From Chromatiales bacterium (GTDB taxonomy: Bacteria > Pseudomonadota > Gammaproteobacteria > Thiohalomonadales > Thiohalomonadaceae): 64,000 nucleotides of DNA. Positions 1 through 64,000 of the stretch are shown piece after piece. The number at the start of each line of letters is the position of its first letter. Positions within the stretch are counted from its first letter, which is position 1. The position numbers and the translations under genes are program-made. Location of the stretch: contig QKFD01000070.1 of assembly GCA_003251535.1 (NCBI GenBank), positions 1-64,000 on the forward strand, written 5' to 3'. The notes under the pieces are model-generated. The model was given only the letters and a program-made list of their open reading frames with translations, did no database searches and was not told where the DNA came from.

Positions 1-169
1 CGAAGTAGTCTTTCATGATAAAGAACACGTTACAAGTGGCTCGGATAGGGCCCCATTTTATCTAGGCAGTTTGATAGACGGAATTTCCCCGGGTGATTGG
101 AGATAGGCGGATTAGGCAATGGAGGCGAGTGAATGGAACGGGGGGCATTGCACTCCTCTTCCGGTCTGT
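1..169. other. Left-edge stretch with no recognised gene
   Basis: This lies beyond the stop of the RadC-like gene. I see no convincing coding frame, tRNA or terminator. It may hold the edge of a neighbouring feature outside the window. Confidence 0.4.
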
Positions 170-658
170 TTACCGCTGTGTGCGGCGCTTGAGGTCCGCC
201 AGCACGCTGCTATCAGCAAAACTGTAATAACACTCAGTACCCATGATCACATGATCCACAAACCGCAATCCCATCTCCCCCGCCAGATTGACCAACCGCT
301 GTGTGAACTGGATATCTGCCCGACTCGGCGTGGGATCGCCGGAGGGGTGGTTGTGTAGCACGATGGCGCTGGCGGCGTTCACCATGATGGAGGTGCGGAA
401 TACCTCCATCGGCCGGGCGTGGATGGCCTCCAGGGAGCCGATGGCGACTACCTCGAAGCAGAGGATCCGGTCGCGGCTATCGAGGTTGATGGTGATGAAC
501 TTCTCTTTGCTGTCGTTCTGAAGGTCTCGAAACAGCTGATAGACGCGGGCGGAGCTGCCGGCGTCTCCGCCTATCACGTCGCTGTCGATCTCGGAGATGC
601 GGTACTTCAGCTCGACTTCTCGGAGGTATGCCACGGGGCTCTCCCTGCTATTCGGCAT
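170..658 (-). CDS. RadC-like JAB/MPN-domain protein
   Basis: A 162-residue protein of the RadC/YeeS type. Nearly all of it is the JAB (MPN+) metalloprotease-like domain. The metal-site motif HNHPSGDPTPSRAD is intact at about residues 101-114 and is followed by the DHVIMG segment typical of the family. The N-terminal helix-hairpin-helix part of full-length RadC (about 220 residues) is absent, so this is the short form often found on mobile or accessory DNA. The molecular role of RadC proteins is unsettled, and the old link to recombination repair has been withdrawn. The gene follows ureG on the same strand with a 79-base gap and has no obvious link to urease. Confidence 0.85.
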   Translation of the reverse strand: MPNSRESPVAYLREVELKYRISEIDSDVIGGDAGSSARVYQLFRDLQNDSKEKFITINLDSRDRILCFEVVAIGSLEAIHARPMEVFRTSIMVNAASAIVLHNHPSGDPTPSRADIQFTQRLVNLAGEMGLRFVDHVIMGTECYYSFADSSVLADLKRRTQR

Positions 659-737
659 GACGGTGCACTGCCGGCTCGGCAGAGTTTTCCATAGCCTGGG
701 GGAGGTTACAAGGGTGTGGCGGTGCTGGGGCGCCGGG

Positions 738-1349
738 CTATCCCAGCATCCCCTCTCGCATCAGAAATGCCTCGATCTCCGCCACCCCCTCGCCGCTCTT
801 CAGGTTGGTGAAGACGAAGGGCCGCTCGCCCCGCATCCGGCGGGCGTCCTGTTCCATCACCTCCAGGGAGGCGCCGACGTAGGGGGCGAGGTCGATCTTG
901 TTGATGATGAGCAGGTCGGAGCGGGTGATGCCGGGGCCGCCTTTACGCGGGATCTTTTCGCCCTCGGCGACGTCGATGACGTAGAGGGTGAGGTCTGCCA
1001 GTTCGGGGCTGAAGGTGGCGGAGAGGTTGTCGCCGCCGCTCTCGACGAAGACCAGATCTAGCTGGGGGAAGCGCTGGCAGAGTTGCTCCACTGCCTCCAG
1101 GTTCATGGAGGCGTCTTCGCGGATGGCGGTGTGGGGACAGCCGCCGGTCTCGACGCCGACGATGCGTTCCGGTGCCAGGGCCTGGCTGCGGGTGAGGAAT
1201 TCGGCGTCTTCGCGGGTGTAGATGTCGTTGGTGACGACGGCGATCTCCAGCTGCCCCCGCAACCGCTTGCAGAGCACATCCAGCAGCGCCGTTTTGCCGG
1301 AGCCGACCGGGCCGCCGACGCCGACGCGCAGTACCTGTTTGTCTGTCAT
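738..1349 (-). CDS. ureG: Urease accessory GTPase UreG
   Basis: UreG is the SIMIBI-class GTPase that drives nickel delivery into apo-urease together with UreD, UreF and UreE. The 203-residue length is normal. The P-loop GPVGSGKT is near residue 12. The metal-binding CPH motif sits in [15 protein letters not shown] near residue 70, with [13 protein letters not shown] at about 103 and the guanine-specificity NKID near 150. It is the last gene of the urt-ure run. A short stem (723-729 with 742-748) overlaps its 3' end and may be a weak transcription end. Confidence 0.97.
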
Positions 1350-1378
1350 GTTGACCTCGTGTAAGAAAGATTGGGCGC

Positions 1379-2050
1379 TCAGGAGCGGAATAGCCGGGTG
1401 TACTGCCCCTCATGCAGGGCGCTGGCGATGGCGGCGGCGGGGGCACTGGCGCCGATCTCCTCGTCCGGCAATGCCTGCGCCTCGGCCACCGCCCGCGGCA
1501 GTTCGCCGCCGAGACGCAGCAACAGCCGCTGGCCGGCGCTCTGGCCCAGCGGCACCAGCTTCACCCCCGCCAGCACCAGGTTCTCCAGCCAGCTCCAGGC
1601 GTAGCCGGTGAGCAGTTCTGGCAGGGGGATCTGCCAGTGGGCCGCGGCCAGGGCGAAGCCACCGAGCTGGCTGGCGCGCAGGGGTTCGCGCCAGGCGGCG
1701 GCGGTGGGGATCAGCTCCAGCACCAGCAGTGCCATGGCGCGGCCGCGGGCCCGCTCTTCGGCGCGCAGTTCGGCGCTCTCGCGGCAGGCAATGAGTTCGT
1801 GGTTCCAGTGGTCGAAGGCGGCGCGATCGGCGCGGGCCGCGGCCTGGTAGAGCCGCTCCAACAGGGGTAGATCGACCCGCGCCAGCTGCTCCAGCAGCAG
1901 CTCACGCAGCCACCCCGCCAGGCTCGCCTCGTCGCCCACCCAGCCCGCCTCCACCGCCCACTCCAGCCCCTGGGAGTAGGTGAAGCCGCCCACCGGCAGC
2001 GAGGGGCTGGTGAGCTGGAGCAGGCGTACCAGGGCGGTCGGGTTATCCAT
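1379..2050 (-). CDS. ureF: Urease accessory protein UreF
   Basis: UreF is an all-helical protein that bridges UreD-bound apo-urease and UreG and acts in the nickel-insertion complex. The 223 residues match family length. The N-terminal signature [20 protein letters not shown] is clear, and the C-terminal basic tail ends near YTRLFRS. It lies between ureE and ureG in the order usual for Proteobacteria, with short gaps that imply one transcript. The ATG at 2050 gives the conserved N-terminus without extension. Confidence 0.96.
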
Positions 2051-2083
2051 GGTGCCGCGCCGGCAGCGGGTCCGCGACCGCGC

Positions 2084-2575
2084 TCACTGGACCGCCTTGG
2101 CAAACGGGGCGGGTAGGTCGATCACCGGGCCACGGGGGGCGTGGCTGTGGCTATGCCCGCCACTGTAGGCCCCCGCCTCCGGCTCGAAGGGCGCCACCCT
2201 GTTGCTGACGCTGAGACCGAGGCGGGTGACCATCTCATCCAGCACATGGTCCTGCTGCCAGCGGATGAAGCTGGGTTCGATCTGGAGCGCGACGTGGCGG
2301 TTGCCGAGGTGGTAGCAGGCGCGGGCCAGCAGGTGCGGATCGTCACTGACGGCGGTGGAGACCGGCTCCTCGGCGGCGCGGATCTCCACCACCTCACCCG
2401 CCTGGGTGGCAATGCAGTCACCGCTACGCAGTACCGCGCCGCGGGGCAGGAACAGGCCGGCGGCGCGGCCATCATCCAGGGTGACCCGCAGCCGACTCTT
2501 GACCCGTTGGTCGTAGCCGAGGGTGAGGGTGGTGGCGGGCTCGACGCCGGTGATGAGGTGGGTAAATTCGAGCAT
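2084..2575 (-). CDS. ureE: Urease nickel chaperone UreE
   Basis: UreE binds nickel and passes it to UreG. The 163-residue protein has the N-terminal peptide-binding domain (about 1-75, with LPRGAVLRSGD) and the C-terminal metal-binding domain (about 76-140, with the YHLGNRHV motif holding the bridging histidine). The tail carries a short His cluster (GGHSHSHAPRG), much shorter than the His-rich tail of Klebsiella UreE, so nickel storage is probably modest. It starts nine bases after the ureC stop. Confidence 0.95.
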   Translation of the reverse strand: MLEFTHLITGVEPATTLTLGYDQRVKSRLRVTLDDGRAAGLFLPRGAVLRSGDCIATQAGEVVEIRAAEEPVSTAVSDDPHLLARACYHLGNRHVALQIEPSFIRWQQDHVLDEMVTRLGLSVSNRVAPFEPEAGAYSGGHSHSHAPRGPVIDLPAPFAKAVQ

Positions 2576-2584
2576 GGCGGCCCC

Positions 2585-4288
<1,704 letters not shown>

Positions 4289-4289
4289 G

Positions 4290-4604
4290 TCAGTTCCCCT
4301 CCAGCGGTCCCATCACCGCGCCGTTGAAGCCGTAGACGGTGCGGCTGCCGGCGTAGGCGACCAGGGTCACCTCGCGGCTCTGCCCCGGTTCAAAACGCAC
4401 CGCGGTGCCGGCGGGGATGTCGAGCCGGAAACCGCGGGCGGCGGTGCGGTCAAACTGGAGCGCCGGGTTGGTCTCGGAGAAGTGGTAGTGGGAGCCCACC
4501 TGGATGGGGCGGTCGCCGCTGTTGGCCACTTGGAGAGTGAGCCGTTCACGGCCGGCGTTGAGTTCGATCTCACCCGCCTGCGGGATAATTTCACCTGGAA
4601 TCAT
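4290..4604 (-). CDS. ureB: Urease subunit beta, UreB
   Basis: This is the small structural beta subunit of the (alpha-beta-gamma)3 urease. I place the start at the ATG at 4604 because it gives the family N-terminus [20 protein letters not shown] and a 104-residue protein. A longer frame reaching 4655 would overlap ureA and lacks conservation. Typical segments [14 protein letters not shown] and [10 protein letters not shown] are present. The gap to ureC is one base, so translation is probably coupled. Confidence 0.95.
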
Positions 4605-4614
4605 GGCTCCCCCT

Positions 4615-4917
4615 TCACACAATCGGTTCATGTACGGTGACCAGCTTGGTGCCATCGGGGAAGGTGGCCTCCACCTGCACCTCGCTGATCATCTCCGCCA
4701 CCCCCTCCATCACCTCTTCGCGGGTGAGCAGGGTGCGACCGTAGTCCATCAGCTCCGCCACGGAGCGGCCGTCCCGCGCCCCCTCCAGGATGGCGCCGGA
4801 GATGTAGGCCACCGCCTCCGGGTAGTTGAGTTTGAGGCCGCGGGCGCGGCGCCGCTCCGCCAGCAGGGCGGCGGTGAACAGCAGCAGCTTATCTTTTTCA
4901 CGTGGGGTGAGTTCCAT
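4615..4917 (-). CDS. ureA: Urease subunit gamma, UreA
   Basis: This 100-residue gamma subunit has the standard length. It begins with [20 protein letters not shown] and ends with the conserved VTVHEPIV. The segment [20 protein letters not shown] is the family hallmark. It is the first structural urease gene after ureD. UreA, UreB and UreC are separate genes here, as in most bacteria, not fused as in Helicobacter. Confidence 0.97.
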
Positions 4918-4983
4918 GGCTCGCCTCTTGTTGGTGGTTGTCTTGGGGTGCGGGGCCGCTGGGTGTCTATAGCGCCCGGTGCT

Positions 4984-5814
4984 TCAGGTGCTCCAGATGC
5001 GCGGGCGCAGTGCCGGCAGGCCGATGATAGCGGGCCGCAGCGCCTCCCATACGGGTAGCAGGCAGCGGCGCGCCGCCTCGGCGTCCTGCCCCAGCCAGCG
5101 CACCAGGAGCAGGCCATCCACCAGCGTGGCGGCGGCCACCTCGGCCGGGGTGGGACCGAGGGCGGCCCGCGCCAGGGCCAGCGCCGCCGGGTCGGCCGGG
5201 GTCACCACCAGGGTAGCGGAGGCGGGGTGGCCGCGCAGGCCCGTGGCCGCCGCCAGCAGGGTGGCATCCAGCCGCAGGCGCTCTCTGAGCAGCACCCTCC
5301 CCGCCCGCTCGATGCGCAGGCCGATCTGCGCCTGCCCCTGGGTAAACTGCTCCTGCGCCGCCGGCCGCCCGGCGCAGAGGATCTCCCAACCGATGAAGCG
5401 CGCCCCCTCGGCCAGGGCCAGCGTGGTGCCCATCTGGAGCTGGGCGCCGGGGAAGAGGATGTTCTCCTGCGGCAGCCACTCCAGGGAGGCCCCGGCGGCC
5501 ACGCTGAGCCGCTGGGTCACCCGTGCCCAGGCGCCGGCGCTGCGGTAGAACTTGGTCGCCCCTGGGGTGGTGAGCAGCACGGCGCTGGCGGGTGCGGCGT
5601 CCACCTCGATGGTCAGTTCGTCGCCCCCCACCACACCGCCCGGCGGGTGGAGCAGATAGCAGTGGCAGCTACCATCCCCCGGCAAGAAGGGGCGCTGCAC
5701 CACCAGCGGTCCCCGCTGGCGACGCTCCACCAGACGGGTGGCACCGGCCCGTGGGGCAAAACCGAGGCGCAGCTCGGCGCACCAACCGCGAGGTGTGGCG
5801 AGGGGAGCGATCAC
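4984..5814 (-). CDS. ureD: Urease accessory protein UreD (UreH)
   Basis: UreD binds apo-urease and forms the scaffold and nickel tunnel for UreF and UreG. I choose the GTG at 5814, one base past the urtE stop. It yields 276 residues beginning VIAPLATPRGW, the usual UreD length. The open frame runs on to 5967 inside urtE, but that part does not look like UreD. Family segments LVVQRPFLPGDGSCHCYLLH and HPPGGVVGGDEL are clear. The near-abutment to urtE ties urea uptake to urease assembly in one transcript. Confidence 0.9.
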   Translation of the reverse strand: MIAPLATPRGWCAELRLGFAPRAGATRLVERRQRGPLVVQRPFLPGDGSCHCYLLHPPGGVVGGDELTIEVDAAPASAVLLTTPGATKFYRSAGAWARVTQRLSVAAGASLEWLPQENILFPGAQLQMGTTLALAEGARFIGWEILCAGRPAAQEQFTQGQAQIGLRIERAGRVLLRERLRLDATLLAAATGLRGHPASATLVVTPADPAALALARAALGPTPAEVAAATLVDGLLLVRWLGQDAEAARRCLLPVWEALRPAIIGLPALRPRIWST

Positions 5815-5815
5815 G

Positions 5816-6511
5816 TCACACCGTGAGGTACTGGCGTACCAGGTCGTCGCCGAGTTCCGCCATGGGGCCGCTGGCGACGGCGCTGCCGCGGTCCATGATG
5901 CAGAAGTTATCCCCCACCTTGCGGGCGAAGGGGAGCTTCTGCTCCACCAGCAGCACGGTGAGGCCACGCTCCTGGTTGAGGCGGCGGATGATGTCGCCGA
6001 TCTCCTGCACGATGTTGGGCTGGATCCCCTCGGTGGGCTCGTCGAGGATGAGGAGCTTGGGATCGATCACCAGCGCCCGGCCGATGGCGAGCTGCTGCTG
6101 TTGGCCACCGGAGAGATCACCGCCACGCCGTGTCCGCATCTCTTTGAGTACCGGAAATAGCTCGTAGATGTAGTCCGGGATCTCCTTGGCCTTATCGCGC
6201 CGCGCCGGCAGGCCGATGCGCAGATTCTCCTCCACTGTCAGCAGGGGGAAGATCTGCCGCCCTTGGGGCACGTAGCCGATGCCGAGTCCGGCACGGCGCT
6301 CCGCTGCCAGCTTGGTGAGCCCCTGGCCCTCCAGCTCCATCTGGCCGGACCGGACCGGCAGCAGCCCCATGACACACTGGAGCAGGGTGGTCTTGCCCAC
6401 CCCGTTGCGCCCCATCAGCACGGTACAGCTGCCGGCCGTCACCTCTAGTGAGAGCGCACGCAGGGTGTGGCTGGCGCCGTAGAATTGATCGAGTTGACGG
6501 ATGCTCAGCAT
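5816..6511 (-). CDS. urtE: Urea ABC transporter ATPase UrtE
   Basis: One of two ATPases of the Urt high-affinity urea importer, a branched-chain-amino-acid-type (LivF-like) protein of 231 residues. Walker A is GRNGVGKTT near residue 35, the signature is LSGGQQQQLAIGRAL near 135, and Walker B is LLILDEPTEGIQP. The start ATG at 6511 directly abuts the urtD stop. The two ATPases are expected to form a cytoplasmic heterodimer under the UrtB/UrtC permeases. Confidence 0.95.
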   Translation of the reverse strand: MLSIRQLDQFYGASHTLRALSLEVTAGSCTVLMGRNGVGKTTLLQCVMGLLPVRSGQMELEGQGLTKLAAERRAGLGIGYVPQGRQIFPLLTVEENLRIGLPARRDKAKEIPDYIYELFPVLKEMRTRRGGDLSGGQQQQLAIGRALVIDPKLLILDEPTEGIQPNIVQEIGDIIRRLNQERGLTVLLVEQKLPFARKVGDNFCIMDRGSAVASGPMAELGDDLVRQYLTV

Positions 6512-7359
<848 letters not shown>

Positions 7360-7363
<4 letters not shown>

Positions 7364-8445
7364 GCGCTCGCCTCCTTACGCTTCAATAGACCGACGATAC
7401 CCTGCGGCAGGAAGAGCGTCACCAGCACAAACAGCCCACCGAGGGCGAAGAGCCACGCCTCCGGCATCACCCCGGTGAAGACGGTCTTGGCGTAGTTGAC
7501 CAGCACCGCCCCCACCACTGCGCCGTAGAGGGTGGCCCGTCCCCCCACCGCCACCCAGATCACCATCTCGATGGAGGCGAGCGGGGAGAACTCGTTGGGG
7601 TTGATGATCCCCACCTGCGGCACATAGAGCGCCCCGGCAACCCCGGCCAGCAGCGCCGAGAAGGCGAAGATCCAGAGCTTCACCTCCTCCACCCGATAGC
7701 CGATAAAGCGGGCCCGCGCCTCTGCGTCACGGATGGCCACCGCCACCCGACCGAGGCGGGAGGTGGTGATGGCGCGACAGGCGAGGTAACCCACCGCGAG
7801 GGCGAGGGCCGAGGCGACAAACAGCGCCACCCGCATGGTGTCCGACTGCAAGGAGAAGCCGAGCAGATCCTTGAAGTCGGTGAGGCCGTTGTTGCCACCA
7901 AAGCCCATCTCGTTGCGGTAGAAGGCGAGCATGAAGGCGTAGGTGAGGGCCTGGGTGATGATGGAGAGGTAGACCCCGGTCACCCGGGAGCGGAAGGCGA
8001 ACCAGCCGAAGCCGAAGGCCACCACCCCCGGTATCAGCAGCACCATGAGGGCGGCGAACCAGAACTGATCAAAGCCCTGCCAGAACCACGGCAGCTCCTG
8101 CCAGTTGAGGAACACCATGAAGTCCGGCAGCTCGGGGTTGCCGTAGACGCCTCGGTCGCCGATCTGACGCATCAGATACATCCCCATGGCGTAACCACCG
8201 AGGGCGAAGAAGGCGCCGTGGCCGAGGCTCAAGATGCCGAGATAGCCCCACACCAGATCCACCGCCACCGCCAACAGGGCGTAGGTGAGGTACTTACCCA
8301 TGAGGGTGACGCTGTAGGTGGAGATGTGGAGCGGATTATCGGCAGGGATGAGTAGATTGCACACCGGCACCAGGATGGCGACGATGGCCAACACGCTCAG
8401 CAGGTTGCGCCCACCGCGATCGTTCTTTAACAGCTCTAAGATCAT
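7360..8445 (-). CDS. urtC: Urea ABC transporter permease UrtC
   Basis: A LivM-like inner-membrane permease. I start it at the ATG at 8445 (MILELLKNDRGGRN), three bases after the urtB stop codon. The open frame to 8559 lies inside urtB and looks non-coding. The 361-residue product has about nine or ten hydrophobic segments, with the conserved LSLGHGAFFALGGYAMGMYL loop region and the coupling-helix stretch RAITTSRLGRVAVAIRDAEA. Confidence 0.94.
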
Positions 8446-8447
8446 GG

Positions 8448-10052
8448 CTACGCCTCCACCGCCCGCCCCTTCTGCGGAAAGAGTCCGCGTGGGCGTTTCT
8501 GGATGAATAGGATGATGAAGACCAGCACTAGGATCTTGGCCAAGACCGCCCCGGCCCACGGCTCCAACACCTTGTTGGCCACCCCGAGGGAGAGGCCGGC
8601 GATGAGGGTGCCCCAGAGGTTACCGACGCCGCCAAACACCACCACCATGAAGGAGTCGATGATGTAGGCCTGGCCGAGATTGGGGCCGACGTTGGTGAGC
8701 TGGCTGAGCGCCACCCCGGCGACACCGGCGATACCGGAGCCGAGGCCAAAGGTGAGGGCATCCACCCACTCGGAACGTACCCCCATGGCGCGGGCCATGG
8801 CGCGGTTTTGGGAGACGGCGCGCACCTGGAGCCCTAGCCGGGTCCGCTTCAACACCAGCACCAGCGCGGCAAAGACCAGCAGACAGAAGGCGAAGATGTA
8901 GAGCCGATTCAAGGTGAGCGAGAGGGCGGCGTTGATCTCCAGCGTGCCACTCATGAACTCGGGGGTGGCCACGGTGCGGTTGAGGGGCGAGAAGATGGTC
9001 CGCACCAGCTGTTGCAGCACCAGCGAAATGCCGAAGGTGGCCAGCAGGGTCTCCAGTGGCCGACCATAGAGGAAACGGATCACCCCGCGTTCGATGGCCA
9101 CCCCCACCAGCCCCGCCACCACAAAGGCGGCCGGGATAGAGAGCGCCAGGGAGAGGCCAATCTGGTTGGGCAGCAGCTGCTGCACCACGTAGGTAGTGTA
9201 GGCACCCAACATCATCAACTCGCCGTGGGCCATGTTGATCACCCCCATCACACCGAAGGTGATGGCCAGGCCGATGGCAGCCAGCACCAACACGGAACCG
9301 AGGGAGAGGCCGAAGAAGAGGGTCTCGGCCAAGGCGGCCAGCTGCTTGCGCTGTTCGATGCCACGCAGCGACTCCTGGGCGGCCCGCTTCACCGCCGGGG
9401 AGCTCTCCTCGCTCTCCACTAGGGTGGTGAGCCGCAGCTGGGCCTGTGGCTCCAGACTGCTACCCAACTGCTGGATGGCCGCCAGGCGGGTGGCGTCATC
9501 GGCGCTTTGCAGCTGTCGTAGGGCGAGGGCGGTCTCGATGGCCGCCTTGACGGCACTGCTCGACTCGTCGGCCAGTTGCCGCTCCAGCGCCGCGGCGCGT
9601 TCGTCATCCAGCTCGCCGGTCATCTCCCGTACTGCGGCGAGGCGCACGGCGGGATCGGCATCGGCCAGGCTCATATCGGCGATGGCGTTGCGCAGCTGTA
9701 CGCGCATCTGATTGTTGATGGTAAGACGGGTGAACTGGCCACCTTCGGCCTCCGCCAGGGGCGCTCCCGTCAGGGGATCCAACAGCACTTCGGTATCGCC
9801 CTGTTGCTCCACCCAGACGAGACGCCCGTCCGTTTTGCGCTGTTTCAGCTGCCCCTCCAGCAGGGCGCTGAGCAGTTGGCGGGCGCGCGGGTGGCCACTA
9901 TTGGCGATGAGCGGGATGGCCTCGGCCTTTTTAGTAAAGCTGCGTTCGCCCAGCAGGCTAAACGCCGTGGTGAGATCGGCTGGGTCTGCGCTCGCTATAG
10001 GGGCTGCCAACAGCAGGCACAGACAGAGAAGAGTGGTGAGGCGTTTGGTCAC
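8448..10052 (-). CDS. urtB: Urea ABC transporter permease UrtB with periplasmic N-domain
   Basis: A LivH-like permease of 534 residues. The first about 23 residues are a signal peptide (MTKRLTTLLCLCLLLAAPIASA). Next come about 215 mostly helical, HEAT-like residues predicted to be periplasmic, then the permease core from about residue 240 (GVMGVINMAHGELMMLGAYT). The long N-domain is normal for proteobacterial UrtB but absent from LivH; its role is unknown and may be docking of UrtA. The coupling-helix region LKRTRLGLQVRAVSQNRAMA is intact. Confidence 0.95.
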   Translation of the reverse strand: MTKRLTTLLCLCLLLAAPIASADPADLTTAFSLLGERSFTKKAEAIPLIANSGHPRARQLLSALLEGQLKQRKTDGRLVWVEQQGDTEVLLDPLTGAPLAEAEGGQFTRLTINNQMRVQLRNAIADMSLADADPAVRLAAVREMTGELDDERAAALERQLADESSSAVKAAIETALALRQLQSADDATRLAAIQQLGSSLEPQAQLRLTTLVESEESSPAVKRAAQESLRGIEQRKQLAALAETLFFGLSLGSVLVLAAIGLAITFGVMGVINMAHGELMMLGAYTTYVVQQLLPNQIGLSLALSIPAAFVVAGLVGVAIERGVIRFLYGRPLETLLATFGISLVLQQLVRTIFSPLNRTVATPEFMSGTLEINAALSLTLNRLYIFAFCLLVFAALVLVLKRTRLGLQVRAVSQNRAMARAMGVRSEWVDALTFGLGSGIAGVAGVALSQLTNVGPNLGQAYIIDSFMVVVFGGVGNLWGTLIAGLSLGVANKVLEPWAGAVLAKILVLVFIILFIQKRPRGLFPQKGRAVEA

Positions 10053-10115
10053 GGCAGGCCCTCCCTGAGATGAGAAATGGGGCGTCGGCGGCCGTGCCGC
10101 CGACGCCTCAATGGA

Positions 10116-11414
10116 TCAGAAGTTCTGACCCGAGCACTTACCGGTCTTGACGTTGTAGTTGCCGCAGCTGAGCGGCTTACGCCAGTCGGCGATGAGGTCT
10201 TTTGAGCCGGGGAGGTAGTCGGACCAGGCATCCCCCACCACGGTTCCCGGGGTCTCCCACACCACTGCGAACTGGCCATCCTCCTGGATCTCGCCGATGA
10301 GTACCGGCTTGCTGATGTGGTGGTTGGGCATCATCGCCGCATAGCCACCGGAGAGGTTGGGCACTGCCACACCGATGAGGGCCTCCTGCACCGCCGCCGG
10401 ATCGGTGGTACCGGCCTTCTCCACCGCCTTCACCCACATGTTGAAGCCGATGTAGTGCGCCTCCATCGGGTCGTTGGTGACCCGCTCATCGCTCTTGATG
10501 AACTTGTGCCAAGACTGGATAAAGTCGCTATTGGCGGCGCTATCCACGCTCATGAAGTAGTTCCAGGCAGCGAGGTGACCCACCAGCGGTTTGGTGTCGA
10601 TACCCGATAGCTCCTCCTCACCCACCGAGAAGGCGACCACCGGGATCTCCTCAGCGGAGATGCCTTGGTTGCCCAGCTCTTTGTAGAACGGCACGTTGGC
10701 ATCACCATTGATGGTGGAGACCACTGCGGTCTTCTTGCCGGCGGAACCAAACTTCTTGATATCGGCGACAATGCTCTGCCAATCGGAGTGACCAAACGGG
10801 GTGTAGTTGATCATGATGTCCTCGTCCTTCACCCCTTTGGCTTTGAGGTAGGCTTCGAGGATCTTGTTGGTGGTGCGCGGGTAGACATAATCGGTACCGG
10901 CCAGCACCCAGCGCTTCACCTTCAGGTCGTTCATCAGATAATCCACCGCCGGGACCGCCTGCTGATTGGGCGCCGCGCCGGTGTAGAAGACATTCTTGGA
11001 GGACTCCTCGCCCTCATACTGCACCGGGTAGAAGAGGATGCTGTTCAACTCCTCAAACACCGGCAGTACCGACTTGCGTGAGACCGAGGTCCAGCAGCCG
11101 AAGACCACATCGACCTTCTCTTTAGAGATCAGCTCGCGCGCCTTCTCGGCGAAGAGTGGCCAGTTGGAGGCGGGATCCACCACCACCGCTTCGAGCTTTT
11201 TGCCGAGCAAACCACCCTTTTTATTCTGCTCATCCACCAGCATCAGCACGGTATCTTTCAACGTGGTCTCGCTGATGGCCATGGTGCCGGAGAGGGAGTG
11301 GAGAACGCCCACCTTGATGGTGTCGGCGGCGTGGCTGAGGGCGGGGGCGGTGATGCTGACCGCGGCAACGGCGGCCAGGGCAGTGCTCTTGAGATGTCGC
11401 ATCATCATTTTCAT
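10116..11414 (-). CDS. urtA: Urea-binding periplasmic protein UrtA
   Basis: The solute-binding protein of the urea importer. I place the start at the ATG at 11414, preceded by AGGAG at good spacing; the upstream in-frame Met at 11456 has no such site. The 432-residue product has a signal peptide ending near ALSHAAD, then the periplasmic binding protein fold (IKVGVLHSLSGTMAISE). The conserved FGCWTSVSRKSVLPVFEE and FYPVQYEGEESS segments are UrtA-specific. It heads the urt-ure run and follows a sigma-54 promoter. Confidence 0.96.
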   Translation of the reverse strand: MKMMMRHLKSTALAAVAAVSITAPALSHAADTIKVGVLHSLSGTMAISETTLKDTVLMLVDEQNKKGGLLGKKLEAVVVDPASNWPLFAEKARELISKEKVDVVFGCWTSVSRKSVLPVFEELNSILFYPVQYEGEESSKNVFYTGAAPNQQAVPAVDYLMNDLKVKRWVLAGTDYVYPRTTNKILEAYLKAKGVKDEDIMINYTPFGHSDWQSIVADIKKFGSAGKKTAVVSTINGDANVPFYKELGNQGISAEEIPVVAFSVGEEELSGIDTKPLVGHLAAWNYFMSVDSAANSDFIQSWHKFIKSDERVTNDPMEAHYIGFNMWVKAVEKAGTTDPAAVQEALIGVAVPNLSGGYAAMMPNHHISKPVLIGEIQEDGQFAVVWETPGTVVGDAWSDYLPGSKDLIADWRKPLSCGNYNVKTGKCSGQNF

Positions 11415-11463
11415 TATGTGCTCCTTTTGCCACCCGGGATGGGTGTAAGCCGCCATCGGGGTT

Positions 11464-11478
11464 GCAACGTAGGTGCCA
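11464..11478 (-). promoter_or_regulatory. Sigma-54 (RpoN) promoter for urtABCDE-ureDABCEFG
   Basis: Read on the minus strand this is TGGCAC-N5-TTGC, a full match to the -24/-12 consensus. The predicted start near 11452 leaves a leader of about 38 bases with the urtA ribosome site. Position and orientation fit urtA exactly. Confidence 0.85.
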
Positions 11479-11514
11479 AACTGAACAACTGCGCGGATTA
11501 CAAACGGTTATTCA

Positions 11515-11557
11515 CACCCCATGGCATGGGACTCTGCACCCATGGGGTGCGCGCACC
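11515..11557. promoter_or_regulatory. NtrC-like enhancer and nested palindromes
   Basis: Positions 11535-11551 read TGCACC-N5-GGTGCG, one mismatch from the NtrC consensus TGCACC-N5-GGTGCA. They lie about 65 bases upstream of the sigma-54 -24 element. A 10-bp perfect inverted repeat (CACCCCATGG at 11515-11524, CCATGGGGTG at 11540-11549) and a 12-bp palindrome (11546-11557) overlap it. Binding by NtrC is inferred. Confidence 0.65.
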
Positions 11558-11622
11558 AAAATGATAGGAGGGTCTCGCATTATTTCGGTGCAAGCACTCT
11601 AATGGTGCTCTACAGGACGGGA

Positions 11623-11660
11623 AATTGTGATTCACTGAGACACAATTGTTCTGTTTTAAT
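11623..11660 (+). promoter_or_regulatory. Candidate sigma-70 promoter with operator-like repeat
   Basis: TTCACT (11631-11636) and TTTAAT (11655-11660) are 18 bases apart, upstream of the metallo-hydrolase gene. An inverted repeat AATTGTG/CACAATT (11623-11629, 11641-11647) overlaps the -35 box and spacer and could bind a repressor. Confidence 0.4.
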
Positions 11661-11713
11661 ACAGCGCGCCGTCGCACGCCCCGGCGCACCCCCTGACTAA
11701 GAGAGAGATCATC

Positions 11714-12655
11714 ATGCTCATTGGCCGTACCTTACACACACTTCTGTGGCTGAGTGCCGCACTGATCGCCGGTGTTGCGCAAGCGGCGGAGTCCAACCAT
11801 GGCCTGCATCTACAAAAGGTGGCCGAACAGGTCTATGCGGTGGTGGGCCCTTACGGCAATCGCAGCCCGGAAAACCTCGGCAACAATGCCACCTTTGGCT
11901 TTGTGGTCACCCCCTCCGGGGTAGTGCTGATCGACTCCGGTGGCAGCTACCAAGGTGCAGCGGTGATAGATCAGCTGATTCGGCAGGTGACGGAGCAGCC
12001 GGTGAAGGTGGTGATCAACAGCGGCGGGCAGGATCACCGCTGGCTCGGTAACGGCTACTTCAAGGCGCATGGCGCCCGGATCATCGCCAGCGCAGCGGCC
12101 GTTGCCGATCAACAGGCCCGTCAGCAGGACCAGCTCATCGTGCTAGGTAATCTGGTGGGGGCCGCGGGGATGGCAGGGACCGAGCCGCTCCATGCCGATG
12201 AGACCTTTGACGAGCAGCAGCACTTCACCCTCGGTGGGGTCGCCTTCGAGCTGCGCAAGGTGGGGCCGGCCCACACCCCCGGCGACAGCCTGGTGTGGCT
12301 ACCGGAGCAGCGCATCGCCTTCAGTGGTGATGTGGTCTACATCGGGCGCCTGTTGGGGGTGATGGATCACTCCAATAGCCGCCACTGGCTGGAGGCGTTC
12401 GATACCCTGGCAGCACTGGAGCCGGTGACGATTATCCCGGGACACGGCGCCCCGGCCGACCTCGCCAGCGCCCGCGCCGATACCCAAGACTACCTACTGT
12501 TCCTGCGGGAGACGGTAGGGAAGTTCATGGCGGACGGTGGCAGCATCACCGATATCGGCACCCTGGACCAGGCACGCTTCTCCCGCCTGGTGGACTACGA
12601 CACCCTCAAAGGGCGCAACGCCCAGCAGGTGTTTCAGGAGATGGAGTGGGAGTGA
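11714..12655 (+). CDS. Secreted MBL-fold metallo-hydrolase-like protein
   Basis: A 313-residue protein with a signal peptide (cut near AGVAQAAES) and a metallo-beta-lactamase fold. It resembles the SoxH / quinoprotein-relay group. Recognisable parts are GVVLIDSGGSYQGA, HTPGDSLVWLPEQRIAFSGDVVY and PGHG. The metal motif that is usually HXHXDH reads NSGGQDHRW, so the first two histidines are missing while the Asp-His pair, the later His, the Asp and the final His remain. Activity may differ from classic two-zinc hydrolases. It is divergent from urtA; the substrate is unknown. Confidence 0.8.
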   Translation: MLIGRTLHTLLWLSAALIAGVAQAAESNHGLHLQKVAEQVYAVVGPYGNRSPENLGNNATFGFVVTPSGVVLIDSGGSYQGAAVIDQLIRQVTEQPVKVVINSGGQDHRWLGNGYFKAHGARIIASAAAVADQQARQQDQLIVLGNLVGAAGMAGTEPLHADETFDEQQHFTLGGVAFELRKVGPAHTPGDSLVWLPEQRIAFSGDVVYIGRLLGVMDHSNSRHWLEAFDTLAALEPVTIIPGHGAPADLASARADTQDYLLFLRETVGKFMADGGSITDIGTLDQARFSRLVDYDTLKGRNAQQVFQEMEWE

Positions 12656-12697
12656 AGGTGAGCGACCGCCCTTAGCTCGGCAGCGGGAGGGGACGAC

Positions 12698-12729
12698 GGC
12701 GGGGCGGCGCAGGCTAGTCCCGCCCCGCC
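12698..12729. terminator. Stem-loop between convergent genes
   Basis: A perfect 10-bp GC stem, GGCGGGGCGG with CCGCCCCGCC, with a 12-base loop. It lies between the MBL-fold gene and phoU, which converge here. No U-tract follows on either strand, so termination is inferred from position and stability. Confidence 0.45.
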
Positions 12730-12738
12730 CCTGGGGCT

Positions 12739-13494
12739 TCAGCCTGCGTCCCCATCCTCTTCTGCATCATGCCGCACCGTGGGCACGCCCCGCTCCCGTT
12801 CGCCATTGTGCAGGTGACGCACGTCGCGCCCCTCCACCAGGAAGTAGACATACTCCGCCACGTTGCGGGCGTGGTCCCCCACCCGCTCCAGCGCCTTGCA
12901 GACCAGCACCAGATTGACGGCATGGCCGAAGTTGGAGTGGTCCTCCATCACGAAGGTGGTCAAGCGACGGAAGGCCGATTGGAACTCCAGGCCCATCTCA
13001 TCGCGCTCCCGGATCAGCGCCGTGGCCTGCGCGCTATTCATGGTGTCGAGGGCATGGAGCGCCCGCTGCATCATATCCAGCGCCATGCGCCCCATCACCA
13101 GGACATCCCGCAGTAGCTGATTCCCGGGGCTACTGCGGCTACCGTCGGCCAGGGTGTGGGTAATGCCGGCGATGCGGGCCGCCTCGTCGGCCACCCGCTC
13201 CAGATCGGTGACGATCTTGGAGATGGCGATAATGGTCCGCAGGTCCTGTGCCACCGGTGCCCGCCGGGCGATCAACCCCACCACCTCCTCGTCGATGGAG
13301 ACCTCCATGTGATCCACGGTGCGATCCTGATCGAGGATCGCCATCGCCTTGCCGCCATCGAGCTGTTGGAGCGCGTTGAGGGCATCCCTCACCTGATTAC
13401 AGGTGAGCATCCCCATCTCTAGGGCGCGCAGGTGGAGATGATTCAACTCACCATCGAACCGCTTCACGGTGTGACCTTCGGTGGGATGCGCCAT
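12739..13494 (-). CDS. phoU: Phosphate signalling protein PhoU
   Basis: PhoU links Pst transporter activity to the PhoR/PhoB system and represses the Pho response when phosphate is ample. The 251 residues form the expected tandem three-helix PhoU repeats. Metal-cluster motifs of the E/DXXXD type are visible (IVTDLERVADEAARI near 90 and ALERVGDHARNVAEY near 195). It is the last gene of pstSCAB-phoU, 11 bases after pstB, the order seen in E. coli. Confidence 0.95.
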   Translation of the reverse strand: MAHPTEGHTVKRFDGELNHLHLRALEMGMLTCNQVRDALNALQQLDGGKAMAILDQDRTVDHMEVSIDEEVVGLIARRAPVAQDLRTIIAISKIVTDLERVADEAARIAGITHTLADGSRSSPGNQLLRDVLVMGRMALDMMQRALHALDTMNSAQATALIRERDEMGLEFQSAFRRLTTFVMEDHSNFGHAVNLVLVCKALERVGDHARNVAEYVYFLVEGRDVRHLHNGERERGVPTVRHDAEEDGDAG

Positions 13495-13505
13495 GGTCTA
13501 CTCGC

Positions 13506-14417
13506 TTAGCCGAAGCGGCCGGTGATGTAATCCTCGGTCAGCTCATGCTGCGGCGAGGTGAAGATATCTCGGGTGCTCCCCACCTCAATCAGGTGACCGA
13601 GATGGAAGTAGGCGGTGCGCTGGGAGACACGGGCCGCCTGCTGCATGGAGTGGGTGACGATCACGATGGAGAAGTTCTGCGATAGCTCGTCGATCAACTC
13701 CTCAATCTTGGCGGTGGCGATGGGGTCGAGCGCGGAACAGGGCTCATCCATCAGGATGACATCGGGGCTGACGGCGATGGTGCGAGCGATACAGAGGCGC
13801 TGCTGCTGGCCACCGGAGAGACCGGTGCCCGGCTGATCCAGTCGGTCCTTCACCTCTTCCCACAGGCCGGCCCGGCGCAGGCTGGCCTCCACCAACTCAT
13901 CCAACTCATTGCGGTGGTTGACCAGGCCATGGATCCGCGGCCCGAAGGCGACGTTCTCATAGATGGATTTGGGAAATGGATTGGGCTTCTGGAACACCAT
14001 GCCCACCTGCGCCCGCAGCGGCACCACGTCCACCTTGCGGTCGTAGATGTCGGAACCATCCAGGGAGATCTGGCCCGCCACCCGACAACCGGAGACGGTA
14101 TCGTTCATGCGGTTCAGACAGCGCAAAAAGGTGGATTTACCACAGCCGGAGGGGCCGATAAAGGCAACCACCTCTTTGGCGCCGATATCGATGGAGACCC
14201 CTTTGAGGGCGTGTTTCTCGCCGTAAAAGACGTTGACATCGCGGGCTTCCATGCGCGGATTGGGAACGGTGATAGTCCCCACGGTATTGCGCACATCCCG
14301 CCCCACACTGGCGCGACGCGGCATCGTATCGGTGGTGGGGGTGACGGGGGTGGCGACACCAATGGGGGTCTCCGTCAGTTCCGGCTCCATGCAGAGCACC
14401 TCTCGATTTGCGTTCAT
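13506..14417 (-). CDS. pstB: Phosphate ABC transporter ATPase PstB
   Basis: The ATPase of the high-affinity phosphate importer. The ATG at 14417 is preceded by GGAG and gives 303 residues; the first about 55 are a Pro/Thr-rich extension not needed for the ABC core. The core starts at [20 protein letters not shown]. Walker A is GPSGCGKST, the signature is [15 protein letters not shown], and Walker B is [15 protein letters not shown]. The stop is near the phoU start. Confidence 0.95.
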
Positions 14418-14430
14418 GATCGGCTCCTGA

Positions 14431-15735
14431 TTACCAGCGGCGCTCAAAGCGTTTGCGTAGCAGCACCGCGGTGAAATTCATGGCGATGAGAAAGGCGAGT
14501 AGCACCATGATGGCGGCAGAGGTGCGCTCGACGAAGGCCCGCTCAGGGCTATCGGCCCAGAGGTAGATCTGCACTGGCAGGACCGTGGCGGGATCGAACA
14601 TGCTTTGGGGGATATCGACGATGAAGGCCACCATGCCAATCATCAACAGCGGGGCCGTCTCCCCTAACGCCTGCGCCATACCGATGATGGTGCCGGTCAA
14701 CATACCCGGCATGGCCAGTGGCAAGACGTGGTAGAAGATGGTCTGCACCTTGGAGGCCCCCACCCCCAGCGCCGCTTCGCGGATGGAGGGGGGCACCGAC
14801 TTCAAGGCGGCGCGACTGGCAATAATGATGGTGGGGAGCGTCATCAACGTCAGCACCAAGCCACCCACCAGGGGGGCGGAGCGGGGTAGACCAAAGAAGT
14901 TGATGAAGACCGCCAACCCGAGCAGACCAAAGACGATGGAGGGGACCGCCGCCAGGTTATTGATGTTGACCTCGATGAGATCGGTCCACTTGTTGGTGGG
15001 GGCAAACTCCTCCAGATAGACCGCCGCCGCCACCCCGATGGGGAAGGAGAGGGAGAGGGTCACCAGCAGCACATAGAACGACCCGCTGATGGCACCCCAG
15101 ATCCCCGCCAGCTCCGGCTCCCGCGAATCACCAGCCGTGAAGAAGGTGGTGTTGAAACGCTGCACCAGCCGCTCCTCGCCGGTCAGCTGATCGAGCCAGC
15201 CGATCTGGTTGTCTTTGACCCGTCGCTCCGACTCCGGCGCATTGCGGTCAAAGTGGCCCTTCATCAGCATGTCCACATCATCCCCTGCCGGCAGCCACAC
15301 CTCCACCTGGCGACCCAGCAGCGAGGGGTCACTGAGCAGCATACCCCGCAACTCAAACGAGGCGCCGCCGCTCACCAGGTCGCTGAGCTGACGCCGCTCC
15401 CGCCGCTGGGTCACCTTGGGGAAGAGTTCAGCCAGTGAATGCTTCACCAGCGCATCATAATCGGCGGTGGAGAGCGCCTTCTGATCAGGTGCGTTGGCGG
15501 GGATCCCCAACAGGGCGGGGTCAAACGTAATGGGTAACCGCACCTCGGTCTGGAAGAAGGCGGTGTAGCCCTGACTAATGATGGAGAGGAATAGGGTCGC
15601 CACAAAGGCGAGACCCAGGATGATGCCGCTGAGGCCATAGGCGCGAAAGCGCTTCTCGGCCGCACGACGACGGGCAAGCCCGGCACGCACCTTATCAATG
15701 GCGGGCGCCGGGTTGGGGGTGGGCGAGTTATTCAT
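14431..15735 (-). CDS. pstA: Phosphate ABC transporter permease PstA (long form)
   Basis: Inner-membrane permease, 434 residues from the ATG at 15735, which overlaps the pstC 3' end by eight bases. E. coli PstA is about 296 residues. The extra length is a soluble, probably periplasmic segment (about residues 65-205) between the first membrane helix and the permease core. The core includes [32 protein letters not shown] and the [14 protein letters not shown] coupling region. Confidence 0.93.
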
Positions 15736-17110
15736 ACTGCTCCCGATACTTGCGCACCACATAGAGGGCGATAACGTTGAGGACCAGGGTCACCAGGAAG
15801 AGCAGCAGACCGAGGGCGAAGGCCGCCAAGGTCTTGGGGCTATCAAACTCCTGGTCCCCCACCAGCAGGGTGACGATCTGCACCGTCACCGTGGTCACCG
15901 CCTCCAGTGGATTGGCGGTCAGGTTGGCGGAGAGTCCGGCCGCCATCACCACGATCATGGTCTCGCCGATGGCGCGGGAGATCGCCAGCAGAATGCCGCC
16001 GACGATGCCCGGCAGGGCGGCGGGGATCACCACCCGGCGAATGGTCTCAGACTGGGTGGCACCCAGTGCCAAGGCACCATCACGCAGCGACTGGGGGACG
16101 GCATTAATCACATCGTCCGAGAGCGAGGAGACGAAGGGGATGATCATGATGCCCATCACCACACCGGCGGCCAGGGCGCTCTCCGAGGCCACGTGGAACC
16201 CCAACGCCGAACCCCAATCGCGCATCAGCGGTGCCACCGTCAAGGCGGCAAAGAAGCCGTACACCACCGTTGGGATACCCGCCAGGATCTCCAGCACCGG
16301 TTTGGCCCAGGCCCGCAACAAGGGACCGGCATACTCGGAGAGGTAGATGGCGGCCAACAGACCGACAGGGACCGCCACCAGCATGGCGATGAAGGAGATA
16401 AGCAGGGTACCGGCAAACAGCGGTACCGCGCCGAAGGCGCCAGAGGAGCCCACCTGATCGGCGCGGATGGCCATCTGCGGGCTCCAGGAGAGCCCGAACA
16501 GGAAGTCGGTCAACGGCACCGCCTGGAAGAAGCGGATCGACTCGAAGAGTACCGATAGGACAATGCCGATGGTGGTAAAGATGGCCAAGGTGGAGCAGCC
16601 CACCAACACCAACACCACCATCCGTTCGACGGCATTGCGGGCCCGCAGGTCGGTATGGATGCGGCGCCAGGCAAACGCCCCACCGGCGGCGGCCAGGGCC
16701 AACACCACCACAGTGAGGGCGGCGAGAGAGAGGGTACGCATCTCCCGGTAGCGCTCGGCGGCGGCCAGCATCACCGGATCATCCGGACGCGACACCACAT
16801 TGCCGCTCACCATGTTGTGGATGTCGTTGATCACCAGCGACAGGCGCGAGGCGGGCAGATTGCGCAGCTCATCCGGCAGCCCGGCGACCACCAGATGGGT
16901 GATCACACTGGAGTCCAGGGTGAGCCACAAGGCCAACACCACCAGGGCCGGCAGGCCACTCCAGAGCGAGGTGTAGAAGCCGTAGTAGGCAGGCAGCGAG
17001 TTGAGATAACGCGGTTGTCCGCCAGCGGCGCTTACCGCGCGGCGACGGCCAAAGAAATAGGCGGCGCTGGTAATCACCAGCAGCACGATCATGAGCGCGG
17101 TCGGTTGCAT
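15728..17110 (-). CDS. pstC: Phosphate ABC transporter permease PstC (long form)
   Basis: Partner permease of PstA. The ATG at 17110 gives 460 residues (MQPTALMIVLLVI); the open frame to 17152 adds a stretch without membrane character. Like PstA it is longer than the E. coli protein (319 residues), with additional N-terminal membrane helices and a loop of about 90 residues before the transport core. The core has AAIYLSEYAGPLLRAWAKP, EILAGIPTVVYGFFA and DGALALGATQSETI. Paired long PstC/PstA forms are known from other Gammaproteobacteria. Confidence 0.93.
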   Translation of the reverse strand: MQPTALMIVLLVITSAAYFFGRRRAVSAAGGQPRYLNSLPAYYGFYTSLWSGLPALVVLALWLTLDSSVITHLVVAGLPDELRNLPASRLSLVINDIHNMVSGNVVSRPDDPVMLAAAERYREMRTLSLAALTVVVLALAAAGGAFAWRRIHTDLRARNAVERMVVLVLVGCSTLAIFTTIGIVLSVLFESIRFFQAVPLTDFLFGLSWSPQMAIRADQVGSSGAFGAVPLFAGTLLISFIAMLVAVPVGLLAAIYLSEYAGPLLRAWAKPVLEILAGIPTVVYGFFAALTVAPLMRDWGSALGFHVASESALAAGVVMGIMIIPFVSSLSDDVINAVPQSLRDGALALGATQSETIRRVVIPAALPGIVGGILLAISRAIGETMIVVMAAGLSANLTANPLEAVTTVTVQIVTLLVGDQEFDSPKTLAAFALGLLLFLVTLVLNVIALYVVRKYREQYE

Positions 17111-17187
17111 GGGTCTCGGTCGCTCAAGGGAGGTGGCCGGGAGACCGGCCACCTCGGGGAACTACGGCAAGACGATGACGGGGCTAC

Positions 17188-18219
17188 TTAGAGCGCCGGC
17201 ATCGGGGTCAGGGCCTTAGCGTCGGCAGAGAACTGCTCGCGCTCAGCCTTCGGCATCGGGATGAGGCCCTTGTCGGCCAGATAGCCGGTGTCGCCCCAGG
17301 CCTTCTCGCTGGTGAACTCAGCGATGTACTCCTTGATGCCCGGGATGGTATCAACGTGGGCCTTCTTCACGTAGAAGAAGAGCGGACGGGAGACCGGGTA
17401 GGAGCCGTCAGCGATGGCCTCGAAGGTAGGGGCAATGCCGTCCACCTTGGCGCCAGCGATCTTGTCGGCGTTCTGGTCAAGGAAGCTATAGCCGAAGATA
17501 CCCACAGCCTTCGGGTTGGCCTCCAGCTTCTGCACGATCAGGTTGTCGTTCTCGCCCGCTTCGATGTAGGCGCCATCCTCACGGACGGTGAAGCACATCT
17601 CTTTGAACTTGGCCTTGTCGGACTTGATCGCCTTGCCCGCTTCGGTCGCCTCACAGGCGTGCTCCATCACCAGCTCAACGAAGGCGTCACGGGTGCCGGA
17701 GGTCGGCGGCGGACCCAGCACTTCGATCTTCACCGCCGGCAGGGAGGAGTTGACATCCTTCCAGGTGGTGTAGGGGTTGGCAACCCACTCGCCCTTCTCG
17801 TTGGGCACGTTCTTGGCCAGGGCCAGGAACAGGTCGTTACGGGTCAGGTTCAGCGCCTCGGCGGCCTTAGACTGGGCGATGGCGATGCCGTCATAGCCAA
17901 TCTTCACCTCAACGACCTCGCTGACACCGTTCTTGGCGCAGGTCTCCTGCTCAGACTTCTTGATGCGACGGGAGGCGTTGGTGATGTCCGGGTGCTCAAC
18001 GCCCACACCAGCGCAGAACAGCTTGAGGCCGCCGCCAGAGCCGGTGGACTCGATCTTGGGGGTCTTGAAGCTGGTGGTCTTACCAAACTGCTCGGCCACC
18101 ACGGTGGCGAACGGGTAGACCGTAGAGGAGCCCACGATGCTGATGTAGTCGCGGGATTCCGCGGAAGCGAGGGGGGCGGCCAGCACCAAGCAAGCGGCGA
18201 CGAGGGACTTCTTGAACAT
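17188..18219 (-). CDS. pstS: Phosphate-binding periplasmic protein PstS
   Basis: High-affinity phosphate-binding protein, 343 residues from the ATG at 18219, preceded by GGGAGGAAAC. The signal peptide MFKKSLVAACLVLAAPLASA is cut before ESRDY. Phosphate-loop elements include IVGSSTVYPFA at the N-terminus, ESTGSGGGLKLF, and GPPPTSGTRDAFVE in the second lobe. An open frame continues upstream to 18465 but crosses the Pho box region and is not coding. First gene of the pst operon. Confidence 0.96.
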   Translation of the reverse strand: MFKKSLVAACLVLAAPLASAESRDYISIVGSSTVYPFATVVAEQFGKTTSFKTPKIESTGSGGGLKLFCAGVGVEHPDITNASRRIKKSEQETCAKNGVSEVVEVKIGYDGIAIAQSKAAEALNLTRNDLFLALAKNVPNEKGEWVANPYTTWKDVNSSLPAVKIEVLGPPPTSGTRDAFVELVMEHACEATEAGKAIKSDKAKFKEMCFTVREDGAYIEAGENDNLIVQKLEANPKAVGIFGYSFLDQNADKIAGAKVDGIAPTFEAIADGSYPVSRPLFFYVKKAHVDTIPGIKEYIAEFTSEKAWGDTGYLADKGLIPMPKAEREQFSADAKALTPMPAL

Positions 18220-18355
18220 GTTTCCTCCCGAGAGGTTGGTTTTTGCAGAAAAAACCGGCAGGTCAACCAGACGGGTGGCGGAGTGGACAGGCTGCCCCCC
18301 CTCGCCAGAGCCGTTGAAACGCTGGGACCATGGGCCTCGAAGGATGCAGCGCAGA

Positions 18356-18395
18356 GGTGACAATAAGATTACAAGCGGACGGAGGATTGTTGACA
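18356..18395 (-). promoter_or_regulatory. Pho box upstream of pstS
   Basis: On the minus strand the 7-mers TGTCAAC, TGTAATC and TGTCACC begin at 18395, 18373 and 18362. Their spacing is 22 and 11 bases, the 11-bp phase of PhoB repeats. The last two form a TTGTAAT-CTTA-TTGTCAC box. It lies about 140 bases before pstS. No strong -10 is evident. Confidence 0.65.
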
Positions 18396-18401
18396 TGACC
18401 C

Positions 18402-18420
18402 GCTTTTTCCCCGAAAAAGC
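18402..18420. repeat. AT-stem hairpin in the pstS/radical SAM divergent region
   Basis: Perfect 8-bp arms GCTTTTTC and GAAAAAGC with a 3-base loop, next to the Pho box. Its role is unknown; it could be an operator or an end for antisense transcription. Confidence 0.4.
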
Positions 18421-18576
18421 GTGCCAAATCAATTTGCTATATTCGTAACCTTTTTTCCACTCCATAGGCGCAGCACCCTGGAGGGGTCATCGAAGCGGTC
18501 ACATTACTCACTCAATCTTGACAGAGATTCACCCGCCAAGGCCCCGCCAAGCACGGCTGTAACATACAATTCGCCT

Positions 18577-20052
18577 GTGCCCACCATCCTCCTCACCACC
18601 TTTAACGCCCGCTATATCCACCCTGCCCTCGGCCTGCGCTCACTCTACGCCAATCTTGGCGAGCTGCGCGCCGAGGCGGCGCTGGTGGAGTTCACCCTTG
18701 CCCTGCCGATCGCCACAGCGGCCGAGCGGCTACTGGCCCAGGCCCCCCGGATCATCGGCATCGGTGTCTATATCTGGAATGTGCGCGAGAGCGCGGCGCT
18801 GGTGGCGGAGCTGCGCCAGCGCGCGCCGGAGGTGAGCCTCGTACTGGGGGGACCGGAGGTGAGCTTCGAGCAGGGGGAGCAACCCATCTGCCAAGCGGCC
18901 GACTATGTGATCGCCGGCCAGGCCGAATACGCCTTTGCCCAGCTCTGCCGCCAGCTGCTGGCCGGTGAGCGGCCCACGGAGCGCTTCATCACTGCGCCGC
19001 CGCCGCCCCTCGCCGACCTCGCCCTCCCCTATGACGACTATAGCGACCAAGACCTGGCAGAGCGCCTCACCTACGTCGAGGCCTCCCGCGGCTGTCCGTT
19101 CAAGTGCGACTTCTGCCTCTCTGCGCTCGACCGCAGCAGCACACCGTTTGATCTAGATCGCTTTCTAACGGCCATGGAGCGGCTACTGGCGCGCGGTGCC
19201 CGCCGCTTCAAGTTTGTTGACCGCACCTTCAACCTCGCCCCCGCCACCGCCCGCCGCATCCTGGAGTTCTTTTTAGATCGACGGGTGCCCGGGCTCTTCC
19301 TCCATTTTGAGGTGGTGCCGGACCGCCTGCCCAGCGCACTACGGGAGCCGCTGGCCCGCTTCCCACCCGGCAGCCTGCAACTGGAGGTGGGGATCCAGAG
19401 CTTCAACCCCCAAGTGCAGCAGCACATCCGGCGCCGACAGGACGACAGCGCCACACAGGCCAATCTGCGCTGGCTACGCCGCCACACCCACGCCCATCTC
19501 CATACCGATCTGATCATCGGCCTGCCAGGGGAGGACCTCGCCTCCTTCGCGGCCGGCTTCGATCGCCTGTGGCAGCTCGATCCGCAGGAGATCCAGGTGG
19601 GCATCCTCAAACGGCTGCGCGGCGCCCCTATCGCCCGCCACTGCCAACCGTTTGAGCTGAGCTTCGACCCGGAGCCCCCCTACCCCATCCGCAGCAGCGC
19701 CCAGATCGACGCCGCCACCATGACCCGCCTCGCCCACTTCGCTCGCTATTGGGAGCTAGTGGCCAACAGTGGACGCTTCCCCCGCACCCTGCGGCGACTC
19801 CTGGGTGACACCCCCTGCGCCCACTTCCTCGCCTTCAGTGATTGGCTATACGCCCACACCGCCCGCACCCACCGCCTCTCCCCCCACCAACTGGCCGAGG
19901 GGCTGTGGGACTACCTCAGCGCCCAAGGCCAGCCAGCCGAGGCAGTGGCGGCCGACCTGCTGGCCGACCATGCCACCATCGCCGATCGCCACCTCTCACC
20001 CCGCCTTAAGGCGTTACGCCGCGAGGGTGGCGCTGCCAGCGCTGGTGTATAG
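18577..20052 (+). CDS. B12-binding-domain radical SAM protein (DUF4080 type)
   Basis: A 491-residue protein starting at the GTG at 18577 (VPTILLTTFNARYIHPALG); upstream residues in the same frame look non-coding. Residues about 1-130 are a cobalamin-binding-like Rossmann domain. A radical SAM domain follows with CPFKCDFC (CX3CX2C) near residue 171, and the C-terminal about 180 residues match the DUF4080 type. Such proteins are widespread but uncharacterised. It is divergent from pstS and 24 bases before a TauE-type gene; neither neighbour reveals the substrate. Confidence 0.85.
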   Translation: MPTILLTTFNARYIHPALGLRSLYANLGELRAEAALVEFTLALPIATAAERLLAQAPRIIGIGVYIWNVRESAALVAELRQRAPEVSLVLGGPEVSFEQGEQPICQAADYVIAGQAEYAFAQLCRQLLAGERPTERFITAPPPPLADLALPYDDYSDQDLAERLTYVEASRGCPFKCDFCLSALDRSSTPFDLDRFLTAMERLLARGARRFKFVDRTFNLAPATARRILEFFLDRRVPGLFLHFEVVPDRLPSALREPLARFPPGSLQLEVGIQSFNPQVQQHIRRRQDDSATQANLRWLRRHTHAHLHTDLIIGLPGEDLASFAAGFDRLWQLDPQEIQVGILKRLRGAPIARHCQPFELSFDPEPPYPIRSSAQIDAATMTRLAHFARYWELVANSGRFPRTLRRLLGDTPCAHFLAFSDWLYAHTARTHRLSPHQLAEGLWDYLSAQGQPAEAVAADLLADHATIADRHLSPRLKALRREGGAASAGV

Positions 20053-20076
20053 TAGGTCCCCCGTCGGACCCCACCT

Positions 20077-20814
20077 ATGCTGCTCCACTTCGATCTCAAC
20101 CAGACCCTACTCGTCGCCCTCATCTTTGTCTGGACCGGCTTTGTCCGCTCCGGCCTCGGCTTCGGCGGTGCCGCCCTCGGCCTGCCGCTAATGCTCTTCC
20201 TTGACCCCCAGCCACTCATCTGGCTCCCCATCATCGGCAGCCACCTCCTCTTCTTCTCCGCCCTCACCCTGCGCACCCGGCTGCACAACGTGGATTGGGT
20301 CTATCTCAAGGGCTCCGCCCGCCTTATTGTCCCAGCTGCCCTGGTGGGGGTACTCGGGCTAGTCAAGCTACCCACCTACTGGCTGCTCCTCTTCATCTAT
20401 GGAGTCAGTCTGTTCTACGCCTTCATCTGGGCCCTTGACCGAGCCATCCACAGCCACAGCGCCTGGGTTGACCGCCTGCTGCTGCTGCTCGGGGGCTACG
20501 TTGCCGGCACCTCCCTCACCGGCGCCCCACTGATGGTGGCGGTCTACATGCGCCACGTCCCCAAAGAGCGGTTACGGGATACCCTGTTTGTCCTCTGGTT
20601 CGTCCTGGTGACCCTCAAGATGGCCACCTTCGTCGCCCTGGGGGTCCCCCTCCAGCTACCCGCTGCCCTCGCCCTGCTGCCCGTTGCCGCCATCGGCCAC
20701 CTGGTTGGCCTGCGCGCCCACGCCGCCATCGTCCGCAACGACCGGCTGTTCAAACGTATCGTGGGGCTCGGGCTCATCGGGGTGAGTGGATTGGGGCTCT
20801 ATCAGCTGCTGTAG
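20077..20814 (+). CDS. TauE/SafE-family membrane transporter
   Basis: A 245-residue integral membrane protein with about seven or eight hydrophobic helices. The family signature SGLGFGGAALGLPLMLF is near residue 28, with the second inverted half from about 130 (GGYVAGTSLTGAPLMVAVY). Members export sulfite, sulfoacetate or related organosulfur anions or act as putative permeases. The substrate cannot be set from sequence. Likely co-transcribed with the upstream radical SAM gene. Confidence 0.85.
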   Translation: MLLHFDLNQTLLVALIFVWTGFVRSGLGFGGAALGLPLMLFLDPQPLIWLPIIGSHLLFFSALTLRTRLHNVDWVYLKGSARLIVPAALVGVLGLVKLPTYWLLLFIYGVSLFYAFIWALDRAIHSHSAWVDRLLLLLGGYVAGTSLTGAPLMVAVYMRHVPKERLRDTLFVLWFVLVTLKMATFVALGVPLQLPAALALLPVAAIGHLVGLRAHAAIVRNDRLFKRIVGLGLIGVSGLGLYQLL

Positions 20815-20847
20815 ACAGGGCCGCGGGGCGGCAAGGTGGGCCTCGGT

Positions 20848-21960
20848 TTAGCGGACAGGGTGAGGCCCTACCGCTGGGCCGCAGCATTCCGCCTCCGCCT
20901 CCCGCTCCAGTAAGGCCCGCTTGCGCTCGACGCCCCACCGATAACCGGTCAACTTGCCATCGTTACGCACCACACGGTGACAAGGGATAGCGACGGCCAA
21001 TAGGTTGGCAGCACAGGCCCCAGCCACCCCACGTGCCGCTTTAGGGGCGCCGACCCGCTCGGCCACTTCTGCATAGCTCAGCGTAGAGCCAGCGGGGATC
21101 TCCCGCAGCGCCTGCCAAACTCGCTGCTGGAAGGCGGTGCCTTGGAGATCTAGTGGCAGATCGAGACCCAGCTTTGGCAGCTCCACAAACCCCACAACCT
21201 GGGCCACCCACTGCTCAAACTCGGCATCGGCACCAATGAGTTCTGCCTGCGCAAAGCGGTCTTGCAGATCACGGGCGAGGGCCTCGGGGTCATCGCCCAG
21301 AAAGATGGCACAGACACCGCGTTGACTGGCAGCCACCAAAATGGCACCCAGCGAACATGCCCCGATGGCAAAACGGATCACCGCCTTGACCCCGCCGGCC
21401 CGGAAGTGGCTGGGGGCCATACCCAGCAGTCGGCTTGACGCCTCATAAAAACCCCCACTGGAGTTGTAACCCGCCGCGTAGATCGCCTCGGTCACACGGC
21501 GACCTTGGATCAACTCATTGCGCACCTTTTGGGCGCGGTGTGCCGCTGCGTAGGCCTTGGGAGTGACACCGGTGATCGCCTTAAATATTCGATGCAGATG
21601 GGAGGCACTCATCTGCGCACTCCGCGCCAACATCGCCAAACTCGGCGCCGCCTCCGCCGAGGCGATCTGCCGGCAGAGCGTTGCCACCAACTCGACGTGC
21701 TGGGCATTGGGTGACCCCTGATCCGGCCTGCAACGCTGACAGGGGCGAAACCCGGCCGCCTCGGCCGCCGCCGCGGTCAGGAAGAAACGGACGTTCTCGG
21801 GTCGAGGGGTGCGGGATCCGCACGAGGGGCGGCAATAGACCCCGGTCGTCCTGACAGAGTAGAAAAACTGCCCATCCGCACTGGGATCGCGTGCGACGAT
21901 CGCCGCCCAGCGCGGATCCGCGCGGACCGCCACGGCACGTCCATCAGATGACTTGGACAT
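20848..21960 (-). CDS. ada: Ada: DNA methyl-phosphotriester/O6-methylguanine repair protein and regulator
   Basis: A full bifunctional Ada of 370 residues, from the ATG at 21960. The N-terminal zinc domain keeps all four cysteines (YCRPSCGSR and RPCQRCRPD), including the one that accepts methyl groups from phosphotriesters. An AraC-type helix-turn-helix domain follows (about 95-180). The C-terminal MGMT domain has the active-site AIPCHRVV. After methylation the family protein activates alkylation-repair genes. No alkB or alkA is adjacent. Confidence 0.95.
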   Translation of the reverse strand: MSKSSDGRAVAVRADPRWAAIVARDPSADGQFFYSVRTTGVYCRPSCGSRTPRPENVRFFLTAAAAEAAGFRPCQRCRPDQGSPNAQHVELVATLCRQIASAEAAPSLAMLARSAQMSASHLHRIFKAITGVTPKAYAAAHRAQKVRNELIQGRRVTEAIYAAGYNSSGGFYEASSRLLGMAPSHFRAGGVKAVIRFAIGACSLGAILVAASQRGVCAIFLGDDPEALARDLQDRFAQAELIGADAEFEQWVAQVVGFVELPKLGLDLPLDLQGTAFQQRVWQALREIPAGSTLSYAEVAERVGAPKAARGVAGACAANLLAVAIPCHRVVRNDGKLTGYRWGVERKRALLEREAEAECCGPAVGPHPVR

Positions 21961-22560
21961 ATTCGCTCCCGGCTCGCCCATCGAGAACCTGACTCTAAAC
22001 CACCGACCGGGCCCAAACACTCGGAATCTTGTGCTCGAATTCGCGCCAAGCCGCGCGACGCGGCCCACAGCGCGCTATGGTGGGAGTACCGACGCATGGA
22101 GGGCGTGTGGGCACTCCCATCTACCACACGCCAAGCAAAGGTGGTCTAGTTTTCGATCGTGAGGGGATCTCGTTGCCGCGGTTTTCATCGGTGGTATGGA
22201 GGGCGTGGAAGCTGAGCATCGACTCTTCAGGCAGTTCCATCCGACCGCCAAAATCCTACCCGTCCCATCGCCTGGCGGAGCGGCCTTAAACCTAGCCAAA
22301 GATCAAGGGAATGTCGCCGACGCGGATCTGCATGATGTAGATTTTGCACAGCTATTTCACACGCACCTCGCACTGAACACTTAACCCACCCATGTTCCTC
22401 CTGCCCCTCTTCACCCATGCTTGGGCAATCCCGAGGGTCGGCACCGGCATCCGGCCCGTCACGGCGAGCGACTCGGCGGCTCCGAGTGGATGGGGGCACA
22501 CGCGGCCTTGTGGATGTAACTCCGATCGCTCCGAGAGCGCACGTGCGGGTCCCAGCCCCC
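21961..22560. other. Non-coding stretch upstream of ada
   Basis: No reliable gene. It contains a perfect 9-bp inverted repeat (GGCGTGTGG at 22102-22110, CCACACGCC at 22124-22132) with a 13-base loop. Several short open frames give low-complexity Arg/Pro/Ser products typical of shadow frames in GC-rich DNA. I see no Ada-box that I could defend. Confidence 0.4.
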
Positions 22561-22957
22561 AAATAGCCATGGCAACGAAAAAGAGACATACGCCAAGATG
22601 GGCCAATCCCACCCAAGTGGCCATAGGCCCTCTACGAATGGGCGTTGGTCAAAAGACCTTTTCGCCGATGGGAGGCCACTGCTGATCTCGAAGAATCTTA
22701 TAACCGCGCCAGCCAAATACTGGAACCATCAGCAGCGCACATAAAATAGGCAGCCCCGCCCACCAGGCATACCAAAGGATGGTCAGACCCTGGATACCCC
22801 ATAGACTGAGACAAGGCGCAACGGCAACAAACTGCTCAAGGCTGGGGAACAGCCACCGTTCACAAGCTCCCCCCAACACCGCCAAAGAGCATGGATTTAC
22901 CCACGATCCAGAAGCGCTCTGCTTTTGTGTACTCTTCAGCCCATGGGATCTCTTCAT
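22550..22957 (-). pseudogene. Broken small membrane protein gene with in-frame TGA
   Basis: On the minus strand a frame from 22957 encodes membrane-like sequence (LWGIQGLTILWYAWWAGLP then GWRGYKILRDQQWPPIGEKVF) and stops at TGA 22649-22651. The same frame continues with PTPIRRGPMATWVGLAHLGV and another hydrophobic helix. The pattern around the stop (GQWPPPG..V.., then R..RG) is that of a common small two- or three-helix membrane protein in which the stop position is usually Trp. A single TGG to TGA change explains it. The protein is otherwise unidentified, and the distal end decays into unrelated sequence. Confidence 0.5.
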
Positions 22958-23233
22958 TCATCCTATCGGGCTCGACTCATGGGTCTAGGGCACTACCACA
23001 CAAGCAGAGACTTACCGATGCGCCTCCCGTTGGCAAGCGAAGCGCTGCTGACAGGGGGCCAGCGCGGGGCGGAGACGCCCTTGGCGTGGCGAAGTGGCGA
23101 CACGTTTTACCCTGCCCCGGTAGAATAAGGTGCGGTGCCATCCCGGCGGTAGTCCCCAGGCCGCCTGCAAACGGGACTATCACCGGCTCGGGTACCGTGA
23201 CTGCGGTGCCATTCGATAACCCAACCGAGCACA
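22958..23233. other. Intergenic stretch before the UDG gene
   Basis: No gene, RNA or clear promoter recognised between the broken membrane gene and the glycosylase gene. Confidence 0.35.
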
Positions 23234-23932
23234 GTGCCTCCCCTAAGCACAGTGGCAACCGATCCCTATCAATCCTTTGATCAGCAGCTGCGCAGCTGTA
23301 CCCGCTGTGCCGCCCTGCTGGCCGACAAGGCGGTTGATCCCACCACCGGAGCGGAGCGGGTCGTGCCCCGCCCCATTGTCCTTGGCATTGAGCCGCGGCC
23401 GATTATGTTGATAGGCCAGGCCCCTGGGATCCGCGAGTATGAGTCGGGTCGTCCGTTTCAGGGGCAGGCCGGCCAGGAGATCCGCGCCATCTTCGCCCAG
23501 CTGGGACTCCATGAGTTTGACCGGCAGGTCTGGTCAACCGCCGTGGTGAGGTGCTATCCGGGTCGCAAACAGGTGCGGGATCGGCGCGGTCGTCTGCGAG
23601 TGGGCGATGAAATGCCCACCACCGCCATGATTCAGAACTGCCAGCCCTTCTTCCAAGGTCAGTTTGAGCTGGTGAGGCCGCGTATTGTGGTGACGCTCGG
23701 GAGTCTGCCCTTAAAGGCCTATCTGCGGTTGCGAGGCCGTCCGGCCAGTGAAGGCACCTTAGAGCAGTTCATCGGTCGGAGCGAATCGTGGCAAGGGCGA
23801 CAGGTCATCTTCTTCCCCCACACCTCGGGCAGCTCCCGTTGGCTCAATGATCCCGCCCATAGGCAGCTATTTGCCGAGGCGCAGCAACAACTGGGCGGCG
23901 CCCTGTTAGCCGCGGGCTTGGTTGCCCAGTAA
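23234..23932 (+). CDS. Uracil-DNA glycosylase family protein (Fe-S type)
   Basis: A 232-residue protein of the family 4/5-like uracil-DNA glycosylase fold, expected to remove uracil or other deaminated bases. Motif A is GQAPGIREYESGRPFQGQAG. The C-terminal motif HTSGSSRWLN replaces the HPSP of family 4, so the substrate range may differ. Cysteines at CTRC, RCYPGR and NCQPFF could ligate a 4Fe-4S cluster. The start is a GTG at 23234; a second GTG at 23252 is also possible. It precedes the HEAT-repeat gene by 38 bases. Confidence 0.8.
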   Translation: MPPLSTVATDPYQSFDQQLRSCTRCAALLADKAVDPTTGAERVVPRPIVLGIEPRPIMLIGQAPGIREYESGRPFQGQAGQEIRAIFAQLGLHEFDRQVWSTAVVRCYPGRKQVRDRRGRLRVGDEMPTTAMIQNCQPFFQGQFELVRPRIVVTLGSLPLKAYLRLRGRPASEGTLEQFIGRSESWQGRQVIFFPHTSGSSRWLNDPAHRQLFAEAQQQLGGALLAAGLVAQ

Positions 23933-23970
23933 CTCCGCTTGCCACAATGCACCCCAGGGATTGCTAGCCC

Positions 23971-24837
23971 ATGCCAAACACCCTCCATGGCGATCCACGC
24001 ACCACTGCCCAACTGATCGCTCAGGCACTGGCCGATCCCGCCGGAGAAGAGGGCTATGCTGCGTTGCATTGCCTGCGCCTGCGCGGTGGTCAGGAGGAGT
24101 TTGCCGCTGCCAGCGCCCTCATCACCCAAGGCGGTCCGGCAGAGCGCGAGCTTGGGGCAGCGATTCTCGGCCAGTTGGGGGCCAATCCCAGTACCCTGTT
24201 AGAGGAGTCGCTGCCACTCCTGACCATGCTCTTGGGCGATACGGCCCCAGGGGTGGTGGCAGCGGCCTGTTACGCCCTCGGATACAGGCATGATCCGCGC
24301 CCACTCCCCCAACTCCTCCCGCTCCGCCACCATCCAGCAGCAGAGGTGCGACTCGCCGTGGCCACTGCGCTGGGGAGTTTTACAGAACAGTCCACCGTTC
24401 AGCAGGCACTGGCCGAGCTGACCCGTGATAGCGACGAGCAGGTGCGCGACTGGGCCACCTTCGGGTTGGGTTCGTTGAACGAGGAGGATACGCCCTTCAT
24501 TCGCGCAACCCTCTGGGAGCGAGTCATCACCGAGGAGAGGGAGTCAGACGCCTACGGCGAGGCGGTGGTCGGGCTGGCTGAACGGGGCGACGATCGAGTC
24601 CTCACCGCCATCCAACGGGAGCTGGCGGACGGCAATCCCAAGGTCTACTTCCTGCTGGCCGCTCAGGCACTGGGTGCCACCACACTGCTGCCCCCGCTGC
24701 GCCAACTATGGGCCGTGGTGCATAGAGAGGGAGAGGACCCAAATAGCCATTGGCTTCATGAGTTGGAAAGGACCCTAACAACGCTGGAGGCCATCGCACA
24801 GCGGGACTCCAGCGGGTCCAGCGAGAGGCCTCGCTAA
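23971..24837 (+). CDS. HEAT-repeat protein
   Basis: A 288-residue protein made of helical pairs with HEAT / PBS-lyase-like repeats, for example AAACYALGYRHDPRPLPQL, VRLAVATALGSF and VRDWATFGLGSL. No catalytic motif or signal peptide is visible. Proteins of this type usually bind other proteins. It probably shares a transcript with the upstream glycosylase gene, but a functional link is not shown. Confidence 0.75.
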   Translation: MPNTLHGDPRTTAQLIAQALADPAGEEGYAALHCLRLRGGQEEFAAASALITQGGPAERELGAAILGQLGANPSTLLEESLPLLTMLLGDTAPGVVAAACYALGYRHDPRPLPQLLPLRHHPAAEVRLAVATALGSFTEQSTVQQALAELTRDSDEQVRDWATFGLGSLNEEDTPFIRATLWERVITEERESDAYGEAVVGLAERGDDRVLTAIQRELADGNPKVYFLLAAQALGATTLLPPLRQLWAVVHREGEDPNSHWLHELERTLTTLEAIAQRDSSGSSERPR

Positions 24838-25179
24838 GCTATCCCACCTGGAGAACGCTCTACTACCAAGCGATGGCGGTGTGCGAGTGGACTTGCACTT
24901 CCCCCCACCCCTCCACTACATTGACCGCTCAGCCCCAGAGTCGATTGGCTTGCCATGCAGCTTGTCCCCCACACCCACCACGCTATCCGCACCTCTGCGG
25001 CGGCGCGGGTGATCTCTGTAGGGCTGAAAACGAAAAAACGGCTGCTCCGCTGACGGGGGCCGTACTCCCGTCGGGCGGACCGCCGGACGGGAGTGACACA
25101 AACGCCACCAGCTTTGTCTCAAGCCTCTCCGGTAACTGCCGGGCGGGAGGGTCTATCCACCATCCCAAGAGGCAATACC
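24838..25179. other. Intergenic region with a strong stem-loop
   Basis: No gene seen. At 25064-25094 a perfect 9-bp stem (ACTCCCGTC with GACGGGAGT) encloses a smaller GGCGG/CCGCC pairing. It may end transcription of the HEAT gene or lie in the leader of the dapA-like gene. No U-tract follows. Confidence 0.5.
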
Positions 25180-26085
25180 ATGCACACCATCTTTCGCGGT
25201 ATCTGGGTCCCCATCGTCACCCCCTTCCAAGGGGAGCAGATCGATCACCCCTCGCTGGCACGACTGGCCCGCCATCTGGCCAAGAGTGGGGTGGCAGGCC
25301 TAGTGGCCGGTGCCACCACCGGCGAAGGACTCCTCCTCGATCTCGATGAACAAGCGGCACTCTTCACTACCCTACGGGAAGCGGTCCCTGAACTGCCCAT
25401 TATCCTTGGACTCTCCGAGCCAGCCACCCGTGAGGCGGTAATGCAGGCACGCCGCCTGATCCAGCTCGCCCCCGCTGGCCTGCTAGTGACCCCGCCCAGC
25501 TATCTACGCCCCACCCAAGAGGGGATCCGGCGCCACTTCGAGGCCATCACGGAGGCGGCCGATGGGCCACTGCTGATCTACAACATCCCCTACCGTACCG
25601 GTGTCAACGTCGAGCTAGAGACACTCCAGGCACTGGCCCAGGATCGGCGGATCTGCGGCATCAAGGAGTGTGGCGGCAATGTAGAGCGGATGCTGCGACT
25701 AGTCCACGAGACACCACTCGCCATCCTCTCCGGTGACGACAACCAGAACTTTGCAGCCCTCTGCCTCGGTGCCCACGGCACCATCGCCGCCTCCGCCCAT
25801 CTGCTACCCCACTGGCATGTGCGCATGTTTGAACTCATCGAGCAGGAACAGCTGGCGGCAGCACGCCGCATCGTCGTCCGTTTGCAACCGATCATCCGCG
25901 AGCTATTCAGCGAACCCAACCCAGCCCCCCTCAAGGCGTGGCTCGCCCAACAGGGCTGGTGCGAAGAGCAGCTCCGCGCCCCCTTCCAGCCCATCGGCCC
26001 GGCACTGCGGGAGCGTCTACTGACACAGTGGCAGCAGTTACAGGGGGCAGACCTAGCCGCAGACGGCCCCCACCCCCTCCCCTAA
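25180..26085 (+). CDS. dapA: 4-hydroxy-tetrahydrodipicolinate synthase family protein
   Basis: A DapA/NAL-superfamily TIM-barrel aldolase of 301 residues from the ATG at 25180 (MHTIFRGIWVPIVTPF). Active-site features are GATTGEG, the Tyr in LIYNIPYRTGVN, and the Schiff-base Lys in CGIKECGGN. DapA condenses pyruvate with aspartate semialdehyde in lysine and diaminopimelate synthesis. The PYRTG and KECGGN variants leave room for a related aldolase, but DapA is the simplest reading. It stands alone on its strand with no lysine-pathway neighbours. Confidence 0.85.
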   Translation: MHTIFRGIWVPIVTPFQGEQIDHPSLARLARHLAKSGVAGLVAGATTGEGLLLDLDEQAALFTTLREAVPELPIILGLSEPATREAVMQARRLIQLAPAGLLVTPPSYLRPTQEGIRRHFEAITEAADGPLLIYNIPYRTGVNVELETLQALAQDRRICGIKECGGNVERMLRLVHETPLAILSGDDNQNFAALCLGAHGTIAASAHLLPHWHVRMFELIEQEQLAAARRIVVRLQPIIRELFSEPNPAPLKAWLAQQGWCEEQLRAPFQPIGPALRERLLTQWQQLQGADLAADGPHPLP

Positions 26086-26258
26086 CCCCCCAAGACGACG
26101 CCGCTCCGCGCAGTGAGCAAAATGCGGAGCGGCGCCGGCCTTGGGCAGAGTGAAGCAGAGAGCTCACTCGGCACGCCTGACAACCAACCTTGAAAAGAAT
26201 ATCTACCCTGCTCTTTCAGTTATGGCCCATATCAGAAAAGGCATTAATAAACTGGCGG

Positions 26259-26900
26259 TGCGTAGCCTTGCAGATCGGGTGAGCGGAGCGTAACCCGACA
26301 AATCTCTACCTTGGCACTCACATCTTCATCAACCACCGCAGTCGGTCTTTCATATTAGGCTGGGACGGCAATGGCGGTGGAATGCGGTGGCGCTCCTGCG
26401 GAAGGTTGTCGGGTGACGCTGCGCTCACCCGACCTACGTTTATATACTTTACTTACATACCCGCACCCGCCTCTCCGTAGGTCGGATGAGCGGAGCGTAA
26501 CCCGACAACTCTCTACCTTGGCACTCATATTTTCATCAACCACCGCAGTCGGTCTTTCATATTAGGTTGGGACGGCAATGGCGGTGGAATGTGATTGCGC
26601 TCCTGCGGAGGGTTGTCGGGTTACGCTGCGCTAACCCGACCTACATTTATACATTTTATTTACATGCCTACACCCCCCCTTCGTAGGTCGGGTGAGCGGA
26701 GCGTAACCCGACAATCTTCGCTTCGGCACGCACGTTTTACCAACCACCGCGGCTGGGTTTTCATATTAGGTGGAGGCAGCAATGGCGGTGGAATGTGGTG
26801 GTGCTCCTGCGGGAGAGTGGTCGGGTGACGCTGCGCTAACCCGACATTTATATCTCTGCACATCACCGCACCCTAGCGCTGCGTAGATCGGGTGGCGGGG
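26259..26900. repeat. Tandem array of about 207-bp units carrying REP-like palindromes
   Basis: The mark GAGCGGAGCG recurs at 26281, 26488 and 26694, and a degenerate partial copy begins at 26880. Units are about 207, 206 and 200 bases. Each begins with a GTAGGTCGGGTGAGCGGAGC-like arm ending in ACCCGACAA, then has a shared middle (ACCACCGCAGTCGG, CATATTAGG, GGCAATGGCGGTGGAATG). It ends with an inverted arm (TTGTCGGGTTACGCTGCGCT then AACCCGACCTAC). The paired arms resemble REP/BIME elements. Copies differ by scattered substitutions. No transposase is nearby. Confidence 0.8.
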
Positions 26901-26906
26901 GCTCTG

Positions 26907-27551
26907 TTATGGGTGGTGTGCCTCGCCCTTCTCGAAATGCATGGTGTAGGCGAGCCGGTTGCCGAAGGTGTTCCGCAGGCGGAAGCCGGTCTCTTCGGCC
27001 AGTTGGCGCACGCCCTTTCTATTTTGGTAGTGGGGGTCGAAGAGGGTCTCGGTGATGGAGAGGATCCCGCCGGGTTTGAGGGTGTGGTATAGCTCCAGCA
27101 GCGCGGATTTTTGATCGGGGATCTCGCCGAGTACGGCCACCAAGAGTACCCGCTCAAAGTGCGCCTCGGTCAGTGCCCCGCGCCCTAGGGGGGCTGAGAG
27201 GGTTTTGAGGTTATGCAGGCCACGGTCACGGGCCTTCTGGTTGACGATAGCCGTCATGGCGGGTTGGGCGTCCATGGCCACGACCTCGCCCTGGGGTCCG
27301 GTGGCGGAGGCGAGTGGTATGGCGAGCCGACCCGGGCCGCAGCCGGCGTCGAGGATAGCCATTCCGGGGGTGACGGCGAGCCGCTCGATGATCTGTTTTG
27401 CTTGATGCTCTCTGGCGAAGGGGTTATCCAACTCCACCATCCAGGATAACCAGGTTGGGCAGGGGAGAAAGAGGCGCCTAGAGGCGGCGCGCCAGATCCA
27501 CCAGCCCAAGGCGACGACAACGATTAGGGCGATACCGATACCAAGCTGCAC
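26907..27551 (-). CDS. Membrane-anchored class I SAM methyltransferase
   Basis: A 214-residue protein starting at a GTG at 27551 behind a strong GGAGGAG site. Residues about 3-22 form one membrane helix (GIGIALIVVVALGWWIW). The rest is a Rossmann methyltransferase: motif I is LDAGCGPGRLAIPLA near 68, the acidic loop is VVAMDAQP, and the post-motif is LLVAVLGEIPD with LKPGGILSITE. The acceptor is unknown. The 3' end lies just past the REP array. Confidence 0.85.
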   Translation of the reverse strand: MQLGIGIALIVVVALGWWIWRAASRRLFLPCPTWLSWMVELDNPFAREHQAKQIIERLAVTPGMAILDAGCGPGRLAIPLASATGPQGEVVAMDAQPAMTAIVNQKARDRGLHNLKTLSAPLGRGALTEAHFERVLLVAVLGEIPDQKSALLELYHTLKPGGILSITETLFDPHYQNRKGVRQLAEETGFRLRNTFGNRLAYTMHFEKGEAHHP

Positions 27552-27679
27552 GCGCTCCTCCTGCCCGAGATCCTGTTTACCGACCTATACAGCAGCCTCT
27601 CTGCAACCGCAGGCTGGGCGAGCGGCCAGATCCCACGCTGTCGGCCGATGGCCACGCCCTCGGTGATGGACTGTTGGTT

Positions 27680-28555
27680 CTAATGGGTGGTGGGTGCCGG
27701 TGGCGCGGCGCCGGCCTCACTCACCAGGTAGGTGGCGATGGCCTCCCAGCCGATCGCCCGTGCCAAGCTGGCCGCGTCCTTGCCATCCGGGGTGCTCGCC
27801 TTGGCGTCGGCCCCATATTGCACGAGGAGGCGCACCACCCCCAGGTTGCCGGCCAGCGCCTCGTGGTGCAGCAGCGTCCAGCCACCCTCGTCTACCGAGC
27901 GGGTTATCGAGGGGTCCGCTTGGAGCTGGGCCTCGATCTTGGCGAGCATGTTGAGGCACATGGGGTGGTCGTGAAATGTCTGCTCAGGATCGGCCCCACG
28001 GGCGTGCTTGTCGCGCCGCTGGAAGAGGCCGGCAAAGAGGCCCTTGCGCCCCTTCTCGCCGCGCTCGATCTCCATGCGTATCTGTCGCGGATCCCCAAAG
28101 TCCAAGCCCCACGCTGCATCGTGGGCCTGGCGCTCCTGGGCGCTCATCTCGGCCCGCATTAGATTCACGGTGAAACCACCGTAGGCGGCCCCTTCTGCGG
28201 TGATTAGCCAGTCGGTCAGATGGGAGAGGGGGCGTTGCAGCCGATCCCCCTCTTGTACCGAACTCAACCAGTTGGGTGAGTTGATGAGGGTGGCTGTGAG
28301 TTGCTGGCCATCGAACTCAACCTCGTTGCACCACATATGTTCAAACTCGGGATTGCCATCCGTGCGGGGGCCATCGGTGAACGGGAGCTTGATCATTGCG
28401 ATACCCAGGCCCGGGATGATCCGCCGGCGCTCCCACGACAGCTCCCGCCAAAAGAACTTAAAGGCGTGTTGGGCGGCGGTATAGGCCGCCGTCATTCGGG
28501 GGTCATCTCCACTGAACAGGAAGACCGGTTCGCTCACACTCTCCTCCAGCAACAT
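27680..28555 (-). CDS. DUF2314 domain protein with ankyrin repeats
   Basis: A 291-residue protein. Residues about 15-180 match DUF2314 (YegJ type), with AFKFFWRELSWERRRIIPGL and EFEHMWCNEVEFDGQQL. Residues about 210-280 are ankyrin repeats (GGWTLLHHEALAGNLGVVRL, then VQYGADAKASTPDGKDA). There is no signal peptide. The family has no established function; ankyrin repeats usually bind proteins. It is single on its strand, about 130 bases from the methyltransferase gene. The ATG at 28555 lacks a good ribosome site, so the start could be the Met at residue 20. Confidence 0.75.
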   Translation of the reverse strand: MLLEESVSEPVFLFSGDDPRMTAAYTAAQHAFKFFWRELSWERRRIIPGLGIAMIKLPFTDGPRTDGNPEFEHMWCNEVEFDGQQLTATLINSPNWLSSVQEGDRLQRPLSHLTDWLITAEGAAYGGFTVNLMRAEMSAQERQAHDAAWGLDFGDPRQIRMEIERGEKGRKGLFAGLFQRRDKHARGADPEQTFHDHPMCLNMLAKIEAQLQADPSITRSVDEGGWTLLHHEALAGNLGVVRLLVQYGADAKASTPDGKDAASLARAIGWEAIATYLVSEAGAAPPAPTTH

Positions 28556-28556
28556 A

Positions 28557-28578
28557 GCGGGATCACCCGCGGTTTTTT
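28557..28578 (+). terminator. Terminator-like hairpin with T6 tract
   Basis: GCGGG-ATCA-CCCGC, then GG and six T. On the plus strand this has the form of a rho-independent terminator, but no plus-strand gene ends here. It starts two bases beyond the DUF2314 start codon, so it could block antisense transcription into that gene, or be chance. Confidence 0.3.
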
Positions 28579-28821
28579 ATGACGGATGGACGGATCACAC
28601 TGGGGACCACGGGCCCGCCAACACGGCCTGACCCTCCCCGGCGGCCACTGTCCAACCGTCCCTTAGAGGGCAGGAGAGGGATCCCGCTCAACGCTGGGGA
28701 GATTTAGGATCGAGGGCTTGGGAGTTGCGCCATCCCATGCGCCTGGCGTCCGCCACGACCCATGGTTGACCGCGGGGCCAGGCGCGTAGTTCAGCAGCGG
28801 CCCCGAGGGGCAAGCGGTGCA

Positions 28822-29523
28822 CTACTCCTTGCTGATGCTGGCCTCTTCCAACAAGACGGGGTAGCGGTAGCCGTAACCAAAGTCCTTATCCACCGCGACC
28901 TTTCCGGTCACCAAGACCACATCGCCGACCCCGGCGGCCCCTTGGGTGGTGACCACCAGGTCCTGCTCGCCACTGTTATCACGGAGATGGAGCCAGTTCT
29001 TCCCCATGATGCTGCTGGTGTACTTGGTCACTTGGCCGCGCACCGAGACCACCTGGTCCGTCAGTGCCGCCTTGCCGGTGAGGATCTCCGCGATGGTCTG
29101 GCCCCCCTCGGCCTTGGCGATGGTTGGCAGCGGTGCATCGCTCTTGGCGCCATCTTTGGCGCCGTCCTTGGTGTCGCAGTGGGCGAAGGCGTCGGGTTTG
29201 ACGTCCTCTGCCTTGCCCGTGAAGCTGGTGACGAAGTAGATCATGGGGAAGTCGCGGTTCATCCCCTTGCTGTGAAAGTCGGACATCGGCATACGGTCGT
29301 CGATGGTGACTTGGGCCCCCGGCGCCAGGGCGGTCTGCGGTCCGGCGGACCAGATGGTCTTATCGGCAAGCTGTACCTGGGCGTAGGTGTAGCCCCCGGA
29401 GTCCATCGTCTCGATGACGGTACCCACCATCGGCTCCGCCTGGGCCGGGGTGGCGCAGAGGGCTAACCAGAGTGTGGTGCCCAGTGCGAGGGTGGGTAGA
29501 AGTGGGCGTGAACTCGCCTTCAT
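28822..29523 (-). CDS. Periplasmic OB-fold protein (NrfJ-like)
   Basis: A 233-residue protein preceded by AAAGGAGAA, with a signal peptide cut after ATPAQA. The N-terminal part (GTVIETMDSGGYTYAQVQLA) is the tMD/SGGYTY motif of periplasmic NrfJ-like proteins. Residues about 155-228 form an OB-fold-like domain (VVSVRGQVTKYTSSIMGKNW then LHLRD). The middle holds an Asp/Lys/Ala-rich linker with a lone Cys in AHCDTKD. Function is unknown; in other genomes such proteins occur near cytochromes, but none is here. Confidence 0.65.
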   Translation of the reverse strand: MKASSRPLLPTLALGTTLWLALCATPAQAEPMVGTVIETMDSGGYTYAQVQLADKTIWSAGPQTALAPGAQVTIDDRMPMSDFHSKGMNRDFPMIYFVTSFTGKAEDVKPDAFAHCDTKDGAKDGAKSDAPLPTIAKAEGGQTIAEILTGKAALTDQVVSVRGQVTKYTSSIMGKNWLHLRDNSGEQDLVVTTQGAAGVGDVVLVTGKVAVDKDFGYGYRYPVLLEEASISKE

Positions 29524-29746
29524 CGGTTCTCCTTTAGTTCTTTTGGTCTCTATCTGGGCGCCGATGGCGCTAACCAGTCTGCTCGGGGTCAGAGTGCCTA
29601 TTAAAGCATCTCCAGCCTATTTGCCCCACGGCCGCCAGCGGCGGAGGGGGATAGTGATAACGGAGGGGGGCGCCGGCCGACGCCAACGCCCCCCTCTGGC
29701 CAACTACCGATGCCCTCCTCCCGCGCGGCGGCGCTAGCCCGCCCGC

Positions 29747-31132
29747 CTATACCACCATGCGATTCCAGGCGTCCAAGGCGGCTACTTTATAGGCCTCGGC
29801 CAAGGTGGGGTAGTTGAATACGGTGTCGATGAAGTAGTCGAGGGTGCCGCCCAGAACCAGCGCTGCCTGCCCGATGTGGATGAGTTCGGTGGCCCCCTCG
29901 CCGAGGATGTGGACCCCCAGCAGGCGGCGATCCTCCAGGGAGAAGAGCATCTTCAGCATCCCCGCCTCGATCCCCATAATCTGGCCCCGCGCCGTCTCGC
30001 GCAGGCGGGCGATGCCGGTCTCATAGGGGATCTTCCGCTCCAGTAGCTGCTGCTCGCTCAGCCCCACCATGCTCATCTCTGGAACGGCATAGATGCCGAA
30101 CGGGAAGTTCTCTGGTTTTTTGAAGCTGTGGGCGTGGCCAAAGGCGTGGCAGGCCACCTGCCGGCCCTGCTCCATGGAGGTGGAGGCGAGGCTGGGGAAG
30201 CCGATGACATCGCCCGCGGCGTAGATGTGGGGGATGTTGGTCTGAAACTGCTCGTTGACCTTGATGAGATGGCGCTCATCCTGCTCCACCCCGGCCAGCT
30301 CCAGCTGTAGGGTGTTGGTGCTGCCGGCACGACCGGCGGCAAACATCACGAGATCGGAGCGAATGCGCTTGCCCGATCCCAATTCGGTTACCACCTGATC
30401 CCCCTCCCGCACCACCCCGTTGACCGCCTCGCCAAGGCGCAAGACGGCGCCGCGCTCCCGCAGCATGTGGACAAACTCCTCCACCACCTCTTGGTCCATG
30501 AAACCGAGTAGACCGCGGCGCCCATCCACCAGCACCACCTCGATATCCATGGCAGAAAAGATAGATGCGTACTCCACGCCGATGACGCCCGCCCCCACCA
30601 CGGTGAGGGTGCGCGGTAGCCGCTCCAGCTTGAGGAGGTCGTCGCTATCGATCACCCGTTGGCCGTCAAATGGGATCCCCGCCGGTCGCAGTGGGTGGGT
30701 ACCGGTGGCGATGAGGATGTGATCGGCGCCCACCTCGGTCACCTTGCCGCGGCTATCCTCCACCCGCAGGCGGTGGGGATCGAGGAAGCTGGCGGCCCCC
30801 CGCAGCACGGTGACGCCGTTGCGCGTGAGCTGGTGTTTGATCACCTCGATCTCTTCGCGGATGGTGATATTGAGCCGCTGCTTAAGGTCGTCGATGGTGA
30901 GGTCCTGCTTGAGCCGATAGCCCTGCCCATAGAGGCCGCGCTGGCTCCAGCCGGAGAGGTAGAGCACCGCCTCCCGCAGGGTCTTGCTGGGGATGGTGCC
31001 GGTATGGAGGCAGACCCCACCCACCGCCTCCTGGCGATCGATGAGTACCACCTTGCGCCCCAGCTTGGCCGCCTGGATGGCGGAGCGCTGCCCCGCCGGA
31101 CCGCTACCTATCACCGCGAAATCGAAGTGCAT
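29747..31132 (-). CDS. sthA: Soluble pyridine nucleotide transhydrogenase SthA
   Basis: A 461-residue FAD enzyme that moves reducing power between NADPH and NADH in the cytoplasm. It belongs to the disulfide reductase family, but the redox motif is CLHTGTIPSKTLR, with Thr in place of the second Cys, the hallmark of SthA over lipoamide dehydrogenase. FAD binding is GSGPAGQRSA at the N-terminus, NAD(P) binding is VVGAGVIGVEYASIF, and the second FAD contact is IPHIYAAGDVIG. The start follows GGGGGACGCC. No operon partners. Confidence 0.96.
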   Translation of the reverse strand: MHFDFAVIGSGPAGQRSAIQAAKLGRKVVLIDRQEAVGGVCLHTGTIPSKTLREAVLYLSGWSQRGLYGQGYRLKQDLTIDDLKQRLNITIREEIEVIKHQLTRNGVTVLRGAASFLDPHRLRVEDSRGKVTEVGADHILIATGTHPLRPAGIPFDGQRVIDSDDLLKLERLPRTLTVVGAGVIGVEYASIFSAMDIEVVLVDGRRGLLGFMDQEVVEEFVHMLRERGAVLRLGEAVNGVVREGDQVVTELGSGKRIRSDLVMFAAGRAGSTNTLQLELAGVEQDERHLIKVNEQFQTNIPHIYAAGDVIGFPSLASTSMEQGRQVACHAFGHAHSFKKPENFPFGIYAVPEMSMVGLSEQQLLERKIPYETGIARLRETARGQIMGIEAGMLKMLFSLEDRRLLGVHILGEGATELIHIGQAALVLGGTLDYFIDTVFNYPTLAEAYKVAALDAWNRMVV

Positions 31133-31332
31133 GGCGTCCCCCTGGAGGTGGAAGTGGATGGGGTGATTTCACCACAGCCGCGCCGGGATGTCCCACCCCA
31201 GCGCCGCCGCCGGGGCAAAATCGGCCGGTCCCCTCGACCACGGCAGGCCGGTGGGTAGCTTATGCTGTGAACCATTATTGATGGCCCCCGCCGCCCCTGC
31301 GCCGAGGGGCGCGCTACGCGAGGATTAAAACC

Positions 31333-32526
31333 ATGGCCGTAAGCCCAGCACCGCCCCTAGCCGGCCGCACACGCCCAGAGGCGGAGCACCAGGCACGCGC
31401 CCTCTTGCTGCGTAATCTCACCCCCGCCGGGCTACTCGCCGCCACCGCCGGCCCCCGCGCCGCCGCCCGCCGCTATACGCGCATCTTTGGCCGCGATGCG
31501 GCCATCTCCGCCCTCGGCATGGCCCACAGCGGCGACCCGCGGCTCATCGCCGGGGCGGTGGCGGGTCTGGTATCGCTGGCCCGCCAGCAGGCCCCCTCCG
31601 GCCAGATCCCCAAGTTTGTCGATGCGGAGCAGCAGGAGGCCGACTTCTGGTACCTCGGCTGTATCGACGCCAGCCTCTGGTGGCTCCTGGCCATCGACCA
31701 CCTGGACCGCATCTGTGCCACCGATCTGCGCCAGCGTCTAGCCCCGCAGATCAGCGCCGCCCTCGGCTGGCTAAGGGCCCAGGAGCACCCCGATCTCGGC
31801 CTGCTACAGCAGAACGAGGCCTCCGATTGGGCCGATATCTTTCCCCGCAGCGGCTATGTGCTCTACAGCAACGCCCTGTGGTATGCCGTCAAGCGGCGCT
31901 ACGCCCAGCCCGATGCCGACCACACCCGCGACCAGGCCAACCGCCTCTTCCGCCCCCGGCCACAGGCCCGCAGCGCCAACCGCCGTCTGCGTCTGCTCAT
32001 CCACTACGCCGCCCGCAGTCGGGATCCTGACGACCCCATCTACCTCAGCTACGTCAACCTGGGCCACTGCGGCCACGAAGGGGATGTGTTCGCCAATCTG
32101 TTGGCGGTGTGCAGCGGCCTCTGTCCCCCCAGTGAGGGGGGACGACTCCTCGATGCCCTGGCCCGGGCCGGGGTGGACACCCCCCACCCGGTGCGAGCAG
32201 TATGCCGCCCCATCGCCCCGACTGACCCCGCCTGGCGCCCCTACATGGGGCGCCACCAGCAGAATCTCCCGTTCCAGTACCACAACGGTGGCGCCTGGCC
32301 CTTCATCGGTGGTTTCTGGGTGGTGGCGCAGGCGCTCTGTGGCCGCCGCCAGCTGGCCGAGCAGGCGTTTGATCAGTTGATCGCCAGCAACCGGGCGGGC
32401 GGCTATGAGTTTAACGAGTGGTTCCACGGCGAGAGCGGCCAACCTAGCGGGATGCCGGGTCAGTCGTGGAATGCCGCCATGCAGTTGGCGGCCCAGGCGG
32501 CCCTGGCACGCCCAACCCTCCTATAA
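31333..32526 (+). CDS. Glycoside hydrolase (amylo-alpha-1,6-glucosidase / GH100-like)
   Basis: A 397-residue protein with an (alpha/alpha)6-barrel glycosidase pattern: RIFGRDAAISALGMAHSGD near residue 50, FWYLGCIDASLWWLLAIDHL near 103, EASDWADIFPRSGYVLYSNA near 159, and FQYHNGGAWPFIGGFWVVAQ near 315. The Asp in DWADIF and the Glu in EFNEWF are candidate acid/base residues. It might trim alpha-glucans or hydrolyse sucrose-type substrates. No signal peptide. The following NYN gene starts 15 bases later. Confidence 0.7.
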   Translation: MAVSPAPPLAGRTRPEAEHQARALLLRNLTPAGLLAATAGPRAAARRYTRIFGRDAAISALGMAHSGDPRLIAGAVAGLVSLARQQAPSGQIPKFVDAEQQEADFWYLGCIDASLWWLLAIDHLDRICATDLRQRLAPQISAALGWLRAQEHPDLGLLQQNEASDWADIFPRSGYVLYSNALWYAVKRRYAQPDADHTRDQANRLFRPRPQARSANRRLRLLIHYAARSRDPDDPIYLSYVNLGHCGHEGDVFANLLAVCSGLCPPSEGGRLLDALARAGVDTPHPVRAVCRPIAPTDPAWRPYMGRHQQNLPFQYHNGGAWPFIGGFWVVAQALCGRRQLAEQAFDQLIASNRAGGYEFNEWFHGESGQPSGMPGQSWNAAMQLAAQAALARPTLL

Positions 32527-32541
32527 GAAAGAGAAAGATCC

Positions 32542-33384
32542 ATGGCCACTAAACCAGAGACCTACAGCATGGCGGTGTTCTGCGACTTCGAGAACATCGC
32601 CCTCGGCGTGCGTGACGCCAAATATGCCCAGTTCGACATCGGCAAGGTGCTGGAGCGGCTGCTACTCAAGGGCAACATCGTGGTGAAAAAGGCCTACTGC
32701 GACTGGGAGCGCTACCGCGAGTTCAAGGCGCCGATGCATGAGGCGGCCTTTGAGCTGATCGAGATCCCCCATGTGCGCCAGTCGGGCAAGAACTCGGCCG
32801 ATATCCGCATGGTGGTGGATGCCCTCGATCTCTGCTACACCAAACACCACGTCGATGCCTTTGTCATCATCTCCGGCGACTCCGACTTCTCCCCCTTGGT
32901 CTCCAAGCTGCGGGAGAACAACAAACTGGTGATCGGCGTGGGGGTGAAGATGGCCACCTCCGATCTGCTGGTGGCCAACTGCGACGAGTTCATCTTTTAC
33001 GACGACCTGGTGCGGGAGAAGGCGAAGCGCTCCAGCAAGAAGAAGCAGCAGCAGAAACGGGAGGAGAGCAAGGAGAAGGAGGGCAAGCCCCCCAAGGTGG
33101 AGAAGCAGGAGCGGAGCGAGGAGGATAAGCGGCAAGAGGCGCTGGAGCTGGTGCTGGAGACGGCCGAGGCGCTGTTCGCCGAGCGTGACGGGGAGGAGAA
33201 GATCTGGGGCTCCATGCTCAAACAGACCCTCAAACGGCGCAAGCCGGGGTTCAATGAGAGCTACTACGGTTTCCGCTCGTTCAACCTGCTGCTGGAGGAG
33301 GCGGCCACCCGCAGCCTGCTCCAGATCCTCAAAGATGATCGCTCCGGCGGCTACATCATCACCGGCCTGACGGGCGAGGAGTGA
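32542..33384 (+). CDS. NYN-domain RNase-like protein with C-terminal LOTUS (OST-HTH) domain
   Basis: A 280-residue LabA/DUF88-type protein. The PIN-like NYN nuclease core (about 6-155) keeps acidic residues in FCDFENIALG, KNSADIRMVVDAL and ISGDSDFSPLV, consistent with metal-dependent RNA cleavage. A strongly charged Lys/Glu linker (about 158-205) leads to an OST-HTH/LOTUS-like winged helix (IWGSMLKQTLKRRKPGFNES), a fold known for RNA or G-quadruplex binding. Likely role: RNA turnover. Possibly co-transcribed with the glycosidase gene. Confidence 0.85.
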   Translation: MATKPETYSMAVFCDFENIALGVRDAKYAQFDIGKVLERLLLKGNIVVKKAYCDWERYREFKAPMHEAAFELIEIPHVRQSGKNSADIRMVVDALDLCYTKHHVDAFVIISGDSDFSPLVSKLRENNKLVIGVGVKMATSDLLVANCDEFIFYDDLVREKAKRSSKKKQQQKREESKEKEGKPPKVEKQERSEEDKRQEALELVLETAEALFAERDGEEKIWGSMLKQTLKRRKPGFNESYYGFRSFNLLLEEAATRSLLQILKDDRSGGYIITGLTGEE

Positions 33385-33475
33385 AGGCCGTGGGGCGCGG
33401 GGTCCCCCGGTCCTCGCCGCCCCAGGAGACGGGGCGGCGGCGCCCCGCCGAGGGCCTGCCCAATTAGCCGACTTC

Positions 33476-33549
33476 TTGACACTGGTTCTCACCATTTGAT
33501 AGAAAGCACTTGTTTTTACGAAAATTCCCCCAAGTGGCACACCGTTCGC
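33476..33549 (+). promoter_or_regulatory. Two candidate promoters before the GGDEF gene
   Basis: TTGACA (33476-33481) with a weak GATAGA at 33498-33503 could be a sigma-70 site. Downstream, 33535-33549 reads TGGCAC-N5-TCGC, one mismatch from the sigma-54 consensus and retaining the key GG and GC. Either could drive the gene starting at 33604. Confidence 0.35.
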
Positions 33550-33603
33550 TAGAGATGCGCTAAGGACCATTTTCGCAAGAGACTGTAAGGAGAGGCTGAG
33601 CGC

Positions 33604-34494
33604 ATGTCCCCCCCCATCGGCGTCCACATCAGCGACCGGCAGGCCACGGCGCCCGTGGTCAGGCCCTTCCCCGGCGGCGCTGAACCCAGTCCGTTGGAGC
33701 TGCTGATGGCGCTCCAGACCACCCTGGAGCTGGAGCCTCTGTTGGGGATCTTCTCCAGTGAGGTGGGCCACTGGGTGGCCCACCAGAGCCTCCTCTACCG
33801 AGAGCCGACCCGCGATCTCCGGTTGCTGATCGGCCGTGGTGGCCGCCACCGCTGTAGCTTCAGCCTCACCCTGTTCCAATACCCGCTGGGGGAGTTGACA
33901 CTCTACCGCAGCAGCCGCTTCAGCCCGGCGGAGACCACGGCGCTGGAGCGGCTAGTGAGCCAGTTGGCCTATCCGCTGCGCAACGCCCTCAGTTACTTCG
34001 ATGCGATCGCCTCGGCCCACCGCGACCCCCTCACCGGCGTGGGCAACCGCGCCGCCTTCGATCTCGCCCTGGCGCGGGAGGTACAGCTCGCCCAGCGCCA
34101 CGGCCATCCGCTGTCGCTGCTCGCCTGCGACATCGACTGGTTCAAGCGGGTCAACGACCGCTATGGCCACGCCGTGGGGGATCGGGTGCTCCAAGAGGTG
34201 ACCGCGGCCCTGCGTGGCGGTGCCCGCGGTAGCGATGTGGTGTTCCGTTACGGCGGAGAGGAGTTCATGGTGCTGCTGGCGGACACCAGCAGCAGCGGCG
34301 CCACCACCGCCGCCGAGCGGCTGCGCCAGGCGGTGGCCCACCACACCTCCCCCGAGCTACCGCAGGTCACGGTCTCCATCGGCGTTGCGACCCTCCAAGC
34401 GGAAGAGGCGGCGACCTGTCTGTTCGAGCGGGCCGATGCCGCCCTCTACGCCGCCAAGCGCCAGGGGCGCAACCAGGTGGCGGAGGGGGCCTAG
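33604..34494 (+). CDS. Diguanylate cyclase (GGDEF)
   Basis: A 296-residue cytoplasmic protein. Residues about 30-125 look like a small GAF-type sensor; the GGDEF domain follows from about 135 (DPLTGVGNRAAFD). The active site is GGEEF near 219, and RGSD five residues upstream fits the inhibitory I-site RXXD. Synthesis of cyclic di-GMP with product inhibition is expected. The start follows AAGGAGAGG. The 3' end overlaps the convergent histidine kinase gene by four bases. Confidence 0.93.
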   Translation: MSPPIGVHISDRQATAPVVRPFPGGAEPSPLELLMALQTTLELEPLLGIFSSEVGHWVAHQSLLYREPTRDLRLLIGRGGRHRCSFSLTLFQYPLGELTLYRSSRFSPAETTALERLVSQLAYPLRNALSYFDAIASAHRDPLTGVGNRAAFDLALAREVQLAQRHGHPLSLLACDIDWFKRVNDRYGHAVGDRVLQEVTAALRGGARGSDVVFRYGGEEFMVLLADTSSSGATTAAERLRQAVAHHTSPELPQVTVSIGVATLQAEEAATCLFERADAALYAAKRQGRNQVAEGA

Positions 34495-35864
34495 GCCCCC
34501 TCCGCCGCCGGCAGCTCCAGGGTAAAACGGGCCCCCCCGGCGGGGGCGTTGTCGGCCAGCAGGCGACCGCCATGGCGCTCGATGATGCCGTAACTGATGG
34601 AGAGGCCGAGGCCGGTCCCCTGCCCCACCTCTTTGGTGGTGAAGAAGGGATCAAAGAGATGGGGCAGCGCCTCGGGCGGGATCCCCGGTCCATTATCGGT
34701 GAGGCTCACCACCACCTGCCCCGCCAACCGCCGACCGTGGATCAACAGGTGCGGATCGGCGGTATCGCGGGTGGCGTCTTGGGCGTTCTGGATCAGGTTG
34801 ATGAACACCTGCTGTAGGTGGGCCGCCGTCCCCACCACCGGCAGCGCCCCGGGGAGATCCAGCTCCACCTCGAACCGCCCCCGGGCCGCCTTGCCCACCC
34901 AGTGGGTGGCGCGGGCGATCACCTCCACCAGGTCAAACGGCTGCGGCTCCTCCCGATCCATCACGGAGAAGCGCTTCAAGTCATCCACTATGTCGCGGGT
35001 GCGCTCCGCCCCCTCCACGGCCCCCCCGAGCAGGGAGTCGAGATCGGAGAGGATGAAGTCGATGCGCAGCCGCTTGCGCAGATCGGCCCACTCCGCCGCC
35101 CCGCCACCGGCGTGGAGCGCCTCCAGATACTCCCGTAGCCGCCCCGCATAGCGGGCCAAGGCGTGGACATTGCCGAGGACAAAGGAGATGGGGTTGTTGA
35201 GTTCATGGGCCACCCCCGCCACTAGCCGGCCGAGGGAGGCCATCTTCTCCGAGTGGACCAGCTGGCGCTGGGCGGTCTTCAGCTCTTCGTGGGCGGTGTG
35301 CAGCGCGGAGTAGGCGCGGCGCAGCTCACCGATGGGGCGCCCCAGCATCACCATCCCCATGAACCGCCCCTGGGCATCGATGCGCGGGCTACAGTTGAAG
35401 GCGACCGGCACCGCCTCGCCATCACTGGCCAAGAGCGCCACCTCACAGTCGCTCAGCGGCCCCTCCTGCAACTCGCGGGAGAAGGCGGTCGCCTTCTCCC
35501 GCGAGCGGTCATCATGGAACAGCACCCCCACCGCACTGCCGTGCAGCTCCGCCTCCGGCCGCCCCACCAACACGGTGAGGGCGCGGTTCACCTGGACGAT
35601 GCGCCCGTAGCGGTCACACACCACCAGCACATCGGACATGGCATCGAGCACGCTGTGGAGGAACTGTTGGGTCTCCTCCAGCTCGCCGTTCTTCTCCTCC
35701 AGCGCCACCTGATACTGGAGTAGATCGGAGTAGACCTCATCCATCTTGCGGATGACGTCGATCCAGGTCTCGTCACCTGGACGACCGGCCTCGTGTAGGT
35801 CTGGTAGTAGCAGGCTGGCGTGGGACTCGCGCTCGGACACAGGGGGCGGCTCGGCTGCGGGCAT
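34491..35864 (-). CDS. PAS sensor histidine kinase
   Basis: A 457-residue soluble kinase. A short coiled coil (about 35-65) precedes a PAS domain (about 66-185). The HisKA H-box is GVAHELNNPISFVLGN near residue 218, the N-box is FINLIQNAQDA, and the G-box is DNGPGIPPEALPHLFDPFFT then GTGLGLS. No membrane helix and no receiver domain. No response regulator is adjacent, so the partner is elsewhere. It converges on the cyclase gene, which may suggest linked signalling. Confidence 0.92.
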   Translation of the reverse strand: MPAAEPPPVSERESHASLLLPDLHEAGRPGDETWIDVIRKMDEVYSDLLQYQVALEEKNGELEETQQFLHSVLDAMSDVLVVCDRYGRIVQVNRALTVLVGRPEAELHGSAVGVLFHDDRSREKATAFSRELQEGPLSDCEVALLASDGEAVPVAFNCSPRIDAQGRFMGMVMLGRPIGELRRAYSALHTAHEELKTAQRQLVHSEKMASLGRLVAGVAHELNNPISFVLGNVHALARYAGRLREYLEALHAGGGAAEWADLRKRLRIDFILSDLDSLLGGAVEGAERTRDIVDDLKRFSVMDREEPQPFDLVEVIARATHWVGKAARGRFEVELDLPGALPVVGTAAHLQQVFINLIQNAQDATRDTADPHLLIHGRRLAGQVVVSLTDNGPGIPPEALPHLFDPFFTTKEVGQGTGLGLSISYGIIERHGGRLLADNAPAGGARFTLELPAAEGA

Positions 35865-36253
35865 GACCCCACTCTACACCATGATGGCGCACGGCTCCGG
35901 CCCCACCGCCCGCGACGGCGGGGGCTGGAAACCCCCTTTCCAGTTTCGCGCGGGAAGTGGTGGTGATTTGGCCAGCCATCGGCGCGACGGGCAACCCACC
36001 GCCGTTGCAACGGCAGGCCGCGGCTGGCCGACCCGACCCACTGGACAACGGCACGGGGATTGCGTGAGCACCCCAACCCGCCGCGCCCAGCTGGGTGCAG
36101 AGGGGTGAGCGCAACGCGCTGGAGGAGGGGTAGCGGCAGTGGGGTGCCAACGGGAGTACAGCAGCGCAGCGCGGCCCCCCCAACACCACCCGGCACCCCG
36201 CCGTGGGAGTCGCCTTTCCGACCGAGCATCTACGATTTTTAAGGAGTCGAGCC
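35865..36253. other. Divergent intergenic region
   Basis: It lies between the kinase and the HupE/UreJ-like gene. GC-rich, with no gene or RNA recognised. The only clear element is the AAGGAG ribosome site just before 36254. Confidence 0.4.
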
Positions 36254-36823
36254 ATGCAGATCCGCCCCCCCTTCACCCCGCTGCTCGCCGTAGCGGTCCT
36301 TGCCCTACCCACCCTCGCCCATGCCCACACCGGGCTCCATAACGGCTTCGGCTTTATCGCCGGTTTGGGTCACCCGCTGTTTGGTCTGGACCACCTGCTG
36401 GCGATGGTCGCAGTGGGGCTCTGGGCCGCCCAGCGCGGCGGCCGCGCCCTGTGGGCGCTCCCCCTCGGCTTTGTCAGCGCGATGGCCCTCGGCGCCCTGC
36501 TGCCGTTGGCGGCGCCAGTGGCGGAGGGGGGCATCCTGCTCTCGCTGTTGGCGCTGGGGGCGCTGGTGGGTCTCGGCAGCCGCCTGCCGCTGCTCGCCGC
36601 CCTGACCCTCACCGCCGGCGCTGGCCTCTGCCATGGTGCCGCCCACGGCGCCGAGATGCCGGCGACCGCCTCGGCCCTCGGCTATGGCGCCGGCTTCCTC
36701 CTCACCACCACCGCCCTCCACCTGGCGGGGATCGGCCTGGCGCTGCTGCTGCGGCGCTCGGCCTGGGTGCGGGCCGCCGGTTGGTTGGTGGCAGGCTGCG
36801 GGGCCGCGCTGGCCCTCGGCTGA
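36254..36823 (+). CDS. HupE/UreJ-family membrane protein
   Basis: A 189-residue protein from the ATG at 36254 with an AAGGAG site. A cleavable signal (ending TLAHAH) is followed by the family motif HPLFGLDHLLAMVAVGLWA and about six membrane helices. HupE and UreJ proteins are nickel permeases or nickel-related membrane proteins found next to hydrogenase or urease genes. A His-rich mature N-terminus (HAHTGLHNG) fits metal handling. Urease lies about 25 kb away, so nickel supply for it is plausible but inferred. Confidence 0.85.
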   Translation: MQIRPPFTPLLAVAVLALPTLAHAHTGLHNGFGFIAGLGHPLFGLDHLLAMVAVGLWAAQRGGRALWALPLGFVSAMALGALLPLAAPVAEGGILLSLLALGALVGLGSRLPLLAALTLTAGAGLCHGAAHGAEMPATASALGYGAGFLLTTTALHLAGIGLALLLRRSAWVRAAGWLVAGCGAALALG

Positions 36824-36863
36824 TCGGCACCTGGCGGGGTGGGGTCCCCCAGGTGGCCCCGCC

Positions 36864-37808
36864 TCAGCCGAAGCGCGCCGCGTAGAGCAGCAGCCCGCCC
36901 CCGGCGAGCAGCAGGAGTAGCAGCAGGGCAAGCCCGGTATGGCGGCGCAACCGCCGGGTGAGTGCCGGCTCCGGTAGGCGGGAGAGGATATAGGGGTGGC
37001 GCCCGTCAGTGGGGCGTTGGAGGAGATGGGTGGGGGGGGCGGCCATCCGCTCGGCCCGCTCCGCCGTCAGCTGTGCCTTGGCCGCGGCCCGCACCTGCTC
37101 CCACTCCTGGGGGGAGATCTGGCCATCGGCATCCCTATCGAAGCGAGCCAGCTGCTGCGGGTCGCGCTTCCATGCCGCCAACAGCTCCCGCAGCTCTGTT
37201 TGGCGGTCGGCCAGCCCCTCGGCCCCCCCTACGGTGGTGAAGTGGCCCAGGGCGTAGAGCGGGTCATCTGGATACATGCGCTGTTCGGTAAAGCGGTAGT
37301 CGCGGTTACCCTGCGTCGCACGCTGCGGTGGGCCGCTCCAGGCGGCGATATCGCCATACCAGGTATCGCTGTCGGCGCCGTGTACCGTCGCCCCGGCGGG
37401 ATCGATCACGCACTCACCAGTCTCGTCTCGCAGCAGAAATAGCTCATCGGAGGTGGCGGAGCGGATGGTCTGCCAGGAGGTGCTGCGGTTGCCGCGCAGA
37501 TCCATCCGCTCCACCCGCTGCTCCACCTTGTACTCCCACCAGGTACAGCGGATGCCGGTGAGCGGGGCCCGGATTGGCTCTCCCGGCAACAGCTGCCCAT
37601 GGCCGCTCAGCTCGACGAAGCCTTGGGCCGCGGATCGCACCCGGGAGGTGGGGGTGTCCTCGATGATGCGCACCCGGTGGAGGATGCGGAACAGGCCATA
37701 AGCCGCCGCCAGGGCCAGCGCTGTCACCAGCGCCAACAGGGTCCAAAACAGGGGGAGATCCAACCCCTGGACCCAGCCGGTGAAGGCCGTCAAGGCGGGC
37801 CCCCTCAA
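36864..37808 (-). CDS. GIDE-domain membrane protein with EF-hand
   Basis: A 314-residue protein with an N-terminal membrane helix (about 20-42), a GIDE-type (E3-ligase-related) domain (about 60-180, with GIRCTWWEYKVEQR), then an EF-hand loop DRDADGQISPQE near 224, and a C-terminal membrane helix (about 291-310). It lacks a RING domain, as usual in bacteria. The start is probably the TTG at 37808 overlapping the lemA stop; a TTG at 37793 is another option. It is coupled to LemA, a pairing seen in many bacteria, but function is unknown. Confidence 0.8.
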   Translation of the reverse strand: MRGPALTAFTGWVQGLDLPLFWTLLALVTALALAAAYGLFRILHRVRIIEDTPTSRVRSAAQGFVELSGHGQLLPGEPIRAPLTGIRCTWWEYKVEQRVERMDLRGNRSTSWQTIRSATSDELFLLRDETGECVIDPAGATVHGADSDTWYGDIAAWSGPPQRATQGNRDYRFTEQRMYPDDPLYALGHFTTVGGAEGLADRQTELRELLAAWKRDPQQLARFDRDADGQISPQEWEQVRAAAKAQLTAERAERMAAPPTHLLQRPTDGRHPYILSRLPEPALTRRLRRHTGLALLLLLLLAGGGLLLYAARFG

Positions 37809-38377
37809 CCAAACAGCGACTTGATATCGACGTCACGCCTCTCCTCGTGGGAGAACTCCAGCAGCGGCTTGGCGGTGAATTGGAGCAGACGGGCGACGAT
37901 GAGATCAGGGAACTGCTCGATGCGGATGTTGTTGAGGTTGGCGCTCTCGTTGTAGAACTCGCGGCGATCGGCGATGGCCCCCTCCAGACCGGAGATGCGC
38001 TGTTGCAGGTGTTGGAAATGGCTGTTGGCCTTCAGCTCCGGGTAGGCCTCGGCCAGGGCAAAGAGCTGGCCCAGCCCGACCCGCAGCAGCCCCTCGGCCG
38101 ATCCCAAGGCGGAGATGTCGCCCCGCTCACGGGCAGCGGCCACGGCGGAGCGGGCGGAGATCACCTGGGTCAAGGTGGCCTGCTCATACTGCATGTATTG
38201 GCGGCACACCTCCACCAGCTTGGGCAGCTCGTCGTGGCGCTGTTTCAGCAACACATCGATGTTGGACCAGGCCTTGGTGACGTTGTGTTTTACCCGCACC
38301 AGGTTGTTGTAGATCACCACCAGATAGGCGCCGACCAATCCAAGCAGGCCGATCACCACCATACTCCCCACGCTCAT
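37805..38377 (-). CDS. lemA: LemA family protein
   Basis: A 190-residue protein with one N-terminal membrane helix (MVVIGLLGLVGAYLVVIYNN) followed by the long helical bundle of LemA (LVRVKHNVTKAWSNIDVLLK, then ELKANSHFQHLQQRISGLE). The N-terminal helix orients the bundle outside the cytoplasm in the family model. Precise function is unknown. It starts after GGGGAG and runs into the GIDE gene with a four-base overlap. Confidence 0.93.
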   Translation of the reverse strand: MSVGSMVVIGLLGLVGAYLVVIYNNLVRVKHNVTKAWSNIDVLLKQRHDELPKLVEVCRQYMQYEQATLTQVISARSAVAAARERGDISALGSAEGLLRVGLGQLFALAEAYPELKANSHFQHLQQRISGLEGAIADRREFYNESANLNNIRIEQFPDLIVARLLQFTAKPLLEFSHEERRDVDIKSLFG

Positions 38378-38521
38378 CGCACCACTCCCCGCGGCTATAT
38401 ATAGATCGCCCCTACTCTACCAGCCCTCTCCCAGCTCGGGTGGCTCAGTGGCGGCGCCCCCTTTCGCCTGTCGCCGGATGAGGGGATGATCCCCCACTCG
38501 CTAGGAACATCGACCGGACCC

Positions 38522-39538
38522 ATGTCTAAGCGCAAAGTGAACCGCCGCCAGGCGTGGCGGATAGAGAAGGTACAGGAGGAGCGGCGGGCCCGCGCCGCCC
38601 GCAAGGAGGCGCTCCTCCAGAGCACCCTCCAAGGGAGCGAGTTGGGCCCGGAGCAGGGCGGCCTGCTCATCGCCAGCCATGGCGCCGCCCTGGAGATCGA
38701 GGATGAGGCCGGGACGGTGCGCCGCTGCCTGGTGCGTCAGCACCTCGGTCTGCCGGTGGTGGGGGATCGGGTGGTGTGGCAGGCAACCAGCGATGGCGGC
38801 GGCGTGGTGACCGCCCTGCTCCCCCGCCACAGTCTGCTGGCGCGCTTGGTGCGTGGCGAACCCAAACCCTTAGCCGCCAACGTGGATCAGATCTTGGTGG
38901 TGACCGCCCCCCGTCCCCATCTATCGCGGGAGCTGCTGGATCAGTACCTGGTGGCGGCGGAGCAGACCGGCATCGAGCCGGTGATCCTCTTCAACAAGGT
39001 GGACCTCCTGGATGCCCAGGAGGCGCTGCGCTTCCGCGCCCTGTTCGATATCTACCGCCATCTGGGGTACTGCGTGCTGGAGGCGAGCACCCGTGAGCAG
39101 CACGGCCTCGATCCGGTGCGCAGCCAGTTGGCGGGGCGTACCTCGGTGTTTGTTGGCCAGTCTGGGGTGGGTAAGTCGTCGCTGGTGCAGGTGCTGTTGC
39201 CGGAGCAGGAGATCGCCGTCGGCGAACTCTCCAGTGCCACTGATCTGGGGCGCCACACCACCTCCGCCGCCCGGCTCTACCACCTGCCCAGCGGCGGCGC
39301 CATCATCGACTCCCCCGGGGTGCGGGACTTCCGCTTGGGGGAGATAGATCGTCATGGTATCGCCGCCGGCTTTCGGGAGATCGCCCCCCTCCTGGGCCAC
39401 TGCCGCTTCCGCGACTGCCACCATCAGGAGGAGCCGGAGTGTGCCCTACGCGCCGCCGTGGCCGAGGGCAGCATGGCGCCGGAGCGGTTGGAGAGCTATC
39501 TCCATATCGTCGAACGGTTGGAGCGGGCGTGGCCTTGA
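38522..39538 (+). CDS. rsgA: Small ribosomal subunit biogenesis GTPase RsgA
   Basis: A circularly permuted GTPase that checks late 30S maturation. From the ATG at 38522 it is 338 residues. Order of parts: basic N-terminal tail, OB-fold (about 45-100), then G-motifs in permuted order (NKVDLL, then GQSGVGKSSL, then DSPGVRDF), and the C-terminal zinc site CRFRDCHHQEEPEC. All key residues are present. No co-oriented neighbour. Confidence 0.96.
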   Translation: MSKRKVNRRQAWRIEKVQEERRARAARKEALLQSTLQGSELGPEQGGLLIASHGAALEIEDEAGTVRRCLVRQHLGLPVVGDRVVWQATSDGGGVVTALLPRHSLLARLVRGEPKPLAANVDQILVVTAPRPHLSRELLDQYLVAAEQTGIEPVILFNKVDLLDAQEALRFRALFDIYRHLGYCVLEASTREQHGLDPVRSQLAGRTSVFVGQSGVGKSSLVQVLLPEQEIAVGELSSATDLGRHTTSAARLYHLPSGGAIIDSPGVRDFRLGEIDRHGIAAGFREIAPLLGHCRFRDCHHQEEPECALRAAVAEGSMAPERLESYLHIVERLERAWP

Positions 39539-39556
39539 GGGCCACCCCGCCGCCCC

Positions 39557-41323
39557 TCACTGACGCGGTGGTTTGCGCGGCCCCCTTGGCCCCGGCCCGC
39601 GGTTGGCGGGCCGAGGACGGGAGCGGGGAGCCCCCTCGCCGGCACCACCGGCGCCCTCGGTCAGTGGATTGAGGTTGAGCTGGCGGCCACACACCCAGAC
39701 GTTGCGCAGGTGCTGAATCAGCGGCTTGGGGAGCCCGACCGGTAGATCGACCGTGCTGTAGGTGTCGTGGATATCGATCCGCCCGATCTGCCGGCTCTGT
39801 AGCTCCGCCTCATTGGCAATGGCACCCACGATATGCTTCGGCTGTACCCCATGCTCGCGGCCAACGGCGATGCGGTAGCGCTCCATGCCGGCATCGGGTG
39901 GCCGGGAGCTGGAGCGGGCGGGACGCTCACCGCTCCGTTCGCGGGTACGCGGGGCCCGCTCAGCCGCCGGTGGTGGCGGTGGCGGCTGCTCTTCGTCCTT
40001 CGCCTCCGGCCAGAGTGGCCGCTCCCGCTGTACCAACCAGGCGAGGGCCGCTGCCACCTCCGCGAGACCGACGTCGTGCTCGCTCTGATAGGCCTCCACC
40101 AGCTCCTCGAACTGGTCCAGCTCCTGCGACTCCAGCGCCTCGGTGATCTGCTGCTTGAAGCGGGAGATACGGCGATCACTCACCGCCTCCCGGCTGGGGA
40201 TGTTCATGGGGGCGAGGGCCTGGCGAGTGGCCCGCTCGATGGTCTGGAGCATCCGCCGCTCCCGCGGCGCCACGAAGAGGATCGCCTCCCCCTGCCGCCC
40301 CGCCCGACCGGTGCGGCCGATGCGATGGACGTAGGTCTCGGTGTCGTAGGGGATGTCGTAGTTGACCACGTGGGAGATCCGCTCCACATCCAGCCCGCGG
40401 GCGGCGACGTCGGTCGCCACGACGATATCGAGCGCCCCCCGCTTGAGTCGCTCCACCGTCTGCTCGCGCTGCACCTGGTTGATGTCGCCATTCAGCGCCG
40501 CGGCACTGAACCCCCGCGCCTCTAGCTTCTCCGCCAGGGTCACGGTCTCGTTCTTGGTGCGCACGAAGATGATCATCGCCTCGAACTCCTCCACCTCCAG
40601 GATGCGAGTCAAGGCGTCCAGCTTGTGCAGACCACTCACCTGCCAGTAGCGCTGGCGGATGGTCTCCACGGTGGTGGTCTTGGAGGCGATGCGCACCTCC
40701 ACCGGATCGTTGAGGTGGCGGTGGGCCACCTCGCGGATCACCTTGGGCATGGTGGCGGAGAAGAGCGCCACCTGCCGCTGCGCTGGGGTGTGGCCGAGGA
40801 TCCACTCCACATCGTCGATAAATCCCATGCGCAGCATCTCATCCGCCTCATCCAGCACCAGCATGGTGAGATCGGCGAGCACCAGGGTCTCGCGGCGCAG
40901 GTGGTCCATCACCCGTCCTGGAGTCCCGACCACCACCTGTACCCCACGGGAGAGCTGACGCAGCTGAGACCCCATCCCCTGACCACCATAGACCGGGAGG
41001 ATATGGAAGCCGGGCAGGTGGCGGGCGTAGCTCTGGATCGCCTCGGCCACCTGGATGGCGAGTTCGCGGGTGGGGGTGAGCACCAGTGCCTGGGGACGCA
41101 GCCGGGTGAGATCGATGCGCGAGAGTAGCGGCAAGGCAAAGGCGGCGGTCTTACCGGTGCCGGTCTGCGCCTGGCCGAGCAGGTCCCGCCCCTCCAATAG
41201 AGAGGGAATGGAGGCGGTCTGGATCGGCGAGGGGGATTCGTAGCCGATCTCCTCCACCGCCTGCAAGACCGGGGCAGCGAGGGAAAAATCGGCAAAACGG
41301 TTGGGAAGCTCTGAGTTGGACAT
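39557..41323 (-). CDS. deaD: DEAD-box RNA helicase DeaD/CsdA
   Basis: A 588-residue RNA helicase for ribosome assembly and mRNA unfolding, typically cold-induced. Motifs: Q motif near 30, AQTGTGKT (I), PTRELAIQ, VGTPGRVMDH, DEAD (II), SAT (III), VATDVAARGLD and HRIGRTGRAG (VI). After the two RecA domains come a helical dimerisation-like region, a Pro-rich linker, a DbpA-type RNA-binding domain (about 490-565) and an Arg/Pro/Gly tail. All motifs are intact. Confidence 0.96.
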   Translation of the reverse strand: MSNSELPNRFADFSLAAPVLQAVEEIGYESPSPIQTASIPSLLEGRDLLGQAQTGTGKTAAFALPLLSRIDLTRLRPQALVLTPTRELAIQVAEAIQSYARHLPGFHILPVYGGQGMGSQLRQLSRGVQVVVGTPGRVMDHLRRETLVLADLTMLVLDEADEMLRMGFIDDVEWILGHTPAQRQVALFSATMPKVIREVAHRHLNDPVEVRIASKTTTVETIRQRYWQVSGLHKLDALTRILEVEEFEAMIIFVRTKNETVTLAEKLEARGFSAAALNGDINQVQREQTVERLKRGALDIVVATDVAARGLDVERISHVVNYDIPYDTETYVHRIGRTGRAGRQGEAILFVAPRERRMLQTIERATRQALAPMNIPSREAVSDRRISRFKQQITEALESQELDQFEELVEAYQSEHDVGLAEVAAALAWLVQRERPLWPEAKDEEQPPPPPPAAERAPRTRERSGERPARSSSRPPDAGMERYRIAVGREHGVQPKHIVGAIANEAELQSRQIGRIDIHDTYSTVDLPVGLPKPLIQHLRNVWVCGRQLNLNPLTEGAGGAGEGAPRSRPRPANRGPGPRGPRKPPRQ

Positions 41324-41468
41324 GGGATCGATCAGCTACAGGGGGGAAGGAATTGTACGCCACCGCGCCATTTGCTGCTGGGGATCCGTCGCCCATCCCA
41401 GGCGAGGGGCGGACCACTATCCAGCGGCGCTTAGCGGGGCCAGGCGGCGGGCGGGTTTCGGCCCGCAG

Positions 41469-41496
41469 TTGTCTGGTCAGCCGCGCTGGTTAAGAT
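41469..41496 (+). promoter_or_regulatory. Candidate sigma-70 promoter
   Basis: TTGTCT (41469-41474) and TAAGAT (41491-41496), 16 bases apart, upstream of the gene at 41530. Moderate match only. Confidence 0.35.
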
Positions 41497-41529
41497 ACAG
41501 CACCCACCCCCAATATCAGGAGTCACGCC

Positions 41530-41946
41530 ATGGGCGTCGCCTACTACATCGTCCTCGACCGCGAGGAACCCGGTTTTGAAACCTTTGTGAACGGCAAGGC
41601 GGTGGCCCGGGCCAGCGATAAGCTCGATACGCTCTGCCATCAGCTAGCGTTGCCGAACCTGGACCACTACACCTCTATGTCCGCCGAGGATCTGGCGGAT
41701 CTGTTGGGAGATGAGCTGGACGTGCTGGAGGATGAGGGGATGGAGGGTGGCGAGCCAGACGCCGAGAGATGGTTTGCCGCCGAGGAGGGGATCCGCTACT
41801 TCACCGCCCTGCTGGAGGCCATTGAGCGCGGTGAGGTGGAGCTAGAGGAGAGTGAGTGGCTCATCTCCGATCTGCACGAGTATCTGGAGGTGTTGCGACA
41901 GAGCGAGGCGATTGGCGCGCAGTGGCACCTGGCCATTGATATATGA
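41530..41946 (+). CDS. Conserved-looking acidic protein, function unknown
   Basis: A 138-residue acidic, soluble protein beginning MGVAYYIVLDREEPGFETFV. I do not recognise the family. The C-terminal half is helical and rich in Glu. It starts after CAGGAGTCACGCC and overlaps the next gene by four bases (ATGA), so the two are almost certainly translated together. No signal peptide, Cys pair or nuclease motif is visible. Confidence 0.75.
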   Translation: MGVAYYIVLDREEPGFETFVNGKAVARASDKLDTLCHQLALPNLDHYTSMSAEDLADLLGDELDVLEDEGMEGGEPDAERWFAAEEGIRYFTALLEAIERGEVELEESEWLISDLHEYLEVLRQSEAIGAQWHLAIDI

Positions 41947-42503
41947 GTCTGCCGCCGGCTCGGCGCGCGCGCCAGGCCAGGCGACGAAGCCGCCGCCGAC
42001 AGCAGTTGGTGGCGCAGCTGCGGGCCGATCTCGCCCGCGGTGCCCTGCGTCAGGCCAGGGGCTATCTCAATGGCCTCATCGGCAGCTACCCCTATGACTG
42101 CGAACTACGGGCGCTGGCGGGGGAGTGCCTGTTCCGTGCGGGTGAACAGCTGAGTGCCGGTCGCCACTGGTTCCTCTCCGAGCGGGAGGATGCCGATGCC
42201 CAGGCGGCCATCGCCCTCCTCCAGCGCTATGTGGCGGGTGATCCGGTGGAGCTGTTCAAGGAGCTGCGCCTCCACCCGCAGTCGTTCGGGCAGTTTGACT
42301 CCCCCGCCGTGAATGAGCGCCTTGAAGCGTTGCGCCAGCAGCTGCTGGCGCGCCATTTCCCCTTTGCGCCGATCCCCCCGCCAGCGCCGCCCCGGCAGCC
42401 GGCTGGTTGTGGTGTGCTGCTCGCCCTGTTAGGGCTGCTGGGGATAGGGCTGCTGCTCGGGATCTACGCCGGCATCAGGGAGTTGCTGACCTGGTTGGGG
42501 TAA
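41943..42503 (+). CDS. DUF6584-like protein with C-terminal membrane helix
   Basis: A 186-residue protein. The basic N-terminus (RRARQARRRSRRRQQ) leads to a helical segment ARGYLNGLIGSYPYDCELRA then AGRHWFLSE, which resembles DUF6584. A Pro-rich stretch (about 138-150) precedes a membrane helix near 157-178 (LLALLGLLGIGLLLGIYAGI). Function is unknown. Its last 40 bases overlap the 3' end of the convergent radical SAM gene. Confidence 0.65.
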   Translation: MSLPPARRARQARRRSRRRQQLVAQLRADLARGALRQARGYLNGLIGSYPYDCELRALAGECLFRAGEQLSAGRHWFLSEREDADAQAAIALLQRYVAGDPVELFKELRLHPQSFGQFDSPAVNERLEALRQQLLARHFPFAPIPPPAPPRQPAGCGVLLALLGLLGIGLLLGIYAGIRELLTWLG

Positions 42504-44299
42504 GCCGTGATCGCCGCGTGGCGGGTCACTAGCTCAGCGGTACCGCAGACCAGGGTCAGGAAGCTATCGTCGAGGTCTACCAAGAACCCTCGCCGGAGCA
42601 GATTGCCAACATTGGCCGTGATCCCCTCCTGTTTGCGCGGCGTGCGGCACTGCTGGAGCACCGCCAACTCCTCCTCGCCGATCTCGGTCACCGCCTCCAC
42701 GGCGCAGTCGCGGGTATCCCGCACCATCACCCGCCCACCCGCCCGGAAGGCCGCCAGCTCCGCCGGATTGGAGCCCCAGCGGGTATACCACTTGCGCACC
42801 TCGATGTAGAAGCGTGCCAGCAGCTCCGGCATCCGGCGCACCTCGGTCTCGATCTGACCGTTGAAGTTATAGGCCAGCTTCATCAGGTCGATATGCTCCG
42901 GGAACGACTTGAGGTAGCCCTCCATGGGCCTCACCTGCTCGATCCCAAACTGCTCGGGTTCATCAAAGTAGGGGCTAAAGCGCTGGATGTAGATGGGGAT
43001 GATGATGGGGGGATCGAGATGTTGCAGCAGCGGCAGCAGTTCGGCCAGCGCCTCGTAGTCGGCACCGCAATCCTGCGGCAGTGCCACCAGATGGTTCCAT
43101 TTAGCCTCAATCTCCAGCTCACGACAGTTCCGCAGCAGGGCGATGTTTCTGACCGCCGTGGTCCCCTTCTTCATCATCTTCAGATGGCGACTTGATAGCG
43201 ACTCGATACCCGGCCCGAGCGAGTGGATACCGTGGGCCTTCATCTTTTTCAGCTTGTCGAAATCGAGGGTGGGTTTGATCTGATAAAAGATCCGCCCATC
43301 GAACTGGTGGGCGGCGAGGGTATCGAAAAACTCGTCAAAGTAGGTGTTGGGGAAGACCGAGTCACAGGCGTAGTAGTTCTCGTAGTCGGGATAGCGCTGG
43401 CGCAGCTCGCACAACTGCTGCGCCGCCCGCTGCGGGGATTTGGTGCGAAACGCCATGGTGTCGTAGCTGATGCCACAAAACCGGCAACGGTGCTTCACCC
43501 CCCACCAACACCCCCGCGAGGTCTCGAAGTAGAGGAAAGTGGTATCCCGCTCTTCGGGACGGAACTGCGCCAGGAAATCGGTGTAGTCGGGGATATCGAA
43601 GGGATCGAGATCGGTCACCGAAGGGCAGCGGATCAACTTGTCCGTGGGCAGTGGCTGGCCCGCCAAGACCGCCTCACAAAAGGCGGGAAACGCCACATCC
43701 GCCTCACCATCAAACACATAATCGAGACACTCTACCCGCTTCAGCTCCTCCCCCATCTCGCCATAGCAGTTGCTGCCGCCCATGACCACAATCACCTCGG
43801 GAAAGAGCTGCTTCAGCCGCCTGGCCAGGGCCAGCGAGGCGTTGATCTGGGAGTAGAGGCTACTGAAACCCACGATCTTGGGGCGGACCCGCCGCACCTC
43901 GGCGATGAAGCGCTCAAGAAATCCCTCCACACCGTCAACCGCTGCCGTAAAGCCCTGCTCGCTCAGCCCCGCCCGCTTGTTGCCGTAGAGATCGTAGTAG
44001 CGGGCATAGAAGTCGGGGGCCGCTGCCGGCGCCGGCTGCCAGTGGATGGGGGAGCCGTGGGCCGCCTCGGCAAACACCTGCTCCTGATAGAGATCCGCCG
44101 GAGACACCACCGACATCAGCAGCTGATAGAGATCCGTCCCTATCTCCCGCGCATATTGGGCGTTGGCGTAGAGCACCTTGCAGCTGATCCCTTTCTGGGC
44201 CAGGGCGCTCTTTAAGGTCGCCGTCCCCAGGCTGGGGTGGCCCAAGGCGTAGAAGGGGGGAACCACGAGCAGAACCGAGACTGGATCATCATCTTTCAT
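42464..44299 (-). CDS. B12-binding RiPP-maturation radical SAM enzyme
   Basis: A 611-residue protein. Residues about 1-230 are a cobalamin-binding-like domain (LLVVPPFYALGHPSLGTATL, VMGGSNCYGEMGEEL). The radical SAM core has GCWWGVKHRCRFCG (C264, C272, C275), the unusual CX7CX2C spacing of the RiPP-maturation radical SAM protein 1 family, whose members often act as C-methyltransferases on precursor peptides. A C-terminal region of about 110 residues is less defined. It is the last gene of a minus-strand set with a precursor, a SPASM maturase and an S53 peptidase. The target is inferred to be that precursor. Confidence 0.88.
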   Translation of the reverse strand: MKDDDPVSVLLVVPPFYALGHPSLGTATLKSALAQKGISCKVLYANAQYAREIGTDLYQLLMSVVSPADLYQEQVFAEAAHGSPIHWQPAPAAAPDFYARYYDLYGNKRAGLSEQGFTAAVDGVEGFLERFIAEVRRVRPKIVGFSSLYSQINASLALARRLKQLFPEVIVVMGGSNCYGEMGEELKRVECLDYVFDGEADVAFPAFCEAVLAGQPLPTDKLIRCPSVTDLDPFDIPDYTDFLAQFRPEERDTTFLYFETSRGCWWGVKHRCRFCGISYDTMAFRTKSPQRAAQQLCELRQRYPDYENYYACDSVFPNTYFDEFFDTLAAHQFDGRIFYQIKPTLDFDKLKKMKAHGIHSLGPGIESLSSRHLKMMKKGTTAVRNIALLRNCRELEIEAKWNHLVALPQDCGADYEALAELLPLLQHLDPPIIIPIYIQRFSPYFDEPEQFGIEQVRPMEGYLKSFPEHIDLMKLAYNFNGQIETEVRRMPELLARFYIEVRKWYTRWGSNPAELAAFRAGGRVMVRDTRDCAVEAVTEIGEEELAVLQQCRTPRKQEGITANVGNLLRRGFLVDLDDSFLTLVCGTAELVTRHAAITAYPNQVSNSLMPA

Positions 44300-44374
44300 A
44301 ACGAGTTGCCCTAATACACTGCATCCCTTGATACCTCCAGCCGCCGCGACGACTAGAGATCACCTGCGCCACCG

Positions 44375-45994
44375 TCAACCGGCGAAGGTCCGCCGCAATG
44401 CCGCCAACAGCGCCTCCCCATTGGGGCTCCCCCAGCCGGTGCAGGCATCCCAACCTGGCTGCGCATGGTAGTAACCGTTATCCCCCTGGGTAATGTCCCG
44501 GAAGCATTGGCTGCCCCCTTGGGCATACAGGGCACCATTGATGCTGCCCAACCGCCGCCCCAGTGCCTCGCCCAGCTGAATGGCCAAAGCGGCCCAGAGG
44601 GGCGCCACAGCGCTGGTGCCGGCGTCGATGTACCAGGCCCCTAAGATGTAGAGTCGGTAACCGGTGAGGGGGTCGGCATTGCCCGCCACATCCGGCACCC
44701 CGCGGCCGGCAAAACCGGCACTGCGTCCCCCCCATGCCCCCGCTGGCGGGAGGGGGGGGACCTGGGCATCCGCCTGGTAGGCGGGGAGCGCAAAGTGGAT
44801 GCTGACGCCACCGCCGGTGGCCAGCGCCCACTGTGGGTCATTCCAGGTCACCTCGCTGTCGATGGTGGAGCCCTTGCCGACTAAACGAGTACCGCCACAG
44901 GCCAGCGCCTCCGGCACCGAACAGGGAAAATCGACCGATAACTTGCCGTCCGGCAGCCCATCGGAGGCACCATCGTCACCGGCGGCGACGCACACCGTCA
45001 CCCCCAGTAGGGCGCCGATATAGATGACCTGGCGCATCTGCTCCGCGGCCCCTTGGCTCCAGGCCACTTCGCTCTCCCCCCAACTCACCGACAGCACTTG
45101 GGGGGCGTTGGTGGTATCGAAGATGGCCTGTTCGATCACCTCGATAAACCCCTGTTGTGAGTTCTCGGTGGCAAAGTAGACGACGATCTTCGCCTTGGGC
45201 ACGACGGCGCCGGCCACCTCGATATCCATCACCACCTCGCCGTAGCCATGGCTCGGTTTGCTCTGGGTCCCCGGCTGGTTGGGACCGACGGAGATGATCT
45301 CCGGTTTGGGGATCTCCAGGGCGCTAAAGTAGGCATCGAGATCCGACTCGAAGTAACCCGCCCCCAGTTCAATGATCCCCAGGCACTGGTCGCTGCCGGC
45401 AAACGACTGCGGAAAATTGTAGAGCTGCGCTACTTGGGGTGAGGTGTATTGCGCGATGGAGCCCGGTTGGGGAGAGGCCGCCTTGGCGGTTGCCTGCGGC
45501 GCGGCGCCCCGGCGGGCGATGGGGTGGTTATCCAGCCCCACCACGGCGGTGACAATCCCCTCCAGCGCCGCCGGTAAGTAGACCGCCCCCTCATGGCTCC
45601 GAAACGACTGCTCTCCCTTGGTAAAGAGGGCCAGTTCAACCCCAAAGGCGCTGGCCAGCGCCTCGGCTGAGGCACGCAGCTTCACCACGCAACGCACCCG
45701 ATCCACCGCCACCACCGTGAGGCCATGGGCCTGGGCGAAGGCGGTCACCTGCGCGATATCCTGCTCATCGGCGCTGTGTCTCTCCAACAGCTCCGCGTGA
45801 CTTAGGGAGGGGGTGGTGACTCCCGGGGCGCGCTGCTTGGCCTCATATCGGCTCGCCAGCTCTGCCCAACCGGGGCGTCGCAGGTAGAGTGATAGGTCAA
45901 TACCCCCCTCCGGTAGCGCCTTCCCTAGCTTCACAACATCGGTGCCATGAAAGGGTTGGCTACCCGCCATGGCATGGCCTGTGGACGTAGTCAT
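44375..45994 (-). CDS. S53 (sedolisin/kumamolisin-like) serine-carboxyl peptidase
   Basis: A 539-residue peptidase. Residues about 15-165 form the activation pro-domain (DVVKLGKALPEGGIDLSLYL); the catalytic domain follows from about 185. The triad is visible as Glu and Asp in GYGEVVMDIEVAG and Ser in AGTSAVAPLWAAL; the oxyanion Asp is in AAGDDGASDG. No signal peptide is seen, unlike typical secreted family members. The ATG at 45994 has a GAGGGAGGAG site. Its place between two radical SAM genes suggests leader removal in RiPP maturation; this is inferred. Confidence 0.88.
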   Translation of the reverse strand: MTTSTGHAMAGSQPFHGTDVVKLGKALPEGGIDLSLYLRRPGWAELASRYEAKQRAPGVTTPSLSHAELLERHSADEQDIAQVTAFAQAHGLTVVAVDRVRCVVKLRASAEALASAFGVELALFTKGEQSFRSHEGAVYLPAALEGIVTAVVGLDNHPIARRGAAPQATAKAASPQPGSIAQYTSPQVAQLYNFPQSFAGSDQCLGIIELGAGYFESDLDAYFSALEIPKPEIISVGPNQPGTQSKPSHGYGEVVMDIEVAGAVVPKAKIVVYFATENSQQGFIEVIEQAIFDTTNAPQVLSVSWGESEVAWSQGAAEQMRQVIYIGALLGVTVCVAAGDDGASDGLPDGKLSVDFPCSVPEALACGGTRLVGKGSTIDSEVTWNDPQWALATGGGVSIHFALPAYQADAQVPPLPPAGAWGGRSAGFAGRGVPDVAGNADPLTGYRLYILGAWYIDAGTSAVAPLWAALAIQLGEALGRRLGSINGALYAQGGSQCFRDITQGDNGYYHAQPGWDACTGWGSPNGEALLAALRRTFAG

Positions 45995-46079
45995 CTATCG
46001 GCTCCTCCCTCATAGACAGTGGACGACAACAACCCACCCACTACAGCGCCATCCGTCGTAGCGGCGCCCGCAGAGGGGA

Positions 46080-47465
46080 TCAGTGTTCTACCGTTGAGGG
46101 GTCAGCGGAGAGACGCTGCTCCAGGTAGATGGGAAACAGCTCGCGCCAGTTGTGTTTGTAACTGGGGCAGCGGGGCGCCTGATCCGGTAGCAGTAGATTG
46201 CTATGGGGACAGTGGGCATAGCAGATGGGCAGAAAGACACAGGCCCGACAGGAGGGGTTGTCGTCGGGTCGTCGGGACCGCCACTGGAGCAGACTCTCGT
46301 CGCTATCGAGGTGGGCAAAATCGTAGATGGAGCTGGCGGTTTCGGCCTCGACCCCCAGCTCGTGATCACACTTTTTCAAGTGGCCCTGATAGTCAACCAC
46401 AAAGCCATTATCGATGGCGGCATAACACCCCAAGTAGCCCGTCGTAAAAAACTGCGGGGTAAAGGGGCTGAAGCCCTGCGCCAAGAGCAGCTCCACCAGG
46501 CGCCGCTCCTCCACGGCAAACTGCTCTACCGTGAGATGGACCCCACTCTGCGGCAGATAGGCGGCGGCCTCATCGGCGGGATCGAAGTGAAAAACGGGAT
46601 AGAAATAGATGCCCGCTACCCGAGAGGCCAGGCCTGCGGCCGCCAACTGCTCCACCAGCAGCGGCATACTGGCGAGGTTGATGCGACTGACGTTGATCCG
46701 GATCAGGATACGGAGGTGCTCACTCGCGGCGCGAATGTTCTCGATGATCCGATCAAAAGAGGGCTCGCTCGGGACCGCCCCGAGACTGGAGCGACGGACT
46801 CGATCATGCAGGGGGCGACTGCCATCAAAAGTCACCTGCACGGTGCCGATCCCGTGTTGGGCGAGTTCAGCCGCGGTGGGGGCGTCGAGCAGATATCCGT
46901 TGGAGACCATGCGAAAGGCGTAGGTCACATTCAACTGGCCGCAGAGCGCCTGCAACCGCCGAGATACCTCAACCACGAATGGCTTGGAGAGCAGCGGCTC
47001 CCCGCCAAACCAGGTGATACCCAGCCCGCCGTCGGCCGTGAGGCGCGAGGCGATAAAGCTCAGCAGGGCATCGGCATCCGGCAGCCCGAGGGCCGTGGTC
47101 GGCTTGCCGCCTTCATAGCAGTAGTAGCAACTCATGTTGCACTGCAAACTGGGGGCGATGACCAGCGACAACGTGGCGTCCGCACCCACCGTCTGGTCGT
47201 AGTGCTGCATCGCCAGCGCCACCTCATCCTGCTCTGCGGGGACGGCAAAGCCGTGCTCGGTGAGGAACTCCGTCACCGCTGACCAGGCCGGTGTCTCCGG
47301 CGCCGTTCGGGGCAGCTGCGGCACCAGCTGCTTGAGCAGCAGCAAGCGCTCCTCGCTGAGCAGCACGGAGCGACCCGTGAGGGTGTTATACCAAAAGACA
47401 CCCGCCGCGGCGGGCACCTCCAAATTATATTGCGACAGTTTAAGATCCCTCATCACCCTCTCCAT
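46080..47465 (-). CDS. Radical SAM/SPASM peptide maturase
   Basis: A 461-residue enzyme. The N-terminal about 80 residues (LEVPAAAGVFWYNTLTGRSV) resemble the precursor-binding region of peptide maturases. The radical SAM motif CNMSCYYC holds C109, C113 and C116. The C-terminal SPASM domain is complete: CX13GX4C (CYAAIDNG to KKC), then CX2CX5CX3C (CRACVFLPICYAHC) and a final Cys in RCPSYK, giving two auxiliary Fe-S clusters. Members form thioether or carbon-carbon links in RiPPs. The start has an AGGAGGGG site. It follows the precursor gene by 334 bases. Confidence 0.93.
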   Translation of the reverse strand: MERVMRDLKLSQYNLEVPAAAGVFWYNTLTGRSVLLSEERLLLLKQLVPQLPRTAPETPAWSAVTEFLTEHGFAVPAEQDEVALAMQHYDQTVGADATLSLVIAPSLQCNMSCYYCYEGGKPTTALGLPDADALLSFIASRLTADGGLGITWFGGEPLLSKPFVVEVSRRLQALCGQLNVTYAFRMVSNGYLLDAPTAAELAQHGIGTVQVTFDGSRPLHDRVRRSSLGAVPSEPSFDRIIENIRAASEHLRILIRINVSRINLASMPLLVEQLAAAGLASRVAGIYFYPVFHFDPADEAAAYLPQSGVHLTVEQFAVEERRLVELLLAQGFSPFTPQFFTTGYLGCYAAIDNGFVVDYQGHLKKCDHELGVEAETASSIYDFAHLDSDESLLQWRSRRPDDNPSCRACVFLPICYAHCPHSNLLLPDQAPRCPSYKHNWRELFPIYLEQRLSADPSTVEH

Positions 47466-47799
47466 CGACCCCTCCTGCCGCTGCTATTCGCCTTTGGCAC
47501 CCCACCTGGCGAGGGCACTCAAACGGGTCAACAAATGCGTCCCTACCGCTCTGTCAACGGCGCCATGAGGTCCATGCACGAGGCGCCCATTTACCCTGGG
47601 GCAGGGACCAGCCACGCCCCCGCACACCCGTTCAGCGGTCCCTCAAAGTGAGCGCAACACGCCCTGAACAGACGCCCCAAAGAGCGGTTCACTCTTGGTT
47701 GGCCAAGCCGGAAGTGCTGGCGTCCCCAAGAGACAGGACGCCAGCGCGCTGGTTATAACTCGCAGGAGTTAATCCAAGCGATCAGCCCACCACGGATCA
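47466..47799. other. Gap between RiPP precursor and maturase genes
   Basis: No second precursor gene with a good ribosome site was found in this gap. It carries the stem-loop at 47716-47745. The rest shows no recognised feature. Confidence 0.45.
47716..47745 (-). terminator. Stem-loop downstream of the RiPP precursor gene
   Basis: Perfect 10-bp arms GCTGGCGTCC and GGACGCCAGC with a 10-base loop, 54 bases after the precursor stop. No U-tract follows. Such hairpins often protect the precursor mRNA or limit read-through so that precursor exceeds enzyme. Confidence 0.5.
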
Positions 47800-47973
47800 T
47801 CAATCCGCGATACAGACAGCGCAACGGGGCTCAACAGACTTGCCCGCATCGGCCGATGAGAGATACCGCGCCAGATCAGCCAACAGCTGTTCCGGCGTGG
47901 CATTGGAGCCCACCCGGGCCCCCTCAGGCGCCGTAATTTTCAGAGTTTTGTCATCTACTTTTTCAACTTTCAT
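47800..47973 (-). CDS. Candidate RiPP precursor peptide, 57 residues
   Basis: A small gene starting at the ATG at 47973 with GAGGAAAGG seven bases before it, ending at TGA 47800-47802. The product begins MKVEKVDDKTLKITAPEGAR, continues with a predicted amphipathic helix TPEQLLADLARYLSSADAGK, and ends SVEPRCAVCIAD. The polar leader, the helix, and the short Cys-containing C-terminus (CAVC, CX2C) fit a ribosomally made, post-translationally modified peptide. The next three genes on the same strand encode two radical SAM enzymes and a peptidase. The family is not one I recognise. The identity is inferred from architecture and context. Confidence 0.75.
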   Translation of the reverse strand: MKVEKVDDKTLKITAPEGARVGSNATPEQLLADLARYLSSADAGKSVEPRCAVCIAD

Positions 47974-48060
47974 CTGCCTTTCCTCGCAGCTGCAATTTAA
48001 AGAGTCCTATTCACATACCCGACAGCGCAATCCATGACTCACACGCCACCAGGCACGCAA

Positions 48061-48089
48061 AATGTGGGCGACGCGGCCCCCATTGTCAA
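48061..48089 (-). promoter_or_regulatory. Candidate promoter of the RiPP cluster
   Basis: On the minus strand TTGACA (48089-48084), a 17-base spacer, then CACATT (48066-48061). The -35 is perfect and the -10 weak. It would give a leader of about 80 bases before the precursor gene. Confidence 0.4.
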
Positions 48090-48470
48090 CTCACTGAACA
48101 GCACATTAAACAAAATTAAATCAGGGACAGAATATTAAAAATAACCCACTTCAAGACTAAATATATATTTTCTTATTTGGGGCCGGTTCTTTATTGTTCT
48201 TCGGCTGACCGCTGCCGGCTCCTCTTTTGTCCTGGCGGCGTTGCCCCTCGGTCCTCGGGATACGTGGGCGCATTGTCCGGTGGCGAGATGCAGCATCCGC
48301 GAGTTGCCGCGCCATCCGGCGCTGTGTGGGCAATAGAGCCGCGCGGCAGGCATCACCGACAACGCATGGATGGGGCATAGATCATCAAATGATCTAATCT
48401 TCCAAGCGTCGCTAACGCCCCGTGACCCCGCCGCCTGCACGACCATTGGGTCCACCGATGACCATTGGAG

Positions 48471-48488
48471 GGGTGGGCAGACCCACCC
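48471..48488 (-). terminator. Stem-loop after the ferredoxin reductase gene
   Basis: GGGTGGG-CAGA-CCCACCC, a 7-bp GC stem with a 4-base loop, about 47 bases after the stop at 48535. No U-tract. Confidence 0.4.
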
Positions 48489-48534
48489 TCTCCCGCCGCC
48501 CAATTGAGCGGTCATGGAGAGCGAGTGGGGGGGC

Positions 48535-49503
48535 CTAAGGGCGGGAGATGGCGAGTGGCAGGGTGAAGAGTCGGCCGGCGGGTAGACCGGCCTGGAGGGC
48601 AGCGGCGCTCACCGCCGCCGCCACCGACTCGCTGGCGGCCAGGTAGAGATCGCTGTTGGCCAGCTGGGGCACGAGGGTTGGCAATTGCACTAATTGCAGA
48701 GACCCCACGCCGGGGTCGAGGGGTAGGTAGGTGAAGTCATCCAACGCATCGACTAGGGCCCGGCACCAGTTGTCCAAATAGCGGGCATCGGGTGGTGTCA
48801 GCCAGACCAGGGTGATGGGTTGTGGCAGCTCTAAGGCGAGGGTGTGTTCAATGAGGCTCTTGACCACGGCCAACCCGCTCCCCTCGGCCAGGAACAGCAG
48901 GGGCCGGGAGGAGTGCTCATCCAACCCCACCTGCCCCTCTGGCCCAGTGATTTGTACACTACGCGCCCCCTTCTCCAGGGCCGCCACAAAGGGATCACCC
49001 GCTAACCGTTCCAGATGGAACTCCAAGATCATCCCATTACACGGGCAACTGGCCACAGGGAGGCTCCGTTGTAACCCCTCTGGCAGGGTGAGGGTGACGC
49101 TCTGGCCGGCCCGGAAGCGCAGGGTGCGGGTACGTGGCGTGCGCAGCTGTAGCAGCAGGTGGTGGGGCGTGGGCTGCTGTAGATGGGCGATCCGCGCCTC
49201 GATCTGCTGATGCGGGATCTCGGCTGCGGCATCCACCAGCTCCAAGGAGAGATCGCTGGCGGCAGTGGCGGAACAGAGGAGCAGGATCCCCTCGATCCGC
49301 TCCGCCTCGCTGAATCGGTAGTCGTGGAAACGGCTGGGGCCCAGCCCGCCCTCGATCAGGCGGGCCTTACAGGCACCACAGGTCCCACTATTACAGTTGT
49401 AGGGTACCGCCACCCCGGAACGTAGGGCGCCCTCCAGCAGGCTCTCCTGCTCCTCGACCTGGAAGCTGGCACCGGTAGGCAATAGCCGAACTAGGTGGCT
49501 CAC
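48535..49503 (-). CDS. 2Fe-2S ferredoxin / FAD-NAD(P)H reductase (CDP-6-deoxyglucoseen reductase-like)
   Basis: A 322-residue electron-transfer protein. The N-terminal plant-type 2Fe-2S domain has YNCNSGTCGACKARL and a later Cys in LLLCSA. It is followed by an FAD-binding beta-barrel and an NAD(P)-binding domain (PLLFLAEGSGLAVVKSLIEH). It should pass electrons from NAD(P)H to a partner oxygenase or dehydratase. The FAD motif is RSLPVAS instead of the usual RXYS, which is atypical. The partner is not in the window. The upstream gene is a small HTH protein, 12 bases away. Confidence 0.88.
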   Translation of the reverse strand: MSHLVRLLPTGASFQVEEQESLLEGALRSGVAVPYNCNSGTCGACKARLIEGGLGPSRFHDYRFSEAERIEGILLLCSATAASDLSLELVDAAAEIPHQQIEARIAHLQQPTPHHLLLQLRTPRTRTLRFRAGQSVTLTLPEGLQRSLPVASCPCNGMILEFHLERLAGDPFVAALEKGARSVQITGPEGQVGLDEHSSRPLLFLAEGSGLAVVKSLIEHTLALELPQPITLVWLTPPDARYLDNWCRALVDALDDFTYLPLDPGVGSLQLVQLPTLVPQLANSDLYLAASESVAAAVSAAALQAGLPAGRLFTLPLAISRP

Positions 49504-49515
49504 CGCACCTCCCCG

Positions 49516-49950
49516 CTACTCTTTGAGCTGCTCCACAAGCCAGCGGTTGAGTTCCAACAACGGCCCCCGGGCCGAGGGTTCAGCGATCTCCTGCGGGAGG
49601 CGGGCCAGGCGCCGCGCCAACTCCTCTAACACCGCGCGGTACTTATCTGCCAAGGCGCGCTCCGTGGCCCACTCGGCTGTGCGGCGCTGGAGGCGGCTCT
49701 CCAGCTCCCCCTGGTCCGGCATGACCGTCTCCCGCACCCGCCGGGCGAAGGCGCCACCGCGGATCGCGGCCACCCGTTCGACGATGGTGACCTCGCTGAT
49801 GGCCAGCGCCGGATAGCGCTCACAGAGCGCCTCCAGGTCCACCTGTCCCTCGAAGGTCTTGAGGTCACCGTCATGCACCAACCGCTGCAACTCGTGTCGG
49901 CTGATGCCCAGGAGGTGGGCGGCCTTTGCGATATTCACCTGCTGCGCCAT
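49516..49950 (-). CDS. Helix-turn-helix protein with coiled-coil tail
   Basis: A 144-residue protein from the ATG at 49950; the open frame to 50055 gives a poor N-terminus. Residues about 4-40 form a MerR/excisionase-like HTH (VNIAKAAHLLGISRHELQRL). The rest is mostly charged helix (LESRLQRRTAEWATERALAD) ending with a helical tail. It probably regulates DNA or assembles with a partner. It is tightly linked to the ferredoxin reductase gene. Confidence 0.75.
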   Translation of the reverse strand: MAQQVNIAKAAHLLGISRHELQRLVHDGDLKTFEGQVDLEALCERYPALAISEVTIVERVAAIRGGAFARRVRETVMPDQGELESRLQRRTAEWATERALADKYRAVLEELARRLARLPQEIAEPSARGPLLELNRWLVEQLKE

Positions 49951-50087
49951 GGCGCTTCCCCTGAAAGGCTGATCGGACTCAACAACTGCCTTGCTGACTC
50001 GCAAACCCTGCGACGGAAAACCGGCTTCATGATAGCGTGGGGTGGACCTGACCAAGCTATCACAGCCCGTGGGCTGGAGTGACCCGA

Positions 50088-50369
50088 ATGCAGTCGATCT
50101 CTTTGTTAGTGTGCGTGAACCAGCGGAATAGCGGCCTCGCCTGCGGCAACCGCGGTGGCGATCTGATTGCCGAGCGGTTGGCCCGTCGGCTACAGGAGGA
50201 GGGGTTGACCGAGGTGGCTATCGAGCCTATTCGCTGCCTCGGTCAGTGTGTGCAGGGTCCCAATGTGCGCATCGCCCCGGCCGGCCCGATGTTCCATCGG
50301 GTTGACCCGGAACAGCTGGAACCGCTGCTGGTGGCCTTGAAGGGGTTTATGGTGCAGCGGCAGGGGTGA
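50088..50369 (+). CDS. Thioredoxin-like 2Fe-2S ferredoxin
   Basis: A 93-residue protein from the ATG at 50088; a GTG at 50079 overlaps the likely ribosome site GGAG. Cysteines at CVNQRNSGLACGNRG and RCLGQCVQGPN follow the CX(8-12)C...CX3C plan of Shethna-type thioredoxin-fold ferredoxins. Likely role: small electron carrier. It is divergent from the HTH gene. Confidence 0.85.
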   Translation: MQSISLLVCVNQRNSGLACGNRGGDLIAERLARRLQEEGLTEVAIEPIRCLGQCVQGPNVRIAPAGPMFHRVDPEQLEPLLVALKGFMVQRQG

Positions 50370-50387
50370 GCCCTGGGGGCAGCGCCC

Positions 50388-51794
50388 TCACTCCCGCCGC
50401 CAGGTGGTGCCGCCGGCCCCATCCTCCAGGATGATCCCCTGTGCCTTCAGCTCATCCCGTAGCCGATCCGCCTCGGCCCACTGCTTGTTACGGCGCGCCT
50501 CCAGACGTGCTGCGATGTGCTGCTCGATCTCCCCATCCGTCAGCCCCCCGGCCGCCGAACTACCGCGCAGAAACAGCTCCGGCTCCCGCTCCAGCAGCCC
50601 GATCAGGCCCGCCAGCTGTTTGAGCTGGGCGGCGTGGTGGGCGGCAGCGGCGTCATCGACGCCCTTCAAGCGATTCACCTCACGTGCCAGTTCAAACAGC
50701 ACGGCGATCGCCTCCGGGGTGCCAAAATCATCATCCAGGGCGGCAAAAAAGCGGTCAACGTGCTCCCCCGCCAACCCCGTTGTGGTACTGGCGGCCACCC
50801 CGCGCAGGGCGGTGTAGAGGGTGGTGAGTGCCCCCTTGGCCTGCTCCAGGTGGTGGTCGGAGTAGTTGAGCGGGCTGCGGTAGTGGCTGCTGAGGATGAA
50901 GTAGCGCACCACCTCTGGATCGAACTTGGCCAGGACCTCGCGGATGGTAAAGAAGTTGCCCAACGACTTGGACATCTTCTCGTTATCCACCCGCACAAAA
51001 CCGTTGTGCATCCAATAGTTGACAAACTTGCAGCCGCACGCCGCCTCGCTCTGGGCGATCTCGTTCTCATGGTGCGGGAACTGGAGATCGAGCCCTCCCC
51101 CATGGATATCGAAATGGGGGCCAAGGGCCTGGGTGGACATGGCCGAGCACTCGATATGCCAACCGGGACGGCCATCGCCCCAGGGGGATGGCCAGGCCGG
51201 CTCACCCGGTTTTGCGGCCTTCCACAAGACAAAATCAAGGGGATCGTCCTTCGCCTCCTCCACCTCTACCCGTGCCCCGGAACGCAACTCCTCCAGCTGC
51301 TTGCCGGAGAGCTGACCGTAGCTGGGGAAGCTGCTGACGTCGTAGTAGACGTCACCATTGGCCGCAGCATAGGCGTGACCCCGCTCGACCAGGGTCGCCA
51401 CCATGGCAACAATCTCCTCGATATGCAGGGTGGCCCGCGGCTCCAGATCGGGCCGCCTCACCCCCAGCTGCTCGGCGTCTTCATTCATGTGGCCGATGAA
51501 GCGCTCGGTGAGGGCGGTGAAGGGTTCGCCGTTGGTTTGCGCGCGTTGGATAATCTTGTCGTCGATATCGGTGATGTTGCGCACATAGGTCACCCGATCC
51601 GCGCCATAGATGTGGCGCAGGTAGCGGTTGACCACATCAAACACCACCATCACCCGGGCGTGGCCGACGTGGCAGTAGTCATAGACGGTCATGCCGCAGA
51701 CATACATCCGCACCCGCTGCGGATCGATGGGGGTGAACGGCTCTTTGCGCCGGGTGAGGTTGTTGTGGATCTGGAGCTGGTGGTGATAGGCCAT
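50388..51794 (-). CDS. cysS: Cysteinyl-tRNA synthetase
   Basis: Class I synthetase that charges tRNA-Cys. The ATG at 51794 gives 468 residues beginning [20 protein letters not shown]; a second ATG at 51806 is possible. The HIGH-type motif is CHVGHAR, the lysine loop is KMSKSLGNF, and the zinc site begins with Cys in YVCGMTVYD and includes GWHIECSAM. The C-terminal anticodon-binding region is complete. Neighbour gltX is co-oriented. Confidence 0.97.
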
Positions 51795-51900
51795 CGCCTG
51801 TTCCATCAAAAGAGTTGAGATAACGCCCTGCGGCGGTCGGCTGTGCGGTCGTCGGGGTGTTTGACCCACCCAGCATCCCACACGTCTGCCGCCGTCCGCA

Positions 51901-53304
51901 TCAGGCCCAGGCAGCGAGCCGCTGACGGGCCCGCGCCACCCCGAGTAGAGGCAGGATGCGAGCCATCTCCGGCCCCCCCGCCTCGCCGGTGAGGGCGAGC
52001 CGCAGCGGCATGAAGAGCGCTTTGCCCTTGGCCCCGGTGCTCGCCTTCACCCCATCGGCAAATGCCTTGAATTCGATGCCGTGCTGATCCAGGGCCGCCA
52101 GCGCTGCCTGGAAGAAGGGGGCCCCCGCCGCGGCGATGGCCTCCCGGGCCGCCCCATCCAGCACCAACGGATCGACAAACAACCGCTGGGCCCAGTTGAG
52201 CCCCTGCTGAGGGGAGAGGATATTGCCGCGAATGGCGCTGACAAACGCCTCCGCCTGCACCGCCGGCACCTGCTCATGCACCGCCGCCCCTAGCCAGGCC
52301 CAGAGCGTCTGCCAATCGGCCGCCGCCACGGCCAGCTGCTGCCAATGGAGCAGCTGGTGGGCGTCGAAACGGGCCGGTGCCCGCCCCACTCGATCGAGCT
52401 GGAACCCCTGGGCAAGCGACTCCAGGGCCAGTAAGCCATCGGCCTCATAGGTGTGGCCGAGCCGGGCCAGATAGTTGGTGATGGCCGCTGGGAGGTAACC
52501 CTCCGCCCGCAGCTCGCGCAGCGACCGGCTGCCGTTGCGCTTGGAGAGGGGGGCGCCATCATCACCGGTGATGAGCGGCAGGTGGCCATAGGCAGGTACC
52601 GGCAGCCCCAGGGCCTCCAGAATCAATATCTGGCGGGGGGTGTTGGTGAGGTGATCTTCACCCCGTAGCACCTGGGTCACCCCCATCAGGGCGTCATCCA
52701 CGGCGTTGCAGAAGAAGAAGGCGGCACTACCGTCGGCACGACGAATGATGAAGTCACCGATATCCACTAGCCGGAACTGCTGCGCCCCGCGCACCGTATC
52801 CGTAAAGGCGACCGCCCCCTCATCGGGGACCCGGAAGCGGAGGGTGAACCCCTCGCCGGCGGCGATGCGGGCCTCCCGTTCGGCGGCCGACAGGTGGCGG
52901 CAGCGACCACCGTAGCGCGGCGGTTCACCCCGCGCCAACTGCGCCTTGCGCGCCACGGCCAGGGTCTCCTCCGAGCAGAAGCAGGGATAGGCCTGCCCCT
53001 GCGCCAATAGCGCCTGGTAGTGTTGTTGGTAGATCGACTCGCGTTCGCTCTGGAAGTAGGGCCCTGCCTCGCCGGGGCGCTGCGGTCCCTCCTGCCAATC
53101 GAGGTCGAGCCAAAGCAGGTCCTCCTGGAGCGCCGCCACATACGCCGCTTGGCTGCGCTCACGATCGCTATCTTCAATACGCAGCAGGAAGCGCCCCCCG
53201 TGACCACGGGCGTAGAGCGCGCTCATCAGCGCGGTGCGGAGATTGCCGAGGTGGAGATAACCGGTAGGGCTCGGCGCGAAACGGGTCTTTACGCTATTCG
53301 ACAT
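51901..53304 (-). CDS. gltX: Glutamyl-tRNA synthetase
   Basis: Class I synthetase for tRNA-Glu, 467 residues from the ATG at 53304 ([20 protein letters not shown]). The HIGH-equivalent is HLGN and the KMSKS-equivalent is LSKRNGSRS, where LSKRHG is usual. CFCSEETL and the following Arg/Cys-bearing segment form the usual insertion. The C-terminal anticodon domain is full. It is followed by cysS after 106 bases. The divergent gene is a cyclophilin. Confidence 0.96.
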
Positions 53305-53430
53305 AGGCGCGCATGGTAGCGGAAAGCGGTGGCGCCCCCAAGCGTTACCCACCGAGAGGGTGAAGGCGATGAGAATTGGGGGCGAGGTCGGCTATGATTG
53401 CCCTTTTACCAACCGCTGGAAGGAAGCCTA

Positions 53431-54000
53431 ATGAAGCGTATTCTGTTCGCCCTGCTGCTCCTCGCCCTCCTGCCCCTCTCCGCCCAAGGCGCTGATCAGC
53501 CGCGGGTTAAGCTGGAGACCAGCCTCGGCGATATCGTGCTCGAACTCTATCCCGATAAGGCACCGGAGACGGTCAACAACTTCCTCACCTATGTGAAAGA
53601 GGGCTATTACGATGGCACCATCTTCCATCGGGTGATCGACAATTTCATGATCCAAGGCGGCGGTCACACCCCTGATATGGGGCGTAAGGCGACCCACGAG
53701 CCGATCAAGAACGAGGCCGCCAACGGCCTACACAACACCACGGGCACCATCGCCATGGCCCGTACCCCCGACCCCGACTCCGCGACCGCCCAGTTCTTCA
53801 TCAACGTCAAGGACAACAACAACCTCGACTTCCGCTCCAAGACCCCCCAGGGTTGGGGCTATGCGGTGTTTGGTCGAGTCGTGGAGGGGATGGAGGTGGT
53901 CAATGCCATTAAAGGGGTGCCCACCACCACCCGCAGTGGCCAGCAGAATGTGCCGGTGGATCCCGTCATCATCAACAAAGCAACCCTAGTTACCCCCTAA
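53431..54000 (+). CDS. ppiA: Periplasmic cyclophilin-type peptidyl-prolyl isomerase (PpiA)
   Basis: A 189-residue isomerase from the ATG at 53431, with GGAAGG upstream. The signal peptide [20 protein letters not shown] directs it to the periplasm, where it should speed proline isomerisation in folding proteins. Active-site motifs are [32 protein letters not shown] and [14 protein letters not shown]. It pairs with the cytoplasmic homologue just downstream. Confidence 0.95.
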
Positions 54001-54016
54001 CCGGCGAGAACACGTC

Positions 54017-54526
54017 ATGATCAAAATGTATACCTCGAAGGGCGTCATCACCCTGGCGCTGGACAGCGAGCGGGCACCCGAGACCGCCGCCAACTTTCTC
54101 GCCTATGTCAAAGATGGTTTCTATGACGGCACCATCTTCCACCGCGTGATCGACGGTTTCATGATCCAGGGCGGCGGTATGGATGCCGAGATGCAGGAGA
54201 AGTCCACCCGTAGCCCCATCAAGAACGAGGCAGGCAACGGTCTCGCCAACGACCGCGGCACCATCGCCATGGCCCGCACCAACGACCCCCACTCGGCCAC
54301 GGCCCAGTTCTTCATCAACGTCAAGGACAATGCCTTCCTCAACCACCGCGCCCCCTCGGGTGATGGCTGGGGTTACTGTGTATTTGGCAAGGTGGTAGAG
54401 GGGATGGAGGTGGTCGATGCCATCAAGGCAGTGGCCACTGGCAACCGTGGTTTCCACCAGAATGTGCCGCTGGAGCCGGTGGTGATTGAGCGGGTGGAAG
54501 TGGTCGAAGATGCACCGGCCGCATGA
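54017..54526 (+). CDS. ppiB: Cytoplasmic cyclophilin-type peptidyl-prolyl isomerase (PpiB)
   Basis: A 169-residue isomerase without a signal peptide. It is clearly a paralogue of the preceding gene: [38 protein letters not shown] and [14 protein letters not shown]. The order ppiA-ppiB-lpxH with small gaps suggests one operon. The stop overlaps the lpxH start (ATGA). Confidence 0.96.
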
Positions 54527-55242
54527 CCGTTCTGGTCATCTCTGATCTCCACCTCTCCCCTGAGCAGCCCCAGCTGATTGAGCAGTTCCGGTGCTTCTGC
54601 GCCGGTCCGGCTCGGGCGGCCCAGCGGCTGTTCATCCTGGGGGATCTGTTCGAGGTGTGGCTGGGGGACGACTTTGTGCCCCCAGCACTCCAGGTGGTGC
54701 TAACGGCCCTAAAGCAGCTGAGCGCTGAGGGCACCGAGGTGCTGGTGATGCACGGTAACCGTGACTTTCTGCTCGGCGCCGAGTTTGAGCGGCAGAGCGG
54801 CTGCCGGCTCATCGCCGACCCCACCTGCACCGAGATTGAGGGAGTACCGGCCCTGTTGCTGCATGGCGATACCCTCTGCACCGAGGATGTCGCCTATCAG
54901 CAGATGCGCCAACAGCTACGCCAACCAGAATTTATCCGCCATTTTCTCTCCCTCCCCATCGCCGAGCGCCTGGCACAGGCCCAAGCCCTACGCCAACGGA
55001 GCGAAGGTGAGAAGCAGGAGAAAACGGATTACGTCATGGATGCCAATCCCCAGGCGGTGGAGCAGGCGCTCCAGCAGTATGGGGTCACCACCTTGATCCA
55101 CGGCCACACCCATCGCCAAGGGATCCATCCCTTAGCCCTGGCTGAGGGTGGTGGGCGGCGCTATGTCTTGGGCGATTGGCAGAGTGGACCGGCGGCCTTA
55201 GTCTGCCAGGGAGAGGCGTGGTCCATCGAGGCGTTGGTATAG
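54523..55242 (+). CDS. lpxH: UDP-2,3-diacylglucosamine pyrophosphatase LpxH
   Basis: A 239-residue calcineurin-like phosphoesterase that makes lipid X in lipid A synthesis, which implies a Gram-negative outer membrane. Metal-site motifs are [38 protein letters not shown] and [10 protein letters not shown]. The length matches the E. coli protein. It is translationally coupled to ppiB. Confidence 0.96.
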
Positions 55243-55246
55243 GGCC

Positions 55247-55279
55247 TTGGTGCCCGACGCCAGCGGCGGCGGGCACCAA
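55247..55279. terminator. Stem-loop between convergent lpxH and TIR gene
   Basis: Perfect 10-bp arms TTGGTGCCCG and CGGGCACCAA with a 13-base loop. It lies between the lpxH stop and the TIR gene stop. No U-tract on either side. Confidence 0.5.
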
Positions 55280-55291
55280 CACCCATGCTCC

Positions 55292-56305
55292 TCACTTCCG
55301 CTTTGAGGACTTTGCCGGCGATTTAGTCGGTTTGGCAGGGGCGGGGGCGGCCGCTCCCTCCTCCAACGGTTCATCGGAGTCCCCCCACAATAGGCGCCGG
55401 AAGCTCTGCGAGGAGACCTGCACCTTAATGGAGTCGATGAAGCGGTTGGTGCGGATCATGCCGCGCTGTTGCAGCTCGTCGATGATGTGGTTGATGAGCC
55501 GTAACGGCTGCTTGAGGGTTGAGGCAAGCAGGTTGTTGTCGTAGATACCGTCGTTCAGCACCGTGCCAGCAAACTGCTTCAGGATCCCTCGGTAGTTCTC
55601 CAAATAGGTGTTGCAGAAGGCCTCAAAGCCGTTGTGCAGCACCACGAAGTTGTAACCACCGGTGAGGAAGCGGTTGACCTTGATGAACTGCGCCTGCTCC
55701 ACCTCGGCCAGATTGCGCGCCATCTCCTCCTCCGAGAGCCAGCCCCAGGTCTCCACCGGAAAGGCACGATCGGGGTTGACCGTATCGGTCTCCCGTTCCA
55801 GCAGATATTCGCACGCCTGCTTGATGATCATCGACTGCATTCGGTTGAGGCCTTCGATGATGGGGAGCGACTCGTCGAATCCCGGCCCACCAGTTGGGTA
55901 CATCGACTTGTAGGCGATATCCCCCACCAAGGCCGCCGAGCTGTCAAAGCTATGGCGATCGGCCACTGCCTCCACCACCGTGGCACTGCCCAGCGCCTTG
56001 GAGGGAATGCAGTCATCCAGCAGCAGGGTGATGATGGGGACATGGTCCTGGATCCGGCGCACATTGACCTCATCCAGCTCGGCCTTGAGCCACTGCTGGG
56101 GGAGGCTTGCCCGGGAAACAACCACCACAAATGCCGCACAGCGGCGCAGACCTTCGCCAAAGATCTTGTCAACCAGGCTCTCATCGGGTCCTAGGCCCCA
56201 ATAGTCAGCATCGGTATCAAAACCGCGACTGGCCAGGCGATCGGCAAAGGCATGGATAAACTGGTCATCCATCTTGTCATGTATTAGGAATATGGTGGCG
56301 CGCAT
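55292..56305 (-). CDS. TIR-domain protein with uncharacterised C-terminal region
   Basis: A 337-residue protein from the ATG at 56305; the open frame to 56452 adds Arg-rich residues without support. Residues about 2-130 form a TIR-like fold (TIFLIHDKMDDQFIHAFADR), including SRASLPQQWLKAELDE, where TIR NADases usually carry the catalytic Glu in a W..E segment. Residues about 145-300 are a helical region I do not recognise. The tail is Pro/Lys/Ala-rich. Bacterial TIR proteins often act in phage defence, but no sensor gene or other defence gene is adjacent, so this is open. Confidence 0.75.
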   Translation of the reverse strand: MRATIFLIHDKMDDQFIHAFADRLASRGFDTDADYWGLGPDESLVDKIFGEGLRRCAAFVVVVSRASLPQQWLKAELDEVNVRRIQDHVPIITLLLDDCIPSKALGSATVVEAVADRHSFDSSAALVGDIAYKSMYPTGGPGFDESLPIIEGLNRMQSMIIKQACEYLLERETDTVNPDRAFPVETWGWLSEEEMARNLAEVEQAQFIKVNRFLTGGYNFVVLHNGFEAFCNTYLENYRGILKQFAGTVLNDGIYDNNLLASTLKQPLRLINHIIDELQQRGMIRTNRFIDSIKVQVSSQSFRRLLWGDSDEPLEEGAAAPAPAKPTKSPAKSSKRK

Positions 56306-57122
56306 CGAATCTCTCCGACCCCCGGCCCTCCGCCGGGACTGGGGGGCGATTATACGTTCCTTTAACCGCCGATCACGCCTGTCATCTCTGCCATCGGACG
56401 AATGGACCGAATAGTTGACCGAGGTGTCATCGGCATCCGATAAATTACCCAAATCTGTGACTTGCAGCAGGTTTCTAACCGAATCTCTACCCCCATGTAG
56501 TGCTGTAAAAAGAGACAGGGAGGCCTGTTAGAAGACCCCCCCAGTCTGGGGGCAGTGCCGCCTCGACCCTATGGGGTAGGCGGGCACTCCACAGCAGCCA
56601 ATCCGTAGAGCGGGGTGGGGGCTAGATTACGTTGCCCGGCTTAAATTAGGTTAAGAAACCCAGCGATAAGGGGCGCTATTCCTCCAGATCGCCACCGGGT
56701 TCACACTTCGATGGTTGCCCTGCGCGCAGTTCCCAACCAAGCGCTGCCCGGTCCCCGCCTTTAGCGCCGTGCTCTCCCCTCTCCTCTCCCGCCCCCTTCA
56801 GGAGCAGAGCGAGAGGATCCTAAGGAGACATCAACGTGCCGGTTTTGTTGCATGGGATCCCCTACCCAGCGCACTCAGCACGCTGAACCCCACGGCCGAA
56901 GGGCGTTCCAGAGTGGCGCTGACACTGGAAAAAACAGCGTGCAACAGCCGCACCCAAGCGCGCCAAACCGACGTGACGGCGGCGATTGTGGCTTGACCAG
57001 GCGCCCATTTCAGTGGAGAGTTGCCGGTGCTCCAGGGTGGGGCGCGGGACCCACCTGGGGCGGAGTAGTTGTTTTACGGTTGTTAACCACCGAAACAATA
57101 AAGCCAAAAGGGGAGAAGATGT
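56306..57122. other. Long intergenic region with RNA-like stems
   Basis: No gene accepted. Two strong stems occur: CCCCCA/TGGGGG at about 56536-56552, and a bulged stem of about 13 pairs at 56555-56587 (GTGCC, GCCT and ACCC pairing with GGGGT, AGGC and GGCAC). These could belong to a small RNA or a leader. The remainder up to the gene at 57123 shows only shadow frames. Confidence 0.45.
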
Positions 57123-57518
57123 ATGGCCGAACTCTTTTCAGATGAGTGGATGAAGCGTTTCCAGGAAGAGTGGAACAAAGAGCCGGAGCTGGCCGACGCC
57201 CTGAGCAAGATTGGGTTCAACTCCGTCATCGGATACGGCTTCCCCGATGATGCGACCGCCACTGGCGTTATCACTGTGGAAAATGGTCATGTCACCCAGG
57301 CAGGCGCCTACAACGGCGAGACCCTCAACTGGGACCTGCGCGCCAGCACCGATAGCTGGGGCAAGTGGCTCAAAGATGGCATCGGCATGGCCGGCCTCGG
57401 TATGGCCTACACCACGGGCAAGCTGAAGTTCAAGACGGGTGACTATAGCGCCATGCTCAAAGATCCGCGCATGGCCAGCCCCTTCATCAAGAGCTTTTCT
57501 ATTATGGGGAAGGCCTAG
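57123..57518 (+). CDS. SCP2 sterol-binding-like protein
   Basis: A 131-residue protein starting at an ATG with GGGGAGAAG upstream. It begins MAELFSDEWMKRFQEEWNKE and keeps the SCP2-fold pattern (VENGHVTQAG, LNWDLRASTDSW, LKFKTGDYSAMLKDPRMASP). Such domains bind lipids or other hydrophobic ligands. The ligand is unknown. A strong stem-loop follows the stop. Confidence 0.75.
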   Translation: MAELFSDEWMKRFQEEWNKEPELADALSKIGFNSVIGYGFPDDATATGVITVENGHVTQAGAYNGETLNWDLRASTDSWGKWLKDGIGMAGLGMAYTTGKLKFKTGDYSAMLKDPRMASPFIKSFSIMGKA

Positions 57519-57527
57519 GCCAACCCC

Positions 57528-57555
57528 GCCAGGGCCACCCCGCGGTGGCCCTGGC
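57528..57555. terminator. Stem-loop between SCP2-like gene and leuA
   Basis: Perfect 12-bp stem (GCCAGGGCCACC with GGTGGCCCTGGC) and a 4-base loop, between two convergent genes. No U-tract. Confidence 0.5.
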
Positions 57556-57620
57556 CCCCTCCCAACTCCCTGCGTCACAACCCCGTTGAGTGCGGATCGC
57601 TCGCTGTTTCCAGGGTGCGC

Positions 57621-59294
57621 TTATGCGCTCGCCTCCCGCTCCCCAATCCCCACCGCAAGGCGGTTGAGCCCGGCGATAATGGCGTGGATGGAGGCGGTGA
57701 CAATATTGCGATCAATGCCCACCCCAAAGGTGGCCGCTCCACCCGCGACCGGCGCCAGTTCAACAAATGACACCGCATCGGCCCCCGCACCCCGCCCCAA
57801 GGCGTGCTCCTCATAGCCAAGCAGTACCACAGGGGCGGCGAGGGCGTTGATCGCCGCATCAATGGGACCATTGCCGATCCCGCTCAAGCGACGCTCCACG
57901 CCATCCATCTGTACCGTAAGTTCAATCCCCTGCCGTCCCCCCTGCTCAAACAGATGGTGGCTGCGGTAGCGGATGGCCCCCGCCGGCATAAGATACTCCT
58001 GCTCGAAACAGCGCCAGATCGCCTCGACCGAGACCTCCTGCCCCGAGTCATCGGCGAGCCGCTGCACCGTACCGGAGAGCTCCACCTGGAGCCGGCGCGG
58101 CAGGGCCACGCCATAGGCCTGTTCCAACAAATAGGCGATCCCACCTTTACCGGACTGGCTGTTGACCCGAATGACCGAGGCGTAACTGCGCCCCAAATCG
58201 GCTGGGTCGATGGGGAGGTAGGGAACCTCCCACGGCTCATCATCACGCCGGGCGGCGAACCCTTTTTTGATGGCATCCTGGTGGGAACCGGAGAAGGCGG
58301 TATAAACCAGATCGCCCACATAGGGGTGGCGAGGGTGGATGGGGAGCTGGGTACACTCCTCCACCGTGCGCGCCACCTCATCGATGCGGGAGAAATCGAG
58401 TCCAGGGTCGATCCCTTGGGTGTAGAGGTTGAGCGCGAGGGTAACCAGATCCACATTGCCAGTGCGCTCACCATTGCCAAAGACGCACCCCTCTACCCGA
58501 TCCGCCCCCGCCATCACCGCCAACTCGGCGGCCGCCACCGCGGTACCCCGGTCGTTATGGGGGTGGACCGAGAGTACGATGGCATCACGCCGGGCGAGAT
58601 GGCGGTGCATCCACTCGATCTGATCGGCATAGACGTTGGGGGTGGCCATCTCCACGGTGTTGGGGAGATTGATGATCGCCTTATGCCCTGGTGTGGGCTG
58701 CCAGACCGCGGTCACCGCATCGCACACTTCGAGGGCGAAGGGCAGTTCTGTCGCACAGAACACCTCTGGACTGTATTGGAAGACCCACTCCGTAGCCGGC
58801 TGCTGGGCCGCCAACCGTTGGATGAGGCTGGCGCTCTCCACGGCGATCGCCTTCACCCCTGCGCTATCAAGGTTGAAGACGGTGCGGCGAAAGACCGGTG
58901 CGGTGGCGTTATAGAGGTGGACGATGGCGCGGCGCGCCCCCTGCAACGCCTCCATGGTGCGTTCGATGAGATGCCCCCGCGCCTGGGTCAACACCTCAAT
59001 GGTGACATCCGCCGGGACCAAGCGCTGCTCGATGAGCATACGCACAAAATCGAAATCGATCTGCGAGGCGGAGGGGAAGCCGACCTCAATCTCCTTGAAG
59101 CCCACGGCCACCAACATGCGGAACATCTTGAGTTTGCGTTCGATGCTCATCGGCTCGAACAGCGCTTGATTGCCGTCGCGGAGATCGGTGCTCATCCAGA
59201 CGGGAGCACGCTCGATAACGCGGCTGGGCCAGGTACGGTCGGGGAGATGGATGGGGGGGAAGGGGCGGTATTTGCGGCTGGGCTGCTTCAACAT
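57621..59294 (-). CDS. leuA: 2-isopropylmalate synthase LeuA
   Basis: Enzyme for the first committed step of leucine synthesis, joining acetyl-CoA and 2-oxoisovalerate. The ATG at 59294 ([12 protein letters not shown]) has AGGAG and gives 557 residues, the longer LeuA class. Metal and catalytic motifs are [23 protein letters not shown] and [11 protein letters not shown]. The C-terminal about 120 residues form the LeuA allosteric dimer domain that binds leucine. Two Leu-rich leader frames lie upstream. Confidence 0.97.
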
Positions 59295-59428
59295 CGTCTG
59301 CGTCTCCTGGATATGGGAATAGAACTGCTGGATGTGGCCAGGGGGTTGCCGGGCTGCCACGAGCACGAGGCCAGGCAACCGCAACGCAGTCGTAGCAGGG
59401 GAAGGCGCAGCAGGGTGCGGTGGTTCAT
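59288..59428 (-). CDS. Second Leu-rich leader peptide before leuA
   Basis: A 46-codon frame from the ATG at 59428, with GGGAG upstream, beginning [20 protein letters not shown]. Eight of the first 19 residues are Leu, including a CTA codon. Its stop overlaps the leuA start by several bases (ATGTTGA), so its translation could couple to or interfere with leuA. Possibly regulatory, not proven. Confidence 0.5.
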
Positions 59429-59470
59429 AGTGGAGACTCCCAAGTTAAGCGCGCACTACTCGGCGCAGAT

Positions 59471-59547
59471 GCCCCATGGGGCGGTGAAGCAAACAGTGAA
59501 AAAGGAGAGAGGTGTTGCTTGGGGATTAGCTACGCAGTGAGCGTAGC
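59471..59547 (-). promoter_or_regulatory. Attenuator-type stems in the leuA leader
   Basis: Two stems: GCTACGC/GCGTAGC (59529-59547) at the end of leader 1, and the palindrome GCCCCATGGGGC (59471-59482) between the two leaders. They may alternate with other pairings according to ribosome position. No classical U-tract terminator is seen. Confidence 0.45.
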
Positions 59548-59612
59548 AGTCGCAGCCCCAGCCCAAGGCGGGAGGTCAGGAGGGCTAGAAGTAGGGTCTG
59601 CGAGTAGTTCAT
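59526..59612 (-). CDS. Leucine leader peptide (leuL-like)
   Basis: A 28-residue frame from the ATG at 59612, encoding MNYSQTLLLALLTSRLGLGL then RLLRSLRS; 11 of 28 residues are Leu. The run CTA-CTT-CTA near the start uses the rare CTA codon. This is the standard design of an attenuation leader that senses leucyl-tRNA. A 7-bp stem (59529-59535 with 59541-59547) overlaps its end. Confidence 0.7.
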   Translation of the reverse strand: MNYSQTLLLALLTSRLGLGLRLLRSLRS

Positions 59613-59620
59613 GGGAGGGG

Positions 59621-59650
59621 ACCTTACCCAACCCTTGGCGAGGCTGTCAA
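59621..59650 (-). promoter_or_regulatory. Candidate leuA promoter
   Basis: On the minus strand TTGACA (59650-59645), an 18-base spacer, and TAAGGT (59626-59621). The start would be only a few bases before leader 1. The -35 is perfect and the -10 weak. Confidence 0.35.
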
Positions 59651-59737
59651 CCCCTCTGATGTCGGGGTAGCAAGCCCCTCCCACCCCCATGGCAAAGGGG
59701 ATTTAGCCGTTGATCACCTGGCGAACCCGGGGGTCAA

Positions 59738-59769
59738 CCCTTGACAAGGGGGGCGACGCTCCCGATTCT
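59738..59769 (+). promoter_or_regulatory. Promoter and operator-like palindrome of the MarR gene
   Basis: TTGACA (59741-59746) and GATTCT (59764-59769) are 17 bases apart. A palindrome CCCTT-GAC-AAGGG (59738-59750) overlaps the -35 and could be an autoregulatory site. The predicted start falls at or next to the ATG at 59777. Confidence 0.4.
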
Positions 59770-59776
59770 GCTGCCC

Positions 59777-60235
59777 ATGTCACAACCGCCAACTCCCCCC
59801 CTCTACACGCTGGAGAACTACTGCCGCGAGGAGAGCGTGGGCTACCTCTTAAACGCCGTCAAAGGGCGGCTGAGTGCAGCCCTTGACGCCGCCCTGGCCC
59901 CCTATGGGGTGACCGCCACCCAGTGGGGAACCCTGTTTTGTATCATCAACGAGAGCGCCCCCACCGGGGCCGAGCTGTGCCGTCACCTTAGTTGTGATAC
60001 TGGGTCGATGACCCGGATGTTGGATCGGCTGGAGGAGAAGGGATTGGTGCGCCGCGAACGCTCCGGCACCGATCGCCGCGCCCTCTCGCTACGTCCGACA
60101 CCCGCCGGGCAGGCGCTGGTGCAGGAGCTACTGCCAGCGGTGATCACCGTCCTCAACCGCCAGCTGACGGGGATCACGGCCGCCGAACTGGAGCAGCTCA
60201 AGGGGCTGTTACGGCGGATCCTGGCCAACGGCTGA
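59777..60235 (+). CDS. MarR-family transcriptional regulator
   Basis: A 152-residue winged-helix repressor-type protein. The ATG at 59777 gives MSQPPTPPLYTLENYCREES. The DNA-binding core is TGAELCRHLSCDTGSMTRML, with the wing RRERSGTDRRALSLRPTPAG. MarR proteins respond to small ligands. There is no ribosome site before the ATG, so the mRNA may be leaderless. No obvious target gene is adjacent except the divergent leuA leader. Confidence 0.9.
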   Translation: MSQPPTPPLYTLENYCREESVGYLLNAVKGRLSAALDAALAPYGVTATQWGTLFCIINESAPTGAELCRHLSCDTGSMTRMLDRLEEKGLVRRERSGTDRRALSLRPTPAGQALVQELLPAVITVLNRQLTGITAAELEQLKGLLRRILANG

Positions 60236-60249
60236 TCCCCACCCGCGAC

Positions 60250-60720
60250 CTAGCGGAGGTGGGCCGCACACCCCTCTAACCCTAGCAGCTCACCTAGCCC
60301 CGTCAGGGTCACCCCCTCACAGAGCGATGCGGAAGGACGTTGCCAGGTGATTTGCCCGCCTTGGTGGCGCAGGGTTGCGCTAAAGGCGGCCAACACCTGG
60401 AGGGCAGCGGCATCCACCCGCTCTACCCGAGAACCATCCACCACCACCTCAGCCCGACCATCCAGCTCGCGCAGCAACACCCCCTGTAGGTCGCCGGCCT
60501 GGGCCACCGTCAACATCTCCTCCAGCTCCACCACCCCGGAGGGCTCGGCGCTGCGGGGTGGGGTGATCGCCTCTGGCGCCTCGGCCACAGCCGGGACGGC
60601 CGGCGGTGTTGGGGAGGCCGGGTGAGCGGGTTCCACCGCCGCGGGGGCTGGCTCTGGCGCGGCCTCTTCTGCCAACCAGGCCAGTGGGTCGTGGTTCAAG
60701 CGTTCTCGATGGTCTGCCAT
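60250..60720 (-). CDS. STAS-domain protein
   Basis: A 156-residue protein. The first about 60 residues are Pro/Ala/Glu-rich and probably disordered. Residues about 65-150 form a STAS fold (ELEEMLTVAQAGDLQGVLLR), with the family site VVDGSRVERVDAAALQVLAA. STAS proteins act as anti-sigma antagonists or signalling switches. Its start overlaps the 3' end of the ParA gene by 25 bases, which links the two. Confidence 0.85.
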   Translation of the reverse strand: MADHRERLNHDPLAWLAEEAAPEPAPAAVEPAHPASPTPPAVPAVAEAPEAITPPRSAEPSGVVELEEMLTVAQAGDLQGVLLRELDGRAEVVVDGSRVERVDAAALQVLAAFSATLRHQGGQITWQRPSASLCEGVTLTGLGELLGLEGCAAHLR

Positions 60721-61475
60721 TGCATGGTCCTCCGTTCAATCAGGTCCACAGCCAGCTGGGCATAGTCCTCGGCACCATGGCAGCTGGGGCGATATTCGAA
60801 AATACTCTGACCAAAGCTAGGCGCCTCGGCCAGGGCGGAGATCTCCCGCACGGAGGTGGCGAGCACCTGTTCAGGGAAGTAGTGCAGCAGCTTCTTCAAC
60901 ACCTCCCGGGTGAGCCAACGCCGCGGATAGGCACGGGTTAACGCCACCCAGAGCTGGGTCTGGCGTTGCTGCATCCGCTCCACACTCTTTAGCACCCGCA
61001 AGAGCTGGGAGAGACCATGTAGCGCGAGATAATCGCCAGGCATCGGCACCAGTACCTCTTGGGCGGCAAACAGGGCGTTGACCGCCAACAGGCCGGAGGA
61101 GGGGGGACAGTCGATAAACAGGAAATCCACCGGCATGGTCAGGGCGGCCAGCGCCTGCTCCAGCCGACGGCCCCGCTCCACCCCGCCGCTCACCAGCTGC
61201 TCCACCTCCCGCACCCGCAGGCCGGCCGGGACAATGCTCAGCCGCTCGCGGGCCGCCAATACCACCTCATCCAGCGCTACCCCCTCCAGCAGCACCGCAT
61301 CCATGCCCCGCTCCTGCCCAGAGGTTATCCCCAAACTGGCGGCCACGTGGGATTGGGGATCGAGATCCAGGACTAAGGTACGGTGGCCCTGTTGTGCCAG
61401 GGCGTGGGCCAGGTTGATGCAGGTGGTGGTCTTCCCTACTCCACCCTTCTGGTTGATGACGGCGATGGCGCGCAT
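60696..61475 (-). CDS. ParA/Soj-family ATPase
   Basis: A 259-residue Walker-type ATPase with the deviant Walker A KGGVGKTTTCINLAHALA, then DLDPQSHVAASLGI and DCPPSSGLLAVNAL. There is no ParB gene next to it. Its place between a STAS protein and a hybrid kinase recalls ParA-like proteins that position chemotaxis or pilus arrays, not chromosomes. The stop end overlaps the STAS gene. Confidence 0.9.
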   Translation of the reverse strand: MRAIAVINQKGGVGKTTTCINLAHALAQQGHRTLVLDLDPQSHVAASLGITSGQERGMDAVLLEGVALDEVVLAARERLSIVPAGLRVREVEQLVSGGVERGRRLEQALAALTMPVDFLFIDCPPSSGLLAVNALFAAQEVLVPMPGDYLALHGLSQLLRVLKSVERMQQRQTQLWVALTRAYPRRWLTREVLKKLLHYFPEQVLATSVREISALAEAPSFGQSIFEYRPSCHGAEDYAQLAVDLIERRTMQWQTIENA

Positions 61476-61481
61476 CGTGTT

Positions 61482-64000
61482 CTAACCCTCAAATCGTTGT
61501 CGCAGACGCAGCAGCTCCCCCTGAGCCGCCCCCATCAAGCGCGTGATACGGGCAATGAGCTGGGCGCTGTCGAGCGGGTCCTCGTCGCCAATGCGCTGCT
61601 CCAACTCGCCCAACAGGCGCGCTGGATCGGTCAATCCCACTGCCGCGCAGCTCCCCTTGAGAGTGTGGGCGACGCGGGCCGTGGCTGCCTTGTCGCCAGC
61701 ATGGTAGCAACGCAGCAGCAACTCCAGCCGCCCAGGGGCATCGGCCAGCCAGGTGTCGAGCACGGTAATCGCCGCGTCACTCCCAATGGCCTCCAGTTGG
61801 GCGACAGCCCGTGGATCCAGATAGAGCCCGGGCCGTTCATCGGCAGTCGCAACGGTAGGTAGATAGCGGACCAGCACCTGGCGCAGGGCAGCCAAGGTCA
61901 GTGGTTTGGTTAACAGGCCATCCATACCCGCGGCCCGCCAGAGCTGTGCCTCATCGAGGTGGGTGTGGGCGGTGAGGGCGATAATGGGGATCGGCGGACG
62001 CCCGGCGGCCGCCTCTGCGGCCCGGATCCGCCGCGCCGCCTCTTGCCCATCCAGCACGGGCATCTGGCTATCCATCAATATCAGGGAGAAGCCGTTGGCG
62101 GCCTGCTCCACCGCCGCTTGACCATCGGCCACCACCTCAGCCACAACTCCCAACCGATGCAGCATAGCAACAGTAACTTGCTGGTTGACGGGGTGGTCCT
62201 CCGCCACCAACACCCGCCCCCGCAGCTCTGGTCCCATGACGGTCCAGCCCGCCTCTCCCTCACCAAGCGCCCCTTGCAACTGCGCCCGGGTGAGGGGACG
62301 GTGGAGCTGATGTATGGGGCCAGGGGGGATTGAACTGGTACCGGGAGGGGCGATCCAGGCCACCCGGGCGCCACCGACGGCCAGCTGAGTCGCCAATTCA
62401 GCGGTGGAATCCATATCGGCCAACCGCTCGGCCAGCAGTAGCAGTGGGTGCCCCTCCCCCTCCTGCCACGTCAGGAGGGGAGCGGCGCGGTCGATCTGCT
62501 CCACCTCACAGCCGAGCACCGTTAGGAGATCGGTCATCGCCTCGGCCAGGAGGGGGCGCGCCTCCGCCAAGACCACCCGATGCCGCTTGCAGGGGAGCGC
62601 ACTCTCAGTTAACGGGGGCTCCCAGGCAACGGTAAAGTGGAAACGGCTCCCCTCGCCGATGCGAGACTCGACCCCGATCTCACCCCCCATGCGCTGGACC
62701 AGCTGCCGGCAGATGGCAAGCCCTAAACCCGTCCCCCCATGGCGACGGGTGGTGGAGCCATCTACCTGCTGAAACGCCTCGAAGATGCGCGCCAGCGCCA
62801 GCTCCGGGATCCCACAACCGCTATCTTCCACCTCAAACCGCAACTGTCCCCCTTGCCCTATGCCCCGGATCGCCACCCCCCCCTGCTCGGTAAATTTGAG
62901 GGCGTTACTGACCAGATTGGTGAGCACCTGCTTCAACCTGGTGGGGTCGAGCCGTACCCGCCCCGGACAGCCCGGCAGCAGCCGATAGTAGAGTTCCAGG
63001 CGCCGCTCCCCAGCCACCCCCGCCATGGTCTCCACCACCTCATCCAATAGGTCATAGAGATCGACATCGGTTGCCTCCAACCGCACCCCCACCGCCTCCA
63101 ACTGGGAGTAGTCGAGCACTTCGTTGAGGGAGTCGAGCAGCGCCCGAGCGGAGCGACGCGCCACACTGAGGTAGTGACGCTGCTCCGCAGATAAGGGGGT
63201 ATCGGCCAGTAGCTCCAGCATCCCCAAGACCCCGTTCATCGGCGTGCGCACTTCATGGCTCATGTTGGCCAGAAACTGCGTCCGTAAACGGGCGGCATCG
63301 AGGGCGCGATCCCGCGCCTCATAAAGCTCCGTGAGCAGCTGTTTACGTTCGGTGACATCCTCGTGGATGGCGATAAAGTGGCTCACCACCCCATCTTCTA
63401 AGATCGGGGTGATGGTCTGGTGGACGGTGTAGAGGTGGCCATCCCGATGGCGCTCGACCACCTCCCCTTCCCACACCTGACCGGAGTTGATGGTCTGCCA
63501 GACGGCGGAGAAAAAGGGACGATCATGGAGACCGGAGTTGAGGATACGGGGGTTATCTCCCAGCACCTCGCCACTGTCATAGCCGGTCATCTTGGCAAAG
63601 GCGCGGTTGACCCAGAGGATGGAGCCCTCCGGATCAGTAATGAAAATGGCGTTGGCCGCCCCGGCCAAGGCGGCACTCTGGAGTCGCAACCAGCGCTGAT
63701 CAGAGCCCACCCGCAACAACACCGCCATCCGCCGCGCCAATACCGAGAGGGCATCCAGCTCACCAGAGGTGAACCCCTCCCGCTCCCGAGCGAAGACATG
63801 CAGCACCGCCTCCAGCTCGCGGTCAAACCGCACCCGCAGCGCCAAGGCGGTACCGATCCGCTCCTGCTGCCACTGGGGCCACGGCAACATCGGTGGCTGC
63901 TGCTCACTGAGTGCGCCGGCGGCCGAACCGGCCACCAGTAGCGGCACCTCGCCCGCCACTCGCCCAGTCCCCCGCAACACAACGATGGGATAGCCAAAGA
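61482..64000 (-). CDS. Hybrid sensor histidine kinase with receiver and HPt domains (partial)
   Basis: The frame is open to the right edge, so the N-terminus is missing. Visible order: GAF-like domain (to about 63640), PAS domain, HisKA ([17 protein letters not shown]), HATPase ([12 protein letters not shown]), a degenerate first receiver without its phospho-acceptor Asp ([13 protein letters not shown]), a normal receiver ([25 protein letters not shown]), and a C-terminal HPt domain ([12 protein letters not shown]). This is a multi-step phosphorelay of the BarA/ArcB type. The ParA gene starts seven bases after its stop. Confidence 0.92.

What the first reader, a model, noticed from the sequence alone, without database searches (positions are those of the whole stretch)
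42464..48089. RiPP cluster with two unlike radical SAM enzymes and an S53 peptidase
Four minus-strand genes are arranged as precursor, SPASM maturase, S53 peptidase and B12-binding radical SAM enzyme. Seen directly: motifs CX3CX2C with a full SPASM, CX7CX2C, and the sedolisin triad. Known: both radical SAM types act on RiPP precursors. Inferred: one peptide receives a crosslink from the SPASM enzyme and a C-methyl or similar change from the B12 enzyme, then the peptidase trims it. I know of no described class with this set.
Basis: partly seen in the sequence, partly recalled or inferred. Interest (0 to 1): 0.85.

Follow-up and report, generated by a model that had tools for sequence, protein, structure and literature searches.

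The report
Two-radical-enzyme peptide cassette with sedolisin peptidase
A rare four-gene bacterial cassette, now found in the same order in a second, distantly related bacterium, appears to make a tiny seven-residue peptide (CAVCIAD) that two different radical enzymes modify and a kumamolisin-type peptidase cuts free; the exact chemistry and purpose are unknown.

Summary
In detail: four minus-strand genes encode a 57-aa precursor, a SPASM radical-SAM enzyme, a kumamolisin-type S53 peptidase and a B12 radical-SAM enzyme (above the TIGR03975 cut-off).

The same four genes, same order and orientation, lie in Azospirillum picis (L041; 64, 57, 58 and 63% identity), in a different taxonomic order with unrelated neighbours. 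The last nine precursor residues, PRCAVCIAD, are identical, with 6 synonymous and 0 non-synonymous codon differences; the leader is 57% identical. The precursor is therefore real and its core is under selection.

New prediction: Pro-Arg is the only Pro-basic pair in either precursor and directly precedes CAVCIAD. Kumamolisin-As prefers Pro at P2 and a basic P1, and two acidic residues that redesign work replaced are kept. The S53 enzyme probably cuts PR|CAVCIAD.

Corrections: SPASM plus TIGR03975 is not a new pairing (it recurs in CefA-type clusters), and S53 also sits in a Thalassospira RiPP cluster. What is new is the whole cassette with its short invariant core. The SPASM enzyme misses every named-family cut-off checked, so a Cys thioether is a guess, as is C-methylation. 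Function is unknown.

The parts
47800..47973 (-). Precursor peptide, 57 aa: MKVEKVDDKTLKITAPEGARVGSNATPEQLLADLARYLSSADAGKSVEPRCAVCIAD. Leader about residues 1-50, predicted core CAVCIAD (51-57)
   Evidence: Orthologue at L041:9652-9822 in the same position (E 1.9e-19, 64% identity); last 9 codons 3 identical, 6 synonymous, 0 non-synonymous differences; no family match
47716..47745 (-). Strong RNA hairpin between precursor and first enzyme gene (GCTGGCGTCC-loop-GGGGACGCCAGC), without a T run; possibly raises precursor over enzyme levels
   Evidence: Located; 100-nt fold z = -3.1. Azospirillum also has a hairpin there, but its fold is not significant (z = -1.35)
46080..47465 (-). SPASM radical-SAM peptide maturase, 461 aa, with N-terminal strand-helix domain that could be an RRE
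   Evidence: Best NCBIfam TIGR04463, 228 of 525 bits needed; cluster Cys conserved; model pLDDT 88; nearest folds TigE 8vpo, CteB 5wgg/5why, SuiB; 57% identical in L041
44375..45994 (-). S53 (kumamolisin-type sedolisin) peptidase with pro-domain, predicted leader peptidase
   Evidence: Pro-kuma_activ; pro-kumamolisin 1t1e E 6.5e-108; catalytic E253, D257, D340, S461 and S1 acids D345, D355 kept; 58% identical in L041
42464..44299 (-). B12-binding radical-SAM enzyme, TIGR03975 (RiPP maturation radical SAM C-methyltransferase)
   Evidence: 505 bits, above cut-off 281.85; B12-binding and Radical_SAM Pfam domains; 63% identical in L041

Best explanation
A self-contained RiPP cassette. The 57-aa precursor is recognised through its conserved leader blocks (TLKITAP, TPEQLLADL). 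Both radical-SAM enzymes act on the short core at its C-terminus: the SPASM enzyme most likely forms one or two thioether links from Cys51/Cys54 (for example to Asp57 or a neighbouring residue), and the TIGR03975 enzyme most likely C-methylates an unactivated carbon (Val53 or Ile55 are the obvious candidates). The kumamolisin-type S53 peptidase then cuts after Pro49-Arg50, releasing a modified heptapeptide CAVCIAD. Shown: the four genes, their co-occurrence in a second genome, selection on the core, the intact catalytic residues, and the single Pro-basic site in each precursor. Inferred: that both enzymes modify this peptide, the two chemistries, the cut site, and the role of the product.
For: Same four genes in the same order in Azospirillum picis, with different flanking genes, in a different taxonomic order. 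Core PRCAVCIAD identical with only synonymous differences. TIGR03975 membership. The SPASM enzyme's nearest families (TIGR04463, geopeptide, Clo7bot, CefB, PapB) are peptide maturases, several named for Cys-rich substrates, and two of its nearest folds, CteB and SuiB, are RiPP crosslinking enzymes (their chemistry partly from my own knowledge). Pro-Arg is the only Pro-basic pair in both precursors; kumamolisin-As prefers P2 Pro and basic P1 (PMC5935664); D345 and D355, equivalent to kumamolisin D169 and D179, are kept. The two cassette S53 proteins are sisters (100/99) and group (95/94) with an S53 from a Thalassospira RiPP cluster.
Against: No chemistry was measured. The SPASM enzyme belongs to no family whose chemistry is known, and its best fold match, TigE, is by my recollection a carbon-carbon-forming enzyme. 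The core has C-x2-D and C-x5-D, not the native PapB CX3D spacing (though PapB accepts n = 0-6). Kumamolisin-As works at pH 2-4, which does not fit a cytoplasmic leader peptidase, and no signal peptide is apparent. Only two cassettes are known. D345 and D355 are also kept in stand-alone S53 enzymes, so they do not by themselves point to this substrate. The S53 tree's link to Thalassospira rests on a long branch.
Confidence: 0.55

Rival explanations
1. Same cassette and same heptapeptide release, but the SPASM enzyme does carbon-carbon or stereochemical work (for example cyclopropylglycine from Val53/Ile55, or epimerisation), leaving the two Cys free as a CxxC metal or redox site.
For: Closest solved fold is TigE (8vpo), ahead of CteB. 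TvgB, an enzyme of the same radical-SAM subfamily, turns Val into cyclopropylglycine (PMC9062424), and the core contains V and I. An invariant C-A-V-C would suit metal binding.
Against: By sequence the nearest NCBIfam families are maturases associated with Cys-containing substrates. The core lacks the repeated TVGG-type motif of the known cyclopropylglycine substrate. Fold-match ranking among SPASM enzymes is weak evidence (TM about 0.65).
Confidence: 0.25
2. The S53 peptidase is not the maturation peptidase but an unrelated neighbour or a secreted enzyme; host proteases trim the peptide.
For: Its closest plasmid relatives (up to 45% identity) mostly lie outside RiPP clusters, e.g. Deinococcus, Caballeronia, Polymorphobacter. 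Kumamolisin-As is acid-active. The other SPASM + TIGR03975 clusters have no S53.
Against: Kept between the two radical-SAM genes in both cassettes at 58% identity; Thalassospira S53 sits directly in another RiPP cluster; the single Pro-Arg site fits its expected specificity.
Confidence: 0.15
3. A reduced relative of the CefA ('Cys-every-fifth') systems, doing the same chemistry on one unit instead of many repeats.
For: CefA-type clusters share an adjacent SPASM (about 29-30% identity) and TIGR03975 (31-34%) pair; CefA repeats read CGAD/CGAA while this core ends CIAD.
Against: The precursors are otherwise unlike (57 aa versus 344-685 aa, no repeats, no IIPIxPGI-type tail); the SPASM enzyme scores 126 bits on CefB against a 600-bit cut-off; the C-x-A-D similarity is short.
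Confidence: 0.2

Closest known systems
CefA / TIGR04463 / TIGR03975 clusters (Methylomagnum plasmid L010; similar in Geitlerinema L051 and genome G442 L017)
   Same: A SPASM peptide maturase beside a TIGR03975-type B12 radical-SAM enzyme and a Cys-containing precursor
   Different: Long Cys-repeat precursors with a conserved IIPI/VIPV tail, no S53 peptidase, only about 30% enzyme identity
PapB-type ranthipeptides
   Same: SPASM enzyme; Cys and Asp in the core; PapB tolerates Cys-Xn-Asp with n = 0-6 (PMC9413430)
   Different: 97 bits against PapB cut-off 340; no CX3D motif; an added B12 enzyme and S53 peptidase; no product known
TigE and CteB (nearest solved folds of the SPASM enzyme)
   Same: Overall SPASM radical-SAM fold, TM about 0.65-0.69
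   Different: 15-16% sequence identity; different precursors; no B12 partner or S53 known to me
Aminopyruvatide cluster (ApyD)
   Same: B12 radical-SAM enzyme C-methylating the beta-carbon of a core residue of a short C-terminal core ending in Asp (PMC10635010)
   Different: ApyD is another family (57 bits here against its cut-off of 750); partners are P450, MNIO and a methyltransferase, not a SPASM enzyme
Kumamolisin / kumamolisin-As (S53)
   Same: Pro-domain, catalytic Glu-Asp-Asp-Ser, S1 acids
   Different: Known as acid-active endopeptidases; not known to me as RiPP leader peptidases

Membership tests
TIGR03975 RiPP maturation radical SAM C-methyltransferase | Score above the curated cut-off (281.85 bits) | tested here: met
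   505 bits
TIGR03975 RiPP maturation radical SAM C-methyltransferase | C-methylation of a peptide | not testable with these tools
   Needs enzyme assay
TIGR04463 radical SAM/SPASM RiPP maturase | Score above the curated cut-off (525 bits) | tested here: not met
   227.7 bits
CefA/CefB system | CefB score above 600 bits | tested here: not met
   125.9 bits
CefA/CefB system | Precursor with Cys-every-fifth repeat | tested here: not met
   Only two Cys, three apart
PapB-type ranthipeptide | PapB score above 340 bits | tested here: not met
   96.9 bits
PapB-type ranthipeptide | CX3D/E motifs in core | tested here: not met
   C-x2-D and C-x5-D only
Ranthipeptide or sactipeptide (thioether RiPP) | Cys-to-carbon thioether | not testable with these tools
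   Needs mass spectrometry
S53 sedolisin, kumamolisin type | Pro-kumamolisin domain and catalytic Glu, Asp, Asp, Ser | tested here: met
   PF09286 57.2 bits (gathering 23.5), 1t1e E 6.5e-108, residues E253/D257/D340/S461
RiPP (general) | Small precursor gene with conserved core, linked to dedicated maturases | tested here: met
   Four-gene co-occurrence and synonymous-only core in two genomes
RiPP (general) | Leader recognition domain (RRE) in a maturase | tested here: inconclusive
   SPASM model has strands at 8-36 then helices at 38-50, 59-70 and 81-93, RRE-like order; not compared with an RRE model. The B12 enzyme model is too poor (pLDDT 59)
RiPP (general) | Post-translationally modified product | not testable with these tools
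   Needs expression and mass spectrometry

The most novel reading that the evidence does not exclude
A new RiPP class in which one invariant heptapeptide is modified by both a SPASM and a cobalamin radical-SAM enzyme and released by an intracellular kumamolisin at Pro-Arg, the invariant product being a small cofactor, metallophore or signal rather than a variable antibiotic.
Probability: 0.3. Interest if true: 0.8.

Novelty: new variant of a known kind. Interest (0 to 1): 0.6.

Why it matters
It is a minimal, easily testable pathway: one 57-residue substrate, two different radical enzymes and a peptidase with a predicted single cut site, giving exact masses to look for. It would provide a first described case of an S53 (kumamolisin-type) leader peptidase, as far as the library searched shows, and a compact system to study how SPASM and cobalamin radical-SAM enzymes share one short core.

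Tried and rejected
Other members of the full cassette: none in the family of the window genome (20 genomes, S53 query), in samples of its class (369, SPASM query) and phylum (398, SPASM and B12 queries), or elsewhere among 82 genomes of the Azospirillum family and 385 of that class (B12 query); none in plasmids by protein search or viral contigs. Weak precursor-like hits in the two genomes look like chance: the best, L127, lies inside a region of sugar-metabolism-like genes on another contig. Filing under TIGR04463, CefB or PapB was rejected on score. No tRNA in the window; no sigma-70 consensus promoter at the cluster. Literature: no paper held has 'radical SAM', 'RiPP' and 'S53 peptidase' together; other searches found no matching class. 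The B12 enzyme structure prediction failed (pLDDT 59), so its C-terminal region could not be judged.

Full report
Observation. Reading the minus strand of the window gives four consecutive genes as described: precursor 47800-47973, SPASM radical-SAM enzyme 46080-47465, S53 peptidase 44375-45994, B12 radical-SAM enzyme 42464-44299. Gaps between the three enzyme genes are 85 and 75 bases; precursor and SPASM gene are separated by 334 bases that contain a strong hairpin (47716-47745).

Families. The B12 enzyme is a TIGR03975 member (505 bits, cut-off 281.85) with B12-binding and Radical_SAM domains. The SPASM enzyme is an outlier: best TIGR04463 at 228 bits of 525 required, then geopeptide, Clo7bot, FlmE/OhkG, CefB and PapB, all far below cut-off. 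The S53 enzyme carries a Pro-kumamolisin domain and aligns end to end with pro-kumamolisin 1t1e (E 6.5e-108). The precursor has no family match.

Conservation test. A scan of the GTDB contig collection with a SPASM alignment gave one true orthologue, Azospirillum picis NZ_JAGINO010000038.1 (L041; 57% over residues 2-454; the next hit is 32%). L041 carries all four genes in the same order and orientation: identities precursor 64%, SPASM 56.8%, S53 58.1%, B12 62.9%. Flanking genes differ, in my reading of the ORFs: a response regulator and sensor on one side and a GntR-type regulator and lactate-permease-like genes on the other in Azospirillum; ferredoxin-reductase-like and DUF6584 genes here. 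The two hosts are in different orders, since neither appears in the other's order set. In the window host's family none of the other 19 genomes has a match to this S53, and within the Azospirillum family 1 of 82 has a close SPASM match, so the cassette is patchy, consistent with horizontal transfer (inference).

Core and leader. The precursors are MKVEKVDDKTLKITAPEGARVGSNATPEQLLADLARYLSSADAGKSVEPRCAVCIAD and MKLEKLDAQTLKITAPQGTTIGDALTPEQLLADLVKYVGSPTAKAIQPRCAVCIAD. Three blocks are identical: TLKITAP, TPEQLLADL and PRCAVCIAD. Across the last nine codons there are 6 synonymous and no non-synonymous differences, so the identity reflects selection rather than a recent copy. Both Cys of each precursor are in the core.

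Cleavage prediction. Each precursor has exactly one Pro followed by a basic residue, the PR before CAVCIAD. Kumamolisin-As has specificity for Pro at P2 and favours positively charged P1 residues, and mutations at D169 and D179, among others, were used to change this (PMC5935664). The equivalent residues D345 and D355 are kept here and in Azospirillum, though also in stand-alone relatives. This points to PR|CAVCIAD. The same paper gives a pH 2-4 optimum, a real difficulty for a cytoplasmic step.

S53 in RiPP context. Most plasmid relatives of the S53 that were looked at lie outside RiPP clusters (the Streptomyces one has a lantibiotic dehydratase about 4 kb away). One clear exception, Thalassospira marina pCSC3H3, has LanM, a thiocillin-family precursor, a TOMM leader-binding protein, a P450, S53 and a U32 peptidase in a row. 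In a 12-sequence tree the two cassette S53 proteins are sisters (100/99) and this Thalassospira protein is next (95/94), with the warning that it is a long branch.

Other SPASM + TIGR03975 pairs. Methylomagnum plasmid L010 (annotated CefA, TIGR04463, C-methyltransferase), G442 L017 and Geitlerinema L051 have the pair with a large Cys-repeat precursor and no S53. The pairing itself is therefore already annotated elsewhere; the cassette here is a different one.

SPASM structure. The AlphaFold2 model (pLDDT 88) resembles TigE, CteB, SuiB and anSME, which does not decide between thioether and carbon-carbon chemistry. I prefer thioether on the weight of sequence-nearest families and the two invariant Cys, at modest confidence. 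PapB accepts Cys-Xn-Asp with n = 0-6 (PMC9413430), so both C51 (n = 5) and C54 (n = 2) could in principle link to D57. For the B12 enzyme, C-methylation is by family name; another B12 enzyme, ApyD, beta-methylates a core Tyr (PMC10635010).

Function. There is no exporter, immunity protein or regulator in the cassette. An invariant core across distant hosts looks like a defined small molecule; patchy occurrence looks like specialised metabolism. I leave this open.

Verdict. Real, conserved and a new variant of a known kind (radical-SAM RiPP). Novelty rests on the complete set with its short invariant core, not on the two-radical-SAM pairing.

Noticed in passing
L139 (Thalassospira marina NZ_CP024200.1) 2627-15388: RiPP cluster with LanM, a precursor with a thiocillin-family annotation, TOMM leader-binding protein, P450, S53 and U32 peptidase: an unusual mixed set, with an S53 related to the one studied.
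   Followed up: partly
L010, L017, L051: CefA-type Cys-repeat precursors (344-685 aa) next to SPASM and TIGR03975-type enzymes, with a shared IIPI/VIPV tail ending in I; L010 and L051 also share a small membrane-like protein after the B12 gene.
   Followed up: partly
L108 (Methanosaeta sp. PtaU1.Bin112) 4660-14009: Seven SPASM-like radical-SAM genes in tandem on one strand, followed by a B12-type radical-SAM gene on the other strand.
   Followed up: no
L058 and L063 (Zixiibacteriota): Two successive SPASM-like genes followed by a B12-type radical-SAM gene, same arrangement in two genomes.
   Followed up: no
L142 (Paraburkholderia caribensis NZ_CP013105.1) 5965-12275: S53 peptidase directly before a LodA/GoxA CTQ-dependent oxidase and its flavoprotein; the peptidase may serve quinoprotein maturation.
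   Followed up: no
window 18421-20052 (+): A second B12-binding radical-SAM gene (DUF4080 at its C-terminus), apparently unrelated to the cassette.
   Followed up: partly
window 55292-56452 (-): TIR-domain protein, function not examined.
   Followed up: no

Follow-up and report, generated by a model that had tools for sequence, protein, structure and literature searches.

A 57-residue open reading frame in the stretch analysed here (64,000 nucleotides of contig QKFD01000070.1 from a Chromatiales bacterium; hereafter the window) very probably encodes the RiPP precursor for an adjoining radical SAM/SPASM maturase, because the distant bacterium Azospirillum picis has an orthologue with an identical tail in a matching four-gene cluster. 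We consider it reasonably likely that the four genes together make a very small RiPP in the way set out below, for which we infer the chemical steps and the cut site.

The putative precursor gene and its cluster

The first-pass annotation of the window had described a hidden 57-residue gene with a strong ribosome site as the first gene of a radical SAM operon. We found this frame on the minus strand, which the annotation had left unstated, with an ATG start (translation, MKVEKVDDKTLKITAPEGARVGSNATPEQLLADLARYLSSADAGKSVEPRCAVCIAD) and a ribosome-site-like stretch, AGGAAAGG, directly 5' of it. It is present in one copy in its own genome. A SPASM maturase gene follows downstream on the same strand, and is itself followed by two genes on which the annotation was silent here; the full order is precursor, RRE-bearing SPASM maturase, kumamolisin-like S53 peptidase and B12 radical SAM enzyme (Table 1), with intergenic gaps of 334, 85 and 75 bp. 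The G+C content across the cluster is 0.60-0.66, close to that of its surroundings.

Table 1. Cluster features and their positions in the window
Feature	Position	Strand	Basis
RiPP precursor gene (very probable), 57 aa	47800..47973	minus	ORF; A. picis (L067) orthologue; pN/pS and codon-position pattern; core/leader contrast
RNA hairpin, stem GCUGGCGUCC...GGACGCCAGC, no U-tract	47700..47802	minus	fold z -2.9
Radical SAM/SPASM maturase, 461 aa	46080..47465	minus	family scans, alignments, predicted structure, fold matches
S53 (kumamolisin-like) serine-carboxyl peptidase with pro-kumamolisin domain, 539 aa	44375..45994	minus	PF09286, kumamolisin match
B12-binding radical SAM enzyme, 611 aa, TIGR03975 (RiPP maturation radical SAM C-methyltransferase)	42464..44299	minus	505 bits

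The window contains one ATG-initiated frame of 40-80 aa that combines a ribosome-like site with a CX2C in its last nine residues. Fetched loci above 8 kb, which total 1.59 Mb, contain 11 such frames, or 0.44 per 64 kb, so the bare pattern carries little weight alone and conservation is the real test. A homologous small ORF beside an orthologous maturase and purifying selection on the frame were the checks that the annotation had proposed, and both were seen when we ran them. The A. picis orthologue (L067:7652-7822) is 63% identical across the full 57 residues (E 8e-22 in a search of that locus). Between the two genes, pN is 0.233 and pS 0.759, the latter saturated, so the dN/dS ratio is left out; codon positions 1, 2 and 3 are identical at 36, 46 and 24 of 56 codons, respectively. 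The frame is under purifying selection, in the pattern of a protein-coding frame.

All four genes occur in A. picis in the same order, at identities of 63% (precursor), 57% (maturase), 57.5% (S53 peptidase) and 63% (B12 enzyme). This is the one complete orthologous cluster found; a partial one, again with a small gene conserved beside the modifying enzyme, is present in a Sphingomonadaceae lichen MAG (L068). The S53 and B12 genes are absent near the maturase on that contig, which makes the precursor-maturase pair seem the minimal unit; a partial S53 gene lies on another contig of the MAG, and the B12 enzyme had no match anywhere in it, although the MAG may be incomplete.

We also weighed whether the ORF might be a short regulatory or accessory protein, such as a maturase chaperone or an inhibitor of the S53 enzyme. 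It has no match in Pfam, NCBIfam or PHROGs, and peptide inhibitors of S53 enzymes do occur. Conservation is focused on its tail, however, and Cys-X2-Asp is common to it and substrates of related maturases; the gene takes first place before an RRE-bearing SPASM enzyme and is present in L068 without an adjacent S53 gene. These features make an accessory role very improbable, and we treat the ORF as a precursor in what follows.

In each of the three loci, the precursor stop codon is closely followed by a strong hairpin (z -2.9 in the window, -1.8 in L067 and -2.9 in L068). We found no terminator-like site on the minus strand at the hairpin, no Rfam family at the cluster and no sigma-70-like promoter in 47500-48540. 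The hairpin is possibly an attenuator or mRNA stabiliser between the precursor and enzyme genes, and could allow more precursor than enzyme to be produced. Upstream, an ORF for a [2Fe-2S] ferredoxin-type reductase (48535-49503, minus strand) could feed electrons to radical SAM enzymes; it was dropped as an operon member, lying ~560 bp away and having no match in L067. Elsewhere in the window, an Rfam match to 5_ureB_sRNA (3855-4137, plus strand, 128.8 bits) is antisense to a urease alpha-subunit-like ORF (2585-4288, minus strand), and may reflect just conserved coding sequence.

The SPASM maturase, S53 peptidase and B12 enzyme

The maturase comprises an N-terminal RRE-like domain (residues ~1-95), a CX3CX2C motif (C109, C113, C116) and seven SPASM cysteines (C347, C366, C406, C409, C415, C419, C433), and all of these cysteines are invariant in 55 aligned sequences. 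Its scores of 227.7 bits against TIGR04463 and 96.9 against PapB (NF047865) do not reach the respective cut-offs of 525 and 340, and it is also under those of the other peptide-maturase equivalogs shown; it lies so far beneath the TIGR04463 and PapB cut-offs that its chemistry is not readable from a family name. In a tree of the 55 sequences, the window maturase forms a 100/100 clade on a long branch with those of L067 and L068.

The predicted structure of the maturase (pLDDT 89.8) matched the folds of anSME, CteB and TigE. Matches over the whole length, including the N-terminal domain, were to CteB (5wgg/5why, Z 27.9/27.1) and TigE (8vpo, Z 24.1), and the best Foldseek match was CteB, in an entry titled sactipeptide thioether formation. 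When the N-terminal domain was folded alone (residues 5-100, pLDDT 88.1), it matched TigE (Z 8.8), the PbtF RRE (6.2), TbiB1 (6.1), lasso B1 (6.0) and MccB (5.9), with Foldseek E-values that are modest (best 4.7e-3). These models point to an RRE-like fold for the domain, which would bind the leader.

TigE is thus the closest whole-length match for the fold of the N-terminal domain and among the best for the whole model, and its chemistry is not known to be thioether formation; CX2C, the spacing of the cysteines in the window precursor, is a common metal-binding pattern. Both points would suit a maturase that leaves sulphur alone, carrying out for example cyclopropylation, C-C bond formation or epimerisation on a peptide whose cysteines bind metal or stay free. 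A fold match shows no function, however; the family neighbourhood of the maturase (TIGR04463, CefB, Clo7bot, PapB) has Cys-rich substrates, and the constant motif of the precursor tail is CX2D, not CX2C. We consider such sulphur-sparing chemistry unlikely, and return below to a thioether.

The S53 protein aligns with kumamolisin (1t1e) over residues 16-534 (E 6.5e-108) with the E/D/D/S positions kept. Its motifs GEVVMDIEVA, AAGDDGA and GTSAVAP, which are intact in L067 as well, hold what we take to be the Ser-Glu-Asp catalytic residues and the oxyanion Asp; the solved 1t1e chain reads Ala at the Ser position, presumably an engineered mutation. No obvious hydrophobic signal was seen by eye at the N-terminus of the protein. 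We regard it as a likely candidate for the leader peptidase. The B12 enzyme exceeds the TIGR03975 cut-off of 281.85 bits and also matches PF02310 and PF04055. At 18421-20052 on its plus strand, the window has another B12-type radical SAM ORF, at most 543 aa long; it carries a CX3CX2C motif (RGCPFKCDFC) and is distantly similar to the cluster enzyme (~32-37% over a part).

The precursor tail and the chemistry proposed for it

The precursor can be divided into a leader (~residues 1-48) and a core of approximately RCAVCIAD (residues 49/50-57) that closes on a terminal CX2D, C54-I-A-D57. A leader followed by a very short core had been anticipated by the first-pass annotation, and we likewise put the core at ~8-10 residues. 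The tail PRCAVCIAD is identical in the window and A. picis at 9/9 positions, compared to 27/47 in the leader (Fisher p 0.019, one sequence pair), a suggestive sign, from that single pair of sequences, that the core is more conserved than the leader.

In L068, a 161-residue ORF (L068:6244-6729, plus strand) lies directly upstream of the maturase gene. The whole precursor aligns with the last 62 residues of this ORF, in the pattern EK...L..T.P.G...G....E...L..DL....S..A...CI.D, and the tail of the ORF, CVGVLGPICIID, ends in CIID. A profile built from the window and A. picis precursors ranked this ORF (E 0.025) as the top match after the copies of its own inputs, among the ORFs of 150 sequences. 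The score is weak alone, but together with the position of the ORF it makes a persuasive sequence-based case for a precursor homologue. The ORF has ~100 extra N-terminal residues, including a hydrophobic stretch, ahead of the homologous leader.

The annotation had taken the Cys pair of the tail as the natural target of the SPASM enzyme. The cysteines are there, but their spacing is not kept: CX2C in the window and L067 gives way to CX7C in L068, whereas all three end in Cys-X2-Asp. A Cys-Xn-Asp/Glu pair, the criterion for ranthipeptide substrates, is accordingly present as CIAD in the window and L067 and as CIID in L068.

We next looked at the substrates of related enzymes. The nearest named maturases, which are TIGR04463/CefB-like, adjoin long Cys-rich precursors, and several also adjoin a TIGR03975 enzyme. 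Of 20 loci examined, 8 had an ORF in which a Cys-Cys spacing of five occurs four times or more; L014, which fails that filter and whose ORF was already known, was joined to them by hand, and the other 11 were unused. In the Cys-rich parts of the resulting nine precursors, 86 of 111 Asp residues stand at Cys+3, compared to 2, 1, 0, 5 and 0 at Cys+1, +2, +4, +5 and +6; another count, 46 at Cys+8, reflects the repeat of five. Asp falls almost only at Cys+3 in the Cys-every-fifth precursors of L005, L014, L015, L071, L077, L079, L105 and L108, while that of L094 is the exception among the nine, with zero Asp there. These sequence counts suggest Cys-Asp links across the TIGR04463/CefB group, L094 excepted. 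The accessible part of PMC9413430 describes PapB as joining Cys to Asp in CX3D and accepting Cys-Xn-Asp with n of 0-6.

A thioether of PapB/ranthipeptide type between Cys54 and Asp57 is favoured by the constancy of the terminal Cys-X2-Asp, set against the change from CX2C to CX7C in L068, and by the concentration of Asp at Cys+3 in related precursors; for this particular bond we would call the matter evenly balanced. The same two observations count against a sactipeptide-type thioether, in which sulphur would be joined to an alpha-carbon and Cys51 and Cys54 would both be donors in a small bicyclic peptide, since the Asp enrichment points to an Asp partner and the motif that stays in L068 is CX2D. 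Two cysteines do occur in all three tails, SPASM maturases of this fold class form both alpha and non-alpha thioethers, and the top Foldseek match, CteB, bears a sactipeptide title; a bicyclic sactipeptide nonetheless seems to us quite improbable.

In the pathway built around a Cys54-Asp57 thioether, the RRE-like domain of the SPASM enzyme would first bind the conserved leader. The enzyme would then tie Cys54 to the C-terminal Asp57 by the PapB/ranthipeptide-type thioether, with Cys51 left free or engaged in a second link. The TIGR03975 B12 enzyme would C-methylate a core residue, for which Val53, Ile55 or an Ala are candidates, and the kumamolisin-like S53 peptidase would cut near Pro49-Arg50, freeing ~8 residues.

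Distribution, possible role and relation to known systems

Our contig scan, with one genome per species, confirmed 413 relatives and retained the top 80 matches (79 loci). Among these 79 loci, maturase identity to the window exceeded 33% in L067 (57%) and L068 (41%) only, the rest being at 32% and under, and by this measure the cluster family is rare; as a genome must contain one of two short peptide patterns for the scan to reach it, more members may exist. Overlapping sets of genomes were also covered. The maturase was found in its own genome only among 144 relatives (0/143 others) and among 369 genomes of the class (0/368 others), and in A. picis only among 194 relatives of that genome (0/193 others). 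Among 197 relatives of the L068 genome, it was found in L068 itself and in one other at 31%, while among 398 phylum genomes five matched: its own and four at 26-34%. The precursor alone was likewise found in its own genome only among the 144 relatives. That two such distant hosts share the cluster points to horizontal transfer.

Several candidates for further occurrences were set aside. The one plasmid match to the precursor (E 0.7) lies inside an aldehyde dehydrogenase gene and was taken as chance. Among viral contigs, a search with the maturase sequence by itself gave no match, and searches with alignments gave only distant SPASM proteins. In L006 (Methylovirgula), which stands weakly beside the clade in the tree (98/93), no similar precursor was among the small ORFs listed nearby. 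The accessible part of PMC6423787 places the SPASM and sedolisin genes of a Red Sea fosmid on different scaffolds of an archaeal insert. The profile found no homologous precursor below E 1 in the neighbourhood of a B12 enzyme on a Paracoccus denitrificans plasmid (L152). That plasmid carries, at 4550-4942 on the plus strand, a 130-aa ORF with repeated C-x-x-x-Q-C elements, and directly downstream, at 4962-6836 on the same strand, a TIGR03975-like B12 radical SAM gene; the gene table of the record annotates nothing at either place.

The tail might instead be the source of a small intracellular cofactor or signal, like PQQ or mycofactocin, and not of an exported antimicrobial. An identical core in two very distant hosts, beside a drifting leader, would be in keeping with such a role, as would one precursor copy per genome and the lack of a transporter gene among the cluster ORFs read. 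The sporadic occurrence, with 0/143 other relatives and 0/368 other class members, is unlike that of a housekeeping cofactor, however, and we identified no enzyme dedicated to using the product and, in the cluster, no transporter; we hold a cofactor or signal role to be doubtful, if conceivable. The fullest version, an ultra-small radical-SAM product with a CX2D ring on its C-terminal Asp, C-methylated by the B12 enzyme, released by the S53 peptidase in the cytoplasm and serving as an intracellular cofactor or signal, would explain why the core is unchanged between distant bacteria, and we offer it as an unlikely but specific conjecture.

With the core nearly fixed in two distant hosts, one may ask if certain radical-SAM peptides serve as cofactors or signals. 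Two genomes are available in which to seek the product, including that of the named strain A. picis IMMIB TAR-3. Relatives of the SPASM enzyme act on proteins containing dozens of cysteines, and the single CX2D core of ~8 residues would offer this enzyme a minimal substrate that can be tested; the cluster also adds a precursor family outside those of Pfam, NCBIfam and PHROGs.

By score, the closest maturase family is TIGR04463/CefB (NF038107), whose systems share Cys-X2-Asp in the substrate and, in Methylomagnum and other loci, the pairing of a SPASM enzyme with a TIGR03975 B12 enzyme. The window maturase nevertheless scores under the cut-off and belongs to its own 100/100 clade with L067 and L068; its precursor has 57 aa and one terminal CX2D, compared to 178-834 aa and 15-44 Cys in a repeat region, and the cluster adds an S53 peptidase. 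CteB and TigE share the whole-length fold of the maturase, but at 14-18% identity and with other precursors.

PqqA/PqqE and mycofactocin systems combine a tiny core at or near the precursor end with a SPASM enzyme and a separate protease, M16 or creatininase-like. The window cluster, in which no transporter was seen, resembles them in these three respects, while its protease is S53 and its core CX2D. Kumamolisin is matched over its full length, prodomain included, but the S53 gene of the window lies within a RiPP cluster. Such a peptidase would tie S53 serine-carboxyl peptidases to RiPP maturation: S53, sedolisin and kumamolisin have no mention in the main text of the RiPP protease review PMC10885120, and we found no paper that brings together radical SAM, kumamolisin and RiPP, although the subscription literature, including the radical-SAM RiPP atlas, could mention the combination.

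PapB/ranthipeptide systems are alike in that a SPASM maturase acts on Cys-Xn-Asp, as the accessible part of PMC9413430 describes, and NF047865 is among the families matched by the window maturase. They differ in that PapA has six CX3D/E motifs (same source and part), whereas the window precursor has one CX2D at its C-terminal end, and in that the window cluster adds a B12 enzyme and an S53 peptidase to a maturase under the PapB cut-off. Taken together, these comparisons place the cluster among radical-SAM RiPP systems, a known kind, and suggest that what is new is its precursor family, its single terminal CX2D core and its S53 partner.
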